Shown here piece by piece: positions 1 to 64,000 of a DNA stretch of 64,000 bases. Position numbers and translations under genes: made by a program. Position 1 is the stretch's first letter. Each line of letters begins with the position of its first letter. The notes under the pieces were generated by a model, which saw only the letters and a program-made list of their open reading frames with translations, ran no database searches and was not told where the DNA came from. The DNA is from Echinarachnius parma (taxonomy: Eukaryota; Echinodermata; Echinoidea; Clypeasteroida; Echinarachniidae), in the NCBI GenBank assembly GCA_037951105.1, contig JBAMJV010001794.1, positions 1-64,000 on the forward strand, read 5' to 3'.

Positions 1-1849
1 GTAATTCATTGGCTCAATTTTATTAAATTATTCATCTCACAATACACCCTTACCCCCTCCTAAAATTTCAATTGAAAAACAATCAATATGTTTCGCCTAA
101 CTTTCAGCTAACCGTATCCCAACCGTTGTCCCATTACCTCAGATATATACTTTTTGTATCTTGGGTAGATAGAGAAAAATCGATTATTTTTTGTAATATC
201 GCAATTGTGTTTTAGTTAGTATATATATAAGATGATACAACTTATTAGCATTTTCTTTATGTAATATTTATATCACATATAACAAGAGCATGTACACTGA
301 AATATTGATACTGTTAAACAGGTTATGATTGCTATAAAGATTTATTTAACGGCCATTTTTGTTGTTAAAAAGTAAAATAACGTAATTGAAAACAATGATG
401 ATGCCGTGTTGTGATGTTTTCATATGCTGCTGTTTGATTGTATTAATATTATTGCAGCCTTACATAATGTACACAGAAATCTCCAAGAATAACTTCGTTT
501 ATAATATTCTTGATAAATGTAGCACATAATGAGATTAACCTTATATTTTAGCACTTTGCAATAATATACTGTAATACAAAAGTGGAAACAATACGAGTTA
601 ATCTTAGAAACATTCCAATTAAATTGGAGGATTCGAATCAAACTAAGTAAGCTGTTGGGATATGCAGGATTGGCCTATGTGTTTCATTAATATTCAACCC
701 TTTAACAGCATGATAAGAGCGCTGTATGAACTGTTTTTTAGGAATCTCAAATGATCCTTTATTGCATTTATCAAACAGATAATATATTACCACTCATTGT
801 TTGAGCAATCGTTTCAAATGTATGTTTGTCATCCTATTTTATGTGCACGCTGATGTACACCTTATAAAGTGATCACCCAAATATCAAAACAAATATATGC
901 TCTCTCTTTCTCAAATGCGTGTTTTTATAGCTATTTCAGGAACAGTATGTATTTACAGACCATAGGTATACTATCTATCAGCCTCAGGAATTCAAATCTA
1001 TAGTCAGGTTTAAATGTCCAAATGTTCACATTGAATATATATTTTGTTTTGAGGACACCACTTATGGTGTCAGTGTAAATTTGTAACAAGTATTTGGTAT
1101 TCCCAATTGATTGTAAGCACATTTGTATGATCGTATCTCACTTAGAACTGACAAGGGACCCCCATATTTCGTGACAGTCACTGTGAATAAAAGGTTTTTG
1201 TTACCTACGTATAAAGTAAATTACATGTTGCCTACGAATACTTATTTTTCACGTACATTGTATATGTGTCATATTTTTGCGCACAAACCTAAATTTGATA
1301 TTTTTGGAAAGGGTATTTCCCACTCTTTAAGATAGTGGAAAATAATTCTGATTCACATATTATTAAAGAGATTATGAAAAGTGATACAACCTCATGTTTT
1401 TAAGACAGGAAAATCTCAACACACTAATAAAACATTTGAACTTGAAAATTTATAACAGAGTGATGTTTAAAACACAATATGTAAATGTATTCCATGATTA
1501 GCATCTTAAAGATGAAATAAAAGCAAATATTTGCATAAAGCAGATTGATTTGGATTTCCATAATCACATTTTAAAAGTAATTCATCTGCGTTCGTAGGCA
1601 ACGTTAGGAAATGTACCATTAACTTCTCAAGGCCATTACCTGGCCGTTCGGAAAGATTAGTGATGGCACTTTTTTTTCTGGTTATGGTTGACATGTCTAC
1701 TTAACATGTGCAAAAGGATTAAACAATCAAAGCAGTTTGAAATTCGAACCTAAAAATCTGGCCGTGTACACTTTTCGTTGGAATCGACCATATACAGGCC
1801 CGTCGGAAGGAATTTTAAAGTGGTACGTATACGGTCAACGGATTGGGGG
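1..1849. other. AT-rich intergenic DNA, nothing recognised
   Basis: No open frame of useful length, no splice-consistent coding segment and no repeat structure recognised on either strand. Confidence 0.5.
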
Positions 1850-1983
1850 TGTGGCACATCTGCGAGGGAGCGGAGCACCGCAGGGGGGGGGGGGGGGGGG
1901 GCGGGGGGGGGGGGTGTGGGAAGGGGGTGTCCCCCCTCCCACGCTAGGGAGCTTTTGCAAATTTGATTTTGTTTTGCTATTTT
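1850..1983. repeat. G-tract repeat module, copy 1
   Basis: A long G run (about 1,881-1,913) is followed by the self-complementary motif GGGGGTGTCCCCCCTCCCAC. The same motif and neighbouring 'gggagcggagc' and 'ttttgcaaatttg' words recur at 2,530-2,590, 6,600, 11,070-11,680, 11,950, 12,310 and 12,900, so this is one dispersed repeat family. Confidence 0.6.
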
Positions 1984-2410
1984 GAACCCCCGTAAGCAAT
2001 TTTGCACCTTTTTTCACTTTCGTCCACGAGCCGCGAAGCAGCGACTTTTTTTGGCTATTTTAAACCCCCGTAAGTGATTTTGTTTCACATTTTTTTCACT
2101 TTCGTCCACAAGCCGCAAAGCGGCGACTTTTTTTGCTATTTTGAACCCCCGTAAGTGATTTTGTTTCACCTTTTTTTCACCTTCGTCCACGAGCCGCGAA
2201 GCGGCGACTTTTTTTGCTATTTTGAACCCCCGTAAGCGAATTTGTTTTCACCTTTTTTTCACTTTTGTCGACGAGCCGCAAAGCGGCGACTTTTTTTGGC
2301 TATTTTAAACCCACGTAAGTGATTTTGTTTCACCTTTTTTTCACTTTCGTCCACGAGCCGCGAAGCGGCGAATTTCTTTTGCTATTTGAACCCCCGTAAG
2401 TGATTTTTTG
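1984..2410 (+). repeat. 81 bp tandem repeat, about five copies
   Basis: The block beginning GAACCCCCGTAAG recurs at about 1,984, 2,062, 2,143, 2,224, 2,307 and 2,388, a period of 78-83 bp. Each unit contains a 'TTTCACTTTCGTCCACGAG' segment and a near-palindromic CCGCGAAGCGGCG core followed by a T run. Units differ at scattered positions, so the array is not freshly expanded. Confidence 0.85.
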
Positions 2411-2439
2411 TCACTTGTGTTCACTTTTTTCACTGATAC

Positions 2440-3040
2440 ATTTTCACTTGGTAGCCCAAGGGGGGGGGGGGGGGGGGTGGGGGGGGTTTAAACCCCCTAA
2501 CCCCCCCCCCCCCCCCTGTAGATCCGCCACTGGTTTGGGAGGGGGCTGTCCCCCCTCCTACACCAGGGAACTTTGGCAATTATAAACACCCGAGGTTGTG
2601 AAATATATATATGTGAGCGAGCGGAGCGAGCTTGAAAATTTTAGCCATTTCACAGCGGAAAATTGCCATTTGTTTCAATATAATTGTATGGGTATATTCG
2701 TTTTTATTGCTTATGATATGGCGTTATGAAGGGTTATATATAAACAGGTTGTGAAATATTATGTATGCTAGCGACCGGAGCGAGCTTGAAAATTTTAGCA
2801 ATTTCACATCCTCAAATCCCAAAATCCCGGAGAAAATGAGGGAGAAAAGACGGAAAAGGAATAAATGAAAAAAGGCACCAATGTCTAAGGTTTTTTTTAT
2901 GAAAATGGGACCCATGTCTAAGGATCTTTCTTGAAAAAGTCACCCTTCCCAGCGGCACATCCCCGTATACCCAATATATACTTGAGTACCCCCCCCCCCC
3001 CCCCCCCCTCCCGTATCCCCTTTCCCCCGAGATCATACGC
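2440..3040. repeat. G/C homopolymer repeats
   Basis: Long G then C runs (about 2,460-2,516) are followed by another copy of the GGGGG-CTGT-CCCCCCTCC motif, then two diverged copies of a 'gagcgagcttgaaaattttagc' segment (about 2,617-2,650 and 2,770-2,810) and a further C run at 2,990-3,009. No coding potential. Confidence 0.55.
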
Positions 3041-5156
3041 CCGTGGACACACTAAAACACACGCTGTTGATCCCATGTGTATCTCCTAGTGGAACTGTTG
3101 TTTCTGGCGTATTTTTGTATGGTTAGGTGGATCTGTAAATGATGCGCTTGATGTAGAAGGATCATTTTCAAGATGGGGGCAAAAGGTTCTCAACATTATC
3201 TTACCCTTGCTTTGATGGATCTCTATTTGGGGTGCCCTTTTACTTCAAATTGTTCTGACAAGCCAGAAGAAAAAAATCAGCAGAATTGTTTCGTTTATTT
3301 GCTGACTGTCGTTTATTGTGGCTGTCGGCTGTGTGACAATTTCGTAAACGAAGCATAATGATATACATTATAACATACAACAAAATTTGCAGTTTTGAAA
3401 AATGGCCGGGGGTGCTGCAGCACCCCCCGCACCCCCGCTTCCCAGGGCCATGACCCCTCCCCCCCAACTTTCTCCTCTTGTGCAATAGCCTTCTAGGCGG
3501 AGGGCCAAAGTCGAAAAAGTGGATTCCTTAAGGACTTAGGTTGCCATATCTCCACAACAAGTTTACACCAATTTTATTTGCAAGTATTTTTAATGAGACA
3601 AATTAATTCAAAGGTCTACCTCAACAAATGTGTTGCGAACACCTCCAAATCCAAGATGGCGTCCAAAGAAGTAGCCGTTTTAACTTGCTAAAGATAATTG
3701 GAGAAATTTCCCAAACGACACCGGAAATCAGCATGATTTTGCAGACATACTAAAGACAATAACATTTCCTATAATCTGATACCAAATACCATGGGTTTCA
3801 GGATATGTAACACGGTCATTTCTAGCCCCAAACTCAAATTTTAGGCATATTTTCCCAAAAATATGAAATTGTTGACTTACATATTTCGGCATAAATCAAT
3901 GATTGCATTGGGAGTTGAATTAATACTTTTCAGAAAACTGCCCAGTTATATTAACAATACACTGTGAAAACTCCAAGTGTGTACCGTATCTGAACAAAAA
4001 GTTATATCATCTGACTTAGTAAAATACGCGTCGTTGATTGGCTAAACACGGTCACATGATTGGGGTGTCATTTTGTTATGACACCATGGCCAGAACCAAA
4101 GGTACACGTACCGTATGTTGTTTTTGACTGATTTTAGTTTGAATGCATGAATGTGAATATAGCCCCCAGATTTAGCCAGATAATATAACAGTTGTTAACT
4201 TTGTCGTCGGGGAAATCACGTGATGTTCCCTCCACCACCAGTTAACAACTGTATAATAATAACTGGAAGTCAGCATTTGATATCGACAAATACAGACATT
4301 TTGTACGATTTCGAACACTATAGAGGGTGCCCCAATAAATGTAATTCTTGTTTACGGACTTTATTCAAGAAATGCTCCTAAATAATGACATATTGTTTAT
4401 ACCCATTTTTAACAAAACCTTCAGTTTTCTTCTTTTATGTCAATACACGAAAATACACGAAAATAGTGTATCGGTAATTTCACTACAATAATAAATCCAT
4501 AATGCAAAGTGCACTATTTAGTGCTATATTCGAATGGGAGGCGCGCGTCCTTTACAGTTGGACCGACCATATCTGGATAATTATGTTTAAACATGATTAT
4601 TATTCGGAAAACCACAGTAAGCTAGACTTTTTCAGGGTTCGAAGAAAACTTTGAATAGGCTATTATGTTTATCGTAGAGTAACTTTTTGTTACACTGTGT
4701 ACATTTGTAACCATAGTAACAACAACAATAGAAATACAATCAATCATATAAATTTATTTTACAAGGTATAAAACAAATAACGTAAACATAACAGAACTGT
4801 CTAGAATTTTAAGTACGATAACCCATACAGTTACCCGACAAAAGATTCTGCAGAAATGGAGGGATCCACTGAAAAGCATGGCTTGTGGATCCCTCAGTAA
4901 TTAGCCTACCATATAAATAAAGCCGTTGAAATGTTGGATCACCGCCATGATATTCAGAAAAGAAGAAAAAGGTGTTCTCATTTTTGGCCAAAATCTTTTA
5001 ATGTTAAGAAGACGATTTAACTTTGTTGGCGATTCCTGATGGGGGCGATTAAATTAAATGTCTTTACAATAGCAAACAGAAAACAATATCTAATTTATTT
5101 AGATATCACATGCATACAATGATTATCCACATTCCCTTTTCAATCAATCAAAACAT
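3041..5156. other. Intergenic, no gene recognised
   Basis: Unassigned DNA. A short inverted repeat built on CAGTTGTTAAC / GTTAACAACTG lies at about 4,187-4,250. No exon or transposon protein similarity seen. Confidence 0.4.
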
Positions 5157-5699
5157 TTAAAGGGGTAGTACAGTTTTGTTAAGGCTGAACTTTAGTAGCC
5201 AAACCTGGACAGTAACATTATAAACTAATAGTTATAACTCCACCATGCTCGAAAGGTATACACAATTACAAACGACTAAGTAAAAGGCCCGTTATCATTC
5301 AAAAAGAGCCATTAAAACACAAGAGGGCGCTTTCTAAAGAGGCATTGGTTTCAACCATTTTTCATACAAAAGTATGCATTGTGATGTTTTATTGAAATAA
5401 TGAATAAATAGAGAGATCATCACCAACTATTTAAGAAATGCTTTTGAAAATTTTTGAAAAAGTGCAAGCATTTTTTTAATTTTTTGAAAAAATCATGAAT
5501 TATTTGGGCCCCAAATAATTATAAGATCAGATATATTTATTGATATTTCAGCCGTTTCTGGATCGATTTTGACCAAATAAAGTTTATTCAGCCATTGAAA
5601 TTGCATGTTCTCTCAAATTCGACACTCAGTTTTTCATTACCTCACAAAAAAATTGTGATGTGCCACGCCCTCTCTACCAAAACTAAATTACCCCTTTAA
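5157..5699. mobile_element. TTAA-flanked TIR element, family A (diverged copy)
   Basis: Starts TTAA-AGGGGTAGTACAGTTTTG and ends with the near inverse CCAAAACTAAATTACCCCT-TTAA. The interior ('ctgaactttagtagccaaa', 'agagggcgctttctaaa', 'gttttTCATTACCTCAC') matches the other family A copies at 7,700, 32,303, 43,601, 44,434 and 51,139. It is a non-autonomous DNA element; the TTAA ends suggest a piggyBac-like transposase elsewhere in the genome. Confidence 0.75.
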
Positions 5700-5775
5700 C
5701 ATGTTGCTTACAGGAACCTGGGGAGTTATAAAACTTATTTTCTTTCGAGAATACAAATTAGTAATTTCTCAACTC

Positions 5776-6012
5776 TCCGCATCGAGAGGTCAGTAACCTT
5801 TGACCTGAGGGTGTTTCGCGCGCTGTCGTAAAATGAACCCATCACAATTGTCTGCATTATACATGTATTCATCTTTTGATTGGCATTATAACAAACAATT
5901 ATGTAAAACAAGTTTTTATAAAATATTCGACTCTTCTTACCTGTCGCATTGAGTGGTCAGTAACCTTTGACCTGATTACGTCATCGAGGGTGCTTCGCGC
6001 GCTGTCGTAAAG
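5776..6012 (+). repeat. Local direct duplication
   Basis: The segment 'cagtaacctttgacctga...gggtg(t/c)ttcgcgcgctgtcgtaaa' occurs at about 5,791-5,832 and again at 5,956-6,011, each preceded by a CGCAT(C/T)GAG-type word. No function assigned. Confidence 0.6.
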
Positions 6013-6230
6013 CTCTAAATCAAATGCACTCTTCACATCAAATTTGTCCATTATGTTATTCATCTAAGTTTCTCTCCACCGAAAGAATTCTCTTACAATG
6101 ATTTTTAAATTTTGAACATCTGATTTTGGAAATACGCGGATTCGGAAATCTACACCGAAGAGGACCATACGCATGCTTCAACTAACCAAGATCCCGGGAC
6201 CAAGATGATATATAAATATCATATCAATAC

Positions 6231-6690
6231 CATAGGCGCCGGAAGTGGGGTGGCAGGGGGGGCGGCCGCCCCCCCAATCCAAAAAGTGGGGGGGCAAAAC
6301 GCAATTTTGCCCCCCCAAAAAGCCCCCCTCCCCCCCCCCCCCCTCCAAAAAAAAAGAGTGGGAAAGACAAAATCAAATATATGAGCTGACGTTCAAAAAC
6401 TAGTTTATACATCCATTTTCAATTTTCGCTGCGCGCTTCGCGCGCGAACAGTTTATCTCAGTTTGTTGTAAACATCTGATGAGAGCATAGACATTTTATT
6501 CTTTTTTTGTTTAACTCGGATTCTAAATTTCCTTCACAGGTATGGCATGAAGTGCACCAAATTGCACCATTTCAAGTTTAGAAATGCAAAATCTTCCCTG
6601 TGGGAGGGGGATACCCCCTCCCAAACCCTCCCCCTCTTTTTGGATTGGGGGGGGGGGGGGGGCGGCCGCCCCCCTGCCACCCCACACGTA
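6231..6690. mobile_element. Copy of the G-tract TIR repeat (module A)
   Basis: Begins GGCGCCGGAAGTGGGGTGGC plus a G run and GGCGGCCGCC, and ends with the inverse (GGCGGCCGCC, C run, GCCACCCCAC near 6,660-6,684). The interior (GAGCTGACGTTCAAAAACTA, 'tatggcatgaagtgcaccaaattgc', 'gagggggataccccctccc') is also found in both arms of the 10,705-12,640 palindrome. Non-coding. Confidence 0.7.
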
Positions 6691-6699
6691 CAGCAGAGA

Positions 6700-7020
6700 G
6701 GTGGGAAGACCTCGCTGCGTACAGTGTAGTCACGCAACCGTCTGCACCTGTACTCGAGAGTAAATAATGTGGGATGTAACTTAATCGTTTGCAAACAAAG
6801 AGTTAGTTCAACCAGTAGGTTCATGGTTCAACCTCTTTCGATTTTTTTCTTTCAGACATCGTGCTGCCACGAGTAACTTGAGTCTCAAGGGCATGAGGGC
6901 CTTCTTGTGTACTGGTATTTCATTACAAATATATATAAATTGTAGTTATTACAATTTTAATTCTATATGAATGTACATTATAAGGTACTATGGAAACAGT
7001 GATATTCGAAGAGAAAAGGG
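6700..7020. other. Intergenic, nothing recognised
   Basis: No coding or repeat structure recognised. Confidence 0.4.
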
Positions 7021-7023
7021 ATC

Positions 7024-7178
7024 TCATATTTGAGCGGAATCATCACATTTGGGAGAAAATCAGCTAATTTCGGCCACATTTAGCTCGCTTTCAAAGACAA
7101 GAAGGATGTATGTGGCAAACAGGCTCCGCCGGAAAAGAAAAAAAAATGTACGTCATGCACGTAGGGTACAGGAAGCTA
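7024..7178 (+). repeat. Duplicated segment, copy without the TIR insertion
   Basis: About 155 bp from 'tcatatttgagcggaatcat' to 'cgtagggtacaggaagc' is repeated at 7,641-7,695 plus 9,695-9,790, where a family A element interrupts it. This copy is the empty-site paralogue. Confidence 0.85.
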
Positions 7179-7767
7179 GCAATCAACCTTTACTTACTCG
7201 AAAGTAAATAACGCGGCTTGTTAATTTGACCTCGATCGAGTGTTTGAATGTCATAGTACTGCACGCAATATCTGTGTCTCATTTCCAGGCTTAAAATAAA
7301 TTACACATGATAGCAAGCATAAATATCAGATCTGAAAACGATTTGAACTATAGTAGCTTATATTTTTATTTTATATTGTGACAAAATAGAATGACCAAAT
7401 TTTAAAGTTGAATGGTCATTGACCAAATTAAATAATAAATGACTAAATCAAATATAGCAATTGCACGTTACTGACTTCTCGAGACGAAATTGAATTAAGC
7501 AATTCATGAAATTGAATGTCGATTGTTTGAAAATGGATGGGAAGACCTATATTATAGGTTTTATTGTCCATTTTAAGTAACACTTTCATTCAATTTTATA
7601 AATTTGTCACACATTATCGTCCGGTACAATTAAAAGGACCTCATATTTGAGCGGAATCATCACATTTGGGAGAAAATCAGCTAATTTCGACCGCATTAAA
7701 GGGATAGTTGAGTTTTGGTGAAACTGAATTTTAGTAACCAAAACCTGCATCATTACATTACAAACTA

Positions 7768-8437
7768 GAAGGCCGACAAAGTCAGCATACCCACGCCTCC
7801 CATTTTCCCCTATTTTCCTGATTCTAACCAGTCTAGATGTATTCAATATGTAAAAATGAACATCTGTTCATCTTCACATTAGTGTCGGGTCAATAATAAT
7901 TATTAAATAAATAAATGTATTTTTCGGAAACTTACCAATTTCTTGGCGCTTCAAAGTTCAGATCAGCGTGTTGCAATTCAATTCCGTTCCGTATTAATTA
8001 ACCCGGAATCGAAAGTACCGTACCATAACATATGGTACCGTGCGCGCGATCGCGATGCACACCTGGACTAAACTTGTTAGTTGCTGCTCGATTGGATTCA
8101 GCGAGGTTACCGTACCGCGCCTATAACGTGCAGATATTATTTAGGCACACACGTGCATTAAATACATACTCAAACTTCAAGGTTCCACAGAATTTGCAGG
8201 GGTCAACCAATCATCACCAAAATCTAATCGATTCTTCCATGTCACTATCCAAACATTCCCTGAAAATTTGGTGCAAATCCGTTCACCCGTTCTCTAGTTA
8301 TCTTGTACACAAACAAACAAAAAAAAAAAAAAAAAAACAGACAAACAAACAAACAAACAAACAAACAAACAAACAAACAAACAAACAAACATACGGAACC
8401 CTTTACATAACCCCCTGCCGATTTCATCGGCGTGGGT
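7768..8437 (+). mobile_element. Unclassified interspersed repeat, copy I (nested)
   Basis: Begins (CTA)GAAGGCCGACAAAGTC and ends CCGATTTCATCGGCGTGGGT. It carries the 'ttccacagaatttgcaggggtcaa' to 'gttatcttgtacac' block and an A run followed by (CAAA)n. A word near its start, TACCCACGCC, is the inverse of its last ten bases, and a GCCGA-TTTCA-TCGGC hairpin lies beside the end. No protein remains; class unknown. Confidence 0.65.
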
Positions 8438-8477
8438 AACTAATAGTTATAACTAGAAAGGAACACAACATTACAAA

Positions 8478-9470
8478 CTAGAAGGCCGACAAAGTCAGCA
8501 TACCCACGCCTCCCATTAGCCCTGTTCTACCCCTTCGTCGGCCTCAACCCTGTTTTGCTTACCGATGCATCCTAAAAACATAGTGATCAACCGTTGAACA
8601 GAATCCCCCACAACTCCAGGCATAGTAAACTATGCTGACTGGGTATGCCTGCAGGGAGGGCTTGAAAATGCCGACATCTGTCCAATTTATTGGCGATAAA
8701 TGTAACATAAATCATGAATTCAAACAAAATAAACTATTACAAACAATAACAGATACCTTATCTTCCTGATTCTGCAAACTTTTATGTCCATTTCTCTTGC
8801 ATAAATATGATTTTAGATCTTTTCATGACAGCTATCTGCCGATTCGCACGTGTTTTTACTAGCTGCCTGTGTAGTATAGATATGCCTAATATTTATGCAT
8901 TGCAATATGCACAACACATTACATGCGGGTGTGTACTATGTGTAAGTACATCTATTGGCATGGCGTGTGCGCCACGTTGTTTTCTTGAAATGATTTGAGA
9001 CGGGAGAGACGAGGAGAGACTAGTGTGAGAAGGGAGAGGAGAAGAGAGACTGTGTGTGTGTGATAAGTACATTAGTGCGTGTGTGCCATCGCGATCGCAC
9101 GGAGCACAAATAGAAATGCATAGACGGTAGTGCATTATCGGATTTCCCAAAATCCGTAACATTTCAGCGCCATTCCGTACTCCCGTAATTGTTGTCAATT
9201 TCCGTACCAATAAATACATACTCAAACTTCAAGGTTCCACAGAATTTGCAGGGGTCAACCAATCATCACCAAAATCTAATCGATTCTTCCATGTCACTAT
9301 CCAAACATTCCCTGAAAATTTGGTGCAAATCCGTTCACCCGTTCTCTAGTTATCTTGTACACAAACAAACAAACAAAAAAAAAAAAAAAAAAACAAACAA
9401 ACAAACAAACAAACAAACAAACATACGGAACCCTTTACATAACCCCCTGCCGATTTCATCGGCGTGGGTA
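8478..9470 (+). mobile_element. Unclassified interspersed repeat, copy II (nested)
   Basis: Same ends and same 3' block as copy I at 7,768-8,437, but with a different, longer interior (about 8,515-9,210) containing a GAGAGA-rich stretch. It sits in the same host TIR element about 40 bp further on, so the two insertions are independent. Confidence 0.65.
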
Positions 9471-9794
9471 ATGACGTAGTAAAGATCATGTTATCATTAA
9501 AAAAAGAGCCGTTAAAACGTAAGAGGGCGCTCTCTAAACATATTTCAGCCGTCTCTGAACCGATTTTGATCAAACAAAGATGATTTTATTATTTAAATAT
9601 TATGCTCTTCAAATTTTACACTCAGTTTTTCATTACCTCACAACAAAATAAGTAGTCTAGCGCCCTCTCTACCAAAACTCAACTATCCCTTTAAGCTCAC
9701 TTTCAAAGACAAGAAGAATATATGTGGCAAACAGCCTCCGCCGAAAAAGAAAAAAACATGTACTCCATGCACGTAGGGTACAGGAAGCGCTTTA

Positions 9795-10250
9795 TATTCA
9801 CTTGGTCTAATACCGCTTGGTCTAATCATCAGTTCGTCTAACTCCACTTCGTCTCAACCCATTTGGTCTAATCATCACTAGGTCTAATGCCCATTTAGGC
9901 AATTGCCGTTTCGTCTAATCACCAAATGGGCCAATTGTCACTTCGTCTACTTTTTTTTTTTCCTCGTTTCGTCTATTATCACTCTATTATCACTCGTCTA
10001 ATACTAGTTCGTCTAATTCTCAGTTAGGCTACTCTTCATTTGGTCTATATGCAATTCGTCTAATTACCGTTTGGTCTATAACCATTTGGTCTAATATCCA
10101 TTTAGTCTATTACCATTTGGTCTATTACCATTTCGTCTAATACCAATAGGTCTATTTTCCACAAAAGCAGGTCGTCTAATGCCATTTCGTCTAAACACTA
10201 TTTCGGCTAATGACCATTTAGTCTAATTCTCATTTGGTCTAACGATCGCC
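9795..10250 (+). repeat. GTCTAA minisatellite
   Basis: About 25 imperfect units of 16-18 bp on the theme CCATTTGGTCTAAT, alternating TTGGTCTA and TTCGTCTA. The core GTCTA is kept while the spacers drift. No coding frame. Confidence 0.85.
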
Positions 10251-10600
10251 TACACTGACCACTGTGATGGCCATCGCCTGCATACCGTATGAAAGATTCC
10301 ATACGGCTGTAATTATAGCTCTATGGATATTTAGCCACAGCGGTTTTACTAGACGAAACCTGTGTATAAAAGAAAACTAATTGGCCGCTACAATCAGGTG
10401 ACCTCCATAGACAAGTCCCAAAATATCGTTTGTACGTTCACCACCCAAGGGAAAATAGATATGTGGCCGCTATAAACAAGTGAACTTTATAGACGAATTT
10501 CATCAAACAGTGTATATTGACCACCTAAAAGAAAACAAGATAGTGGGCGTCATAATCAAGTACCATAAAAAACAGGTTCCATAACATCGTATATCGTCAA
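10251..10600. other. Intergenic, nothing recognised
   Basis: Contains three loosely similar 'gaccacc(caa/taa)..gaaaa.agat' segments (about 10,380-10,530), which may be an old local repeat. No gene seen. Confidence 0.4.
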
Positions 10601-10602
10601 AC

Positions 10603-10650
10603 AGGGGCGTAGACAACGGAGGATGAGGGGGATGCATCCCCCACCTCTTT
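10603..10650 (+). repeat. End fragment of a hAT-like element
   Basis: CAGGGGCGTAGACAACGG followed by 'aggatgagggggatgcatccccc' matches, inverted, the right end of the hAT-like element at 48,795-49,743. Confidence 0.6.
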
Positions 10651-10704
10651 GATGTCTGTAATCTGTGTTACCCTGTCCTTTATCGTCATTAACCTCACAC
10701 CTAC

Positions 10705-13105
10705 ATGCATAGGCGCCGGAAGTGGGGTGGCAGGGGGCGGCCGCCCCCCCCCCCCCAATCCAAAAAGTGGGGGGGGGGGGGGGGGGGGGGCAAAACGCAA
10801 TTTTGCCCCCCCCAAAAAAAGCCCCCCCTCCCCCCCCCCCCCCCCAAAAAAAAAGAGTGGGAAAAAAAAAATCAAATGTATGAGCTGACGTTCAAAAACT
10901 AGTTTATACATCCATTTTCAATTTTCGCTGCTCAGTTTGTTGTAAACATCTGATGAGAGCATGGACATTTTATTCTTTTTGGGTTTAACTCGGATTCTAA
11001 ATTTCCTTCACAGGTATGGCATGAAGTGCACCAAATTGCACCATTTCAAGTTTATAAATGCAAAATCTTCCCCGTGGGAGGGGGATACCCCCTCCCAAAC
11101 CCTCCACCTCTGGCTCTGCCCAAGCCCGGTCGGTCGCATCGCTCCCTCGGGATTCGTTATTGCCTGTAGGCTATGTTGTTGGATCATACATGCGCCATAT
11201 GGTTCATGTTGGAACTATGTATGACACTAAATACAATATTTATGTGTGAGTTTGGGTGCATATTTATTAGTGCGTCAATTATTTGTTTTCTTCGTGAAAA
11301 ATATATCAAATCATAACACGCTTTCCCAGATACAGTTAATCTTAAGCCCGAATTTCCTATCTAGGTATGCACCAGATTGCACAATTTCATGTCCATAAAT
11401 GCAAGATCTTTCTTACTGTAGGATGGGGATACCCCTCCCAAACCCTCCCCCTCCCTCCCTGCACCAGTAGGCGCGCCGGGAGCAGTTTTGGATTGGGGGG
11501 GGGGGGCAAAACCCCAAGGGGGCTCACAATTTGTGTATGTAGGGGCTCATGCCCAACCACACTCTGGGTTGCCAACTTTGAGCCAGATGTGAGAGTGAGA
11601 CATTGCGAGGGAGCGAAGCGACTGAGCGGGGGGAGGGTGTGGGAGGGGGGTGTCCCCCCTCCCACGGTAGGCAGCTATTGCATTTTTGGACTTGAAATTG
11701 TGCAATCTGGTGCATACCTAGATAGGAAATTCGGCTGTATTTGGGAAAGCGTGATATGATCGACCAGAAAGTTTTAATATATTTTTCACGTAAAAAACAA
11801 ATAATTGACACACCAATAAATATGTACCCCAAAACACACAACAACATAAACCATAATTATGCAACATTATGTATGATCCAACAACACACAGCCAATAATG
11901 AGTCCCGAGGGAGCGAAGCGCCTGAGGGCTGGTGCAGGGAGGGAGGGGGAGGGTTTGGGAGGGGGTATCCCCCTCCCACGGTAAGAAAGATCTTGCATTT
12001 ATGGACTTGAAATTGTGCAATCTGGTGCATACCTAGATAGGAAATTCGGGCTTAAGATTAACTGTATCTGGGAAAGCGTGTTATGATTTGATATATTTTT
12101 CACGAAGAAAACAAATAATTGACGCACTAATAAATATGCACCCAAACTCACACATAAATATTGTATTTAGTGTCATACACAGTTCCAACATGAACCATAT
12201 GGCGCATGTATGATCCAACAACATGGTCTACAGGCAATAATGAATCCCGAGGGAGCGAAGCGACCGACCGGGCTTGGGCAGAGCCGGAGGGGGAGGGTTT
12301 GGGAGGGGGTATCCCCCTCCCACGGGGAAGATTTTGCATTTCTAAACTTGAAATGGTGCAATTTGGTGCACTTCATGCCATACCTGTGAAGGAAATTTAG
12401 AATCCGAGTTAAACAAAAAAATAATAAAATGTCTATGCTCTCATCTGATGTTTACAACAACCTGAGATAAACTGTTCGCGCGCGAAGCGCGCAGCGAAAA
12501 TTGAAAATGGATGTATAAACTAGTTTTTGAATGTCAGCTCATACATTTGATTTTGTCTTTCCCACTCTTTTTGGATTGGGGGGGGGGGGGGGGCGGCCGC
12601 CCCCCCCCCCCCCCTGCCACCCCACTTCCGGCGCCTATGTGCACCAGCCCACAGGCGCTTCGCTCCCTCGGGACTCATAATTGGCTGTGTGTTGTTGGAT
12701 CATACATAATGTTGCATAATTATGGTTTATGTTGTTGTGTGTGTGTTTTGGGGTACATATTTATTAGTGTGTCAATTATTTGTTTTCTACGTGAAAAATT
12801 TCGGGTCGATCAAATCATATCACGGTTTCCAAAATACAGCCGAATTTCCTATCTAGGTATGCACCAGATTGCACAATTTCAAGTCCAAAAATGCAAAAGC
12901 TCCCTACCGTGGGAGGGGGGACACCCCCCTCCCACACCCTCCCCCCGCTCAGTCGCTTCGCTCCCTCGCAATGTCTCACTCTCACATCTGGCTCAAAGTT
13001 GGCAACCCAGAGTGTGGTAGGACATGAGCCCCATCACACACAAATTGTGAGCCCCCTTGGGGTTTTGCCCCCCCAATCCAAAACTGCTTCCGGCGCGCCT
13101 GATCA
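10705..13105. repeat. Compound inverted repeat, order A-B-A'-B'
   Basis: Block A (about 10,705-11,465) is inverted as A' (about 11,930-12,646). Block B (about 11,466-11,936) is inverted as B' (about 12,640-13,105). Arms agree over hundreds of bases, including the unique words 'caccatatggttcatgttgg'-type in A and 'gagccagatgtgagagtgagac' in B. Each block contains one or two copies of the gagggggataccccctccc motif and long G/C runs. No open coding frame of note. Confidence 0.85.
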
Positions 13106-13169
13106 ATACAAACCAGATCAGGGCAGTGCCTCATAACTTCCCACTGGCAATTGACGTAACTAGTCTAAT

Positions 13170-14120
13170 GTATCGTGCCTTCGCAGAACTTTGTTGCGAT
13201 TGCAAGATCACGTGACAAAATTCTAGTACGGCCGGAACGACGTAGCAGCCGCCGATTTGTGTATAATGTCAATGGATCCTTTACTTCCTGGCATGATACC
13301 CGAAACTAAATGAAGATATTTATTCAAGAATATTAATTTCATGACACTTTCAGTGCTAATTATGCAAAGAGAACAACATCTGTCTAACATTTCCAAGAAA
13401 TTCGATAATTTCTGTCACATTGTAATGCAACAAACTGAATTTTAATGAACATATTTCGAAACTCGAATGCCACTTATAATCACACGGCTGGCGGCGCACT
13501 GCATTGCATGCAATCAAGCTGCATGGCAGTCCAAGCACTGTCTGCATTGTACCCGGGCCCCACCCGGGCCGTGCTATGTTTCGCTCGGGAAACTGATATG
13601 TAAGATAAATGAAGGGTAAGAATTGTCTTTGTATGGAAAAGCATTGAAATGTATTTTAGATATTCCATACTAAGGGGAAATCATATCAAGTTTGTCAGAA
13701 ATGAATACTAAGTAGTTAAATTTGGGTTTGATCGGGTTCTGGATTTCGTTCTGCATGAAATTTTACGAAACACAAAACAATTGCATATTGTTTGAGTGCA
13801 ATGTACGGCGCGGCAGGAAGAAAGGAGAGTAATTTTTGTCAATCAAAATCGAGTTGTATCCTTGAATTTTAAACAAACGATCGTATTCCTTGAATTATCT
13901 GAAAATGTATATTGTTCTCGATATATGTTAGGCAATGACAGTGTTATAGAGTTGATACTCATGAATAAATATCTTCATTTAGTTTCGGGTGTCATGTCAG
14001 GAAGTAAAGAGTCCATTGACATTATACACAAAGCGGCGGCTGCTACGTCGTTTGGCAATCCGGCCGTACTAGAATTTTGTCACGTGATCTTGCAATCGCA
14101 ACAACTGCGAAGGCAAAGTG
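13170..14120. repeat. Long inverted repeat with about 400 bp spacer
   Basis: Left arm 13,175-13,450 and right arm 13,850-14,116 are inverse copies: 'ttgcgattgcaagatcacg', 'aaattctagtacggccgga' and 'cccgaaactaaatgaagat' each recur reversed. Identity is high near the outer ends and falls inwards. A 142-codon frame (13,796-14,224) crosses the arm but resembles no protein family. Probably a fold-back DNA element. Confidence 0.8.
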
Positions 14121-14565
14121 CTGGTGATTATTTCGTTCCCTTGACCGTTTCAAATTTAAAGGGATCTAATAAAATTGTCAAAACTATATTTAAAAAAATA
14201 TTGATGATTATAGACGTTGGTTGATTATCTTTTGTATATTTTCCAGCTGGTGCCCATCGACTTCTCGTTTTTTCTGCAGGGTGTGATTTCTTATAGAACT
14301 ATGAATTCTCCATTTTGTAGTAATAATTGTTACGAGTATTGATTGATTTATTGTTGTGTGGAGCGCCGCCCCGCCACCTGATGAAGTCCCACGGAAGAAT
14401 AGAAAGCTGCACCGTTTACTAGACAGACACATCCATCTTGTTATGGGGGTCTATTATGACGTCATACTATCTACCCCCATCGCGATAGAGAACGGGTGAG
14501 AACAAAAAATCGTCAAAGAACCCTCGAAACATTGGCTGATTTTTTGGACTAATCGTTTACGTGCC
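14121..14565. other. Intergenic flank of the LTR element
   Basis: Contains a one-ended match to TIR family B at about 14,157 (TTTAAAGGGATCTAATAAAA) and no coding signal. The last five bases, GTGCC (14,561-14,565), are the left target-site copy of the LTR element. Confidence 0.5.
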
Positions 14566-14727
14566 TGTTGTGTTGATGTTATATACATGTAGTCTGGAAA
14601 GAGACTAGCAACCAAGAGTCTGGAGTGCAGACTATGAGAAGTTTCGAGAATAAAGTTATCTCAAGATGACCTGAATTCCAGTGTCAAAATGCATCCTTAT
14701 TTTATGCTTACTACTGAGGATACAACA
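14566..14727 (+). repeat. Left LTR of the Ty3/gypsy element
   Basis: 162 bp, beginning TGTTGTGTTGATG and ending GGATACAACA, i.e. TG...CA with a short TGTTG/CAACA inverse. It includes AATAAAG, a possible polyadenylation signal. It matches the right LTR along its length. Confidence 0.95.
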
Positions 14728-15933
14728 TAATTTTGGCGACGAGGATGGCGAGTTTGCAACCTCCGCCATCATTTCTTGCTACTCCGGGTTCTCCAGCTAT
14801 TCCATGGAAGCAATGGAAAGGACTTTTCGAGACATATTTGCTTGCCAGTGGAGCGACAAGGTTTGCCGACGAACGGAAACGTGCATTGCTACTACACTGT
14901 CTGGGCCCGGAAGGACCACGCCTGCGTCGCGATGTACACTAGCGAATGGGAAACTGTATGGCCAAGTATGCCCAAGTATGCCCAAAAGTCACACTGCCGT
15001 ATAGCAGTAGTGACTTCACTAACCCCCGTTTTTTTTTTGTAGCACTGTATATGACGTTAAATTAATCACTGTGTGTTTTTTTATTTTCTCACCAAACTTT
15101 GCAGATCGTGCTAGATGACAGGTTTAAAATCCTCCATTTGGAGGCGTCACGTTGCCCCTAGCTAAATTGAAATGGGCTACAATTTTATTCGTTGGTCCTG
15201 AAATGCACGTCAATCCAGCATCACCGCACACGTAATAATGGCGTTCACCGTGTAGCTAGCGCAAATTGTATTACGTCATCAATCATACGAACTTGTTTTG
15301 GTCGGAAGCAAGGCTCATCATCAACTGTTAAAACTGCAAAGTAAAAATGTATAATTTAATTTAATGTGTGTACGTTTTTTCATAAAAAATAAATATATTC
15401 CATCGTATTTTATTTAATTCTATTCAAAAATCAGTCGTTACAATTTTTAAATCCATATTCTTTAAAAGTTTGAAAAACAACAATTCGCAAGCAAAATACG
15501 GTAGTTTCATCTCAAGCGCACTCAGTGGCACACACTTTATTTCCGATTTGACAGGCATACAATAATGTGCGTAAGTAATTTACAACGTATCAATTCATGG
15601 CTGGACGAAGACTACCTAACGAAAGGTCATTTCAGCAACACACTTTTCACGGTACTTCCGTCGCAAGCGTGTGCGATGATCAGCGCTCGACGCGACTGCA
15701 TGGCAAATGAACGTGAAATATTGGCTGATTCATAGCAAGAAAAGTGGGTAAGTATCAAAAACACATCTTTCAATGATTTAATTTCACCTTATAGATTACA
15801 AATTTCATGTCATAAGTGGAATGAATGAACGGGGAGAAACCCTACCTTACGTTTTGATGTAGGTGGGGATGTGGGTACCTGTATAGGTACCCACATGTAA
15901 TGGGGATGGGAAGGACAGCGTGTATTCCACACG

Positions 15934-18900
15934 TTGCCTGCGATTGCGGTGGAAGGTGCGGACGATGTCGATTCGTATGCAGCAGCGGTCCAACGATTGA
16001 ACGGACATTTCACACCAGCGATCAACGTTGTGTCGGAGCGATACAGATTTCGGCAACGCGGACAACGACATGATGAAGGAGTGGAAAGTTATGTAAGTGC
16101 ACTTCGAGCATTATCAATTAACTGTGCATTTGGTGATATGCTGGATGAGTTTGTTCGTGATCAATTGGTGGAAAAGACTAATTCAGAGCGAATACGTGAA
16201 CGGTTGTTAACGGAGCCGGCCCTGACGTTACAATCTGCAGTAACGATTGCACGACAAATGGAGTCAGCAGTCAGGGATGCAAGAGAACTTGAGTCTTCCG
16301 CCACTGCTACTGGCATTAATCGACTCCATCAGCAGAAACCTCGCTCAAAGTCGAAATTTCCAAGTACAAAGAAAAATGTGAAACAGAACAATAACTCAAC
16401 TGCAGTGTGCTTCAGATGTGGCAGTAAGGGACATAAAGCTAATGATCCTGTATGCAAAGCCAGAAATGTCACTTGCTCATCCTGCAACAAAATGGGACAT
16501 TATGCGAGAGTATGCAAGTCAACGCCGGTACGTACAATACAAGAGCGTGTGCAGAGTAGTGATGACAATGTGCAAATTTTGAATGTCAATCAAAACAACA
16601 TCATGTGTCCAGTGACGCTGAATGGAACTGTACGAGTACACATGATTTTTGATACCGGTTCTCCAGTAACCTTGCTTCCGGCAGCCGTGTTTGATGAACA
16701 TTTTGGGAATGACGTGCTCGAAGCCATTCCTGACTCAGTTTCATTTGTGACATACCTCCACGAGCCCATACCTACACGTGGGTTGATCAGGACACAAGTT
16801 GCATTTGGGGACTCAGTCGTCGCAGAGGGCACCATCTACATAGTGGAAAGCGGTGAGCCAATCCTAGGAAGGGATTTGATTTCTGCCCTTGGACTTACGC
16901 TGAAGGACAATGTGATTCAAAGCATAAATCCTACATCTACTACTACATCCATACCAGCCAGTTACCCGGCACTCTTCAGGGAAGGCGCTGGTATCGCCAA
17001 AGGGTTTGCGCATAGAGTGCAAATCAAACCAGGTGCCTGTCCGGTTCAACAAAAACTACGCCGACTACCGTTTGCAGTGAGAGAAAAGGTATCACTAGAA
17101 TTGCAACACTTGGAGGAGAGTGATATCATTGAGAAGATCGACGCCAGCGAGTGGGTATCGCCACTGGTGGTTGCATACAAGAAGTCGGGGGATATCAGAC
17201 TGTGTATTGACTTGCGTGAGGTCAATAAGGCGATTGTGGTCGACAAATATCCCCTGCCTCACATCCAAGAACTTCTCGCAGAGTTGAGGGACAGTGCCAT
17301 TTTCAGTACATTGGACTTAACATCTGCTTACCACCAGCTACTACTGCATGAAGAATCCAGAGATCTGACCGCCTTTATAACTCATGAAGGGTTATTTCGC
17401 TTCAAGCGGGTGTGCTTCGGTCTAGCTTCAGCTCCGTCAGCCTTCCAGAAGCTGATGTCTTCATGCTTGGCAGGATTGCCAGGTGTTCAGTGCTACCTGG
17501 ATGATGTCGTCATTTACGGAAAGACGCTTGAGGAGCACGATGCACACCTTGCCGCAGTCCTGAAGAAGTTGCAAGACGTCGGATTGACACTGAACCAGCA
17601 GAAGTGTCAGTTCCGAGTCAAATCCATCCGTTTCCTGGGTCACATGATCTCCGCAGATGGTCTCCATCCTGATCCTCTGCGCGTTGATGATATTCTCAAG
17701 ACCCCTGCTCCTGAAGATCTGGCTAGCCTACGTTCCTTCATTGGCCTTGCGTCGTATTACGCCAGATTCATTCCTGATTACGCTACAGTCATTGAACCGA
17801 TGAGAGCGATGACACGCAAGGATGCTGTGTTCGAGTGGACTCCAGCAGTACAGCAAGCATTCGATTGCGTAAAACAGGAGATTGCAACTGCTACGGTGCT
17901 CCATCTGTTCAATCCGGATCTGCCGACAATCGTGGAAACAGACGCATCTGCCTACGGTCTGGGTGCTGTATTGCTACAGGTAAAGAATGGCCATGAGTTC
18001 CCAGTCGCGTTTGCGTCAAGAAAACTGTCCGCCGCGGAACGAAACTACTCCGTTGGCGAAAAAGAAGCGTTAGCGTGTGTGTGGGCCAGCGAGAAGTGGT
18101 TTACCTACCTATGGGGACGACACTTCACGTTACGTACTGATCACCAGTCCCTGTGTACGCTGTTATCGTCTCGAGGTACAGGACGTCAGAGTATGCGCAT
18201 TGCTAGATGGTCTACACGGCTGATGCGATTCAACTACACCGCAGAGTACAAGCCTGGACATCGCAATGTCGTCGCAGATGCACTGTCGCGATTACCACAA
18301 CCTACCGCAGATGTCATAGAGGATGATGATCACGAAGTGGTAATCCAGATGGTCAATGCCGTTTTCGCTGAAGCTACAGTTTCAAAAGCAGAGATTCAAG
18401 CGGCTACTGCTTCTGATCAAGTTCTGCAAGAGGTGATCGCGCAAGTTTCGCGAGGATGGTCCAAAGCCGCACTGAAAAACGACGCGCTGAAACCATTCTA
18501 CATGGTTCGAGATGAGCTAGCTGTGCTGGACAACTGCTTGTTCCGAGGAGACAGGCTTGTCGTTCCTTCAGCCTGTTGTTCAACCTTGATCGCAGCCGCT
18601 CATTCCGCTCATCAGGATATCGTACGCACCAAACAACGATTGCGGGAGTTGTATTGGTGGCCTCGCTTGGATAAGATGGTTGAAGAATCCATCCGAGAGT
18701 GCTTCGCATGTCAGGCTAGTGATAAGGTCGCGAAAACGAGAGATACACCGCTACAGCCAGTACCCTTGCCGCCCGGTCCTTGGCAAAAGTTAGGTATCGA
18801 TATCACTGGTCCGTTCAATTCTACACGCGATTGCAAATACGCGATAGTTCTGATTGATTACTACAGCAAATGGGTAGAAATAGCATTTGTTTCTGATATC

Positions 18901-19542
18901 ACATCTAGGTCAGTGATCGCATTCTTGTCGCAAATCTTCGCACGAGAAGGATTGCCCGAAGAAATTGTGTCGGACAACGGCACGCAATTTGTTTCAGCTG
19001 AATTCGAAGCATTCCTCGCGCAGATGAAGATTCGTCATCTGAAGTCATCTCTCTACTATCCAAGAGCGAATGGAGAGGTGGAGAGATGGAACCGCGTGCT
19101 GAAGCAAACTTTGCAGATAGCGAAGAATACCGGAACGCCATGGAAAGATTCCGCCGTCCAACTGCTCATGGCGTATAGATCGACTCCGCATGCAACTACA
19201 GGGGCGTCTCCGGCGGAACTGCTACATGGGAGGAGGATGGTGACCCCGGTCAATATTCGTGGATTCCAGGAGAAAGCTGACGATGCCGACATTCGTGCGC
19301 GTGTCAAGAAAAATCAAGAAAAGTCGCGAATATACACCAACCGCAAGCGAGGGGCGAAAGAGCCCACATTCTGTGTGGGTGATTGGGTACGCGTAAAGTC
19401 AGGTGGACCTGGAAAGCGTGCCAAATTTGGGGCACGACAACAAATCGTTGCACAGAAAGGTCCGTACACCTTTGTGCTCGATGATAAACGTGTATGGAAC
19501 GCATCGAAACTCACGTTTTCTCGTGAGCGAAGGGAGAGATAA
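15934..19542 (+). CDS. Ty3/gypsy Gag-Pol polyprotein segment (fossil element)
   Basis: A single frame holds the end of gag, then two zinc knuckles (about residues 158-195), an aspartic protease with an FDTGSP motif (about 230-320), reverse transcriptase with YLDDV (about 390-570), RNase H with ETDAS (about 660-780), and integrase with an HHCC-like zinc module and DDE core (about 880-1,100). This domain order, RT-RH-IN, defines Ty3/gypsy. It acts in reverse transcription and integration of the element itself and is not a host gene. No envelope-like frame follows. Confidence 0.93.
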   Translation: MPAIAVEGADDVDSYAAAVQRLNGHFTPAINVVSERYRFRQRGQRHDEGVESYVSALRALSINCAFGDMLDEFVRDQLVEKTNSERIRERLLTEPALTLQSAVTIARQMESAVRDARELESSATATGINRLHQQKPRSKSKFPSTKKNVKQNNNSTAVCFRCGSKGHKANDPVCKARNVTCSSCNKMGHYARVCKSTPVRTIQERVQSSDDNVQILNVNQNNIMCPVTLNGTVRVHMIFDTGSPVTLLPAAVFDEHFGNDVLEAIPDSVSFVTYLHEPIPTRGLIRTQVAFGDSVVAEGTIYIVESGEPILGRDLISALGLTLKDNVIQSINPTSTTTSIPASYPALFREGAGIAKGFAHRVQIKPGACPVQQKLRRLPFAVREKVSLELQHLEESDIIEKIDASEWVSPLVVAYKKSGDIRLCIDLREVNKAIVVDKYPLPHIQELLAELRDSAIFSTLDLTSAYHQLLLHEESRDLTAFITHEGLFRFKRVCFGLASAPSAFQKLMSSCLAGLPGVQCYLDDVVIYGKTLEEHDAHLAAVLKKLQDVGLTLNQQKCQFRVKSIRFLGHMISADGLHPDPLRVDDILKTPAPEDLASLRSFIGLASYYARFIPDYATVIEPMRAMTRKDAVFEWTPAVQQAFDCVKQEIATATVLHLFNPDLPTIVETDASAYGLGAVLLQVKNGHEFPVAFASRKLSAAERNYSVGEKEALACVWASEKWFTYLWGRHFTLRTDHQSLCTLLSSRGTGRQSMRIARWSTRLMRFNYTAEYKPGHRNVVADALSRLPQPTADVIEDDDHEVVIQMVNAVFAEATVSKAEIQAATASDQVLQEVIAQVSRGWSKAALKNDALKPFYMVRDELAVLDNCLFRGDRLVVPSACCSTLIAAAHSAHQDIVRTKQRLRELYWWPRLDKMVEESIRECFACQASDKVAKTRDTPLQPVPLPPGPWQKLGIDITGPFNSTRDCKYAIVLIDYYSKWVEIAFVSDITSRSVIAFLSQIFAREGLPEEIVSDNGTQFVSAEFEAFLAQMKIRHLKSSLYYPRANGEVERWNRVLKQTLQIAKNTGTPWKDSAVQLLMAYRSTPHATTGASPAELLHGRRMVTPVNIRGFQEKADDADIRARVKKNQEKSRIYTNRKRGAKEPTFCVGDWVRVKSGGPGKRAKFGARQQIVAQKGPYTFVLDDKRVWNASKLTFSRERRER

Positions 19543-20306
19543 ATGAGATTCTTTCCAAAGACAAAAACTGATAAGGAGCAACAAATAAATAAAGGACAAT
19601 GTGAATTGTTGTACTTATACTTGAAAGAAAGATACTTTAACATTTAAGTTATAGTAAATGATGGTTACAAGAAGTAACATTTTATTTCATGCAGATTTGT
19701 TAATGGGTTTAATGGTAATTTAAGATAAACCAGACGGTATTGCAAAAATACATTTTGCTTTAATAGTACACTTACTTTGATGGTTAAAGGTTACCATGAG
19801 AAGTTCATGTTTGATTTGATTTTGTGGACATAAATATTATGCTTTAAATTACACTTTCAGTATGTTCATGCAAGTACAAGTTTAGCAAGTACTGAATTTT
19901 GGTTTTGAAGAAACAAACAGTTATTCTTATTGTTATACATTTAGTTACTTGAACCAGAATATATTATTGTATATGAAAGAAATACTATGTAAGTTATGCT
20001 TGAAACACAAGTACATGCTAAATGATGTTACTCATTGGAACTTCATAATTTTGAAATTATTACTGAGCTAATTACCACAATATCCATGATTCATTTATTG
20101 CTATATCACTTATGCCTTATACATACAGGCTTTACTCTGGTTGAATATGAAAATGCAACTCTGGAAAAGTACAACTGATTATTATGATATTCTTGCTTTA
20201 ATTACTGCTACAACCAATTACACTTATCAGTATACCTTTTAAAGTAATGATTGCACATGTTTTGAAATGTACAGTTATGCATGTAACTTTAAAAGGAGAG
20301 AGGAAA

Positions 20307-20468
20307 TGTTGTGTTGATGTTATATACATGTAGTCTGGAAAGAGACTAGCAACCAAGAGTCTGGAGTGCAGACTATGAGAAGTTTCGAGAATAAAGTTAT
20401 CTCAAGATGACCTGAATTCCAGTGTCAAAATGCATCCTTATTTTATGCTTACTACTGAGGATACAACA
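20307..20468 (+). repeat. Right LTR of the Ty3/gypsy element
   Basis: 162 bp, same sequence as 14,566-14,727, preceded by the purine-rich AAAAGGAGAGAGGAAA expected of a polypurine tract. The 760 bp between the pol frame and this LTR has no recognisable coding content. Confidence 0.95.
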
Positions 20469-20853
20469 GTGCCTTTGCAGTTCTTCCATCGCATTGCATG
20501 ATAGGACAGTTAGTAAGATGGTACGGAAGTTCGCTCAAAGTTTTCTGCATGCTAGTACCACCAATCTATCGATGGCTAGTACTAGATTATGTGTATGCAC
20601 TCAGCACGTAACTGAGAATGTCGCCCAAAACTAAGCGAATAAATTTGCTAATGAATATCAACCTCATGAATTTTCCAGTGCAAACTATAAAAAGAGGACA
20701 ATAATTATACCTGTCTTATCATTTTCTAACACGTATGTTCTCGCACACAACACTTAATTGACGCCACCACGCACTGCACGAATGAATAGGCCGAAACGAA
20801 ACGCTGAAATTGTTGCTTGCTGATAATTAAGTGCATAGTTCCAATCACTTCTA

Positions 20854-21017
20854 GGCCCCGTTGCAGAAAGAGATACAATCGATTGTAAGTACCGATTCAT
20901 CGTAAGTCAGAAAATTTACGCGTTTCAACCAATCAAATTTGCGAATCTAGAACACGTGATCTGACTTACGATTAATTGCAAATTACAATCGATTGTATCT
21001 CTTTCTGCAACGGGGCC
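20854..21017. mobile_element. 164 bp fold-back MITE
   Basis: GGCCCCGTTGCAGAAAGAG... is inverted at the other end as ...CTTTCTGCAACGGGGCC, and inverse copies of ACAATCGATTGTA occur in both arms, giving arms of about 40 bp. It lies in a segment that is distantly repeated at about 32,770-32,930 ('gtatcactaataa', 'cactggaggctgccatgtt'). Confidence 0.85.
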
Positions 21018-21202
21018 CTGGTCGTATATTATTTCTTGAGTATCACTAATAACGGAAATATTCAATGTTTTTTTAAACCACCATCAACTGTTTTGACTGA
21101 CCACTGGAGGCTGCCATGTTATCTAAAAGTACTGGTACCACATAAAACAAATTCTGCACTCATCAGTTACAGCTTGCGAAAATTCCAGCGTTTCATTTGC
21201 CT

Positions 21203-22184
21203 TTAAGGGGCCCAGTGGGGTATTCATTTTTTTTCCCACCAAAATGAAGATTTGTATCTTAAAATGATCCATGGATTCTAAGCTTTAAGAAAATACATAC
21301 ATTGTGGGGTAGAGGGTAGCTATTAAAAGGACAAATTAAGGATTTCGTTATCAATGTTGTACCTTTTGGGGGCCGAAAGTGATTATTTTCTGGCTTAGAT
21401 TGGGGATTTTTAATTGTACTTTTCATAAATAGACCAAATAAAATTGTCCCAAATCAAAATTTTTACCATCCAAATAGGGTTTCCCCTTTTTTAGAGTGAT
21501 GCAGCAACATCTAATGTCATGCAGAAAATAAACATGGCAGTTTATAGGTGATTAACATACCCTAAACTTCCATTGAACCAACTACCGACTATTTATCCCG
21601 CTATGTTCCTATATTTTTTTATGTCACATTTATCAAACAAATATCAATATTGTATATGACCTTTCAAGCTCATTTGCCGAAAATCAGATTGTTTAGACTA
21701 AAATTCTAAAAACTTGAAAAGTATTCACTCAAATTCAATGAAATTTGGAGAGATTGTTCATTTTTCTGAGATGAAGAGAATAATGGTGGCTTTTAGAGGT
21801 ATCTCTACATTTCTGATTTTTTTTTTTTAATTTTGATTTCAGTAGGAAGATGGATGAATATTAGAAAAAGCCACCATTAGTTTGTTTGTCTATCACTGTA
21901 GTTTCTATGTTTACATTAACAAAGATGTATACCCCTACAATTTTTAGAAGATGCGATTTGAATGATGGCATGTCAATTTTTTTATTTTTTTATTTGTTCA
22001 ATATATTTGCCTTTTGAGCTCTTATTTTAAGTCCTATTGTCTGTTTACTTTTTTGGATTCCTCACATTCTCAGCTTTCCAGCAGTATATGGTTTGTAGGG
22101 GGTAGCTTCAATAGTTTGAAAGATATTCATGATTCCGTGAAAGTGCGCGAAAATGGCAAATAATACCCCACTGGGCCCCTTAAG
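21203..22184. mobile_element. 974 bp TIR element in TTAA
   Basis: TTAA then GGGGCCCAGTGGGGTATT; the far end is the exact inverse AATACCCCACTGGGCCCC then TTAA. The interior is AT-rich with no protein similarity. Non-autonomous, piggyBac-like by its target site. Confidence 0.88.
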
Positions 22185-22189
22185 TAATA

Positions 22190-22335
22190 CCTACTGGAAT
22201 GCTACCCAGGGAGTGGAGAGAGTGCAAAATAATTGCTGGATTGATTGTGGGAGTGTATCCAATGACAAAGGTAATAATGTGAAATGCAGGTCCCTCTGGG
22301 AGAGCGCTGCAAAATTACTTAAGAGGCTAGCCTGG
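22190..22335 (+). repeat. SINE-like repeat fragment
   Basis: 'tggaatgctacccagggagtggagagagtgc...gtgtatccaatgacaaaggtaataatgtgaa' parallels the SINE inserted in the LINE at 47,632-47,820. This copy is more diverged and lacks the ATT-rich tail. Confidence 0.6.
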
Positions 22336-22469
22336 ATAAATAAATTTAAGCAAAAAAAAATGCTTTATGCCCCGTTCCTTTGATGCAAATATCCTGGAGC
22401 CTATGCAAAAGTGTCTTTCCACAAGACATTAGATCCACATTAGCTGCTCCAATCCCAAGAGCAGTACAT

Positions 22470-22782
22470 TTAAAGGGATCTAGTAACATTGTCCAAATCC
22501 CCAAAATCCAATGCGGGAATTCTCCCGGTTCCCTCATACCATCAACAATAGAAGCATGGGACAGGTTTTTTTGTATTATCCACTGGATAGTCCTAACCCA
22601 TGTACAAAGTCAGTGCAACGAGAATATCGCTTTGCATTTTTGCTCATTACTTGGCCATAATATTATGTCCCATTTAACTTTAAACTTTCACACAATGCCC
22701 AGTGGACATATCAGATAACAATATACTTTGTATCATCCACACATCACTTTTTGCACATGTCAAAGTTACTAGATCCCTTTAA
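22470..22782 (+). mobile_element. TTAA-flanked TIR element, family B
   Basis: TTAA, then AGGGATCTAGTAACATTGTC; the other end is CAAAGTTACTAGATCCCT then TTAA. The interior ('catttttgctcattacttggc', 'ttcacacaatgcc') matches the family B copies at 40,937 and 53,418. Confidence 0.85.
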
Positions 22783-22828
22783 ATTAAGGTACCCGACGTT
22801 AATTTCATCCAATGTCACAGTTGCTTGG

Positions 22829-23627
22829 TTAAAGGGGCCATGTAATGCGAATACATGCTGACTTCTATTTATCTGTATTAGTGTATACATCAAATATTTG
22901 TAAACTGTTTAACCGAAATATGTTTTGATTTTAAAATATATTTTGCAATTATTTTGTTCATCTTGCTAAGGCAAGCCTTAGCCCCACCTCTTAAAAAAAA
23001 CCTCTCCAGAGTGAAATTCTGTATCATCTGTCAATCACAACTCGGTTACTTTAAGATGAACAATCCACCTTCGCTCAGGCTGAGCGCCTGCTCACAATAG
23101 TATCACATCTTTGAATACACTTCCAACCCACACAATTTCAATTTCAATAGCAGTTGCTACATGTCAGAAAACCTCAACAATCATAAGGACAAGAAAAAGC
23201 ACTGATAAGCTAAAAAAGGACAAAAAAAATATGCCCACAATAGCATGCCCTGCATGCTTCCATACAATAGCTTGTCAGTGCCTTTCTTGTCATAATGATG
23301 GTTGGACTTTCCTCACATAGCAACTGCTATTGAAATTGAAAGTGTGTTAGTTGGTAGTGTATTCAATCATGTGATACTATTGTGAGCAGGCGCTCAGCTT
23401 TGGTGAAGGTGCATAGTTCATCTTATAAGTAACTGAGTTGTGATTGACAGATGAGGTCACTTGCAGAATTTCACTATGGAGACATTTTTCGTGGGCGTTC
23501 CCAATTTGAATTTTCAAGTTGATTTCTCGTTTCATTGACTTTTCCATTGAAAAAAATATTATGAAAAACTATTCCTGATAGGCTAAAAAATCTTTTTAAT
23601 GTGATTTCCATGACATAGAACCTTTAA
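22829..23627. mobile_element. TTAA-flanked fold-back element
   Basis: TTAA-AGGGGCCATGTAATG at the left and CATGACATAGAACCT-TTAA at the right are imperfect inverses. Inside, long inverted arms (about 23,052-23,165 and 23,318-23,428) share GAGCGCCTGCTCACAATAGT and 'caatttcaatagcagttgct'. The centre has no coding content. Confidence 0.75.
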
Positions 23628-24817
23628 AGTGAAGGATATAAATCTCTAGCAAATATAAGAAGTACTAATGTTGAAACGGAACACTCTCAAAACAACCAAA
23701 AGATAGAAATGCAAAAGAAACGCAAATTTCCTTAAATGATGACCATTTCTTTATTGGACCTAAAATACAATGGTTGACAGAAATGCAAGACACAACTCAT
23801 TTTTTCCATTAAACTACTTTAAATTCAAACTCAACCCATTCTTAAAATTAATGCTGGTAAATAATAGTTATGAAAATCAACACAAATTAAAAACAAATTG
23901 GAGGCTCTGCTTTTATAATTTCGTTTGGATATCTAATATTTAAAAAAAGTCTAAATATTACCATTTGAATCTTTAAAAATACTGGGAAATATAATTACTG
24001 TGGTAATTACAACAATAAACTAGCTCTCCTGTGAAATTTTTTTGTTATCTATCGACTTGTTATATCTACTTATTAAGATATATAATTTTGGTACATATAT
24101 GTTGACAAAATCTACAAAATATATAGTTATAACTAATTAATTATTCAATTAATGAGGAATAATTTTTGTCTTAAAGATTGTCAAGCGTGGAGATATTACA
24201 CCGCGGGTCGCCATGTTGAACTAGGCAAGTTTGTGCGCACTGCACAACACGGTTGCAGTATGCAGTACGCACCGTGCGCAGGAAGTTCGCAAGATGGCGC
24301 CGCACATCTGATTTGCGAATCCGAACCACCTTTAATTGTATGACTTAACTCTTTTACATTACTCGGCTTCTTGTACATAGTATATAATATAATAAAACTC
24401 CATCCTTAGTTACAAGAAATAAACCCAAAATGTTAAATAAAATCTCAATTATTCTGAAATACGTCCTGTAAATGTAATACTGTATAGATATAAATTAACT
24501 GAAACATTCAACTTTTCAAATCCATACATATATATCCCATAATATAAACCAGAGAACCAAAAGCTTAATTAATACTGTTCACAATCTTTAACAATTGGAC
24601 AAAAATCTGGAAGATCATATCTTCATAAACTATCTATTCTTTTTCATATTTTTGTTAAAAGATGCAATGTATATTAGTACCAAATAAACCTGTTTTAAAC
24701 CTAAAGAATTATATCATAAATCAGAAAGTTTAGTACTTTATGCCTTTGTAGCAGAACAAATGTAATTGTTTTCCCCTGCTTTGCAAGCACGCCACTTTCC
24801 CATTGCCATTACCCCAA

Positions 24818-24848
<31 letters not shown>

Positions 24849-26728
24849 GATACATAAAATGAAATCCAGAAATATATATGACACAGGATTATTCAAATTA
24901 TATTAATGCAAAATTTTCCTTCACATTTGGCAAAAATGGGATTAAAATGAAAGTGGCACGTATGTTTCAAAGAAATGACAAGGGACACTTAGTGCCCATT
25001 AAAATGATTACTTATTTCCAAAATATGCCTATTAAATTATTACAAGCTGCAAAAAAAAAAGTACACTCCAATACAATGAAAATTTTCCAGATCGATTCCT
25101 CCAGTTACTTACACAGAGCTTATAAGATATATGCAATACAACATACTTGACAATTGCTAAATAAAAATTCTAGCTGCCTTAACGTTAATTCACCACATAC
25201 CGTGAGAACGATCTACATGTAAATCATCAAAAATTCCTTGAAAAGTGTTTTAATTACATTGTTGTTAACCTATATTATATAGCACACAAGAAATGTGTTC
25301 AGCAGGAGGGCTCTTCGATCATTTAGGGGCCATCTTTTGGGCATTTGAGGTAAAATCGCCCTGAGCCCCTTTGTGCAATTCTCACTGGCGCAGGAATTGC
25401 CTACATCTTCATCATTTAGAAATAGCGCAAGAATCTTCAGGATTGAAGGAGGCAGATTAACCCGAAGATGAAGAAGAAAGTTAATTACCATAATGTTGAT
25501 TTACAGTAGTCTAAAATGTTTTGATTAGTCAAAAAAGCTGGTTAACCAATAACTGCTGCATAGCATGATTTTGTTTTCCGTTAAAAGTAGGTTTCATTGG
25601 GGAGGGAAAAAAAGTAACAGGGGCTCCTAAAACCTCTGAAATACTTAGTTTACTAGTTGTAACAATAAATATGTATACAGATATCATTCCCCCTTTTTTG
25701 TTTCATTCTCATGAGTATGTGGTGAAAGAACGTTCAATATACCTGACAATATTTACATGATTATCGATTTATGAGCACAGTAAGTTTTGGTGACAAGCAT
25801 TCTCAAAGAGACTATGTACAATATTCAATTTTATGATGGTCTGCCAAGCACACACAGACCATGTACAAGCCCTAATAACACAATGTTAACCCTCACAAGT
25901 ACCACTGACATATTAGCCCAAATTCTCAAAAGGTTTTTAATGTGACCCAAGGTTATTTTAAGTCCATTGATTTAATGTAAACACACTACTGGTACTTCCA
26001 AATTAAGTCCAATGGTTCAGTGTATGAAATGGACTCGTAAAATGTCCAATGATGGTATATCGTCTGTGGGTTACATTTCATCAATGGTCTAAAGAAATTG
26101 TGTCATGAGACACAATTTAACCTGGGGTTAATTCTAACCAGCTATTGAGGATTGGGGCCGATTTTTTTAACACACTGTGCTAGGCTTGGTATAGGGAGGG
26201 TTAACTGTGCTGAATAAACCCAAGAATACAATGAACACATTCACTGCATCCTTGGGGGTATTCAAGCACAACCATTATGTTATCAAGTAGTTATCATCAT
26301 GGAACAAATAATGCCTCCAAACGCTTTATTGCGAAGGCATACAAATCCTTCTAACATGACTTAAAATTAATTAACTGTAATAAAAGGGAAAATGTATACA
26401 TACAAATTATGTCATCTGAAAAGTCGATATACAACTAGATCCCATCACAATTCAAACAGCCAGTAAACAGACTTAGGAATACAAGAGAATGTGTTGTGAA
26501 TGAAGCCAACTTTTGTACCGAATAGCTCGAAGACTATAACATGACGCAGCATATGTATCATCTCGGAAATTAGGAATAACCCACGCCTGTACATTATGAT
26601 AAAACTAAGTGACTAGGTTTGATAATGCAGTGGTTTGTTACAGCACAAGCCTGCCTCGCGATGAAGAGAAAACCTCCGCGCAAGAGCATGGTGTGTGCTC
26701 TCGTGGCCAGGCGCCAACCCATCTCGTG
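23628..26728. other. ODC 3' flank / possible 3' UTR
   Basis: About 3.1 kb beyond the ODC stop codon. The nearest AATAAA on the ODC strand is at 26,325-26,330, about 400 bp after the stop, and is the likeliest polyadenylation signal; another lies at about 23,745. A GC-rich patch at 24,176-24,312 contains AAGATGGCGCC, a YY1-like word, but no other promoter evidence. A C/A homopolymer pair sits at 24,818-24,848. Confidence 0.4.
26325..26330 (-). terminator. Candidate ODC polyadenylation signal
   Basis: AATAAA on the minus strand, about 400 bp after the ODC stop codon. Position is compatible with an animal mRNA; no downstream element was assessed. Confidence 0.4.
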
Positions 26729-29700
26729 TCAGATCTCAGCGGCGATTTCTCGGCTGCCCGTCTCCATCAGACCGCTACCGTAGAAGCCGTCATCCGGCCC
26801 GGTGGCAGCCAGGAGTGCGGCGAAGGACTCTTTATCGGCGAGGTAGCCCATGGTGGCGGGGCACGAGGAGGAAAGCGGGGCGAAGTGGGTCTTGCAGCTG
26901 ACAGGAGGCGGAACCGTGTCTGTCATGCGTTCGACAAGCGGCCTGTGTGCGTGAATGACAAAAGTGAACCAGATTACAATTAAGTACACTCAAACCGCTC
27001 TATTTAGTACACCCAAGGGAGGCATTAATGTTTTTCATGAGCAAGTAGTCTTTATAGACTGGTTCTGCAACATTTAAACTAAGGATTTTAATGGAGAAAA
27101 TATTTGTGGTCCTTGAAAAGGTGGCCAAATAGTACCAGAGGTTGCTTGATCAAGTTTGACTCTTCAATGGAGCCATTGTTAAAAGGTCTTTGGATGTTTA
27201 CTCATTATAAGCTGTACCTCGCTATATAAACAATCTCATCAGAATAATGCATGTAGAAATTGATATGATCGCCCACTAACCCAATGAAGACAATTTGATT
27301 TGAGTATAACATGCACTCTAAATATACCCCAGATTGATTATATTGGGGTCCAAACCTGAATTAGTTTAATTTGGTATCTAAACAGAACTACCAAACACTT
27401 CAATTAACTGCATTTTGTCAACAGAGTAACAACATTCCAACTTCAATTTGTGTTCACATAGCAATGGTTTATTGAAAACTTCAGGCTTAAGGAAGTGGGT
27501 TGGAGCTAGACGATTGCAACCACTATGTCCAAATTGTTGGTTTACCCGACATTGTTTAGAACCATTACCAATGGTAAGGAATAGCTGTTACATACAACTT
27601 CCAATACTCCTAGGCTGGAATTCACAGAGGTTATGTTAACCATTGTATAACCATGGTCTATATCTATGGAGTGCCATATATGTTAACTTATGAGCAGGAA
27701 CGTACACATGTTTACATGTTAACACCTTTTGAATCTACACATATGCTAAGGACATCACATAAATCTCTACGGATGTTCTCAGATGGTGAATTTTATTTGG
27801 TGCCGCTGGTCAGCCTCATACAACAGCCATATCAATAGAAAATTAGCGAATGTGATTTCTGCTCATTACTTGTCTACAAGCAGCACTTCATAGTTGTAGA
27901 CATTTTAAACCATGGTTTACATAAGCCTTCTACGTGAACACCAGCTGTTGAGTATAATTTGTCTCTACTTACAGGTAATCCTTGGAGATGACAAAGTAGC
28001 CGATTGGACGCTTGAACCCGTTGAACTCAGAGCCAGCGCACATGGTGTAAGCTCCCATACCTGTATTATAATAAAACAATCACACATATAAATTATTTTG
28101 AGGGCAACATCATTCAATATCAATGTTCTAGCTGAAGTACTATTCCTTTTTTTATTGCTAAAGTATTATACATATTACAGGTACAAACAAAAAGAGCAGA
28201 AAAATAACTTATCTTGCTGAATGAGCAGACTATGGTTATGAAATTGCGAAACCATGTCCATAATTAATGCAATAGTGCCTTTGATTCTCAGAAAAGTGAG
28301 ACATCCGAAATACACAATATCAAAACTGATACTGCATCACATGAACTGCATACAGTATCACAAATACATGTATATATTCTTTCTGGCCCTGTTGGGCAGG
28401 TTTAATGAGGCCGAAAATCTCAAATCTAAACCCCTAACAAAAGAAAACAGTCTTCAATTTTTGGTTACTCATTCGGGCAAGTCAAATTTGGCAGTGAAGG
28501 AATTGGTGGCCCAAAGAGTAGCTTTGGTGACTCTGTTCAGTAGGTCAGTGCAAACTTCAAGCTCTACACAAGGACATCCAACAAATACAGCAAATTAAGA
28601 AGGATACATGATAGATGTAATAACTATTTACTTATCTGTTGATCAGGGTTGGATTGAACCATCATCGTTTGTCAGACGGCAATTCCTAGGTCATCACATC
28701 AACAGGAGAGCACCCTCTTCCCCTCCCCCCCCCCCCCCCCCCCTCAAAAAAAAAATCAATCAATGACAAAAATAAACAAACAAATAATAAATAGAAATAA
28801 TTACACAATTACTCACATCCGAAGACCATCCATTCGCCAACCTCCAGCTCGGGCAAAAGGCTGTGTTCGATGATGCGGTCCAGACCGTCGCACGTCGGTC
28901 CCCAAACACTTGTGGAGAACATCTGAACATCCTGATCGCGCTCCTGCAAGCAAAAATTGTGATAAATATCTGGTTAAAGAGTGTTTTTCTGTGACCTAAT
29001 ATGTCCACCGAGTGATGTGCGATAGTTCCATATTAAATGAATGTCATACGTCCAAGAAATGAGCGAAAAATGCAAAGAAAGTGATATTTGCTAACTAATT
29101 GACACAAGTTTGTAGTTTGTACACAGTTGAAATGACCACCAGGATTGTTTCAAAATTAAATGATAAATGTCTCAATAATAAAGAGCACACCTGAAAAAAC
29201 CAAAGCTGGTTTCATATTTTCTTTCATAGAGGTATTCTGGCTCTTTCATGCCTCTTCACTTACATACTTTCATGCCTCATTATTCTCCTCTTACTAAGTT
29301 CTAAATGAAAAATGAGCAAAGAAAATTGTGTTTCTCCGGGATTCGAACCAGAGACCTCCGGATTGCCAGACGGGTGCTCTACCAGCTGAGCTATTGAAAG
29401 CCCTTACACTGTGTTCGTCCCTGACTTTAGCTTACTCATAGTTTGTTAAGTGGCACATAAATAATGCACGTTTTAATGTGAGAAACATGACATGATGACA
29501 CACGCGGTACCCCGGGGTACCGCGTTGTGTAGCGCCATCTTGCGTCCAACCGTACCGCAGCTATTGCGTTGTGCATGCAGTGCAGCGCGCGATTGTATGC
29601 ACGCTATACCCACAGTACAGCCCTAAAAATTAAATAAATAATTAAACAAAATGGCGGATTTTCGTCTGGTACCCCGGGGTACCGTTTATGTCATCACATG

Positions 29701-32700
29701 TTGGTTTATGAAACGTGACTAATGAGTAATCTGTTGATCAGGGTTGGATTGAACCATCATTGTTTGTCAGACGGCAATTCCTGGGTCATCACATCAACAG
29801 AATAGCACCCCCTTCCCATCCCCAATAAACATTTTTAAAAGAGGACACAATGTGGCATGAAAGAAACCACTGGAGATGCAAGTAAGTTTGGTTAATACAA
29901 AGTTAATTGATCACTTCAAACTTAATAACTGGTTTATTTACATTATTTTCAATTCATATTTTTGATGGAGGCTGTTGTTTCTCAATGATAGTCAAATTAC
30001 AGAACTTTGTTTTTTTCTCCCTCTTTGTATGTTTTACCTGGAGAAGTTGCGGCTCATCAAGGATAGCGTGGTCGTACAGCAGACAGTTGAATGAGCCGTA
30101 GACGCCGTCATTCACATAGTACATGAAGGCTGGCTCATCACACTTGGTTGGTGCAACCGTGTTGGAGACACAATCTACAAGAGAAAAAATAGCAACACAA
30201 ATCCAACAATGAAAATACATTTTTGACAAGGACTTGTAAAAGTTCTTGAAGACGTACAATGATCCTTTTGTTTGGTGTACTACAATCTTTATGTTTTCAT
30301 GCACGTACATTTAGAAAATAGACAGTCATTCACATAGTACATGAAATCAGGCTCATCACATTTGGTTGGTGCATTAGCACTGGAGATACTATACAAGAGA
30401 AAATGAGTGACAAAAACACCTGCAGAAGTTCCTGAAAACGTGCAATTGTGTTTTTTTTGTTATATAACTACACTCTTTTTTTACATACATCTACAATTTG
30501 AAAATGGAGCAACAACAAAATCATTTTGACAAGGAGATGCACAAGTTTCTGAAAAAACAAAATCAATAATAATATCAAGCATTTATAAAGCCCAATCTAT
30601 CTAGGTAACCTATTCCGAGGCGCATACATACCTTCATTCTCTGGGACGCTGAATGTCTTGATGTCGCGGGCGACCATGCGCTTGGCAGTGATGTTTACGG
30701 CCAGCGTGAAGGCCGAGGCGACGTAGAAACGACCTGGCTCAGAGATGACGCGCACTCCGCAGCCCACGGGGAAGCACTCTGCCAACGCTTGGTTGATGAC
30801 CGTGGCAAACTACATAATACAAGATAATAATAAACTTGTCTTACTAGGTGGAGTTGAACCCTGTTTGGACATACAATAAAATTTAGAAGGGGAGAACATT
30901 CAGGGAGTTTGGTGGGGGGGGGGGGGGGGGGGGGGGGGATAGAACACCCAAGACATCATAATTATAATCCCTACAAATCCCTACTGTCAACACGCTTTGA
31001 ACTTCAAACAATTATAAACAGTTTTCATTATGACTGTCGTTAAGAGCACTCAAGACAAATCAGTGATAACAATAACAAGTTGATGTCAATTATTATCTTG
31101 CATTTTATTCACCTAATCCTAATCGTTTGTATCTAGGGACTCTATTAGGGAATCTGGTTGAAGAAATAGTGCCTTGAACACTGAAATCAGATGTAAATGT
31201 GAGGAATATAGCAATGGGAACCATTATTTCTACTGCAGAATCCTAATGATTGACGTAGAATAGTACCTCTTCAAACTTGATGGGCACAGAATCCTGGCCA
31301 GGAAAGCCGCCACCAATGTCCAGAAGGGTCATCTTGAATCCGAGGTCACGCCCGTAGTCGAAGATCACCTTAGAGTTGCGGATAGACTCGATGTAGGTCA
31401 TGGGGTCGCGGCAACCACTGCCAACGTGAAAGCTGTGAGAAGAGAAAAATCATTTATTGATTATTGCATCCAGCTTGATAATGATCAGGTGCATTCCCAT
31501 GTCTCCTGTTTACATTAGATTTGATTTATTTATTGTCACAAATAATAACAAATATTAGCGTTTTACATGGGGTCGCGACATCCACTGCCAGCGTGGAAAC
31601 TGTAAAAAGAAAAGGTACTCATTGGGATTCAGCTTGATAGTGGTGCATTCACATGCATGCTATGCTCACATTGTGTTCACATTTCTAAAGTTACTCTATT
31701 TTGTGTTAATAAAGGGATCTTAGTAAGTTTGTCTGAATCGACCAATCTCCTTTGCATTTCAAGTTATTTTGAGTCTGTTTGTTTTCTTCCAGCAATGTTG
31801 ATCAGGGTTGGATTGAACCATCATTGTTTGTCAGACGGCAATTCCTAGGTCATCACATCAACAAAAGTAGGAAATATGCACATTTTCTGCATATATCTTG
31901 AAGTTATTTTGTTTTATTCTTACTAATTGTAATATGAAACAAGCTTCTTTTTTTTTCAAATGTAAAACAAAATAATATTCCAACAAATTACTCAGTGAAC
32001 ATATCAGATCACAGAAATGTATACAAATGTTATCAGCCCTTTTTATGGCATATATGACAACATAGTAGATCCCTTCCTTTTTAAACAAAAAAAATATATT
32101 GTTAGTAATAGGACATTAAAAAGTGACAGAAAGCTTCATTTACCTGACACCAACAATGTCTAGCTCCAGATCCTGTGCAGTACGCAGGAGAGCAGGGGCG
32201 TGCAACGGATGGCAGCCATACTTGAGACCGAGCTGGCACTGAGCAGTGGAGTCATCAGTCAGGATGCGCAGCACAAGCCTGAAACACAAAAGTACAAGTT
32301 AAAGGGATAGTTGAGTTTTGGTAAAGAGAGTACAGTTTTGGTCAAACTGAATTTTAGTAACCAAAACCTGCACAATTACAGTACAAACTAACAGTTATAA
32401 CTCCATCATGCTTGAAAGGAATGAAAAATTACAAATGACTAAGTAAAAAGCCTGTTATCATTTAAAAAGAGCCGGCTAAAACTCAAGAGGGTGCTCTCTA
32501 AAAACTCATTGGTTTCAACCATTTAAAATAAAATATTGTGCATGTGATGTTTTGTTGAAATAGTGATTAGAAAGAGGATATTTCAGCCATTTCTGAACCT
32601 ATTTTGATCAAATAAAGTTAATTCTGTCATGCTCTTTCAAATTTGACACTCAGTTTTTCATTATCTCACAAAACAAATATTTTGTGTAGCGCCCTCGATA

Positions 32701-35700
32701 CCAAAACTCAACTATCCCTTAAAGCGTTAATAAAACGTCATTCTCATGGGAATAAACAACTCTTTTTTGCGTACTGTTATTGACGAGTGCATAATTCTTG
32801 TAATATCTAGTCGCACATTTCCTCTTGGGTATCACTAATAATGAAAGTTTTTGTGACCAGTATAATCCGTTTTGAATATCCACTCACTGGAGGCTGCCAT
32901 GTTTTCCAAGGCTACCCCATAAAATGTCAACTGAAAGTGCATTAACAAAAGCGGTTCAGGTTACCACCGACATAGTAGCAGACTCCAAAACAAAATGTAA
33001 CTTTATCCTGTTGGAACTTACTTGGCATCTGGGAAGGTCTTCTTGATCTTGATGAGTTCAGCCTCGTTGTCAAACGTCATCAGAGAAACGTCATTCTCGT
33101 TGGCAAACTTGATGTGGGAACGCTGCTTGCAGGGGTTGGCGAAAATGATGCGTGATGGGCTGATACCAAGGCTAAGCACTTGCTGAATCTCAAGCTAAAA
33201 TACATAAAGACAAAATATAATAATGAAATGCTGTTATTTCTCAATACATCTTTATTTCAAACAGCATACATTGAAAGCGACTGCTCTCCTCGGCTCCATG
33301 AATGCTTTTTGCATGGGTTAGCAAAGATGATTCACAAGAGTAATGGCTAAATTTTGGACCATAAAAAAATAGTTTAATTTCCAATCACTATCTAGATAGA
33401 TCAAGGATAAATATTTCTAGGCTGTATTTTCTAAAGAGTTTACTTCAAAATCAGATATGATGAAGAAAATGTGCTGTGGTACTTGTCATCAATTCATGAT
33501 CAGTCATTATCTTTTTAATATCAATTGGCTAAATAGTGAAATGTTAAAAGCTTGTTCTGTTGATCAGGGTTGGATTGAACCATCACATGTTTTATCAGAC
33601 GGCAATTCCTAGGTCATCACATTAACAGACTCGGGCAAGTAAAAGCAGCATAGTAATTTAAAGCAAGGCTGTTAGAAAACTTAATATTCCTCCAGGAATG
33701 GTTCTTAGCTCTCTTAAAAATTTCCCTTCACGAATGGGCAAGGACTGAAAAAAAGAAATCAATAGCAGCACAGTGACAGTGGTGTGCATTTATTTGACAC
33801 AAACACTTTTTCCAAAGTCAAAAACTGACCCAGCCTTGATAAAAGGAAAATAGTGTGGGCAATTATTTGACAAGAAGCAAGGAAAGCTATTTGGCACTCT
33901 CATAGTGTTTGACACTGCAACACTTTTTTTTCATACAACAATACAACACAACCCAGCTGGCAGAGTCAAAGCTAACATCTGCTTGACAACATGTGGGTCA
34001 ACACTGTAGATTGCTCTTCACACAGCTCTTTGAAATGGTATTCAAACAAGTACAATGTATGCAACTTGCAAGTTATTTGTTAACAGAAGTAAATATAAGT
34101 TTATCAAATTTGAAACCCAATTCCGGCAGCCAGAAAAACAAATTTGAAAATGAAAAAAAATCAACAGTAGTACAGCGGTGTGCATTTATTCGACAACCAA
34201 CTCTTTTCTCAATGTCGAAAATATGGTTGCCTTTATGACTCGGCCTTGATATTTATACCAAAAAAATGTATAGCATGGGCGATTATTTGACAAGCAAGGA
34301 AAGCTGTGTGGCACTCTCGTACGTGTTTGACACTGTAACACTTTCCTTTTTTATACAACAATACAACATACAACCCAGCTGGCAGAGTCAAAGCTAATGC
34401 CCAGTCATGCAAGTGAACATCTGCTTGGGTCAACACTGTAGGTTGCTCTTCACACATCAAACAAGTACAATGCATGCAACTTGCAAGTTATTTGTTAACA
34501 GAAGTAAATATAATTTTATCAACTTTGAAACTCGATTCAGGCAGCCAGAAAAAAACATTAATAAGTCTGTTATATTTGGTTTCCTACATGAACGTGGGCA
34601 TGTAAAATGGAACCATTAACGACAGTGTGGTGGCAAAAGTATTTAGTTACCTGTTTGAGCAAATACAAAAATATGATTAATGAAACTATTGCGACTCGTG
34701 ACCAAAGACAAATTCTTACTTTCCCCCGTCAATCGGGCAAGTGCTATTGTCAAGCCCTGCCTACTTTTACTGTTACAATTCTCACCTTGCTGGCGCAGTC
34801 AAAGCCCACACCGAGCCCTGCGAGCAGCTTGAGCACATGTGGGTCTGGGTTGCATTTCACAGCTGCAGAGACGGGGAGGAAATGATACAAATCAATGAAT
34901 ACACGTCGAGAGGACAATAATACATGCTAATTTTAAACTTGGGGCAAAGAAACGGGAACAGCTGGGAAGTTGATATGAATATATTATCAGTAAGAATATT
35001 GCTTCAGCTAGCTCATGAATGCCTACTATTAGCTTTGTTGTGAAATCAACTGACGTCATACTCGCAATTCAATAACATGTAGGTCAACCAGCAACAGGAG
35101 GCATAACATTTTTCCCAAGGACTATTATAAGCACCATAAAATGTATTTTCACAATTAAAGGGCTGCCTGTAAAGTGTCTAACTCCACGAAAATTACTTGG
35201 AGCTTCCTCGTTTCTCTTCTACCCTGTTTAGCTTATGGTAAGAGAAGAATATAATAGGGTTAGATTTTTCCAAATGCCCCTTTAGTATGACGATATCTAT
35301 CATTCAGCTCAAGAGCATTAATGAACGGTCATAAACCTCATACAGTAATTCGTTGTAAAAGCTGACGCATATTTTCGCTTTTTTAACCAGGAAAGCAGTG
35401 TTCTTTTTCAATGAAACTTTCACACATCATTCAGACATATCTTACAATGATTTTGGTACATGATTGAAGTCTCAAATGTCATTTTGGGCAATATCTGACA
35501 CTTAACAGGTGCACATTTAACCGTTTGTAAAAATGTGATAGACTCAGACTTTTTATGATTTTGGGGGTGTTTTATTTTTTATTTTTTTCACATTTCAAGG
35601 GCTCAGCCACCTTCGGCCCCTGCATATTTTTTCACCATAAATGATTCTTGACACGGATGGTAAAATAATTGTTTTGTTGATCAGGGTTGGATTGAACCAT

Positions 35701-38700
35701 CAGTTATTTTGTCAGACGGCAATTCCTAGGTCATCATATCAACAGACGCCGTGTTACACATAATACAGTGCACGTTCAACCCATTTTGTACAGCATGTTG
35801 GAATTGATTCCAGTAGCTGGGCTTGCCCTATAAAGCAGCGGGCCTGGGTGCCAATGGCCACTAGAAACAGGCTAGAAACTCTGTATTGGCAACCAACAAA
35901 TTAGGATCCTCAACACACAAGTCTACGGTGAGAGTATTTTGGATGTGTAATTTGGGCCATCTGAAAGAAAAGCTTAATGGAGAGCCCCGAGTTGACTTGT
36001 TAAGTTGATCAATGTTAGCACCACGTTCCAACAAGCAGATGGTCATTTGGAACCAAGCCCAAATTTCACACCTTTTCTATCAGATTTCTCCAAAGATGGG
36101 TCAACTTGTTTCTGTTATTTCCCACACATGTAGCCCATTTCATAAAACACTTGCAATTGTTGTAAGTGTCCAATAATTGATACTACCATGGCAACAGCTG
36201 TAATGCTCCATGCTGATTGGCTGTTGACCCACTAGTTACAATAATTGGACACTTACAACAATTGCAAGTGTTTTATGAAATGGGCTAATGAAGGGCACCA
36301 AATAAACATATTTTGCAAGTGAACCAGTTGGGCCAGTTAAAAGCATGTAAATTCCTTGACATACATGTAATTTAATTTGAATAACAGGCAATTACAAAGT
36401 TAAATGAACCGGTTCTAAACTACATTTAATTTGTTAACAGATTTTCAGTAATAAGCATCTCCCTCCTTGTTATATTCTATTTATCAAAACTGAGTGATAA
36501 TGCATGCAGATGAGGCCCCAAATGGAATACCGTATTTGCTGGTGTATTAACCTCACCCTTTTCTTGACAGAAGAAACCACAAAAAGGGGGGAGCGGTTAA
36601 TACACAGAGATAGAGAAATATGTTTAATGAAAATACCACATATTGCTATTATATCAGTGTATGTGGAGTAAAAGGCTTGGAAGGCTTTTCTGTTGTGATT
36701 TGTACTCTAATCAGAAACAAGTATGTGAATTGTGTTGTTTTATTTATTAAAAGTTTACCAAAGTTAGGGGGGAAAGCACGAAATTCATATATACTGTACA
36801 TGGTAGTTTGATCATGTTGCAATCATTCCCAGCACAGGTTTATCATCTACAAAATGTTTTTTCCCCTTCAATGACAACCCAAAGTTGGGGTTGCGGTTAA
36901 TACACAGGTGCGGTTTATACACTGGCAAATACGGTAATGCAAGATTCTCATTCTGTGCAAACGATCATCTAAATATAAGTATGAGAATCATAAACTTGTG
37001 CTGCCCTGGCTCTGAAAATAAGAAAAGTTCCTAGAAATTTGCATAGATTTTTATGCAAAACAAGTTCCAGAGTTTCTTGTTCATGCAGTCTTGAAAAGTA
37101 AGTCATGCCTGAAAATTATATTTAACATTTTTGTTTTCCCTTGGCCAAATTCTTACCGTAGTGGGGCTCTACGCGTGGCAGGTTGCGAAGCCACTTGCGA
37201 TGCTTCTCAACAATATCACCGAGGTCTCCAATGAAGAATGCATCATCGGGATCCTGAAAATAAATAAAAATAATGTGTAATAGTTAGCAACAAACTGCTT
37301 GTCTGAGGATAATATTATACAAATGATGCACAGGCATGAGTGGATCGGTAAGAATTGGATGCACGAGTATAACTTTGGAATGGTGGTTTTAGACCATTCC
37401 AAAGTTAAACGAGTGCATCCAATTCTTACCAATCCACGAAATATGCCTGTGCAGCATTTGTTTTACAAAATGGGCACAAAAAAATGTGAAAATCAGACTT
37501 TTTCCCAGTAATGGCTAAATGGCTTAATTTACCGCCGCATGCCTGCAAAAGTACCGACGCATGGCTGTAAAAGTACCGACACATGCCTGTAAAAGTACCG
37601 ACGCATGCCTGTAAAAGTACCGACACATGCCTGTAGAAGTACCGACGCATGCCTGTAAAAGTACCGACGCATGCCAGTAAAAATACCGACGCATGACCGG
37701 GGAAAATTTTAATTTTCACATTTTTTAAAAAAATTTTTTCGATCCACGAAATATGCCTGTGCAGCATTTGTTTTATAAAATGAGCGCAAAAAACTATGAA
37801 AATAATAATTAAGTGAGCCATGCATCAGTAAAAAACTTTTACACGCTAATTGACCAATCAGAATGCAGGGATTCTTCTACCCATTTTATAAAATCCACTC
37901 AGTAATGCTTTACTTGCCCAACAGTAAACCAAAATAATGAAATAAATGGGGGACATCTGATTTGAAGTTCAGGGCTACTCAAAATTGGCAAGTCATATTT
38001 GTTATTTGGTATATTGGGAAAAGGGTTAATTTTGGTCCTTGGTAAAATATTTGACAAGACAAAAGAAATTGACTTCTTATAGATTGTTCCTTTTTGGGGT
38101 TATCCTTTTTGTTGTTTTGTCAACCTACCAGCAATGTTGATCAGGGTTGGATTGAACCATCATTGTTTGTCAGACGGCAATTCCTAGGTCATCATATCAA
38201 CACAAGTAGGAAATGTGCACACAAGGAATGCACATGAAGTCACAAAATTGTTCGTTATTTTTCTTCCAGTAAAACATAAGTGAAGATAAACATCAATGAA
38301 CTATGCAGTGAGGAGATGGCAATTTTCTTCCTTATTTCTTTAAAAAGTTACAAACTGCAAGAATTTAACCCCTTTGACCCATCTTCTCCAGTTCATGTAC
38401 ATTATCACTGCTAACTATTAGATACAGTGGCCCAGATTCACAAAGCAGGTTTGTAGGAGGTTTGTACAAACCATGGTTTATCCATGGTCTACATCTATGG
38501 AGTGCCATTTGTAAACTGATCGAGAAAGAATGTAAACTCCTTACTTGTTTACAATGTTGATGGTACACATTTACAAAATGCACCAAATAAATGTTTGTTT
38601 TCTCACATGGTGAAATTTGCTGGTTAGCAAGCACTAACTTAACAGTCATATCATAAGAAATTATAAATTGTTTTACTTGTATACAAGCAGCACTCCATAG

Positions 38701-38969
38701 ATGTAGACCATGGATAAACCATGGTTTGTACAAACCTCCTACAAACCTCCTTTGTGAATCCGGGCCATTAAGTTCAACAATGACGGTAATTGCAAAATTA
38801 ATTTTACAACAATACTTCTGATTCCCAACAAACTTCTCCTCTATATCGAAACAATACATACCTCTCGCAGTTTGGGGTCGTTGACCTTTGACAAGATGAT
38901 GTCACGAACAGTCATCTTGTCACTATCGAACACCTCAGTCTCAAAAGTATCCATGATTACTTGTTCCAT
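26729..38969 (-). CDS. ODC1: Ornithine decarboxylase, 11 coding exons, 499 aa
   Basis: Decarboxylates L-ornithine to putrescine in the cytosol, the committed step of polyamine synthesis; a PLP-dependent homodimer. Coding exons, in transcript order: 38,969-38,862; 37,253-37,157; 34,862-34,786; 33,194-33,022; 32,278-32,144; 31,432-31,267; 30,809-30,632; 30,174-30,038; 28,943-28,817; 28,060-27,973; 26,942-26,729. Every junction is GT-AG and phases join cleanly (1,500 nt). Active-site equivalents are visible: PLP lysine K71 (AVKCN), H199 (FHVGSG), glycine loop near 237-239 (DIGGGFPG), E276/R279 (EPGR), C375/D376 (WGPTCDGLD) and Y404 (MGAYT). With these kept it is an enzyme rather than an antizyme inhibitor. 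The first ATG (38,969) is chosen; M6 is an alternative. The C-terminal 70 residues are unlike the mammalian degron tail. Confidence 0.95.
27612..27946. mobile_element. Decayed fold-back MITE in ODC intron 10
   Basis: GGCTGGAATTCACAGAGG... and ...CTACGTGAACACCAGC are imperfect inverses. Internal words 'ccatggtctatatctatggagtgcca' and 'aaaccatggtttacata' match the better preserved family member at 38,429-38,766. Confidence 0.65.
28636..28705 (-). ncRNA. C/D box snoRNA candidate 1 (ODC intron 9)
   Basis: Sense to ODC. Terminal stem CTGTTGAT/ATCAACAG (8 bp), C box GTGATGA, D' box CTGA after guide AGGAATTGCCGT, C' box ATGATGG, D box CTGA after guide GGTTCAATCCAACC. It shares flanks with candidate 2 (downstream-strand 'agcaccctcttcccctcccc'), so the two are close paralogues. 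The 3' splice site is about 575 nt further on, much further than usual for vertebrate intronic C/D RNAs, where a strong stem can substitute for position. Confidence 0.83.
29331..29403 (-). pseudogene. tRNA-like sequence (tRNA pseudogene or tRNA-derived SINE head)
   Basis: 73 bp in ODC intron 8, sense to the gene. It has an intact A box (TAGCTCAGCTGGTAGAGC) and B box (GGTTCGAATCC). The loop CTGGCAA would give anticodon GGC (Ala), but only three of five anticodon-stem pairs form and the acceptor stem pairs poorly. A working tRNA gene is therefore unlikely; a Pol III-derived relic fits better. Confidence 0.65.
29468..29716. mobile_element. MITE with perfect palindromes in both arms
   Basis: Arms at about 29,468-29,527 and 29,668-29,716 are inverse copies ('catga(ca)tgatgacacacgcgg' against 'accgtttatgtcatcacatg'). 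Each arm ends internally in a perfect palindrome centred on CCCCGGGG: 22 bp at 29,503-29,524 and 16 bp at 29,668-29,683. It lies 15 bp from snoRNA candidate 2. Confidence 0.7.
29731..29800 (-). ncRNA. C/D box snoRNA candidate 2 (ODC intron 8)
   Basis: Same architecture as candidate 1: 8 bp stem CTGTTGAT/ATCAACAG, C box GTGATGA, D' CTGA, C' ATGATGG, D CTGA. Only one base differs in the first guide flank (CCCAGG for CCTAGG), outside the predicted pairing core. Flanking sequence resembles candidate 1. Confidence 0.83.
30325..30475 (-). pseudogene. Relic copy of ODC exon 8 (5' part) in intron 7
   Basis: 'gtcattcacatagtacatga...ggctcatcaca(t)ttggttggtgca' repeats the first two thirds of exon 8 (30,038-30,174) including its 3' splice region and upstream intron ('tacaagagaaaa', 'aagttcctgaaaacgtgcaat'). 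A third, intron-only copy of the unit follows at about 30,505-30,560. The relic has no donor site and is not expected to splice usefully. Confidence 0.8.
31561..31665 (-). pseudogene. Relic copy of ODC exon 6 start in intron 5
   Basis: 'catggggtcgcgacatccac' plus 'tgccagcgtggaaactgta' repeats the first 33 bp and acceptor of exon 6 (31,267-31,432), and the match runs on into intron ('attcagcttgatagtggtgcattcacatg'). It encodes a [11 protein letters not shown]-like word against [11 protein letters not shown] in the real exon. Offset is about 167 bp, a tandem duplication. Confidence 0.8.
31796..31863 (-). ncRNA. C/D box snoRNA candidate 3 (ODC intron 5)
   Basis: 68 bp with stem TGTTGAT/ATCAACA, C box GTGATGA, D' CTGA, C' ATGATGG, D CTGA and the standard two guides. 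Flanks ('ccagcaa' on one side, 'agtaggaaatatgcaca' on the other) match candidate 6, not its nearer neighbours. The 3' splice site lies about 365 nt on. Confidence 0.83.
32299..32722 (+). mobile_element. TTAA-flanked TIR element, family A, in ODC intron 4
   Basis: TTAA-AGGGATAGTTGAGTTTTGGT at the left and ACCAAAACTCAACTATCCC-TTAA at the right, about 416 bp, uninterrupted. It serves as the reference interior for judging the nested copies. Confidence 0.88.
33270..33345 (-). pseudogene. Relic copy of part of ODC exon 4 in intron 3
   Basis: 'catgaatgctttttgcatgggttagcaaagatgattcac' aligns with 'tgggaacgctgcttgcaggggttggcgaaaatgatgcgtg' in exon 4 (33,022-33,194), roughly 70% alike. It is more decayed than the exon 6 and 8 relics. 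Confidence 0.6.
33557..33628 (-). ncRNA. C/D box snoRNA candidate 4 (ODC intron 3)
   Basis: 72 bp. C box GTGATGA, D' CTGA, C' GTGATGG, D CTGA; guides identical to the others. The loop between D' and C' is longer, like candidate 5. The stem CTGTTAAT/ATCAACAG has one mismatch. Confidence 0.8.
33735..34560 (-). repeat. Tandem duplication carrying two relic copies of ODC exon 3
   Basis: Two units of about 420 bp (33,735-34,150 and 34,130-34,560) share 'gcatttatt(t/c)gaca', 'gacaag..aaggaaagct' and 'acttgcaagttatttgttaacagaag'. Each holds a decayed exon 3: GCTGGCAGAGTCAAAGC, then CATCTGCTTG and TTGCTCTTCACA, at 33,952-34,026 and 34,374-34,460. Real exon 3 is at 34,786-34,862, just upstream in the transcript. 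Confidence 0.78.
35675..35744 (-). ncRNA. C/D box snoRNA candidate 5 (ODC intron 2)
   Basis: 70 bp with stem TGTTGAT/ATCAACA, C box ATGATGA, D' CTGA, C' CTGATGG, D CTGA. Guides identical to the family. The expanded D'-C' loop pairs it with candidate 4. Confidence 0.82.
36131..36287. mobile_element. 157 bp fold-back MITE in ODC intron 2
   Basis: TAGCCCATTTCATAAAACAC and its exact inverse GTGTTTTATGAAATGGGCTA form the ends. Arms extend through TTGCAATTGTTGTAAGTGTC to about 45 bp each. Confidence 0.9.
37322..37800. repeat. Palindrome plus 22 bp minisatellite in ODC intron 1
   Basis: Arms at 37,322-37,385 and 37,392-37,461 are inverse ('gcacaggcat', 'ggtaagaattggatgcac', 'aactttggaatggt'). Next come about seven units of 22 bp on GCATGCCTGTAAAAGTACCGAC (37,537-37,695). 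After that, 'atccacgaaatatgcctgtgcagcatttg' from the right arm recurs directly at 37,741. Confidence 0.85.
38135..38202 (-). ncRNA. C/D box snoRNA candidate 6 (ODC intron 1)
   Basis: 68 bp with stem TGTTGAT/ATCAACA, C box ATGATGA, D' CTGA, C' ATGATGG, D CTGA and standard guides. Flanks match candidate 3. The 3' splice site lies about 880 nt on. The first of the six to be transcribed. Confidence 0.83.
38429..38766. mobile_element. 338 bp fold-back MITE in ODC intron 1
   Basis: GGCCCAGATTCACAAAG and CTTTGTGAATCCGGGCC are inverse ends. Arms continue through AGGTTTGTACAAACCATGG and 'catggtctacatctatggag' for about 90 bp. An older member sits in intron 10 at 27,612-27,946. Confidence 0.9.
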
Positions 38970-39545
38970 GACTGGGCGGGCTTCTTCGAAAAAAAGTTTC
39001 TTTGAGAATGCTTGCACAATGAGACGGCTAGCTAAATAATCCAATGTTCGAGGCAATAAACACAATTTGTACTAGGAAATTCGGAGGAGGCTGTATGCAT
39101 GGAAAGAATGGGGGGAAAGAGTACAATGTCAGATAACATCTCTCCATATCATAAAACACTTGTCAAACAAATTGAATTCTTTACACCTATTTAAATTTGT
39201 ACATAAAGCAGAGAAATTACACAAGAAACACTCATACAACTGTACTTGAACTCTCGATCTCACAAAATACTTGTGTTAAAAAATGGAAATACTTGTAAGT
39301 TTTTTTAATGTTCACATAAATAAATTGGGGAAATGAAACGGAACAATCAAATGGAATCAAGATTATGTTGATTATTTCAAACGGCAATTTCCACCAACTG
39401 CCTTTAGAAAATATGTCATGAATAAACTTAAATTATTATTAGTTTCTTTCATGATTCACTCCTCTGATCTTATACCTTTTAAGCTCACTTTACATATTAC
39501 TATCCCATCTCTAATCATTTATTCTATTCACAGTCCTCAACTTAC

Positions 39546-39679
39546 ATAGCGAACTGGAACCACTCTGAACCCAGCAAATATCAGCTGGGCTCCCACTCGG
39601 GCTCGAAGTTGACGTCTAGCTGCTCTCTGTAGAGGGCGCCGCCAGGCTCAGTGCTCCAGTACTTGGAGCAGTGTCCACC
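39546..39679 (-). other. Probable second (leader) exon of ODC with a coding-like frame
   Basis: 134 bp bounded by TTTTGTGATGCAG and GTAAGT, GC-rich, 577 bp upstream of the ODC start codon on the same strand. One frame is open from the acceptor and reads ...GGALYREQLDVNFEPEW.. to a TGA inside the exon. It joins in frame to the candidate first exon at 42,174, but no ATG precedes it there. It may be a 5' UTR exon with an upstream frame, or an exon of an unrecognised transcript. Confidence 0.5.
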
Positions 39680-40932
39680 CTGCATCACAAAATAACACAG
39701 AACAAACATACAAATAGTAAAATAATTGATTTGAACAAAATATAAACGGCATCACAAAACAATATTTGCATAAATTGTTATACAAACAATAGTATGAACT
39801 TGCTTCACAGATCTCCTTGAGTTCAGTGTACATAAATAAAATGCACTGTTCTAGTTACATGTAGACAGCCTTGAAAAGTAGCATCTCAGTGAAATCTATT
39901 TTTCCTTAAATAATTTACATGCATGACTGGAAAAGTCAATGAGGATTGTTGAGGTTCAATTCATGAGCTCAAATGATTTATCTAAATGACTTTCTAACAA
40001 TGACGACAACATCTGGGTACAGAAACATATGAAACAAGGCACTATACAAACAAGTGCAATAACATAGTTAACTATGTTGCTTGTCCAAAATAATTTTACT
40101 AGGCATACAAGTAATATATGAGTAATCAAAATAGTGAATACTGGTGAAAATCCAGAGCAGATATCCACAATCACGAGCCATTGCCAACAGTGAAGCAGTG
40201 ACCCTGCTCCTTCGGGTGTCAATTGACGTACTGCCAGCTAAATGTAAAAGTCAAGTAGATATTCGATCTGTGCAGCTAGCGAGCTACAAGCAGACCAATG
40301 ATATCACACAGTATAATCAATATCTTTGTGACAAAGAATGAGCTTGAATCTGTGATCACTGATGTCATATGGAAGAGTCTATTTGTATTTGGGGGTGTGA
40401 TGAAATCAGGTACATGTATGTATAAATTTATATGGGAGATTTTGGAAACTTGTTTTTCTTTTTTATATTACACAAATCATGGAGCCTTTCACAACATGCC
40501 TTTGGCTTTTATTGGCTCCACCGCACAATTTAACATTTTTTTCACTGCATTTAAATTTACTTGGTCTTTGGCAAAAATAAGTCCCTCTTATCAGTTCTTA
40601 TTAAGTTCTTATTCCCCATTATTACCCGTGATTTTAGGTTGTTACATGGGTAAAAGTCTGTCAAAGTCAAACCATGTCAAATTCATACAAAGTTTTTAAA
40701 AAGTTTTATCGTCTTCTTATTAAGCTTATTTACATTAAATCTTTTAATTTTTAAATCTACAATGGCCCTTTTCTGATTTTTGTATTTTGTATTTTTTTCT
40801 TTTGGGGCGGGGAGAGCTAAATCAATTTGAGCCACCTGCTTTTTGTACAGAAATGTACCAATGTACAGAATTTTTATCAAACTCTTTGAGTCTTTCTGAT
40901 TAATTGCCTTTTTTTTTTTTTTACTTGCACCC
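39680..40932. other. Probable first intron of ODC, near part
   Basis: AT-rich, with no exon or snoRNA signature seen. The right end (about 40,895-40,932) begins a segment that recurs at 44,835-44,990. Confidence 0.4.
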
Positions 40933-41327
40933 TTAAAGGGACTTAGTAACATTGTCCAATCCTCAAAATAAAATTGTAATTCTAGCGGTTCCTTTATACC
41001 TTGTTGTATTCGTATTAACAATAAAATCATGGGACAGCTTTCGGTTTTTCAAATTTCCCTTTCATTACAAAGATATGTATGATTGAAGTATTTAGATAAG
41101 AAAATCTCCGGGCGAGATTTTCATCCCTGTACAAAGTGAATGCAGTGAGTTGGTGAATATCACCCAATATCACTTTGCATTTTCGCTCATTACTTGGCCA
41201 TACATTGTCCATTTGACCTGAAATTTTCACACAATACCCTGAGGACATATGAGATAACAACAGTATACATTGCATCAACCATTCATCAGTTTTTGCACAT
41301 CTCAACAAAGTTACTAGATCCCTTTAA
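40933..41327 (+). mobile_element. TTAA-flanked TIR element, family B, with paralogous empty site
   Basis: TTAA-AGGGACTTAGTAACATTGTC to CAACAAAGTTACTAGATCCCT-TTAA. The flanks ('ttttacttgcaccc' and 'ttatttcattttttcttcaaa') are joined without the element at about 44,862-44,895. Confidence 0.9.
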
Positions 41328-41545
41328 GGCCTTATTTCATTTTTTCTTCAAACAACTCAACAAGGGTACTTTATTTATTTACAGGGGCACTTTAATACCC
41401 CATCTATCATGTTTTTTTCTTAGAACTGCTTGACTGCTTCGGTTGATATTCCCTAAATGGTTGAAACCAATGGAATGCTTTTTTAGAGAGCGCCCTCTTG
41501 TGTTTTAATGGCTCAGCCTTAACAAAACTGTACTGCCCCTTTAAA
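41328..41545 (+). repeat. Duplicated segment and tail of a family A element
   Basis: 41,328-41,445 ('caacaagggtactttatttatttacag' to 'gaactgcttgactgcttcggtt') is repeated at 44,890-44,990. 41,456-41,542 is the end of a family A element ('agagagcgccctcttgtg', then '...aaactgtactgcccctttaa'). Confidence 0.75.
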
Positions 41546-42173
41546 ATTAAATGGATGTTATGTGAACTTTCCCCCGGGGCCCGCCACCCCAGCCCAGGGA
41601 CCCGATTCAGACAAGAAGTGCCAGAAATTTATATTGACAACAAATCCAAGTGAAGCTGTGGGGGGTTAAGTGTAATTAAACCTCCTTTTGCCACTATTCT
41701 ATATTATTGTGTCAAAACTGACGAAAAGTATATTGAAACTTGTCAAGTGCGATTGCAAGCATGTGGTGATATCATATTGCATGCCATAATGTGGGCATTG
41801 GCCATTGTAGTTCCGGTTATACATAGAATATTACGTGCAACTGTATTAAAGCGCAGCAGCATGCACGCATGATGATCCGTCGATTGTTCCATCTTGCAAC
41901 ACAACAACCAACTCACAAAACGGGTGAATACTACTAAATAAGGTTAACATAATTTATAATTTATTCTGAAATTAACATTACTACGTATTTGTGACAAAAG
42001 TGAAATACATAAATTAATTACAAAATCTGATTATTTAACAGAACAAGCCACATAACTTGGCGAGTTTCGTCGCGATTCGCAATTTTGCCATATTGTCGCA
42101 ACGCATTGCAACAGCCAACGCAACGAAAAATACAAATCGAAACAAAAAGTCATGAATCAGATAAATTTCTCAC
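41546..42173. other. Probable first intron of ODC, far part
   Basis: Nothing recognised apart from ordinary AT-rich DNA. Confidence 0.35.
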
Positions 42174-42420
42174 CTGGACTGAGGGTTCAGTCGAACAAAA
42201 ACGGGAACTCTTAAACGACGGAATTTTGGCGAATTAACGGACCACTCTGGATAAAAAAATTACAGACATTTGGCTTGTTTTTACAAGCCGTTCCACGCCG
42301 TGCTGCTTCAACTCTCGAACATAACGTGACGAATGACAAGCATGGAATCGATACACGGCGCCGGCTGGGTATCGATAGTATACAGTGTGCTCGAAGTGTA
42401 CGATACGATCGCAATTTATA
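42174..42420 (-). promoter_or_regulatory. Candidate ODC first exon and promoter
   Basis: CAGTCCAG|GTGAGAAA at 42,174 on the minus strand is a strong donor site that would splice to the acceptor at 39,679. Upstream (higher coordinates) is CpG-containing DNA with GTCACG and ATCGAT words and no clear TATA box. The transcription start is not fixed by the sequence. Confidence 0.4.
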
Positions 42421-43596
42421 TTATCGAAATATCGAGGTATTTGCCATCGATTTCCTATACCATTGTACAGTATACGCGTAGGTCATGGGGAGGCTCGGGG
42501 AGCACTAACGGCACTTGCCCCCAATAATTTGAAGGACAAAAAAAAAAAACAATTATTGCTTCATTCTCTTTACTTATAGAAACATATTTGACCAAAATAG
42601 AGAAAATAATACATAATGTGTGCCCCCAATATGAATTTAGTGCCCCCCCCAAAAAAAAAAATATATATATCTACTCAATGAAACTATGGCTTTCGGCTAT
42701 TATTATCGTTTAGAGGGTGAATAGACATTTTATTTGATACATAACTTGGCAATTTTGGCCTCCTGGATCCCATGAAATCATTACGTGAACATACTCACAT
42801 TTTACTAATTCTTCGGCGGCAAAAGGTGATGGGAGCGGCCATGTTCTTGTAATTGCCCGACATGCTTTGCAAACTATGACGAGTGCGCTACGGGCCAAAC
42901 AAAAAGCTTTTCACTGATTTACAGACTCGTCAAAGCATCTACAAGTATTCAGACAATGGTTTCAATAGGTGGTATTAAAATGCACACACCTAATAACGGG
43001 CGGCCTCCAGTGTTCGCATGAATAGTGGTAAACCCGATAGAGTTTTAACATATTTCTCCCAAAGCAGAAATCTGAGTCGGGGTTATGTTATATATAATAA
43101 AAAGGCATATTACGATATATCAAATAGGCTACTAGGATAAACTCTATTCTTGATTTGCATTGCCCTTTAAAGCCCCCGCTAAACCACACTACATATTTAA
43201 TTTCATTTCAAAGACTTTATTTTCTGCAATCAATAACTTAACATCAGTTATAACATGGAAATGATATAGAATTTAATTTATGCAAACAGCTAGTACAAAA
43301 TATAGAACAAAAATACTTATACATAACTCATAAGTAAGAGTTTATACGCTGGGCAGAAAGAAAGCAGATTGGTCGCCGTTATAAGCAAAAGCTTGAGCAG
43401 ACGGTCAACCGAGCTACTGAATACAATAAATTGTGAAATATCGGCTAAGTAATACTGTAACATAAAAAGAGGGGCCATATATGATACTCAAATAATATAT
43501 ACTTCAATTAAATATGGATATTGACAGTTCAATTCAATATAAATAACTATAGAATTAGCATTTTATGAGGCTCATTATACGTACAAGACAGAGAAA
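42421..43596. other. Intergenic, nothing recognised
   Basis: No exon-like segment, no TIR element. A short A-rich / TATA run lies at 42,648-42,670. Confidence 0.4.
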
Positions 43597-44398
43597 TTAA
43601 AGGGAGCGTTGAGTATTGGTATTTTCCGAAGTGCCCCCCCCCCCAAAAAAAAAAAAAAAAAATGTAAAAAAATTTAAAAAATTGTAAGATCATAAAAAAA
43701 AAAACATGGGAAATAATAATAATTCCCATTCAAATGCTCTCAAAATATGATATAAAAGTGATTGACGTCCGGCTATCACTTTTGAAAAGGCGGGCGCGAA
43801 GCGCTAGCGCCTTCTAGGTCCTCATAATACGGGACTGAAAATGAATATTGTTTGTGCACGCTAATTGTGCTTACCGCGCATAAAATGTGTATCGCAAGCG
43901 CCGTTCGCCGTTCGCATCGGCGGCCATCGCGATCATCTTTCGTTCAAAATCTGTTCGGAGTCGCGCTAACACACGGAGAGAAGTCGAGGAGGCGCATCGT
44001 GACATCACTGATTTTTAGCGGAATGGAGGGGGAAATCATAATTTTAATCCAACCGATAGTTGGATCACATAATTATTGGAGAATGAATCGGTGGTAAGTA
44101 CCGTATCATAATGTATAATTTTAAGCACAATTAGCGTGCACAAACAATATTCATTTTCAGTCCCGTATATAGGAGGACCTAGAACGCTAGCGCTACGCGC
44201 TAGCGTTCTCTAGAGTTAATTTGACTCTTGAGTTGTAACGGCTGTTTTTTAATGATAACAGGGGTTTTACTTTGTCGTTTGTAATTGTGTATACTTTTCG
44301 AGCATGGTGGAGTTATAACTATTAGTTTGTACCGTAATGGTGCAGGTTTTGGTTACTATATAAAGTTAAGTTTGACCAGTACTCAACTATCCCTTTAA
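43597..44398 (+). mobile_element. TTAA-flanked TIR element, family A, with nested fold-back
   Basis: Starts TTAA-AGGGAGCGTTGAGTATTGGT and ends 'actcaactatccct'-TTAA. A second element with about 72 bp inverted arms lies inside (43,801-44,194): GCGCTAGCG, 'ctaggtcctc', GACTGAAAATGAATATTG and TTGTGCACGCTAATTGTGCTT recur inverted. Confidence 0.75.
43801..44194. mobile_element. Fold-back element nested in a family A element
   Basis: Arms 43,801-43,873 and 44,122-44,194 are close inverse copies. The 250 bp centre has CpG-rich content and no recognisable protein. Confidence 0.8.
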
Positions 44399-44429
44399 TC
44401 CTCTTCACTCCCGTGTTGGAATTTCTGGG

Positions 44430-45148
44430 TTAAAGGGATAGTTGAGTTTTGGTAGAGAGGGCGCTACACATAATAATTTTTTTGTGAGATAATGAAAAAC
44501 TGGGGGTAAAATTTGAAAGAGCATAATATTTTAGTGACAGAATAAACTTTATTTGATCAAAATCGGTTCAGAAACGGCTGAAAAATCCATAAACGTAACA
44601 ATTTGTAATAAAGCCGGGCCCCCAGGTTTATTAGAGAAGTGAACCAGCCGTTAAAAATTCAAAAAAATGCTTCCTCTTTTCAAAAAGTTACAAAATAGGT
44701 ATGTTAATAGTTGTTGATTATTTCTCTATCTAATCACTATTTCAACAAAACATCACATGCACAATATTTTATTCAAAATGGTTGAAACCGATGAGTGTTT
44801 AGAGAGCGCCCTCTTACATTTTAACTTTTAGCCTACTGATTAATTGCCTTCTTTTTTTTTTTACTTGCACCCTTATTTCTTTTTTTCTTCAAACCACTCA
44901 ACAAGGGTACTTTATTTATTTACAGGGCACTTTAATACCCCATCTATCAATCATGTTTTTTTCTTAGAACTGCTTGACTGCTTCGGTTTTTTTGAATGAT
45001 AACATGATCTTTACAACGTCATTTGGAATTTTGTGTTCCTTTCTAGTTATAACTATATGTTTGTAATGTAATGATGTAGGTTTTGGTTACTAAAATTCAG
45101 TTTCACCAAAACTGTACTTTCCTTACCAGAACTCAACTATCCCTTTAA
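44430..45148 (+). mobile_element. TTAA-flanked TIR element, family A, with a captured segment
   Basis: TTAA-AGGGATAGTTGAGTTTTGGT to CCAGAACTCAACTATCCCT-TTAA. Its interior contains 44,835-44,990, which repeats the DNA around the family B insertion at 40,933, in its uninterrupted form. Confidence 0.8.
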
Positions 45149-46589
45149 TATCAAGGATATGGGAGTTCAAACTCCTACTTCCATGTAGCCACTCTCGATG
45201 ATTACTCACACGCGATATATTAATAGTTTAGAAGATATCGATAGTCTTACAAAATTATAAAATATCGGTGATCGGATTTTCTCACGCGGATTGATATATA
45301 CGTAATATGTATGTGTATGTGATATAGAGTAATGCACGTACACGATACTACTATGGTGGTGCGTCATAAATGTTTAATGGAATTTATAGTGTCGATTACA
45401 AAATAATTATAGTGAAGCTAATAATAATATTAACCATTTAATCTCTAAATAATATGGAGAAATATCAAAGCTTTAAAATTGTTGAATATTTGTTACTGAC
45501 AAAAGATTACGATACAAGTATTGCAATTAACTCTGGTACTATATTATCTTATCCAAGAATATTGTGCGTTGTACGGTCGCTATGTGCTCGATCTCTTATT
45601 GATTACATGCACATGTACATGTACGTATACGCTCGACTGGCGGCAATCCGGTTCTGTAATGTTTCCTGATCCTGAAGCTACTAGCCACGCGCGCCTCCAA
45701 AAAAAAAAACTGCATAAAAAAATACCAACTCTCTACTGATAATACCAATGATTGTAAATACAAATACACTGGTTTTATCCACACTTCTATTGTGTTTATT
45801 TAGTGAGGAAGGGAGGAGCATCATCTAAAGTCGAACATACGATTCGGGACGTATAGCGAATGGGCTGATAAGGATCTCGGGGAGGTACTCCCCATTACAT
45901 AGTATAGGTGCCGCCCTCATCAAGACCCCCTTTTTCAGCCCAATTTTTTGTTCCGTGAGACCCCCAAAATCCTAAATATCGGCCGTTCCGCCCGTTCCGC
46001 CCCGTTCCGCCGTAAGCTGGTAGTGAATTTGAACAGCCTTGAACGTTTCGAGCCTCCGCCGATTCGCTCTGGAGACCCCCCCCCCCCCCCCCCCCCCCCC
46101 ACCCTGGAGTTTTTAAAACGGTCGAATATTCGGGTAAAAGGCACCTGAATTTTATGGCAAATCCATGTCATAATATTCGGCAAGATCATTTCACCATTCG
46201 GGCAGTCATGTTATTTTCGGGAAAAGGTATCTCATATTCGGGCTAAATGTCATTTTCGGACATCAAAGAGGCTAATTGTCAGGTGAAATTCGAAAATTCG
46301 TGCAAATGATCTTGGCAATTGAAAATAAACTTGAACAAGAACGTATGAATTATTATTAATTTTGTTTTATGCGTACTGTAACTGAATACAGTTCATGCAA
46401 TGTTGTAACATTTTGCTGATTTATGCTGCCCTCTACTGGCTCAATAGCGCCAATATAGTACACTCACACATTGCATTATGTTGTTGAGGACCTCGACCAG
46501 TAATGCTACTAGTAGTTTTTGGAGTAATTTATACATTATTGAGCCTGCTTTTGTTAGCTCGAGTGTTAGAAGTGTATACATGAATATTA
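45149..46589. other. Intergenic, nothing coding
   Basis: AT-rich, with a C run at about 46,076-46,100 and words such as 'atattcggg' and 'cattttcgg' repeated between 46,120 and 46,260. Confidence 0.4.
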
Positions 46590-48330
46590 ATATTAATAGG
46601 TAATAGATGTCAAAGGAATTCGAGAAAAGTCAAAGAGGGCAAAAATGTGTACGTGGTGTAAAGATAAAGGTGCAGATATTTGTTGAAGTACAGGTCTGAG
46701 TTGAGGAGACTTGGAAATTGCCATGGAATGGGAGTTCATATTTTAGTCATGGGACAAACCAAAGTAAAGGGGTGCTTATTTGGATAGATCATAAATTAGA
46801 TATTCAGGTGTTAAATGTTATTTCAGATAATAATGGTCGATAATTATGTTATAATGGAATGCATTATTCAGGGGATGAAATTGATAATGGCTAATGTTTA
46901 TTTGCCAGTAAGAGGAAGGGAATCAGAAAAGATTGATTTTTAGTCAATTTTGAAAAAAATAGTAAAAGAAATTAATAAAGAAAATAATGCATGCAATAAT
47001 TATTGGGGGAGATTTTAATATTATTTTAAATAAAGATTTAGATTATTTTGGAAGTAGTAAACACAATATTCAGTCTCGATTTAATATTTTATTTGAACAA
47101 TTTTTAGATAGATTTGAGTGGATGTTTGGAGGGTAAGGAATGTATTGAAGAAACAGTTTACGTATAGGCAAGTTAATCCATTTATGCAAAGTAGATTAGA
47201 TTATTGGTTTGTTTCTAAGCAGATAGAACATGTAGTACTAAAGTGTGATATAATACCTTCTACGACTCCGGATCATTCAGCCATTCAATTGCAATTGTAT
47301 GATAAGTTAATGTATTCATTTAAGTTTCAGGGATCCTATTGGAAATTGAATAATAGTTTATGTCAAGATAATAAATATATTAATTGTATTAAAGAGGAAA
47401 TTATAAAAATTAAAAGAAGAATTTCGAATAGAAATAGAAGATAAAAGAGTTTTATGGGATTTTTTGAAAATGAAAATTAGAAATGTTAGTAGAAAATATT
47501 CGAACGAAAAGGCGAAACAACGAAAACAAAGAATTGAACATTTGGAAGAGGATATTTTGAAGTTGGAAAATTAATTGTTGAATGGGATAGACCAGGGAAA
47601 AGTTGATGACTTAGGATGGGAACGTGTTTCCTTATATAGCACTGTGCGCGCCTAATAGGCGACTTGCTGGAATACTCCCTAGGGAGTGGAAAATGTGCTC
47701 TTAATGTGCAGGAATGATTGCAGTGTGTATCCGTTGACCGGGGTAATAATAATCGTGTAAAGCGCTATGATCCCCACGGGAATTGCGCTATATAAATGAC
47801 AGTTATTATTATTATTATTTAAAAAAAAAGATTTACAGGATTGTTATAATTATATAAATGAAGGTATTAAAATTCTTTCTAGAGCATTACATTATGAATG
47901 TGGAGAAAGAGACACTAGATATTTTACTCAATTAATGAAGTATAATCAAAAGAAAACTTTAATTAGTAAACTTAATATAGATGAAAATATTTGTTTTGAT
48001 CAAAAAAATATTATGCAAGAAATATTTAAATTTATAGTAAGCTATATGCTCAATCGGAAGAGGAAATTTATTTTGTGGATGATTTTTGTCAGGACTTGCC
48101 AAAATTAAATTCAGATTGAAGGTAAAATAACAAACGGAGAATGTATTGCAGCCATGAAAGAAATGGCATCTAATATTATAAATCCCCGGGGAATGATGGA
48201 TTAAGTGTTGAATTTTATATATTGTTTTGGCCACTAATAGGAAATTTAGTAGTAGATTCTTTAAATTTAGCTTATCCACCTTTTCAACCGTGGGGAGAAC
48301 CGAACAGGTTTCTTTGTTCAACTTTGTTCA
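46590..48330 (+). mobile_element. Broken L1/Tx1-type LINE (ORF2 endonuclease to start of RT)
   Basis: Translated pieces in shifting frames give YFSHGTNQSKGVLIWIDHKL, IIGGDFNI and, in one open frame at 47,118-47,444, SRLDYWFVSKQI and PSTTPDHSAIQLQL: the apurinic-type endonuclease of L1/Tx1 ORF2. Further on, GNDGLSVEFYILFWPLIGNL is the beginning of the reverse transcriptase. The rest of RT and the 3' end are missing, frames shift several times and stops are frequent, so it is dead. A SINE interrupts it at 47,632-47,820. Confidence 0.9.
47632..47820 (+). mobile_element. SINE-like element with (ATT)n tail, inside the LINE
   Basis: 'tggaatactccctagggagtgg', 'tatccgttgaccggggtaataat', then AAAGCGCTATGATCC, GCGCTATATAAATG and (TTA)n ending. 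It separates the endonuclease half from the RT half of the LINE. A related older fragment is at 22,190-22,335. Confidence 0.7.
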
Positions 48331-48786
48331 CCTATATATCATGGGAATAAACCGGGAACGTCAACGTTCCATATTTTGATTTCGTGGGCGTTATCATTAA
48401 GGTGGTCCTAACATTTTGATTTATAGATAGCTACTACGTAGCTCATTAATGTACTGATCGATGATTAACACAATTTTATGGAAAGGGGATTTAGCGCCTT
48501 TTGGAAACATATATATAAGCCGACCCTTTTCTGTTTTGAATCGAGTCTGACGGGGGACGGAACAAGAATGCAAGCAAACAATAGATCAGAAATAATATAC
48601 TGCATGGGCTGTCAGTTTAATCAAAGAGCAAGCCGCAATGGGGACAGGATAGTATTTAGTTTCGTTTGACCCGCAAATACTAAAAAGGATTTAATTACTT
48701 TAGGAACTTTTGTGTTGAAAACACCGGGAGTGCATGCTGGAAACAAATTAATAATTCAAACTTGTCAACGATTCGAGACGAAAATG
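48331..48786. other. Intergenic, nothing recognised
   Basis: No coding or repeat structure recognised. Confidence 0.4.
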
Positions 48787-49057
48787 CGTTCAAACAGTAG
48801 CGTAGACAGGTTCTTACACCTGGGGGGATGATTTGCTGTTCAGTTCACCGGACCAAGACTAATTTGTTCGCGGCCGAGACCACCTGGCCAAATATTTTGA
48901 GACCAAGGCAATTGCTTGGAATTCCTCTCAGTGGGGGGGGGGGGGGGGGGGGGGGGGGGGCTGTGAGACCGTAAATTTTTACGAAGTCGAGACCAAGTAC
49001 TTTCACAATTTTCGAGCCCGAGACCAAGTACCTTCAAAGTTTAAAACCCCTCTCAGT

Positions 49058-49104
<47 letters not shown>

Positions 49105-49188
49105 GTCCGTAAATTTTTCGAGACCAACTACTTTCACAATTTTCGAGCCCGAGACCAAGTAACTTCAAAGTTGAAAACCCCTCTCAGT

Positions 49189-49228
<40 letters not shown>

Positions 49229-49751
49229 GGGGTTCGTAAACAATTTTCGAAGCCGAGACCAAGTACTTTCAAAATTGTCGGGACCGAGACCAGGTTCATT
49301 CAACTCTCTCAGTCCAAATACTTTCACAAATTTTCGAACCCGATACCGGAGATCTTTGACTATTGTTGGTACCGAGATCGGGTTTTAGTCGGTTATTACC
49401 ACCTTTTAGTCGGTCGAGACCAGGTTTTAGACGGTCAATACGGCTTAAAAGTAGTCTCGAGACCAGCTAAAATGTGAAAAGGGGGGTTCAAACCCACCCT
49501 TACAGCCATTTTTGGGTCAAAGGGGGGGGGGGGGGGGGGGGGGTTGAACCGCCAACCCACCCCCCCCCCCCCCTGGGTACGCCTATGCATACAAGTAATG
49601 TGTTTTTTTCACTCGTATAGATACACACAACAAAATATATCCTTCCCTAAAACCTGGGGGGGATGATTGTACATGTCATCCCCCCCACCTTGTGAGGTGG
49701 GGGGGATGCATCCCCCTCATCCCCCCCGTTGTCTACGCCCCTGCGTTCAAA
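48787..49751. mobile_element. hAT-like non-autonomous element with 8 bp target duplication
   Basis: CGTTCAAA (48,787-48,794), then CAGTAGCGTAGACAGG; the far end reads GTTGTCTACGCCCCTG, then CGTTCAAA (49,744-49,751). TIR plus an exact 8 bp duplication is the hAT signature. Inside are three tandem units of about 130 bp (48,930-49,250), each 'cctctcagtg' + a long G run + 'gtaaattttt..cgagaccaa(g/c)tactttcacaattttcgag'. No transposase. Confidence 0.88.
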
Positions 49752-50512
49752 CATAATCGTATACACACAAACTACAAACAATGAACACACACAAATAAAC
49801 ATACATGATACACACACAAACAAACAAAACAATACTGTCTTGCCATCGTAATGCATTGATGCATTTAATGCGTGCGCCCCAATCAAACATCGAAAGAATT
49901 AAACAGCTCATTAAATTGATTGTGGCTAATTAACATTCAGTATAAAGAATGATAAACAAACAAGCCAAAAAGTGAGCAAAAATTGGAGGCTATAAAGTTC
50001 CAGTGATGACAATTTAAAGCACGACCAGTCGGCATGGTCATATCATATCTCAACAAGTGTGGTTTTTAATTGTTTTTATGTATTTACCCCCTTTCACCCA
50101 CGCACAGGCTATAAACAAGTTCATAGAAAACTAGAGGACGAGTCCTTTATCTTATCATTGAACCAAGTCAGAAAGAAAGCAAACATCATTTTCTAAAGAC
50201 TTCAAAATCATGGTCAGCTGTCACTCAGTTGTTAACTATCTATATATTGTTGATTTTTTCTTGTTATTTGCCAACGTAAACATCTAAAAATAATAAAATA
50301 CAAATATTGTAATTCCTATCGATATCGTATACTTCTGCGTATACTTAGTGCAAAACTTGTCAAAGTCAGACGGATTTACGCGTGAAAATAGTCACTGTAT
50401 GCCTGTTGCTTATATACATTGACTTTGTTATAATGGCAGTTATAATATAGCTTTATAATAATATAATAATACCGTCATAATTTTACTGATGTGAGTAATG
50501 ATTTTACCGTTT
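49752..50512. other. Intergenic, nothing recognised
   Basis: AT-rich DNA with CA-rich stretches at 49,760-49,830; no gene seen. Confidence 0.4.
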
Positions 50513-51057
50513 TTAAAGGACAATGAAACCCAAGCAAAATGTTGCTTTCATAGACTTGAAGAGATTAGGAGAAATAATCTCTGAAAGTTAGAGCATAATC
50601 GTGCAAGAAACAAGAAAACTATGGCTATTTGAAGACAGTCCATTTATTTCCTATGGGGAATTCAAATTGGCAACGCACTCTGATAAGTGTGTGGACTACT
50701 CCTCATTTGTTTTGTACACAAATGTTCCCATTTTTACAGTGTTATTCATAGTCACACTTTTCTATTCCCCCAACTCATGACATGTTATGTATAAATGCAT
50801 TCTACAAAACATAATTATGTTGAACTCAAACGAAGTGTAACTTGAGAAAATTGAACAAAATGTATGGGGAGTAGTCCACAACTTTGCCAGAGTGTGTTGC
50901 CAATTTGAGTCACTCGTAGAAATAAATGGCTCTTTTCAAGGAGCCATATAGTTTTCTTATTTCTTGACCGATTGTGCTCAAATTTTCAGGGACTATTCAT
51001 CATATCTAGTGTCTTATAGTGCAAACAACAATTTGTCTGGATTTCATTGTCCTTTAA
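50513..51057. mobile_element. TTAA-flanked long-TIR element, family D
   Basis: TTAA-AGGACAATGAAACCC at the left, and 'ggatttcattgtcct'-TTAA at the right. Inverted arms of about 200 bp include 'agtgtgtggactactcc' against 'ggagtagtccacaactttgccagagtgtg'. 537 bp, non-coding. Confidence 0.87.
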
Positions 51058-51138
51058 TCGGCATGATCGGGTCGCGTACATTTTATTTATATTCGAAACT
51101 GCGCTACTGTCATAAAATTATTTCAGACACAGAACTAA

Positions 51139-51644
51139 AGGGATAGTTGAGTTCTGGTAAAGAGAGTATACAGTTTTGGTCAAACTGAATTTTAGTAACC
51201 AAAATCTGCACTGATAGTTATAACTCCACCATGCTCGAAAGGAATACAAAATGACTATATGACTTAGTAAAAAGCCTGTTATCATTCAAAAAGAGCCGTT
51301 AAATCTCAAAAGGGCGCTCTCTAAACCCTCATCGGTTTCAACCATTTTAAATGCAATAGAGAGATAATCAACAGCTGTTTAAAAACCTCTTTTGTTAATT
51401 TTTGAAAAGAGGAAGCATTTTAAACAATTTTGTAACGGCTGGTTCAAAATTATCAAATAATTGTGTGGCCCCACATAATTTATTACAAATGGTTATGTTT
51501 ATGGATATTTCAGCCATTTCTGAACCGATTTTGATCAAATGAAGTTAAATCTATCATTAAAATGTTATGCTCTTTCGAATTTGACACTCAGTTTTTCATT
51601 ATTTTGTGTAGCGCCCTCTATACAAAACTCAACTATCCCTTTAA
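51139..51644 (+). mobile_element. TIR element, family A
   Basis: AGGGATAGTTGAGTTCTGGT to CAAAACTCAACTATCCCT-TTAA; the left flank reads CTAA instead of TTAA. The interior matches other family A copies. Confidence 0.85.
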
Positions 51645-52300
51645 GCATAATACGGTTAACACAGCATAAATTTACATCTTGAAGCAATTATTCGCGTCAC
51701 TTCTATTCTTAATTGCATTACTTCTCTAATTTACCGTAATCAAATGAAGAATTGGTACTGCAAGCATAATACTAAACTACATAATTTTAACCATGTCCAT
51801 GAATTGTCAACAAATCATATGCACGGTTTATAATGAAGAGAAATCGAATTTCAAACACTGTTCATGTTGCAATCATTAGTGTCCCCGATGATAATTTCTT
51901 GTCATAAGTTTAAATGTATTGGCATCAAAGATATGTCGAATTATACTTAAACATTCATAAGCACATCTTCTTGATCGTTTCAATTGGTTATATCATTCAT
52001 TTTCACGTACCTTCACTCAAACTTTAAAGTATTTACTATTATTATTATACCGCGACAATAATTATTTCACAACATTTAATTCTTCTAACGAAAACAAAAC
52101 AAATGTTTCTCTCGCTTCTTATTACGCATTTCAAACGGTCTGAAAATGCCTTTAAAAAAGAGGCAAGCTTACACTATATTTTCAGTGACAAAATTAACCT
52201 CATATATTAGCGCTTACTAAAAATATCCGAACTTGAAGGAAGTAGCTAGGTAATGTGCGTGTACGTGTCACGAGTATATTAATCATATTGGTTAATACCA
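51645..52300. other. Intergenic, nothing recognised
   Basis: AT-rich, no gene seen. Confidence 0.4.
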
Positions 52301-52309
52301 CAAGATTGG

Positions 52310-52570
52310 CCAATTTCAGTTCGGCGCGGCTAGCGCGAGCCCCCCTCTGTTCCGCCAAATGACTTTGCGGCGATCACAAGGGCAAAGCCAAGCGAGCGAA
52401 ATCCAAGTCAGTGCGCGTGTACGCAGCTCTAAACCCGTATTATACCGCGGCCTCAAACCAAGCAAAAGAGAGCAACATTGCTCCCAACATACTTCTGTGA
52501 CGTCACCCACCACGACTCGGCAACCGGGGGACCCGAGTTCGTAAATTGAGCGAGTCAAAACATTGCACAC
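52310..52570. promoter_or_regulatory. CpG-rich patch with a perfect CRE
   Basis: GC- and CpG-rich island in AT-rich surroundings. It contains TGACGTCA (52,498-52,505), the full CREB/ATF palindrome, and a TATTATACC word at about 52,438. Long frames on both strands (61 and 105 codons) resemble no protein. It may be an enhancer or a promoter for the KLF gene 2.2 kb downstream or for an unseen transcript. Confidence 0.35.
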
Positions 52571-53413
52571 GCTTTGATCTCGTGGTATAGCATTGCACGT
52601 GCATAATATAGAGCTGTATACAAGTCTATGCACCCAACCTACATAGTGAATAGTCGTTTAAAAATAGAAGCTTTAATAGAGTCGCGTAGATTAATCACAC
52701 ACAGAATGTATGAAAACAACAACAATTAGTTCTTAATTAATGGAAATATATATCAGGTGCCCGTGATCAAAACGTTTTGATTGTGAAGTGTGTTTTTACT
52801 CGGTTATTGTGTTAAAAATAGTACATTTTCTTTGTAAACAACAAGTTTAGAGTCTAAGCGTTGTAGACTACTGTAGTACTATAGCATTCACGTGACAGAG
52901 GGATCACAACAATGTGTTTTTCCCCCTAGCAGGCTTTTTTTTTTCGTTCCCTCATGCTCAAGAAGAGTACAATTATGCAGCCATATGGTAGTACAAGTGT
53001 ACAACAGTGTTGTAAACTTGTAATAATTCCGATTTTTTATTATTTTATTATTGTTCTGTTATTCATATTTTACATGATTTTATTTTGAAAATCGTATACA
53101 TTTGTTTATGTTTTTTGTTAATTATAGGCTTACTTTTCCTGGCATTTATCATCAAGTAGGCTAATACAATTTGTTATTTACTGTTACTTATTTTCACCGT
53201 GCAATTTGATTATGTTTGTGATACTTTTTTCATTTCATGCAGTCTGTATAATAAAAACGAACAAACAATCAAATTTTACCGTTATTGAACAATAATAATC
53301 ATGCTCCAATCGGCTGCTCCGCGATATTTTTCAAACAAACTAAAACGTTTTTCTTTTGTCTTGACCAATCGTGTTGCCAATATTTCAGAGATTACAACGT
53401 TTTACAAGAGTGT
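52571..53413. other. Intergenic, nothing recognised
   Basis: AT-rich, no gene seen. Confidence 0.4.
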
Positions 53414-53799
53414 TTAAAGGGACTTAGTAACATTGTCCAAATCCTCAAAATAAAATTTTAATTCTAGCGGTTCCCTTATACCTTGTTGTATTCGTATTAA
53501 CAATAAAATCATTGGAGCGGTTTCGGTTTTTCAAATTTCCCTTTCGTTACAAAGATATGTATGATTGAAGTATTCAGATAAGAAAAACTCCGGGCGAGTT
53601 TTTCTTCCGTGTACAAAGTGAGTGCAGTGAGTTACTGAATATCACTTTGCATTTTCACTCATTACTTGGCCATACAATGTCCATTTGACTTGAAATTTTC
53701 ACACAATACCCTGTGGACATATAGAATAACAAAAATATACATTGCATCAACCATTCATCACTTTTTGCACATGTCAACAAAGTTACTAGATCCCTTTAA
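53414..53799 (+). mobile_element. TTAA-flanked TIR element, family B
   Basis: TTAA-AGGGACTTAGTAACATTGTC to CAACAAAGTTACTAGATCCCT-TTAA. Close to the copy at 40,937-41,323 over the whole length. Confidence 0.9.
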
Positions 53800-54289
53800 T
53801 GTTATAATACTACCCCCGCGTTCGCTCCCCGCAGTTTCACATTCAGTGGCGTGCGGATGTGAATAGATAGTGATAAACATAAACTACCATAACATTCCTA
53901 GGAAGATTATTTATGTCATATTGGTTATATTTCTCAAGCTAAAGAGTTTTCGATGTGAATTTAAATAAAGTATTATGCACGTTTATTTCATTATGTTATC
54001 TTGTAACTAGCTGTATCTAATTAATATAACCTGCAACTTTATTTAACCATTTATCTTGTTTGAGTCCACCAGGGACTCAGTTTCTGTTATTTTGCTCACT
54101 GAAATCATAATAATTCCTCAAATCTAGAAGAATAATTAAATGCACTGTTTTGATGGCGCAGTTGGAATTATTTGTACTGTGAGTTGACGTTGAACTTTAC
54201 ATAGAAAAGGCGTTGTTTTGATCAGAAGTGGGACACGTACGTGCACGACGCCCGCAATTCTTTGTTTACATTTCACGGTGTACTATGTC

Positions 54290-54770
54290 GGTTCCCTGCT
54301 CAAAAATAGGGGTGACCCCCGTCAGGGGAAAGCCCTTCGAGCCGATTTAACATTCAGGCACCCTCCACGTGCTTTTACAAAACCGTCAACTACATAGTAG
54401 TGTCCATGCGAGCCACGCATGATAACAGCTGATGACTAGGGCGAGCCCCCAAATCAAGCGCGCTGATTGGTCGATCCCATGTCCCGCCCTCGCCCCGACC
54501 GCGTGCTACCTTGTTATGGTTTGTTATCGTTTCACGAGCATCCACGCTCCTCTATACACAAAGTCGTACACACTGCGTGTAGTATTAGCATATCCGTTCA
54601 CGCTTTTCCCGTACTATTTCAACATACCGAGTCATCGATTGACTGGGAGTGATCTCGGGCCCGAAATAACGTAAACATTCTGGTAGATCAGTCAGATTCG
54701 CTTTTGGATTGTAAGAAGCTAGACGTCGGAGGAAGTTATTTCTGTGTGAAAAATCTGTTTTTATTTCTAA
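54290..54770 (+). promoter_or_regulatory. Candidate KLF10/11 promoter and 5' leader
   Basis: Contains an E-box CACGTG (54,366-54,371), an inverted CCAAT box (ATTGG, 54,466-54,470) and a GC box (CCCGCCC near 54,483), within CpG-rich DNA upstream of the start codon at 54,771. No TATA box at a fitting distance. A TCAGTCAGA initiator-like word is near 54,689. Confidence 0.5.
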
Positions 54771-57700
54771 ATGGACTTCAGACCACCATCACCTCCAGTT
54801 ACACCACCAACACTAACAGTTTTGGTAAGTTAAATTGTCTTGTTTATTTTTTTTAATGTTAAAAATTATAATCTTCCTGATGCTGGGCTTTTGTTTGACC
54901 AGGCATGTTTGAGAGTACAATCCATGGTTTGACCATTGAAATGACATTGCCATTGAAATTGAATTGATTGAAAATATCGTGATTGTGACTTTGAAATCAT
55001 TTGACAGTGTTCTCTTTGACTGAGTTTGATACACCATATCATTATCAAACTAACTCAAACTGCACTGTTGAGTGTGTTTACTATTTGTTGTCATAATGTT
55101 ATTATTAATGGTTTGAAAATGTTATGTTTGTATACGAATTTTGAGCCGCTGTGTAGCGTGCTGCTCTATCCAGTCAGCTCAGCCAGCGGAGCGGCTGGGT
55201 TGACCATGCCACTTTTGCCAGCACTGGGCACATGATCCACTTGGTTTGGGTGGGGGGGGGGGGGGGGGGGGTGCCTTGGTTTGGTTTTATTTATTTACTT
55301 TCAGTACCATATTTCTGTTTCTGATGCTCTTCACCTTATCAATATCATATACCATCCTTGGTTACATACTGTAACCATACATTTGTAACTAGTACTAGTA
55401 CTTTAGTAGTAATACTAATTGTAGTGAATTTGTTAATGTTATGTCTTATGAATGTGAGTTGTGTGATTATTTTGAAAGTGTTTGACCATGTTGTAATGTT
55501 GACTATAGATCTATTATTACTAATTAGTATTTGTGTTGTTGTTCAAACTTGTTCTACTGTATATTACATTCACAATTATCACATTTCAATAGTAATTTAT
55601 CATGTATAATTGTCAATATTTTTTAGTATACTATGATTTGAATAGTAAATTGTTACTAAAGTACTAGAGTAGAAGTACAAACTACAATGTCAATAGTCAA
55701 TACATTAATTTTACTTATGTAAAATTGGACAATATCATAATGAATACATATTAAATTATGTTTATGTTTAGATGAGAAATTACAAAAAAAGCAAGAGTTA
55801 AGAGTAAGAGTTTAAGACGTTTATTGAATAATTGCATTAAAAAGCCATTAATTTTGTATTAATATTGATTATTGTTGGTAATGTTGATTTTGTATGTGTA
55901 ACGATGTATTTTCTAGAACTAGAAGTAGACAACATCTCATCTGTTTGTAACATTTGAAACTGAATTCAAGAGTAAAGTAACTAATACCTTGACCAACGCT
56001 CGAAATTGGCGTAGGCCCGATGGCCCGGGGCCAGTAAAAGTTGCGGTCGGGCCAGTAAAAACATGAAAATGCCAAAGTTTGGTGGCCCGATCGGGCCACC
56101 AAATGTTTAAACCATAAGAAGACAACATCAAGGAATATGAATCTCAAGTTTGACACCTCTTAAAAACACTTTAATTGTGATTTAAATATTTGCAAGAAAT
56201 GAAAAGGACGGACATAAAAAGTCGCAAGCGCACTTGCGCTAGTTGAATTAATCCTTATTTATGCCTACAAATATGTGCTATTTCCTCATATGAACACTCT
56301 CCCTTGAATTATCTACTTCAGGCTTGCATGATAAATCATGGTAAAATTAAACAACTTCCAGAGGTGTGTAATGACTAAAAGTAAAAGCATATGCTTATGC
56401 TGTTTTCTTAATTTCCCACACACCCCCTGGAAGCCTTTGCAACATGTAGAATATAAACATAGAACAACCAATCCACAGAGGGAGTATGTGTGCATACTAA
56501 GACCTATCAAAACACATGCCTAACTTTTCACATTCATTCATATTGCAAAGTGCAGTGTGCTTGCCTTTGCGATACCGTCCGCGATACCGTCAATAAAGGG
56601 GAATAATTTCATCTTTCGGATCATTATTCATATTTTTGAAGGTATTAGAAAGAATCATTTTTACAAGGTAGAGACTTGTGACTACTTGGAATTATTTTAG
56701 CTTGTAAAATAACAAAGATTTAAGTGATTTCATTTCCCGATTTGAAAAGTTATCTTAGCTATGCTCAGTCCCATGTGTGTTTTTTTGTGTTGGAGATTTT
56801 ATGGACCATAAAATAACAAAATCGTACATGGAAAAGAGCTTAGTTTCATCAGTTGATGACTCTTAGATGAAACTGCTCGATTCTAGGTTTTGTTTTGTTT
56901 ATTCAGTGATGGATTTCTTTAATGATGGTGGTAATTTTAACACATAACTTCCATAATTTACCAATTAATGACCAAGTAGTCATGACCATTGTTTTTCTTT
57001 GTTTGTAAATTTTATTTTCGGGCCACCAGAAAAAAAGATAATTTCGAGCATTGGAATACAGTAACAAATGAGGCTAAACATTGCCCAGTACCCTGAAACT
57101 ATGAATATGGTTATTGTTTTAATTTTACTTTTGTTTTTCCTTATTTTTTTCGGGCCAGTAGATTTTGGTTTCGGGCCACCAAAATTGGAAAAATACTAAT
57201 TTTACTGGCCCGACCGGGCCACCAGCAAAAAAAGTTAATTTCGAGGGTTGCCTTGACTTATTATTTTGTTGATAATATTTATTTGTAATGAGATATTTAT
57301 GAAATTCGACAAAAACAACAAACCATATTCCCTGTTTTAATGTACATGTACCTATATTTGGTCTAATTTGGAAAATGTAAATTAGACCAATTACTATTAG
57401 GAATTAATATCATTCATAAATGATAACATCTATTCTTGTAAGTGATCAATTTACCGTTTTACAAAGAGAACAAGTTGAAGCCGACAACTCAAGTCAAGTC
57501 AAGGTCTTTAGTTTTATAGTGTTACTTATCAATACAAATCGCCTATCCTTACCAAAATAGGATACGTGTTTTAATAATTGTAAGTTTTTGTTTATTTCTT
57601 GGCCCTTTTTAACCAAGGTAATTCATTATGGTGAATTTAAAACAAGGGACTTATTATTACTAGTTCTCACGTTACATTATGATTGTTGAATGTTGTATTG

Positions 57701-60700
57701 CTTGTGTAGCTAGTCAACATTTGATTATGTATGTTAATATTAATATTACATTCTTGATTTAATTAAATCCATTTGTTAGCATAGTGAGTTAGGACACTGC
57801 TATATAGTAATTTTAAATTATCTATTTTCAAATAGTATCACGAATTTCTTATCAAATTATTTGAGGGTCGAGTATAAATTAATACAGATTAAACACTGCG
57901 CTGAGATTAAAGGCAGTCAATGAACTGCTGTGCTGATGATGAACTAATGTTATTCATCATAATCATATATTTATAAATTGTAGGTCGATTTTCTGTAGTT
58001 CAACATTTCCTTTCTCAACTCAAGTCAAGTCAAGTTCTATATTCCGATAGATCATCTAGTGTAAAACTATAATCCCAATAAAGTGTGATAATTCGAAGAT
58101 ACGTTGCCACAAGTAATTTTGTGTTCTTTCTTGATTAATATATTATCATAGTTCAGTTAATCGGACAAAAATACATATTACAATTTTAAGAAATATGCGC
58201 TTTCTTTTTGTATTGGAACAGTTCTAGTTTATTATGTGTTTATTTACCTCTATTTTATTACACAATTTCTTGAATGACAGTCCTAGTCATGCAGTGCATG
58301 CACGCTCAAAACCCGATTCATTGTCTGTGTGATGAATCCTTTTGTATGTTTATCGCTATTTTGTGGGTGTGTGATAGGAAAGGGGGTGTCGGCCGGAATG
58401 GCGGGCCCTGATTGGTCGACTGTGGGAGTGAGCTCACGCGCTGAAAGTCACCTTCACGAATGTCCCTTTGACGATTCGATCACTTCAGCGAGTGGCGATC
58501 GCCACGCAGTATCGTGATGCTATAATGTGTATGACCTCTCTAAACCGACCTCGTTTTCTCTGTGCGTACGATATTGTATTGCAGTTTTCGTAACTATGCT
58601 GCTAGCTTGTCTGGTACATGCAACGATCGATATGGTTGGTTACTTCAAAATGTCATCATTCTCTCTTTTTGGCACGACTTCAAGAGAAATATGAGAAGAA
58701 CCATATATACAATTACAAACTATACTCGTAGAATAGTACTCCCCTATCTATTTATTTGTTTTGGTTTATTTTCTCACGTTTTGTTTATGTAAATACATAT
58801 TTCTACTAGCATCAGTGATACCGTATAAAGGGTGCAATTTATGATTATGGTAATTGGACAACTTATTATCTAACCATTGATTAGGAATACTTATGTCTTA
58901 TACTGTAGGTACGAATACTTAGCTTTCTTATCGAAAATATAATGGAAAAGTATTGTTCTTAATAATAGATCCACGTTCTTAATTATGCAATATTATCGCG
59001 TGCTATTTCGAAATCGAAACAAAAGCAGAGAATATTACAGCCCAAGTATGATTTCGTAGCTCAGTCCATTGACTTTCATCTTTCACAAGGTCATTCGTTA
59101 CATAACTCCGAAATCTCCGTCGCGCGCTAGCTGCGGTCACGATCGATATCTCAAAGGGCCGAGACAATTTGCATATGAATGGTCATGAATATTCATGACG
59201 CCCGGTGGGTCAACCGAGGGCTAGGCAGTGGGTGTGTCCCATTACTGAGCAGCGATACAATCATGTACGTAGCATTACGGTGCATACACAATGCGGATGC
59301 GTGCTATTAGGTAAATCTTGGCACGATACAAAAAAAGGTTGCATAAGAAACTAACATTCCATGTGTACCCCCATGTGCGCTCCTTTTGATTTGATATACC
59401 GCGACCGAAATCGGTACGATTGCGAAATAAGGGGGAAATTTCTTTATAGCAATAGCGCGTTCGGGCCGGTTTATTTTTTGTTTTATTAGAATTTTATTTG
59501 TTTACAAATCCTTTTTTTTGTGGGGGGGGGGGGGGGGGGGGAATTTCCCCTTTTTATTATCCGCCCCCAGTGTGAAACTTATTGTGAAACTTCAAACGAA
59601 TGTTAAATGTGAGGAAATCATTTGTATTAATTCAGTGCTGAAAGGTTAAAAGTAAAACCGGTAGCTAAGGGAAGAGATCGAAAGAATATAACAATAATAT
59701 TTTGGGGAAACAAATGGAACCGTACAAATATTGAATCATTAGTAAATCGTATCTGACTGACATTGATTGACGAGCATGCACCCTTGCGACCCCGCGCGCG
59801 AAACTCCCAGTGCATCTATCTATAGATTTACCTTGGATGAACTCTATAGAACGCGGTCGGTTCGGTGGTACTAGCTCGTTCCGAATTCGAACTCTAATTT
59901 CATTTTCGGTCAGGCTTGTTTGTCAACATTACCGTGTACCGTGCTCGCTCACTAGTTAACCCGTCGACTGCTTATCACACGTTCACTAATGAAGCTGAAC
60001 AAAACATAACGGTATTCATGTGGGAAGCGTGGCTGAAAGTGACCTTCACCTGTTCACCAGCATCCCCACTGGTGGAGATTTCACGATCAAATGTCCGTCA
60101 AATGCCTGGGCCTGGGCAGTCTGCACACTGGCAAATGCAAATGTTACATGATGTATTTGCAGAGGCCGGATGATGAGATCTATGCAGTATTATGGGAGCG
60201 AGACTCCTATAATACAATGTTTAATTAACCGACTCAATCCACTGGCGATGCATGTGTGTGTTTATAACCCAAGCATTCTTTCATCGCGAAATACCGAAAG
60301 GGGTACCTGAAGTCGAGCTCGAGACGATCGAACATGACTGAGGCGCGTGGCTGCCTTTCCCAATGACCTCCAACTTCAAGCCAGGTTGCATCACTAACGT
60401 TGCCTTACCCCGCCGCTGATGAAATGAAATGAAGCCATCCAATCAATGATATAGGCATATAATACCAGTTTGCGAATTGCACGCATCCCTAACAACATCA
60501 TGCATGGATATTTATTATTGTAAATAATATCAAATTCATGCAGCTGGTTCATTTATACCGGGCGCCGCCTCGGTCATCACAACTACTTGTTTTATTTTAC
60601 CCCACGATTGTAAATCAACTCATTCTTGGACCGGACCATGGATTTTCTTAGTCTTACATTCAACCGTTTTCAACCGGGGTGCGTTACGTTCTTCATTCCT

Positions 60701-63192
60701 ACTTCATCAATTTCGCAAGTTGCGAAGAAAAATAATCCATACCCCGCCTCAAATTTCAATTTAATAAATAAAAAAGAACCCCTTCTGGACTTTAAATATT
60801 GTTGTTGTTCAATCCAAAATTAAATATTTTATTTTTTATTTCTGTTTCGTTTCTGTAGGATAACTACTACCCTCCTGCTAAGCACTGCTTCGCCACCACC
60901 GCCACTCTTGCTTCACGGGGCTTCACGATGCCTCCTCGCCCGATCGAGAAATCAGACTTCGACGCTGTTCAGACACTGCTGTCGATGAGAAGCAATCAGA
61001 CGGCCCAGCAGGCCTCGACGACAACCACCGTTACGACTACGAGTACGACTACCGAGAAGAAAACGACGCGGGGTAGGAAGAGAAGACGCCCGACTCCGCC
61101 CACGCCTTCGAGTGCCGCCGACAGCCCGCTTTCGCCGCCTTCTTCAATCGTTGACGAGACAAATCAGTCTCTGGATCAAGCCGAGATGAAGCCGATACGA
61201 CTCACGGTAAGATTAGTTCATGGAACTTGAAGATACCATTACGATGTTGTCCTTTGATTTCTTTATTTGCATTATGTTCACTTAGTTCCGGTAATCCTTT
61301 TCTAGAAAATGTTTGTTTCACATCTAGACAAACAGAAGTTGAACCAACCATTGATCCAACATGAAAACATGAAAATGAAATCCAATATCAATATAAACAA
61401 AAATTAAACGATATATTGCCATCTAGTTTTGACACATTTACGATCTATTTTGTTTTCTTCTGCTTCTTTTCAAATTGCAGGGAATGGATACGCCACCGCT
61501 AACGCCCCCACCCAACAAGGTGTACATCGCCACCGGCATGCCCATGAGCCACACCACCTCCATGCCTCTAGTCAGCTCCGCCATCGTCACCACGCAACGC
61601 ATGGCCCCTTGCAATCTTGTCAGCATTACGCCGAGCATCATGGCGTCCAAAGAGATCCCCAGCAAGTGGAACGTCGTCGATATGAAGCCGTTCGCGACAC
61701 CGACCTCCACCGCAGCCGAGTCCCGTCTCTCGCCCCGACTCTCGCCTCGCGTCTCGCCGCCTTCTCCCATCAGTCAGCAGCAAGTGGTGATGTCGACTTG
61801 CAACAGAGTGCCGGTTATCAGCAGTGCCGCCTTCGCCGCCAGGAACCCTGTCTATATTTCGACAGCTCCTGCAACGACAACCTCAAGAACAGTTCAGAGT
61901 CAGATCCTGCCGCAGCATTCGCAACAGTTGCAAGTGTCAACTCTGAGGAACACTTCAACCGCAACATCAGTTTTCAAGCAATCCTGCGAACCGCAGCCAA
62001 AATTTATCACCGTCAACGGAGCCCTGCAAATCCCGGTGTCTTGCCAAAACGGACAAGCGGCAGTGTTGTCACAGAACGGACAAGTTTTTGCACAAAATGG
62101 ACAAGTTTTTGCACAAAGCGGACAGGTTATTTCACAAAACGGACAAGCACTGCTCGCACAAAAGAGTACGGAACAGTCGCAGTCGAACGTGCAGACCGTG
62201 TCCTTCATCCAAATCCCCCAGGGTGCGCAGAATGGAAGCGGTCCGTCCGAGCCCGTCAAAACCGTCGTCATGGCCGTCCCCGCCAACGTCATGGTCGTCG
62301 TCAATGCCGTGTCCAAGACGCCGTCATCGCCGGAGATGCCGCGACTGTGTCCCCTTGCTCCGGCGCCTTCATCTCATAGCACGTCGTCGATTGCGGACAA
62401 GGCGCCTCTGTCGCCAGTGATCAGCGAGTTCTCGAGAAGGAGGAATCACGTCTGTGACTTCCTCAACTGTGGCAAGACGTACTTCAAGAGCTCGCATCTC
62501 AAGGCCCACATCAGAACACATACAGGTGAATATACATTTAACTCGTTTTCATTCTTAGTACTCTTGATTACGCTCTTATTTTCTCCTTCCTTTTCTAATA
62601 GTAAATCATTTTTCATCTTTCCGCATTTCTTTCTCCCTGTCATCTGAAAACAAAGCAACAATTTATCATTTGTAAATGAATACATATTCTTGATCAAATC
62701 AATACAAAATAAAGATCCTTCCTTGATGATAAGTTCTTGAAAAAGTTGTTCCAGATAAGTAGTCAAGACATCGAAATATAAGTTCATCATATGGACGATT
62801 TCAAACTGTTGCTATGTTAATTTGAGTGAATGAAGCTAATTTTCGTTTCCATTTCTCCCCCTCTTTTATCTACCCTTCCAGGTGAGAAACCATTCCACTG
62901 CACTTGGGAAGGCTGTGACAAGCAGTTCGCGCGATCTGACGAGCTCTCCCGACACAAGCGCACGCACACGGGCGAGAAGAAGTTCGTGTGCCCGATGTGC
63001 GACCGGCGGTTCATGCGCAGCGACCACCTGACGAAGCACGCGCGTCGCCACATGGCCGCCAAGAAGGTCCCCAACTGGCAAGTGGAAGTCGGCAAGCTGA
63101 CCAGTCTGGCGGCGGAATCCAGCCACAACCAGTCACATCCGCAACAACAGCAGCAGCAAAATCACCACAACGTTATGATCCTAACCAAGTAG
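54771..63192 (+). CDS. KLF11: KLF10/KLF11-type (TIEG) Kruppel-like factor, 4 coding exons, 585 aa
   Basis: Nuclear DNA-binding repressor for GC-rich (Sp/KLF) sites. Coding exons 54,771-54,824, 60,859-61,206, 61,481-62,525 and 62,882-63,192, all GT-AG and phase-consistent (1,758 nt). An [14 protein letters not shown] segment (residues 48-61) matches the Sin3-interacting helix of TIEG proteins. Proline-rich LTPPP (about 141) and LAPAPSS (about 430) resemble repression regions R2 and R3. Three C2H2 fingers follow: C459/C464/H477/H481, C489/C494/H507/H511 and C519/C522/H535/H539. The tail [11 protein letters not shown] is diagnostic of KLF10/11. Finger 1 is split by the last intron at THTG. The single gene is probably ancestral to both vertebrate paralogues. 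An internal ATG at 60,929 could serve an alternative first exon. Confidence 0.95.
55250..55271 (+). repeat. G homopolymer in KLF intron 1
   Basis: A run of more than 20 G, one of about 17 such tracts in the window. A similar run is at 59,521-59,541. Confidence 0.8.
55987..57257. mobile_element. TIR element with GGGCCACC repeats in KLF intron 1
   Basis: Direct repeat CCTTGAC flanks (55,987-55,993 and 57,251-57,257). Ends CAACGCTCGAAATT and AATTTCGAGGGTTG are inverses. The interior repeats CGGGCCACC and GGGCCAGTA in both orientations. A second end-like AATTTCGAGCATTG at about 57,040 suggests one member inside another. Non-coding. Confidence 0.78.
57258..59080 (+). other. KLF intron 1, middle part
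   Basis: Mostly AT-rich. A CpG-rich stretch at 58,380-58,510 includes CTGATTGGTCGA, almost the same word as in the 54,460 promoter, and may mark an alternative promoter. Confidence 0.35.
59100..59260 (+). promoter_or_regulatory. Candidate enhancer in KLF intron 1
   Basis: Octamer ATTTGCAT (59,167-59,174) followed by the perfect 18 bp palindrome GTCATGAATATTCATGAC (59,182-59,199) in CpG-containing DNA. The type of factor binding the palindrome is not known to me. Confidence 0.4.
59261..60858 (+). other. KLF intron 1, 3' part
   Basis: No exon recognised. An 85-codon frame at 59,916-60,173 has no family resemblance. The intron ends in a T-rich tract and TTTCTGTAG. Confidence 0.4.
62050..62165 (+). 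repeat. In-frame QNGQ repeat in KLF exon 3
   Basis: Five imperfect 21-24 bp units encode (S/A)QNGQ(V/A)-type heptads (about residues 325-362). An expandable glutamine/asparagine-rich spacer between the repression regions and the zinc fingers. Confidence 0.8.
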
Positions 63193-64000
63193 ATATGCCA
63201 TGGGCTCGACATCTTTCAGGACACTGACTTGAAATATTTAATATTTCCTTGAATGGGCAAAGACAGACGCAGTTCCGCTGAGTCTAGCCAAAGAAAGACT
63301 TGCTAGTAATATCAGAAGCATGATCAACGTCAGGATCCCAACTGATCCGTAGTGAACAAAACAGTGGAAATTATACATGTTGGTGAAGATGGCGGTAGCT
63401 TATAAATATATCTGAACACTGACTTCACTGAAGATGAACTTGCAAATATATGTACAACTTTTGTCCTCGAATTTGCCATTGATGATATCTTGTAGTGGTC
63501 TAGCAAAGAAAGTTCAGCTGGTTGTCTCTATTTTCTGAAGATGACCAAGTAAATATTTATTAAATTGCAGTTTTCTGTTGTCTTGAACTCTGAAGACGTC
63601 ACAATTTCATGTGTATTGACCAAGTAGATAAGCTGTAAAGGTTACTTCATTCAATGAAATTGTTGTTAGCTTGATGAACTATTGTCAAAGTAGACTCTGT
63701 TTTTGCAATGGTTATTACCAAATGACTGATGTGAATTGGCATTCACATGATTGGGAAGACCTTTAGCAACAAATAATTTCATTCTTTAAAAAGGCCTTTG
63801 TGATACACCTGAAGAAAACAAATAAACATTGAACATGCTCACATTTTCTGCACCTGATGCTGAGAAATGAAATTGGTGTCTTCACAATTTATAACGAAAT
63901 GAAGCAATTATTTAAAGTTGAACGCAGGCACCTTTAGTGAAGTTATGAATGCTATTCTTTTTTTCATCACTAAGAACAAACAATTTTAGTGTGCAGAATT
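63193..64000 (+). other. KLF 3' UTR and flank
   Basis: AT-rich sequence after the stop codon with no further frame. AATAAA at 63,821-63,826, about 630 bp after the stop, is the likely polyadenylation signal. Confidence 0.6.

Follow-up and report, generated by a model that had tools for sequence, protein, structure and literature searches.

A candidate two-guide box C/D snoRNA family in introns of ornithine decarboxylase and three other genes of Echinarachnius parma

Related guide RNAs and their hosts

SNORD69 (HBII-210, RF00574) is assigned 28S G4494 in human by the relevant part of PMC12288042, and the chicken gene is described in a portion of PMC2653536 as one copy in intron 8 of GNL3. The family analysed here has the same D guide and D box across 17 nt and the same predicted target; unlike SNORD69, its D' half differs, its scores fall under the cut-off, and 25 copies occur in four other hosts. 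SNORD65 (HBII-135) and yeast snR77 guide 18S Um627 and Um578, respectively, and the D' guide of the family forms an in-register duplex at that 18S site. It differs from them in having G, not A, opposite the target U and in being joined to a SNORD69-type guide; Tetrahymena TtnuCD7 carries GGAAUUACCGUCUGA, one nucleotide from the D' guide of the family. In a search for GGAATTACCGNCTGA, the genome gave 0 matches and the backwards control 1, and no Rfam match to SNORD65 or snR77 was returned for the units submitted. A third relative is SNORD49 (RF00277), with nematode ceN22 and Plasmodium snoR28, whose target is given as 28S C4456 in the corresponding part of PMC12288042. The D' guide of the family, UAGGAAnUGCCGUC, is one nucleotide off the SNORD49 consensus and the C' region is similar, whereas the D half differs and all scores are below cut-off (best 27.6 of 37 bits).

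Repetition of a snoRNA within a host has been described before. Every one of the six introns of Xenopus laevis RPS8 contains U17, according to an excerpt of PMC7601244, so that one snoRNA is repeated in a single protein-coding host, a precedent for six copies in one gene; unlike the present family of C/D units in four hosts, U17 is an H/ACA RNA with a part in rRNA processing, repeated in one host. Sponge, nematode and platypus snoRNAs include cis and trans duplicates in neighbouring introns and distant genes, as in this family, according to sections of PMC3412847; the sponge duplicates described there occupy adjacent introns of ribosomal-protein genes, while the four hosts here are other genes, with 2–6 copies each. 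Among the literature matches listed, no paper dealt with snoRNAs in echinoderm ODC, LARP1, nucleolin or RBM33, which is not proof of absence. The family is quite probably an intronic rRNA-methylation guide, redundant across four growth- or RNA-related hosts, with the D guide directed to 28S G4494 and the D' guide to 18S U627.

Six units in the ornithine decarboxylase gene

The window, the whole 64-kb stretch of DNA analysed, contains an ornithine decarboxylase (ODC) host gene on the minus strand (27973..38969), established by Pfam and exon joining. The start codon is at position 38969, and ten coding exons merge into a single open frame; because the tenth closes with a splice donor, another exon is expected on its 3' side. 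Six C/D-box units of 68–70 nt lie on the ODC sense strand, all minus. Those of coding intron 1 (38135..38202) and intron 2 (35675..35744) are delimited by boxes, guides and the stem cut, and that of intron 3 (33558..33627) has one A/C mismatch in its closing stem; the others occupy intron 5 (31796..31863), intron 8 (29732..29799) and intron 9 (28637..28704), and no unit is present in coding introns 4, 6 and 7. A sequence-only reading had placed six units of 68–72 bp in these same introns, with boxes in the correct order and a closing stem of 7–8 bp in every unit. The units were re-found in those places, and the ten-exon frame supports the numbering 1, 2, 3, 5, 8 and 9; once coordinates are cut at the 6-bp closing stem, the sizes narrow and the starts shift by 1 nt in three units, and the stem, although present, is 6 bp in its common length.

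TGATGA, CTGA, TGATGG and CTGA follow one another in that order in 6/6 ODC units. In the intron 1 unit, the D' guide and D' box (GACCTAGGAATTGCCGT plus CTGA) occupy 38170..38190 and the 17-mer equal to the SNORD69 consensus (D guide GTTCAATCCAACC plus CTGA) occupies 38141..38157, both on the minus strand. The 21-mer GACCTAGGAATTGCCGTCTGA is unchanged in five of the six units, the intron 8 unit carrying a single C/T change in the outer portion of its D' guide, and the 25-mer that spans the D guide shows no difference among the six. Allowing up to 5 mismatches, neither the 21-mer nor the 25-mer was found beyond the six units on either strand of the 64-kb window. The earlier description of constant guides, varying spacers and mostly different flanks thus stands, yet the units of introns 1 and 5 have about 26–27 nt of flank in common, as do those of introns 8 and 9 (94 and 95 bp in total).

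The position of the ODC units relative to splice sites is not fixed: the intron 1 unit is 659 nt past the 5' splice site and 881 nt ahead of the 3' splice site, and the distance to the 3' splice site ranges over 363–881 nt among ODC units. Mammalian intronic snoRNAs typically lie roughly 70 nt from the 3' splice site, and this difference counts against the guide-RNA explanation. The unfixed positions also argue against a cis-acting role, in which the intronic units would bind RNPs and thereby adjust the splicing or expression of their hosts, ODC, LARP1, nucleolin and RBM33. Several units per host with exons separating them, as is seen in each host, would suit such a role; however, nothing in the sequence demands it, and both guides have been kept, which cis protein binding would not need. 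A cis role is accordingly given the least credence of all the readings and is highly improbable.

Copies in LARP1, nucleolin and RBM33

A census of the 1.2-Gb assembly gave 24 matches among 24 candidates scored, confined to 5 contigs, a figure that is a lower bound; a 25th copy exists but is broken and falls outside the 24 units with intact boxes. ODC has 6 copies, LARP1 5 and nucleolin 2; for RBM33, the similar contigs C8394 and C13096, probably haplotypes, have 6 apiece. No family copy was found outside these four genes in the census, with the same lower bound. ODC and LARP1 were identified via Pfam, nucleolin via PDB sequences, and RBM33 via a protein search with a 70-residue region; the joined RBM33 pieces, used as a protein query, gave no match. 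The suggestion of the sequence-only reading that a snoRNA was amplified within one growth-linked host gene is therefore not supported, as the same family is also in introns of LARP1, nucleolin and RBM33.

The 17-mer GTTCAATCCAACCCTGA occurs 19 times in 1.2 Gb, every time within units, and its reversed-pattern control 0 times, so chance is excluded; the layout TGATGA-N15-45-AATCCAACNCTGA occurs 23 times, again all within units, with a control of 0. A many-copy repeat or transposon is ruled out by the census and by these two counts, and the hundreds of copies that would have marked an ordinary repeat were not borne out. Every unit is in the sense of its host, the orientation on C13096 being taken from collinearity with C8394. 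When the four host regions were scanned for the C/D layout with a stem of at least 5 pairs, hits fell on the sense strand only, with antisense 0 in each.

Movement of the copies is evident in their flanks, 157–183 bp being common to two nucleolin copies and one LARP1 copy. Such transfer between genes with short flanks is what would be expected if the units were retroposed snoRNA copies (snoRT), or a short inert repeat, that happen to lie in introns and of which few or none are processed, and the damage seen in RBM33, where two copies are damaged (one per contig) with the counterpart intact, points the same way. Against this stand the 25 copies found in 1.2 Gb, in four genes only and all in sense, and the flanks of 14/19 units, in which no A-tail or target-site duplication was detected by eye. 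Together with the conservation described below, these observations make an inert or retroposed origin very unlikely.

Anatomy and conservation of the units

The order C, D', C', D, as expected of a box C/D snoRNA, is found in 24/24 units. The D guide reads TTCAATCCAACC in 19 units, the same 3' core with extra preceding letters in 4, and a truncated form in 1. An alignment was made of 20 of the 24 units; the four omitted are all on C8394, and three of these (114943, 108639 and 112572) have flanks matching included C13096 copies, while the fourth (102011), whose upstream flank does not match, was equated with C13096:35344 solely from its order and spacer. Across the 20 aligned units, 14 of the 15 columns of the D' guide and the 11 columns TCAATCCAACC are invariant, compared with none in the D'-C' spacer. 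The closing stem is paired in 98.3% of 120 cells (20/24 units), as a box C/D stem would be; 6 bp of it are common to all copies and it is extended in some, and the one compensatory change is a single event, present in two allelic copies. Boxes and guides are thus nearly frozen and spacers and flanks scrambled, a contrast that argues against inert copies. With guides kept, spacers and flanks diverged and all units on the sense strand, the pattern is in line with the functional-looking C/D snoRNA family first proposed for the ODC introns.

The D guide and 28S G4494

The family had not been recognised in the initial reading, and its placement is now improved, since the D guide with its box equals the Rfam SNORD69 consensus across 17 nt and the D' guide suits the 18S U627 site and is similar to that of SNORD49. 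The Rfam cut-offs of SNORD69 and SNORD49 are nevertheless not reached: the best SNORD69 score is 31.8 bits (29732 unit, the best of the units) and the best SNORD49 score 27.6 bits, each against the 37 needed, and no window unit scores at any Rfam snoRNA gathering threshold. With eight of the eleven host loci submitted to Rfam, one RBM33 unit scored 30.2 for SNORD36 against a cut-off of 30 (E 1.1); SNORD36 was ruled out, the alignments of the 29732 and 35675 units matching in boxes and ends and not in guides.

As the D guide is that of SNORD69, its predicted target is the 28S equivalent of human G4494, in helix 91, close to the peptidyl-transferase centre. A 28S A-loop 17-mer had 0 matches in the assembly, so this target assignment rests on the literature and on 28S letters from outside the assembly; in the rRNA pieces recovered from the genome, the longest pairing of the D guide is 7. 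Two scans of a viral collection for eukaryotic rRNA gave 0 matches each.

The D' guide: 18S U627 or 28S C4456

In the rDNA locus of contig C10537, the best in-register duplex of the D' guide is with 18S GCGGTAATTCC, with 11 contiguous pairs of which 9 are Watson-Crick. Counting from the box, U627 comes fifth, as for SNORD65 and snR77, and has a G.U pair at the target; this N+5 nucleotide is the known Um627 in the sections of PMC8817022 and PMC11542601 that treat it. Next in rank come a site between 18S and 5.8S with 10 pairs and another place in 18S with 11 pairs, four of them G.U. When 2000 shuffled guides were compared with 3.8 kb of rRNA pieces, 88 attained a run of 11 that included 9 Watson-Crick pairs, and the match to 18S alone is only moderately beyond chance. 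Guide nucleotides A12, C14 and C15, beyond the 18S duplex, are also invariant, and their invariance is left unexplained by 18S pairing. U4 snRNA near the Sm site was considered as a D' target and dropped.

The D' guide is also one substitution from the SNORD49 guide, UAGGAAUUGCCGUC compared with UAGGAAGUGCCGUC. It could therefore serve 28S C4456, 38 nt from G4494, and not 18S U627; a SNORD49-type D' half would then be joined to a D half of SNORD69 type, with both working close to the peptidyl-transferase centre. The similar C' region fits this view, the 35675 unit has SNORD49 as its top Rfam match (27.6 bits), and the invariant A at guide position 12 can pair in 28S and cannot in 18S; furthermore, an alternative C4456 guide, GGAAGAGCCGNCTGA, has one genome match, equal to the backwards-control count, at a site without a C box. 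However, pairing with 28S C4456 leaves a two-nucleotide internal loop adjoining the target nucleotide, the predicted duplex is weaker (-15.0 kcal/mol in the T form and -13.9 in the A form, against -17.5 for 18S U627), and guide position 13, pairable in 28S, is T, A or C among units. The 28S C4456 letters came from outside the assembly, and TCGGCTCTTCCTAT is also present in two 28S-like genome fragments. On balance, C4456 as the D' target in place of U627 is considered unlikely; the changed nucleotide is predicted to weaken the 28S pairing and strengthen that with 18S.

The GGAAGAGCCGNCTGA match, on contig C366, was considered as a SNORD49 gene and ruled out, 1.5 kb there containing no C box. 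SNORD49's own guide is AGGAAGTGCCGNCNGA.

A further possibility follows from the D' guide being one step from the SNORD49 guide and one from the 18S-U627 guide type. The D' guide may be a retargeting intermediate that pairs with both the 28S C4456 and 18S U627 sites, fixed in 24 well-kept copies, in which case the family would have taken over the work of SNORD69, SNORD65 and perhaps SNORD49 in this lineage; this is regarded as doubtful.

Proposed pathway and significance

Intronic C/D snoRNAs are released by splicing, debranching and exonuclease trimming. Under the favoured explanation of a redundant methylation guide, the units would be genes of one box C/D snoRNA of about 70 nt, expressed from ODC, LARP1, nucleolin and RBM33 introns. 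Splicing of the host pre-mRNA and debranching would free the intron, and exonucleases would then digest its ends as far as the closing stem held by C/D proteins. In the mature RNP, the D guide would direct 2'-O-methylation at the 28S equivalent of human G4494 (the SNORD69 site) and the D' guide methylation at the 18S equivalent of human U627 (the SNORD65/snR77 site) through the 11-pair duplex. Copies appear to have spread within a host in cis and between hosts in trans, carrying short flanks, and it is proposed that single copies may decay without loss because many copies make the same RNA.

If correct, the family would show the rebuilding of an rRNA-methylation guide set: two ancient guide functions, on separate snoRNAs in vertebrates, would be united on one RNA, and this two-guide RNA multiplied through four hosts tied to growth and RNA handling. 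Since some copies are intact on one RBM33 contig and broken on the other, a single genome could serve to trace gain and loss. Methylation mapping could test for guide retargeting, given that two ancient guides are one step apart; if retargeting did occur, one multi-copy RNA in four growth- or RNA-related hosts would jointly govern methylation in the 18S core and close to the peptidyl-transferase centre.

The ODC gene and its intronic units

The ornithine decarboxylase (ODC) gene lies on the minus strand of the window, where ten joined coding exons give a single open frame and a protein with both Pfam decarboxylase domains; among the best 120 of 2578 matches in a protein search, its closest named relatives are from Lytechinus variegatus (81% identity) and Diadema antillarum (72%), followed by two sea stars (70 and 69%) and a Strongylocentrotus purpuratus model (70%), which makes the source an echinoderm, most likely an echinoid. 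The six box C/D snoRNA-like units seen here in the sequence-only reading are confirmed, and they occupy coding introns 1, 2, 3, 5, 8 and 9 (38135-38202, 35675-35744, 33558-33627, 31796-31863, 29732-29799 and 28637-28704, all on the minus strand), every one in gene sense. Each runs TGATGA, CCnAGGAATTGCCGT and CTGA, then 7-9 nt of spacer, then TGATGG, TTCAATCCAACC and CTGA, with the arms of a closing stem outside.

The same introns hold other sequences. Partial intronic copies of coding exon 6 (31566-31601, minus strand; 12 residues, then a stop) and coding exon 8 (30298-30387, minus strand; 21 residues) are present, and similar extra exon copies occur in LARP1 and RBM33. A tRNA-like sequence in intron 8 (29329-29400, minus strand), which scores 32.7 bits against Rfam RF00005 and is not reported by ARAGORN, is perhaps a SINE head or a tRNA pseudogene. 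Inverted repeats at 36131-36288 (intron 2) and 37346-37431 (intron 1) match microRNA models below the cut-off and look like short inverted-repeat elements; intron 1 also contains a 22-bp tandem repeat of 7.5 copies (37530-37695). Elsewhere in the window, a 1202-residue open frame (15934-19542, plus strand) resembles by eye a Gypsy-type retrotransposon polyprotein, and open frames at 60928-63192 (plus strand) resemble by eye exons of a KLF/SP-type zinc-finger gene.

Distribution in the genome and host genes

Searching the 1.2-Gb assembly (14,790 contigs) with one unit gave 24 matches out of 24 scored candidates, on five contigs: six in ODC, five in C4479, two in C4448, six in C8394 and five in C13096, counts that are lower bounds. 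The last two contigs run parallel, with 89-99% identity in most long matches, and probably represent two haplotypes of a single locus; their alignment yielded a 25th, broken unit. The exact 17-mer GTTCAATCCAACCCTGA has 19 genome matches and the spaced pattern TGATGA-N15-45-AATCCAACNCTGA has 23, every one inside units, and the controls (backwards for the 17-mer) gave 0; neither whole-genome search found the exact guide at any other place. The family is therefore not a dispersed repeat, and in place of the hundreds of copies outside expressed introns that would have marked it as one, the census gave at least 24. A family-model search of 219.5 kb returned 37 rows, comprising the known units, the broken unit as two pieces, weak near-chance rows and three weaker places in RBM33 5' introns on both contigs.

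C4479 carries LARP1 (PF21071, E 2.5e-28), with LARP1 exons between its second and last units and an exon read by eye between the first two. C4448 carries nucleolin: its two RRM pieces, when joined, match Nucleolin 9cb5 (1.5e-30), and acidic and RGG exons adjoin. C8394 and C13096 carry RBM33: a 70-residue region matches 313 proteins at E <= 0.1, and among the best 120 of these the top is a sturgeon protein without a name (1.5e-16), while the majority of those named are RNA-binding protein 33 (best 2.2e-9). Exons read by eye separate consecutive units in both RBM33 and nucleolin. The proposal of amplification within a single growth-linked host was thus too narrow, the family being found also in introns of LARP1, nucleolin and RBM33.

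All units lie in host sense, 19 of 19 when one RBM33 contig is counted; since the copies of one host are not independent of each other, the cautious count is four of four hosts with units in sense. When all four host regions were scanned for C/D layouts closed by a stem of five pairs or more, the sense strands yielded units of the family and two others, and the antisense strands none.

Further snoRNA-like units also occur in these hosts. A second C/D-like family, whose guides differ from those of the main family, has three copies in RBM33 5' introns on both contigs (2298-2371, 3397-3468 and 4287-4360, plus strand, of the RBM33 stretch L012; 6544-6617, 5458-5529 and 4591-4664, minus strand, of its counterpart L017). 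Two of the three copies have a long closing stem, the guides lie near AGAATCG and AAATCATAA, and comparison with Rfam gave sub-cut-off matches only and no name. A nucleolin intron holds a C/D-like unit with a 7-bp closing stem (7155-7246, plus strand, of the nucleolin stretch L018), whose D guide matches the 3' part of SNORD15 (AUAUnGAGGCAUUUGUCUGA) with an Rfam score below the cut-off. Additional units in at least two hosts support their being snoRNA host genes.

Conservation and decay of copies

Aligning 20 of the 24 units shows the D' guide to be invariant in 14 of 15 columns, the D guide in the 11 columns of its core TCAATCCAACC, and the D'-C' spacer in none. Exceptions on the D side are extra letters before the core in four units and one non-aligned unit with a truncated D guide. 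Of 120 closing-stem cells, 98.3% are paired, a level attained by 8 of 500 shuffles; a double change from U-A to A-U is found in two copies, which are alleles and so represent one event. Flanks are dissimilar except in certain pairs: the ODC copies of introns 1 and 5 have 94 bp in total in common and those of introns 8 and 9 have 95 bp, one LARP1 copy shares 112-114 bp with another LARP1 copy and with the nucleolin copies, and 157-183 bp are common to two copies in nucleolin and one in LARP1. A tree of 19 units, poorly resolved with 11 of 16 inner branches open, groups units by host beyond shuffled labels (7 changes against a shuffled mean of 10.4, a count this low occurring in 1 of 200 shuffles).

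The unit at C8394:112572 has partly lost its D guide and its counterpart at C13096:25336 is intact; that at C8394:103595 is intact, and in its C13096 counterpart the D' guide is damaged and the D guide cut short. With damaged copies opposite intact ones on both contigs, single copies can evidently decay, consistent with redundancy. With boxes in order, guides kept and host-sense placement in a family that is not dispersed, the sequence-only reading of a predicted C/D snoRNA family was right in kind.

Predicted targets

Together, D guide and box (GUUCAAUCCAACCCUGA) match the Rfam SNORD69 consensus exactly over 17 nt. SNORD69 is described as directing methylation of 28S G4494 in helix 91 (PMC12288042), a site listed as methylated in human and plants in a table that carries no yeast entry (PMC11542601). 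The assembly has no match to the 28S A-loop 17-mer, and against the rRNA pieces present, where the A-loop is missing, the longest run of the D guide is 7.

The D' guide was searched against a 30-kb rDNA locus (C10537) with partial 18S, 5.8S and 28S. This locus covers 18S model positions 1-1093 and 1651-1831, its 28S matches stop at 2354 of 3401, and it is perhaps a pseudogene or lies on a foreign contig. The best in-register duplex there is with 18S GCGGTAATTCC, where 11 contiguous pairs include nine Watson-Crick ones; the runners-up are a 10-pair duplex located between 18S and 5.8S, and one elsewhere in 18S in which seven of 11 pairs are Watson-Crick. As 88 of 2000 shuffled guides equal this match somewhere in 3.8 kb of rRNA, it would by itself be of moderate weight, and it is strengthened by its location: the fifth nucleotide from the box corresponds to human U627, given as a methylated site in PMC11542601 and PMC8817022. 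A genome-wide search for the SNORD65-type guide itself, GGAATTACCGNCTGA, gave 0 matches, against 1 for its backwards control.

A rival target is 28S C4456, named for SNORD49 in PMC12288042, as the D' guide is one nucleotide off the SNORD49 consensus UAGGAAGUGCCGUC; it is likewise one nucleotide off a Tetrahymena guide, GGAAUUACCGU. Duplex energies predicted with target letters taken as background are, for 18S U627 and 28S C4456 respectively, -17.5 and -15.0 or -13.9 kcal/mol (by variable nucleotide) for the unit guide, -13.6 and -19.2 kcal/mol for the SNORD49 consensus, and -18.4 and -7.4 kcal/mol for the Tetrahymena guide. The modelled energies place the D' guide between two ancient guides, leaning to 18S; against this, position 12 holds an invariant A that suits the 28S site alone.

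Relation to known snoRNAs

The family, which the sequence-only reading did not recognise, is now recognised in part through its D guide, but is not filed as SNORD69, since no Rfam cut-off is passed credibly and the guide combination, copy number and hosts are its own. None of the window units passes an Rfam snoRNA cut-off, the best being SNORD69 at 31.8 of 37 bits. One RBM33 unit lies just over the SNORD36 cut-off (30.2 of 30, E 1.1), a match that was not credited.

An intronic snoRNA repeated along one host is an already known pattern, as each of the six introns of Xenopus laevis RPS8 is described as carrying U17 (PMC7601244), and cis- and trans-duplicated snoRNAs are described in sponges, nematodes and platypus (PMC3412847). 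What sets the present family apart from these is the joining of a SNORD69 guide to this D' guide, its copy number and its set of hosts; its D side is predicted to act like SNORD69, and its D' side probably like SNORD65.
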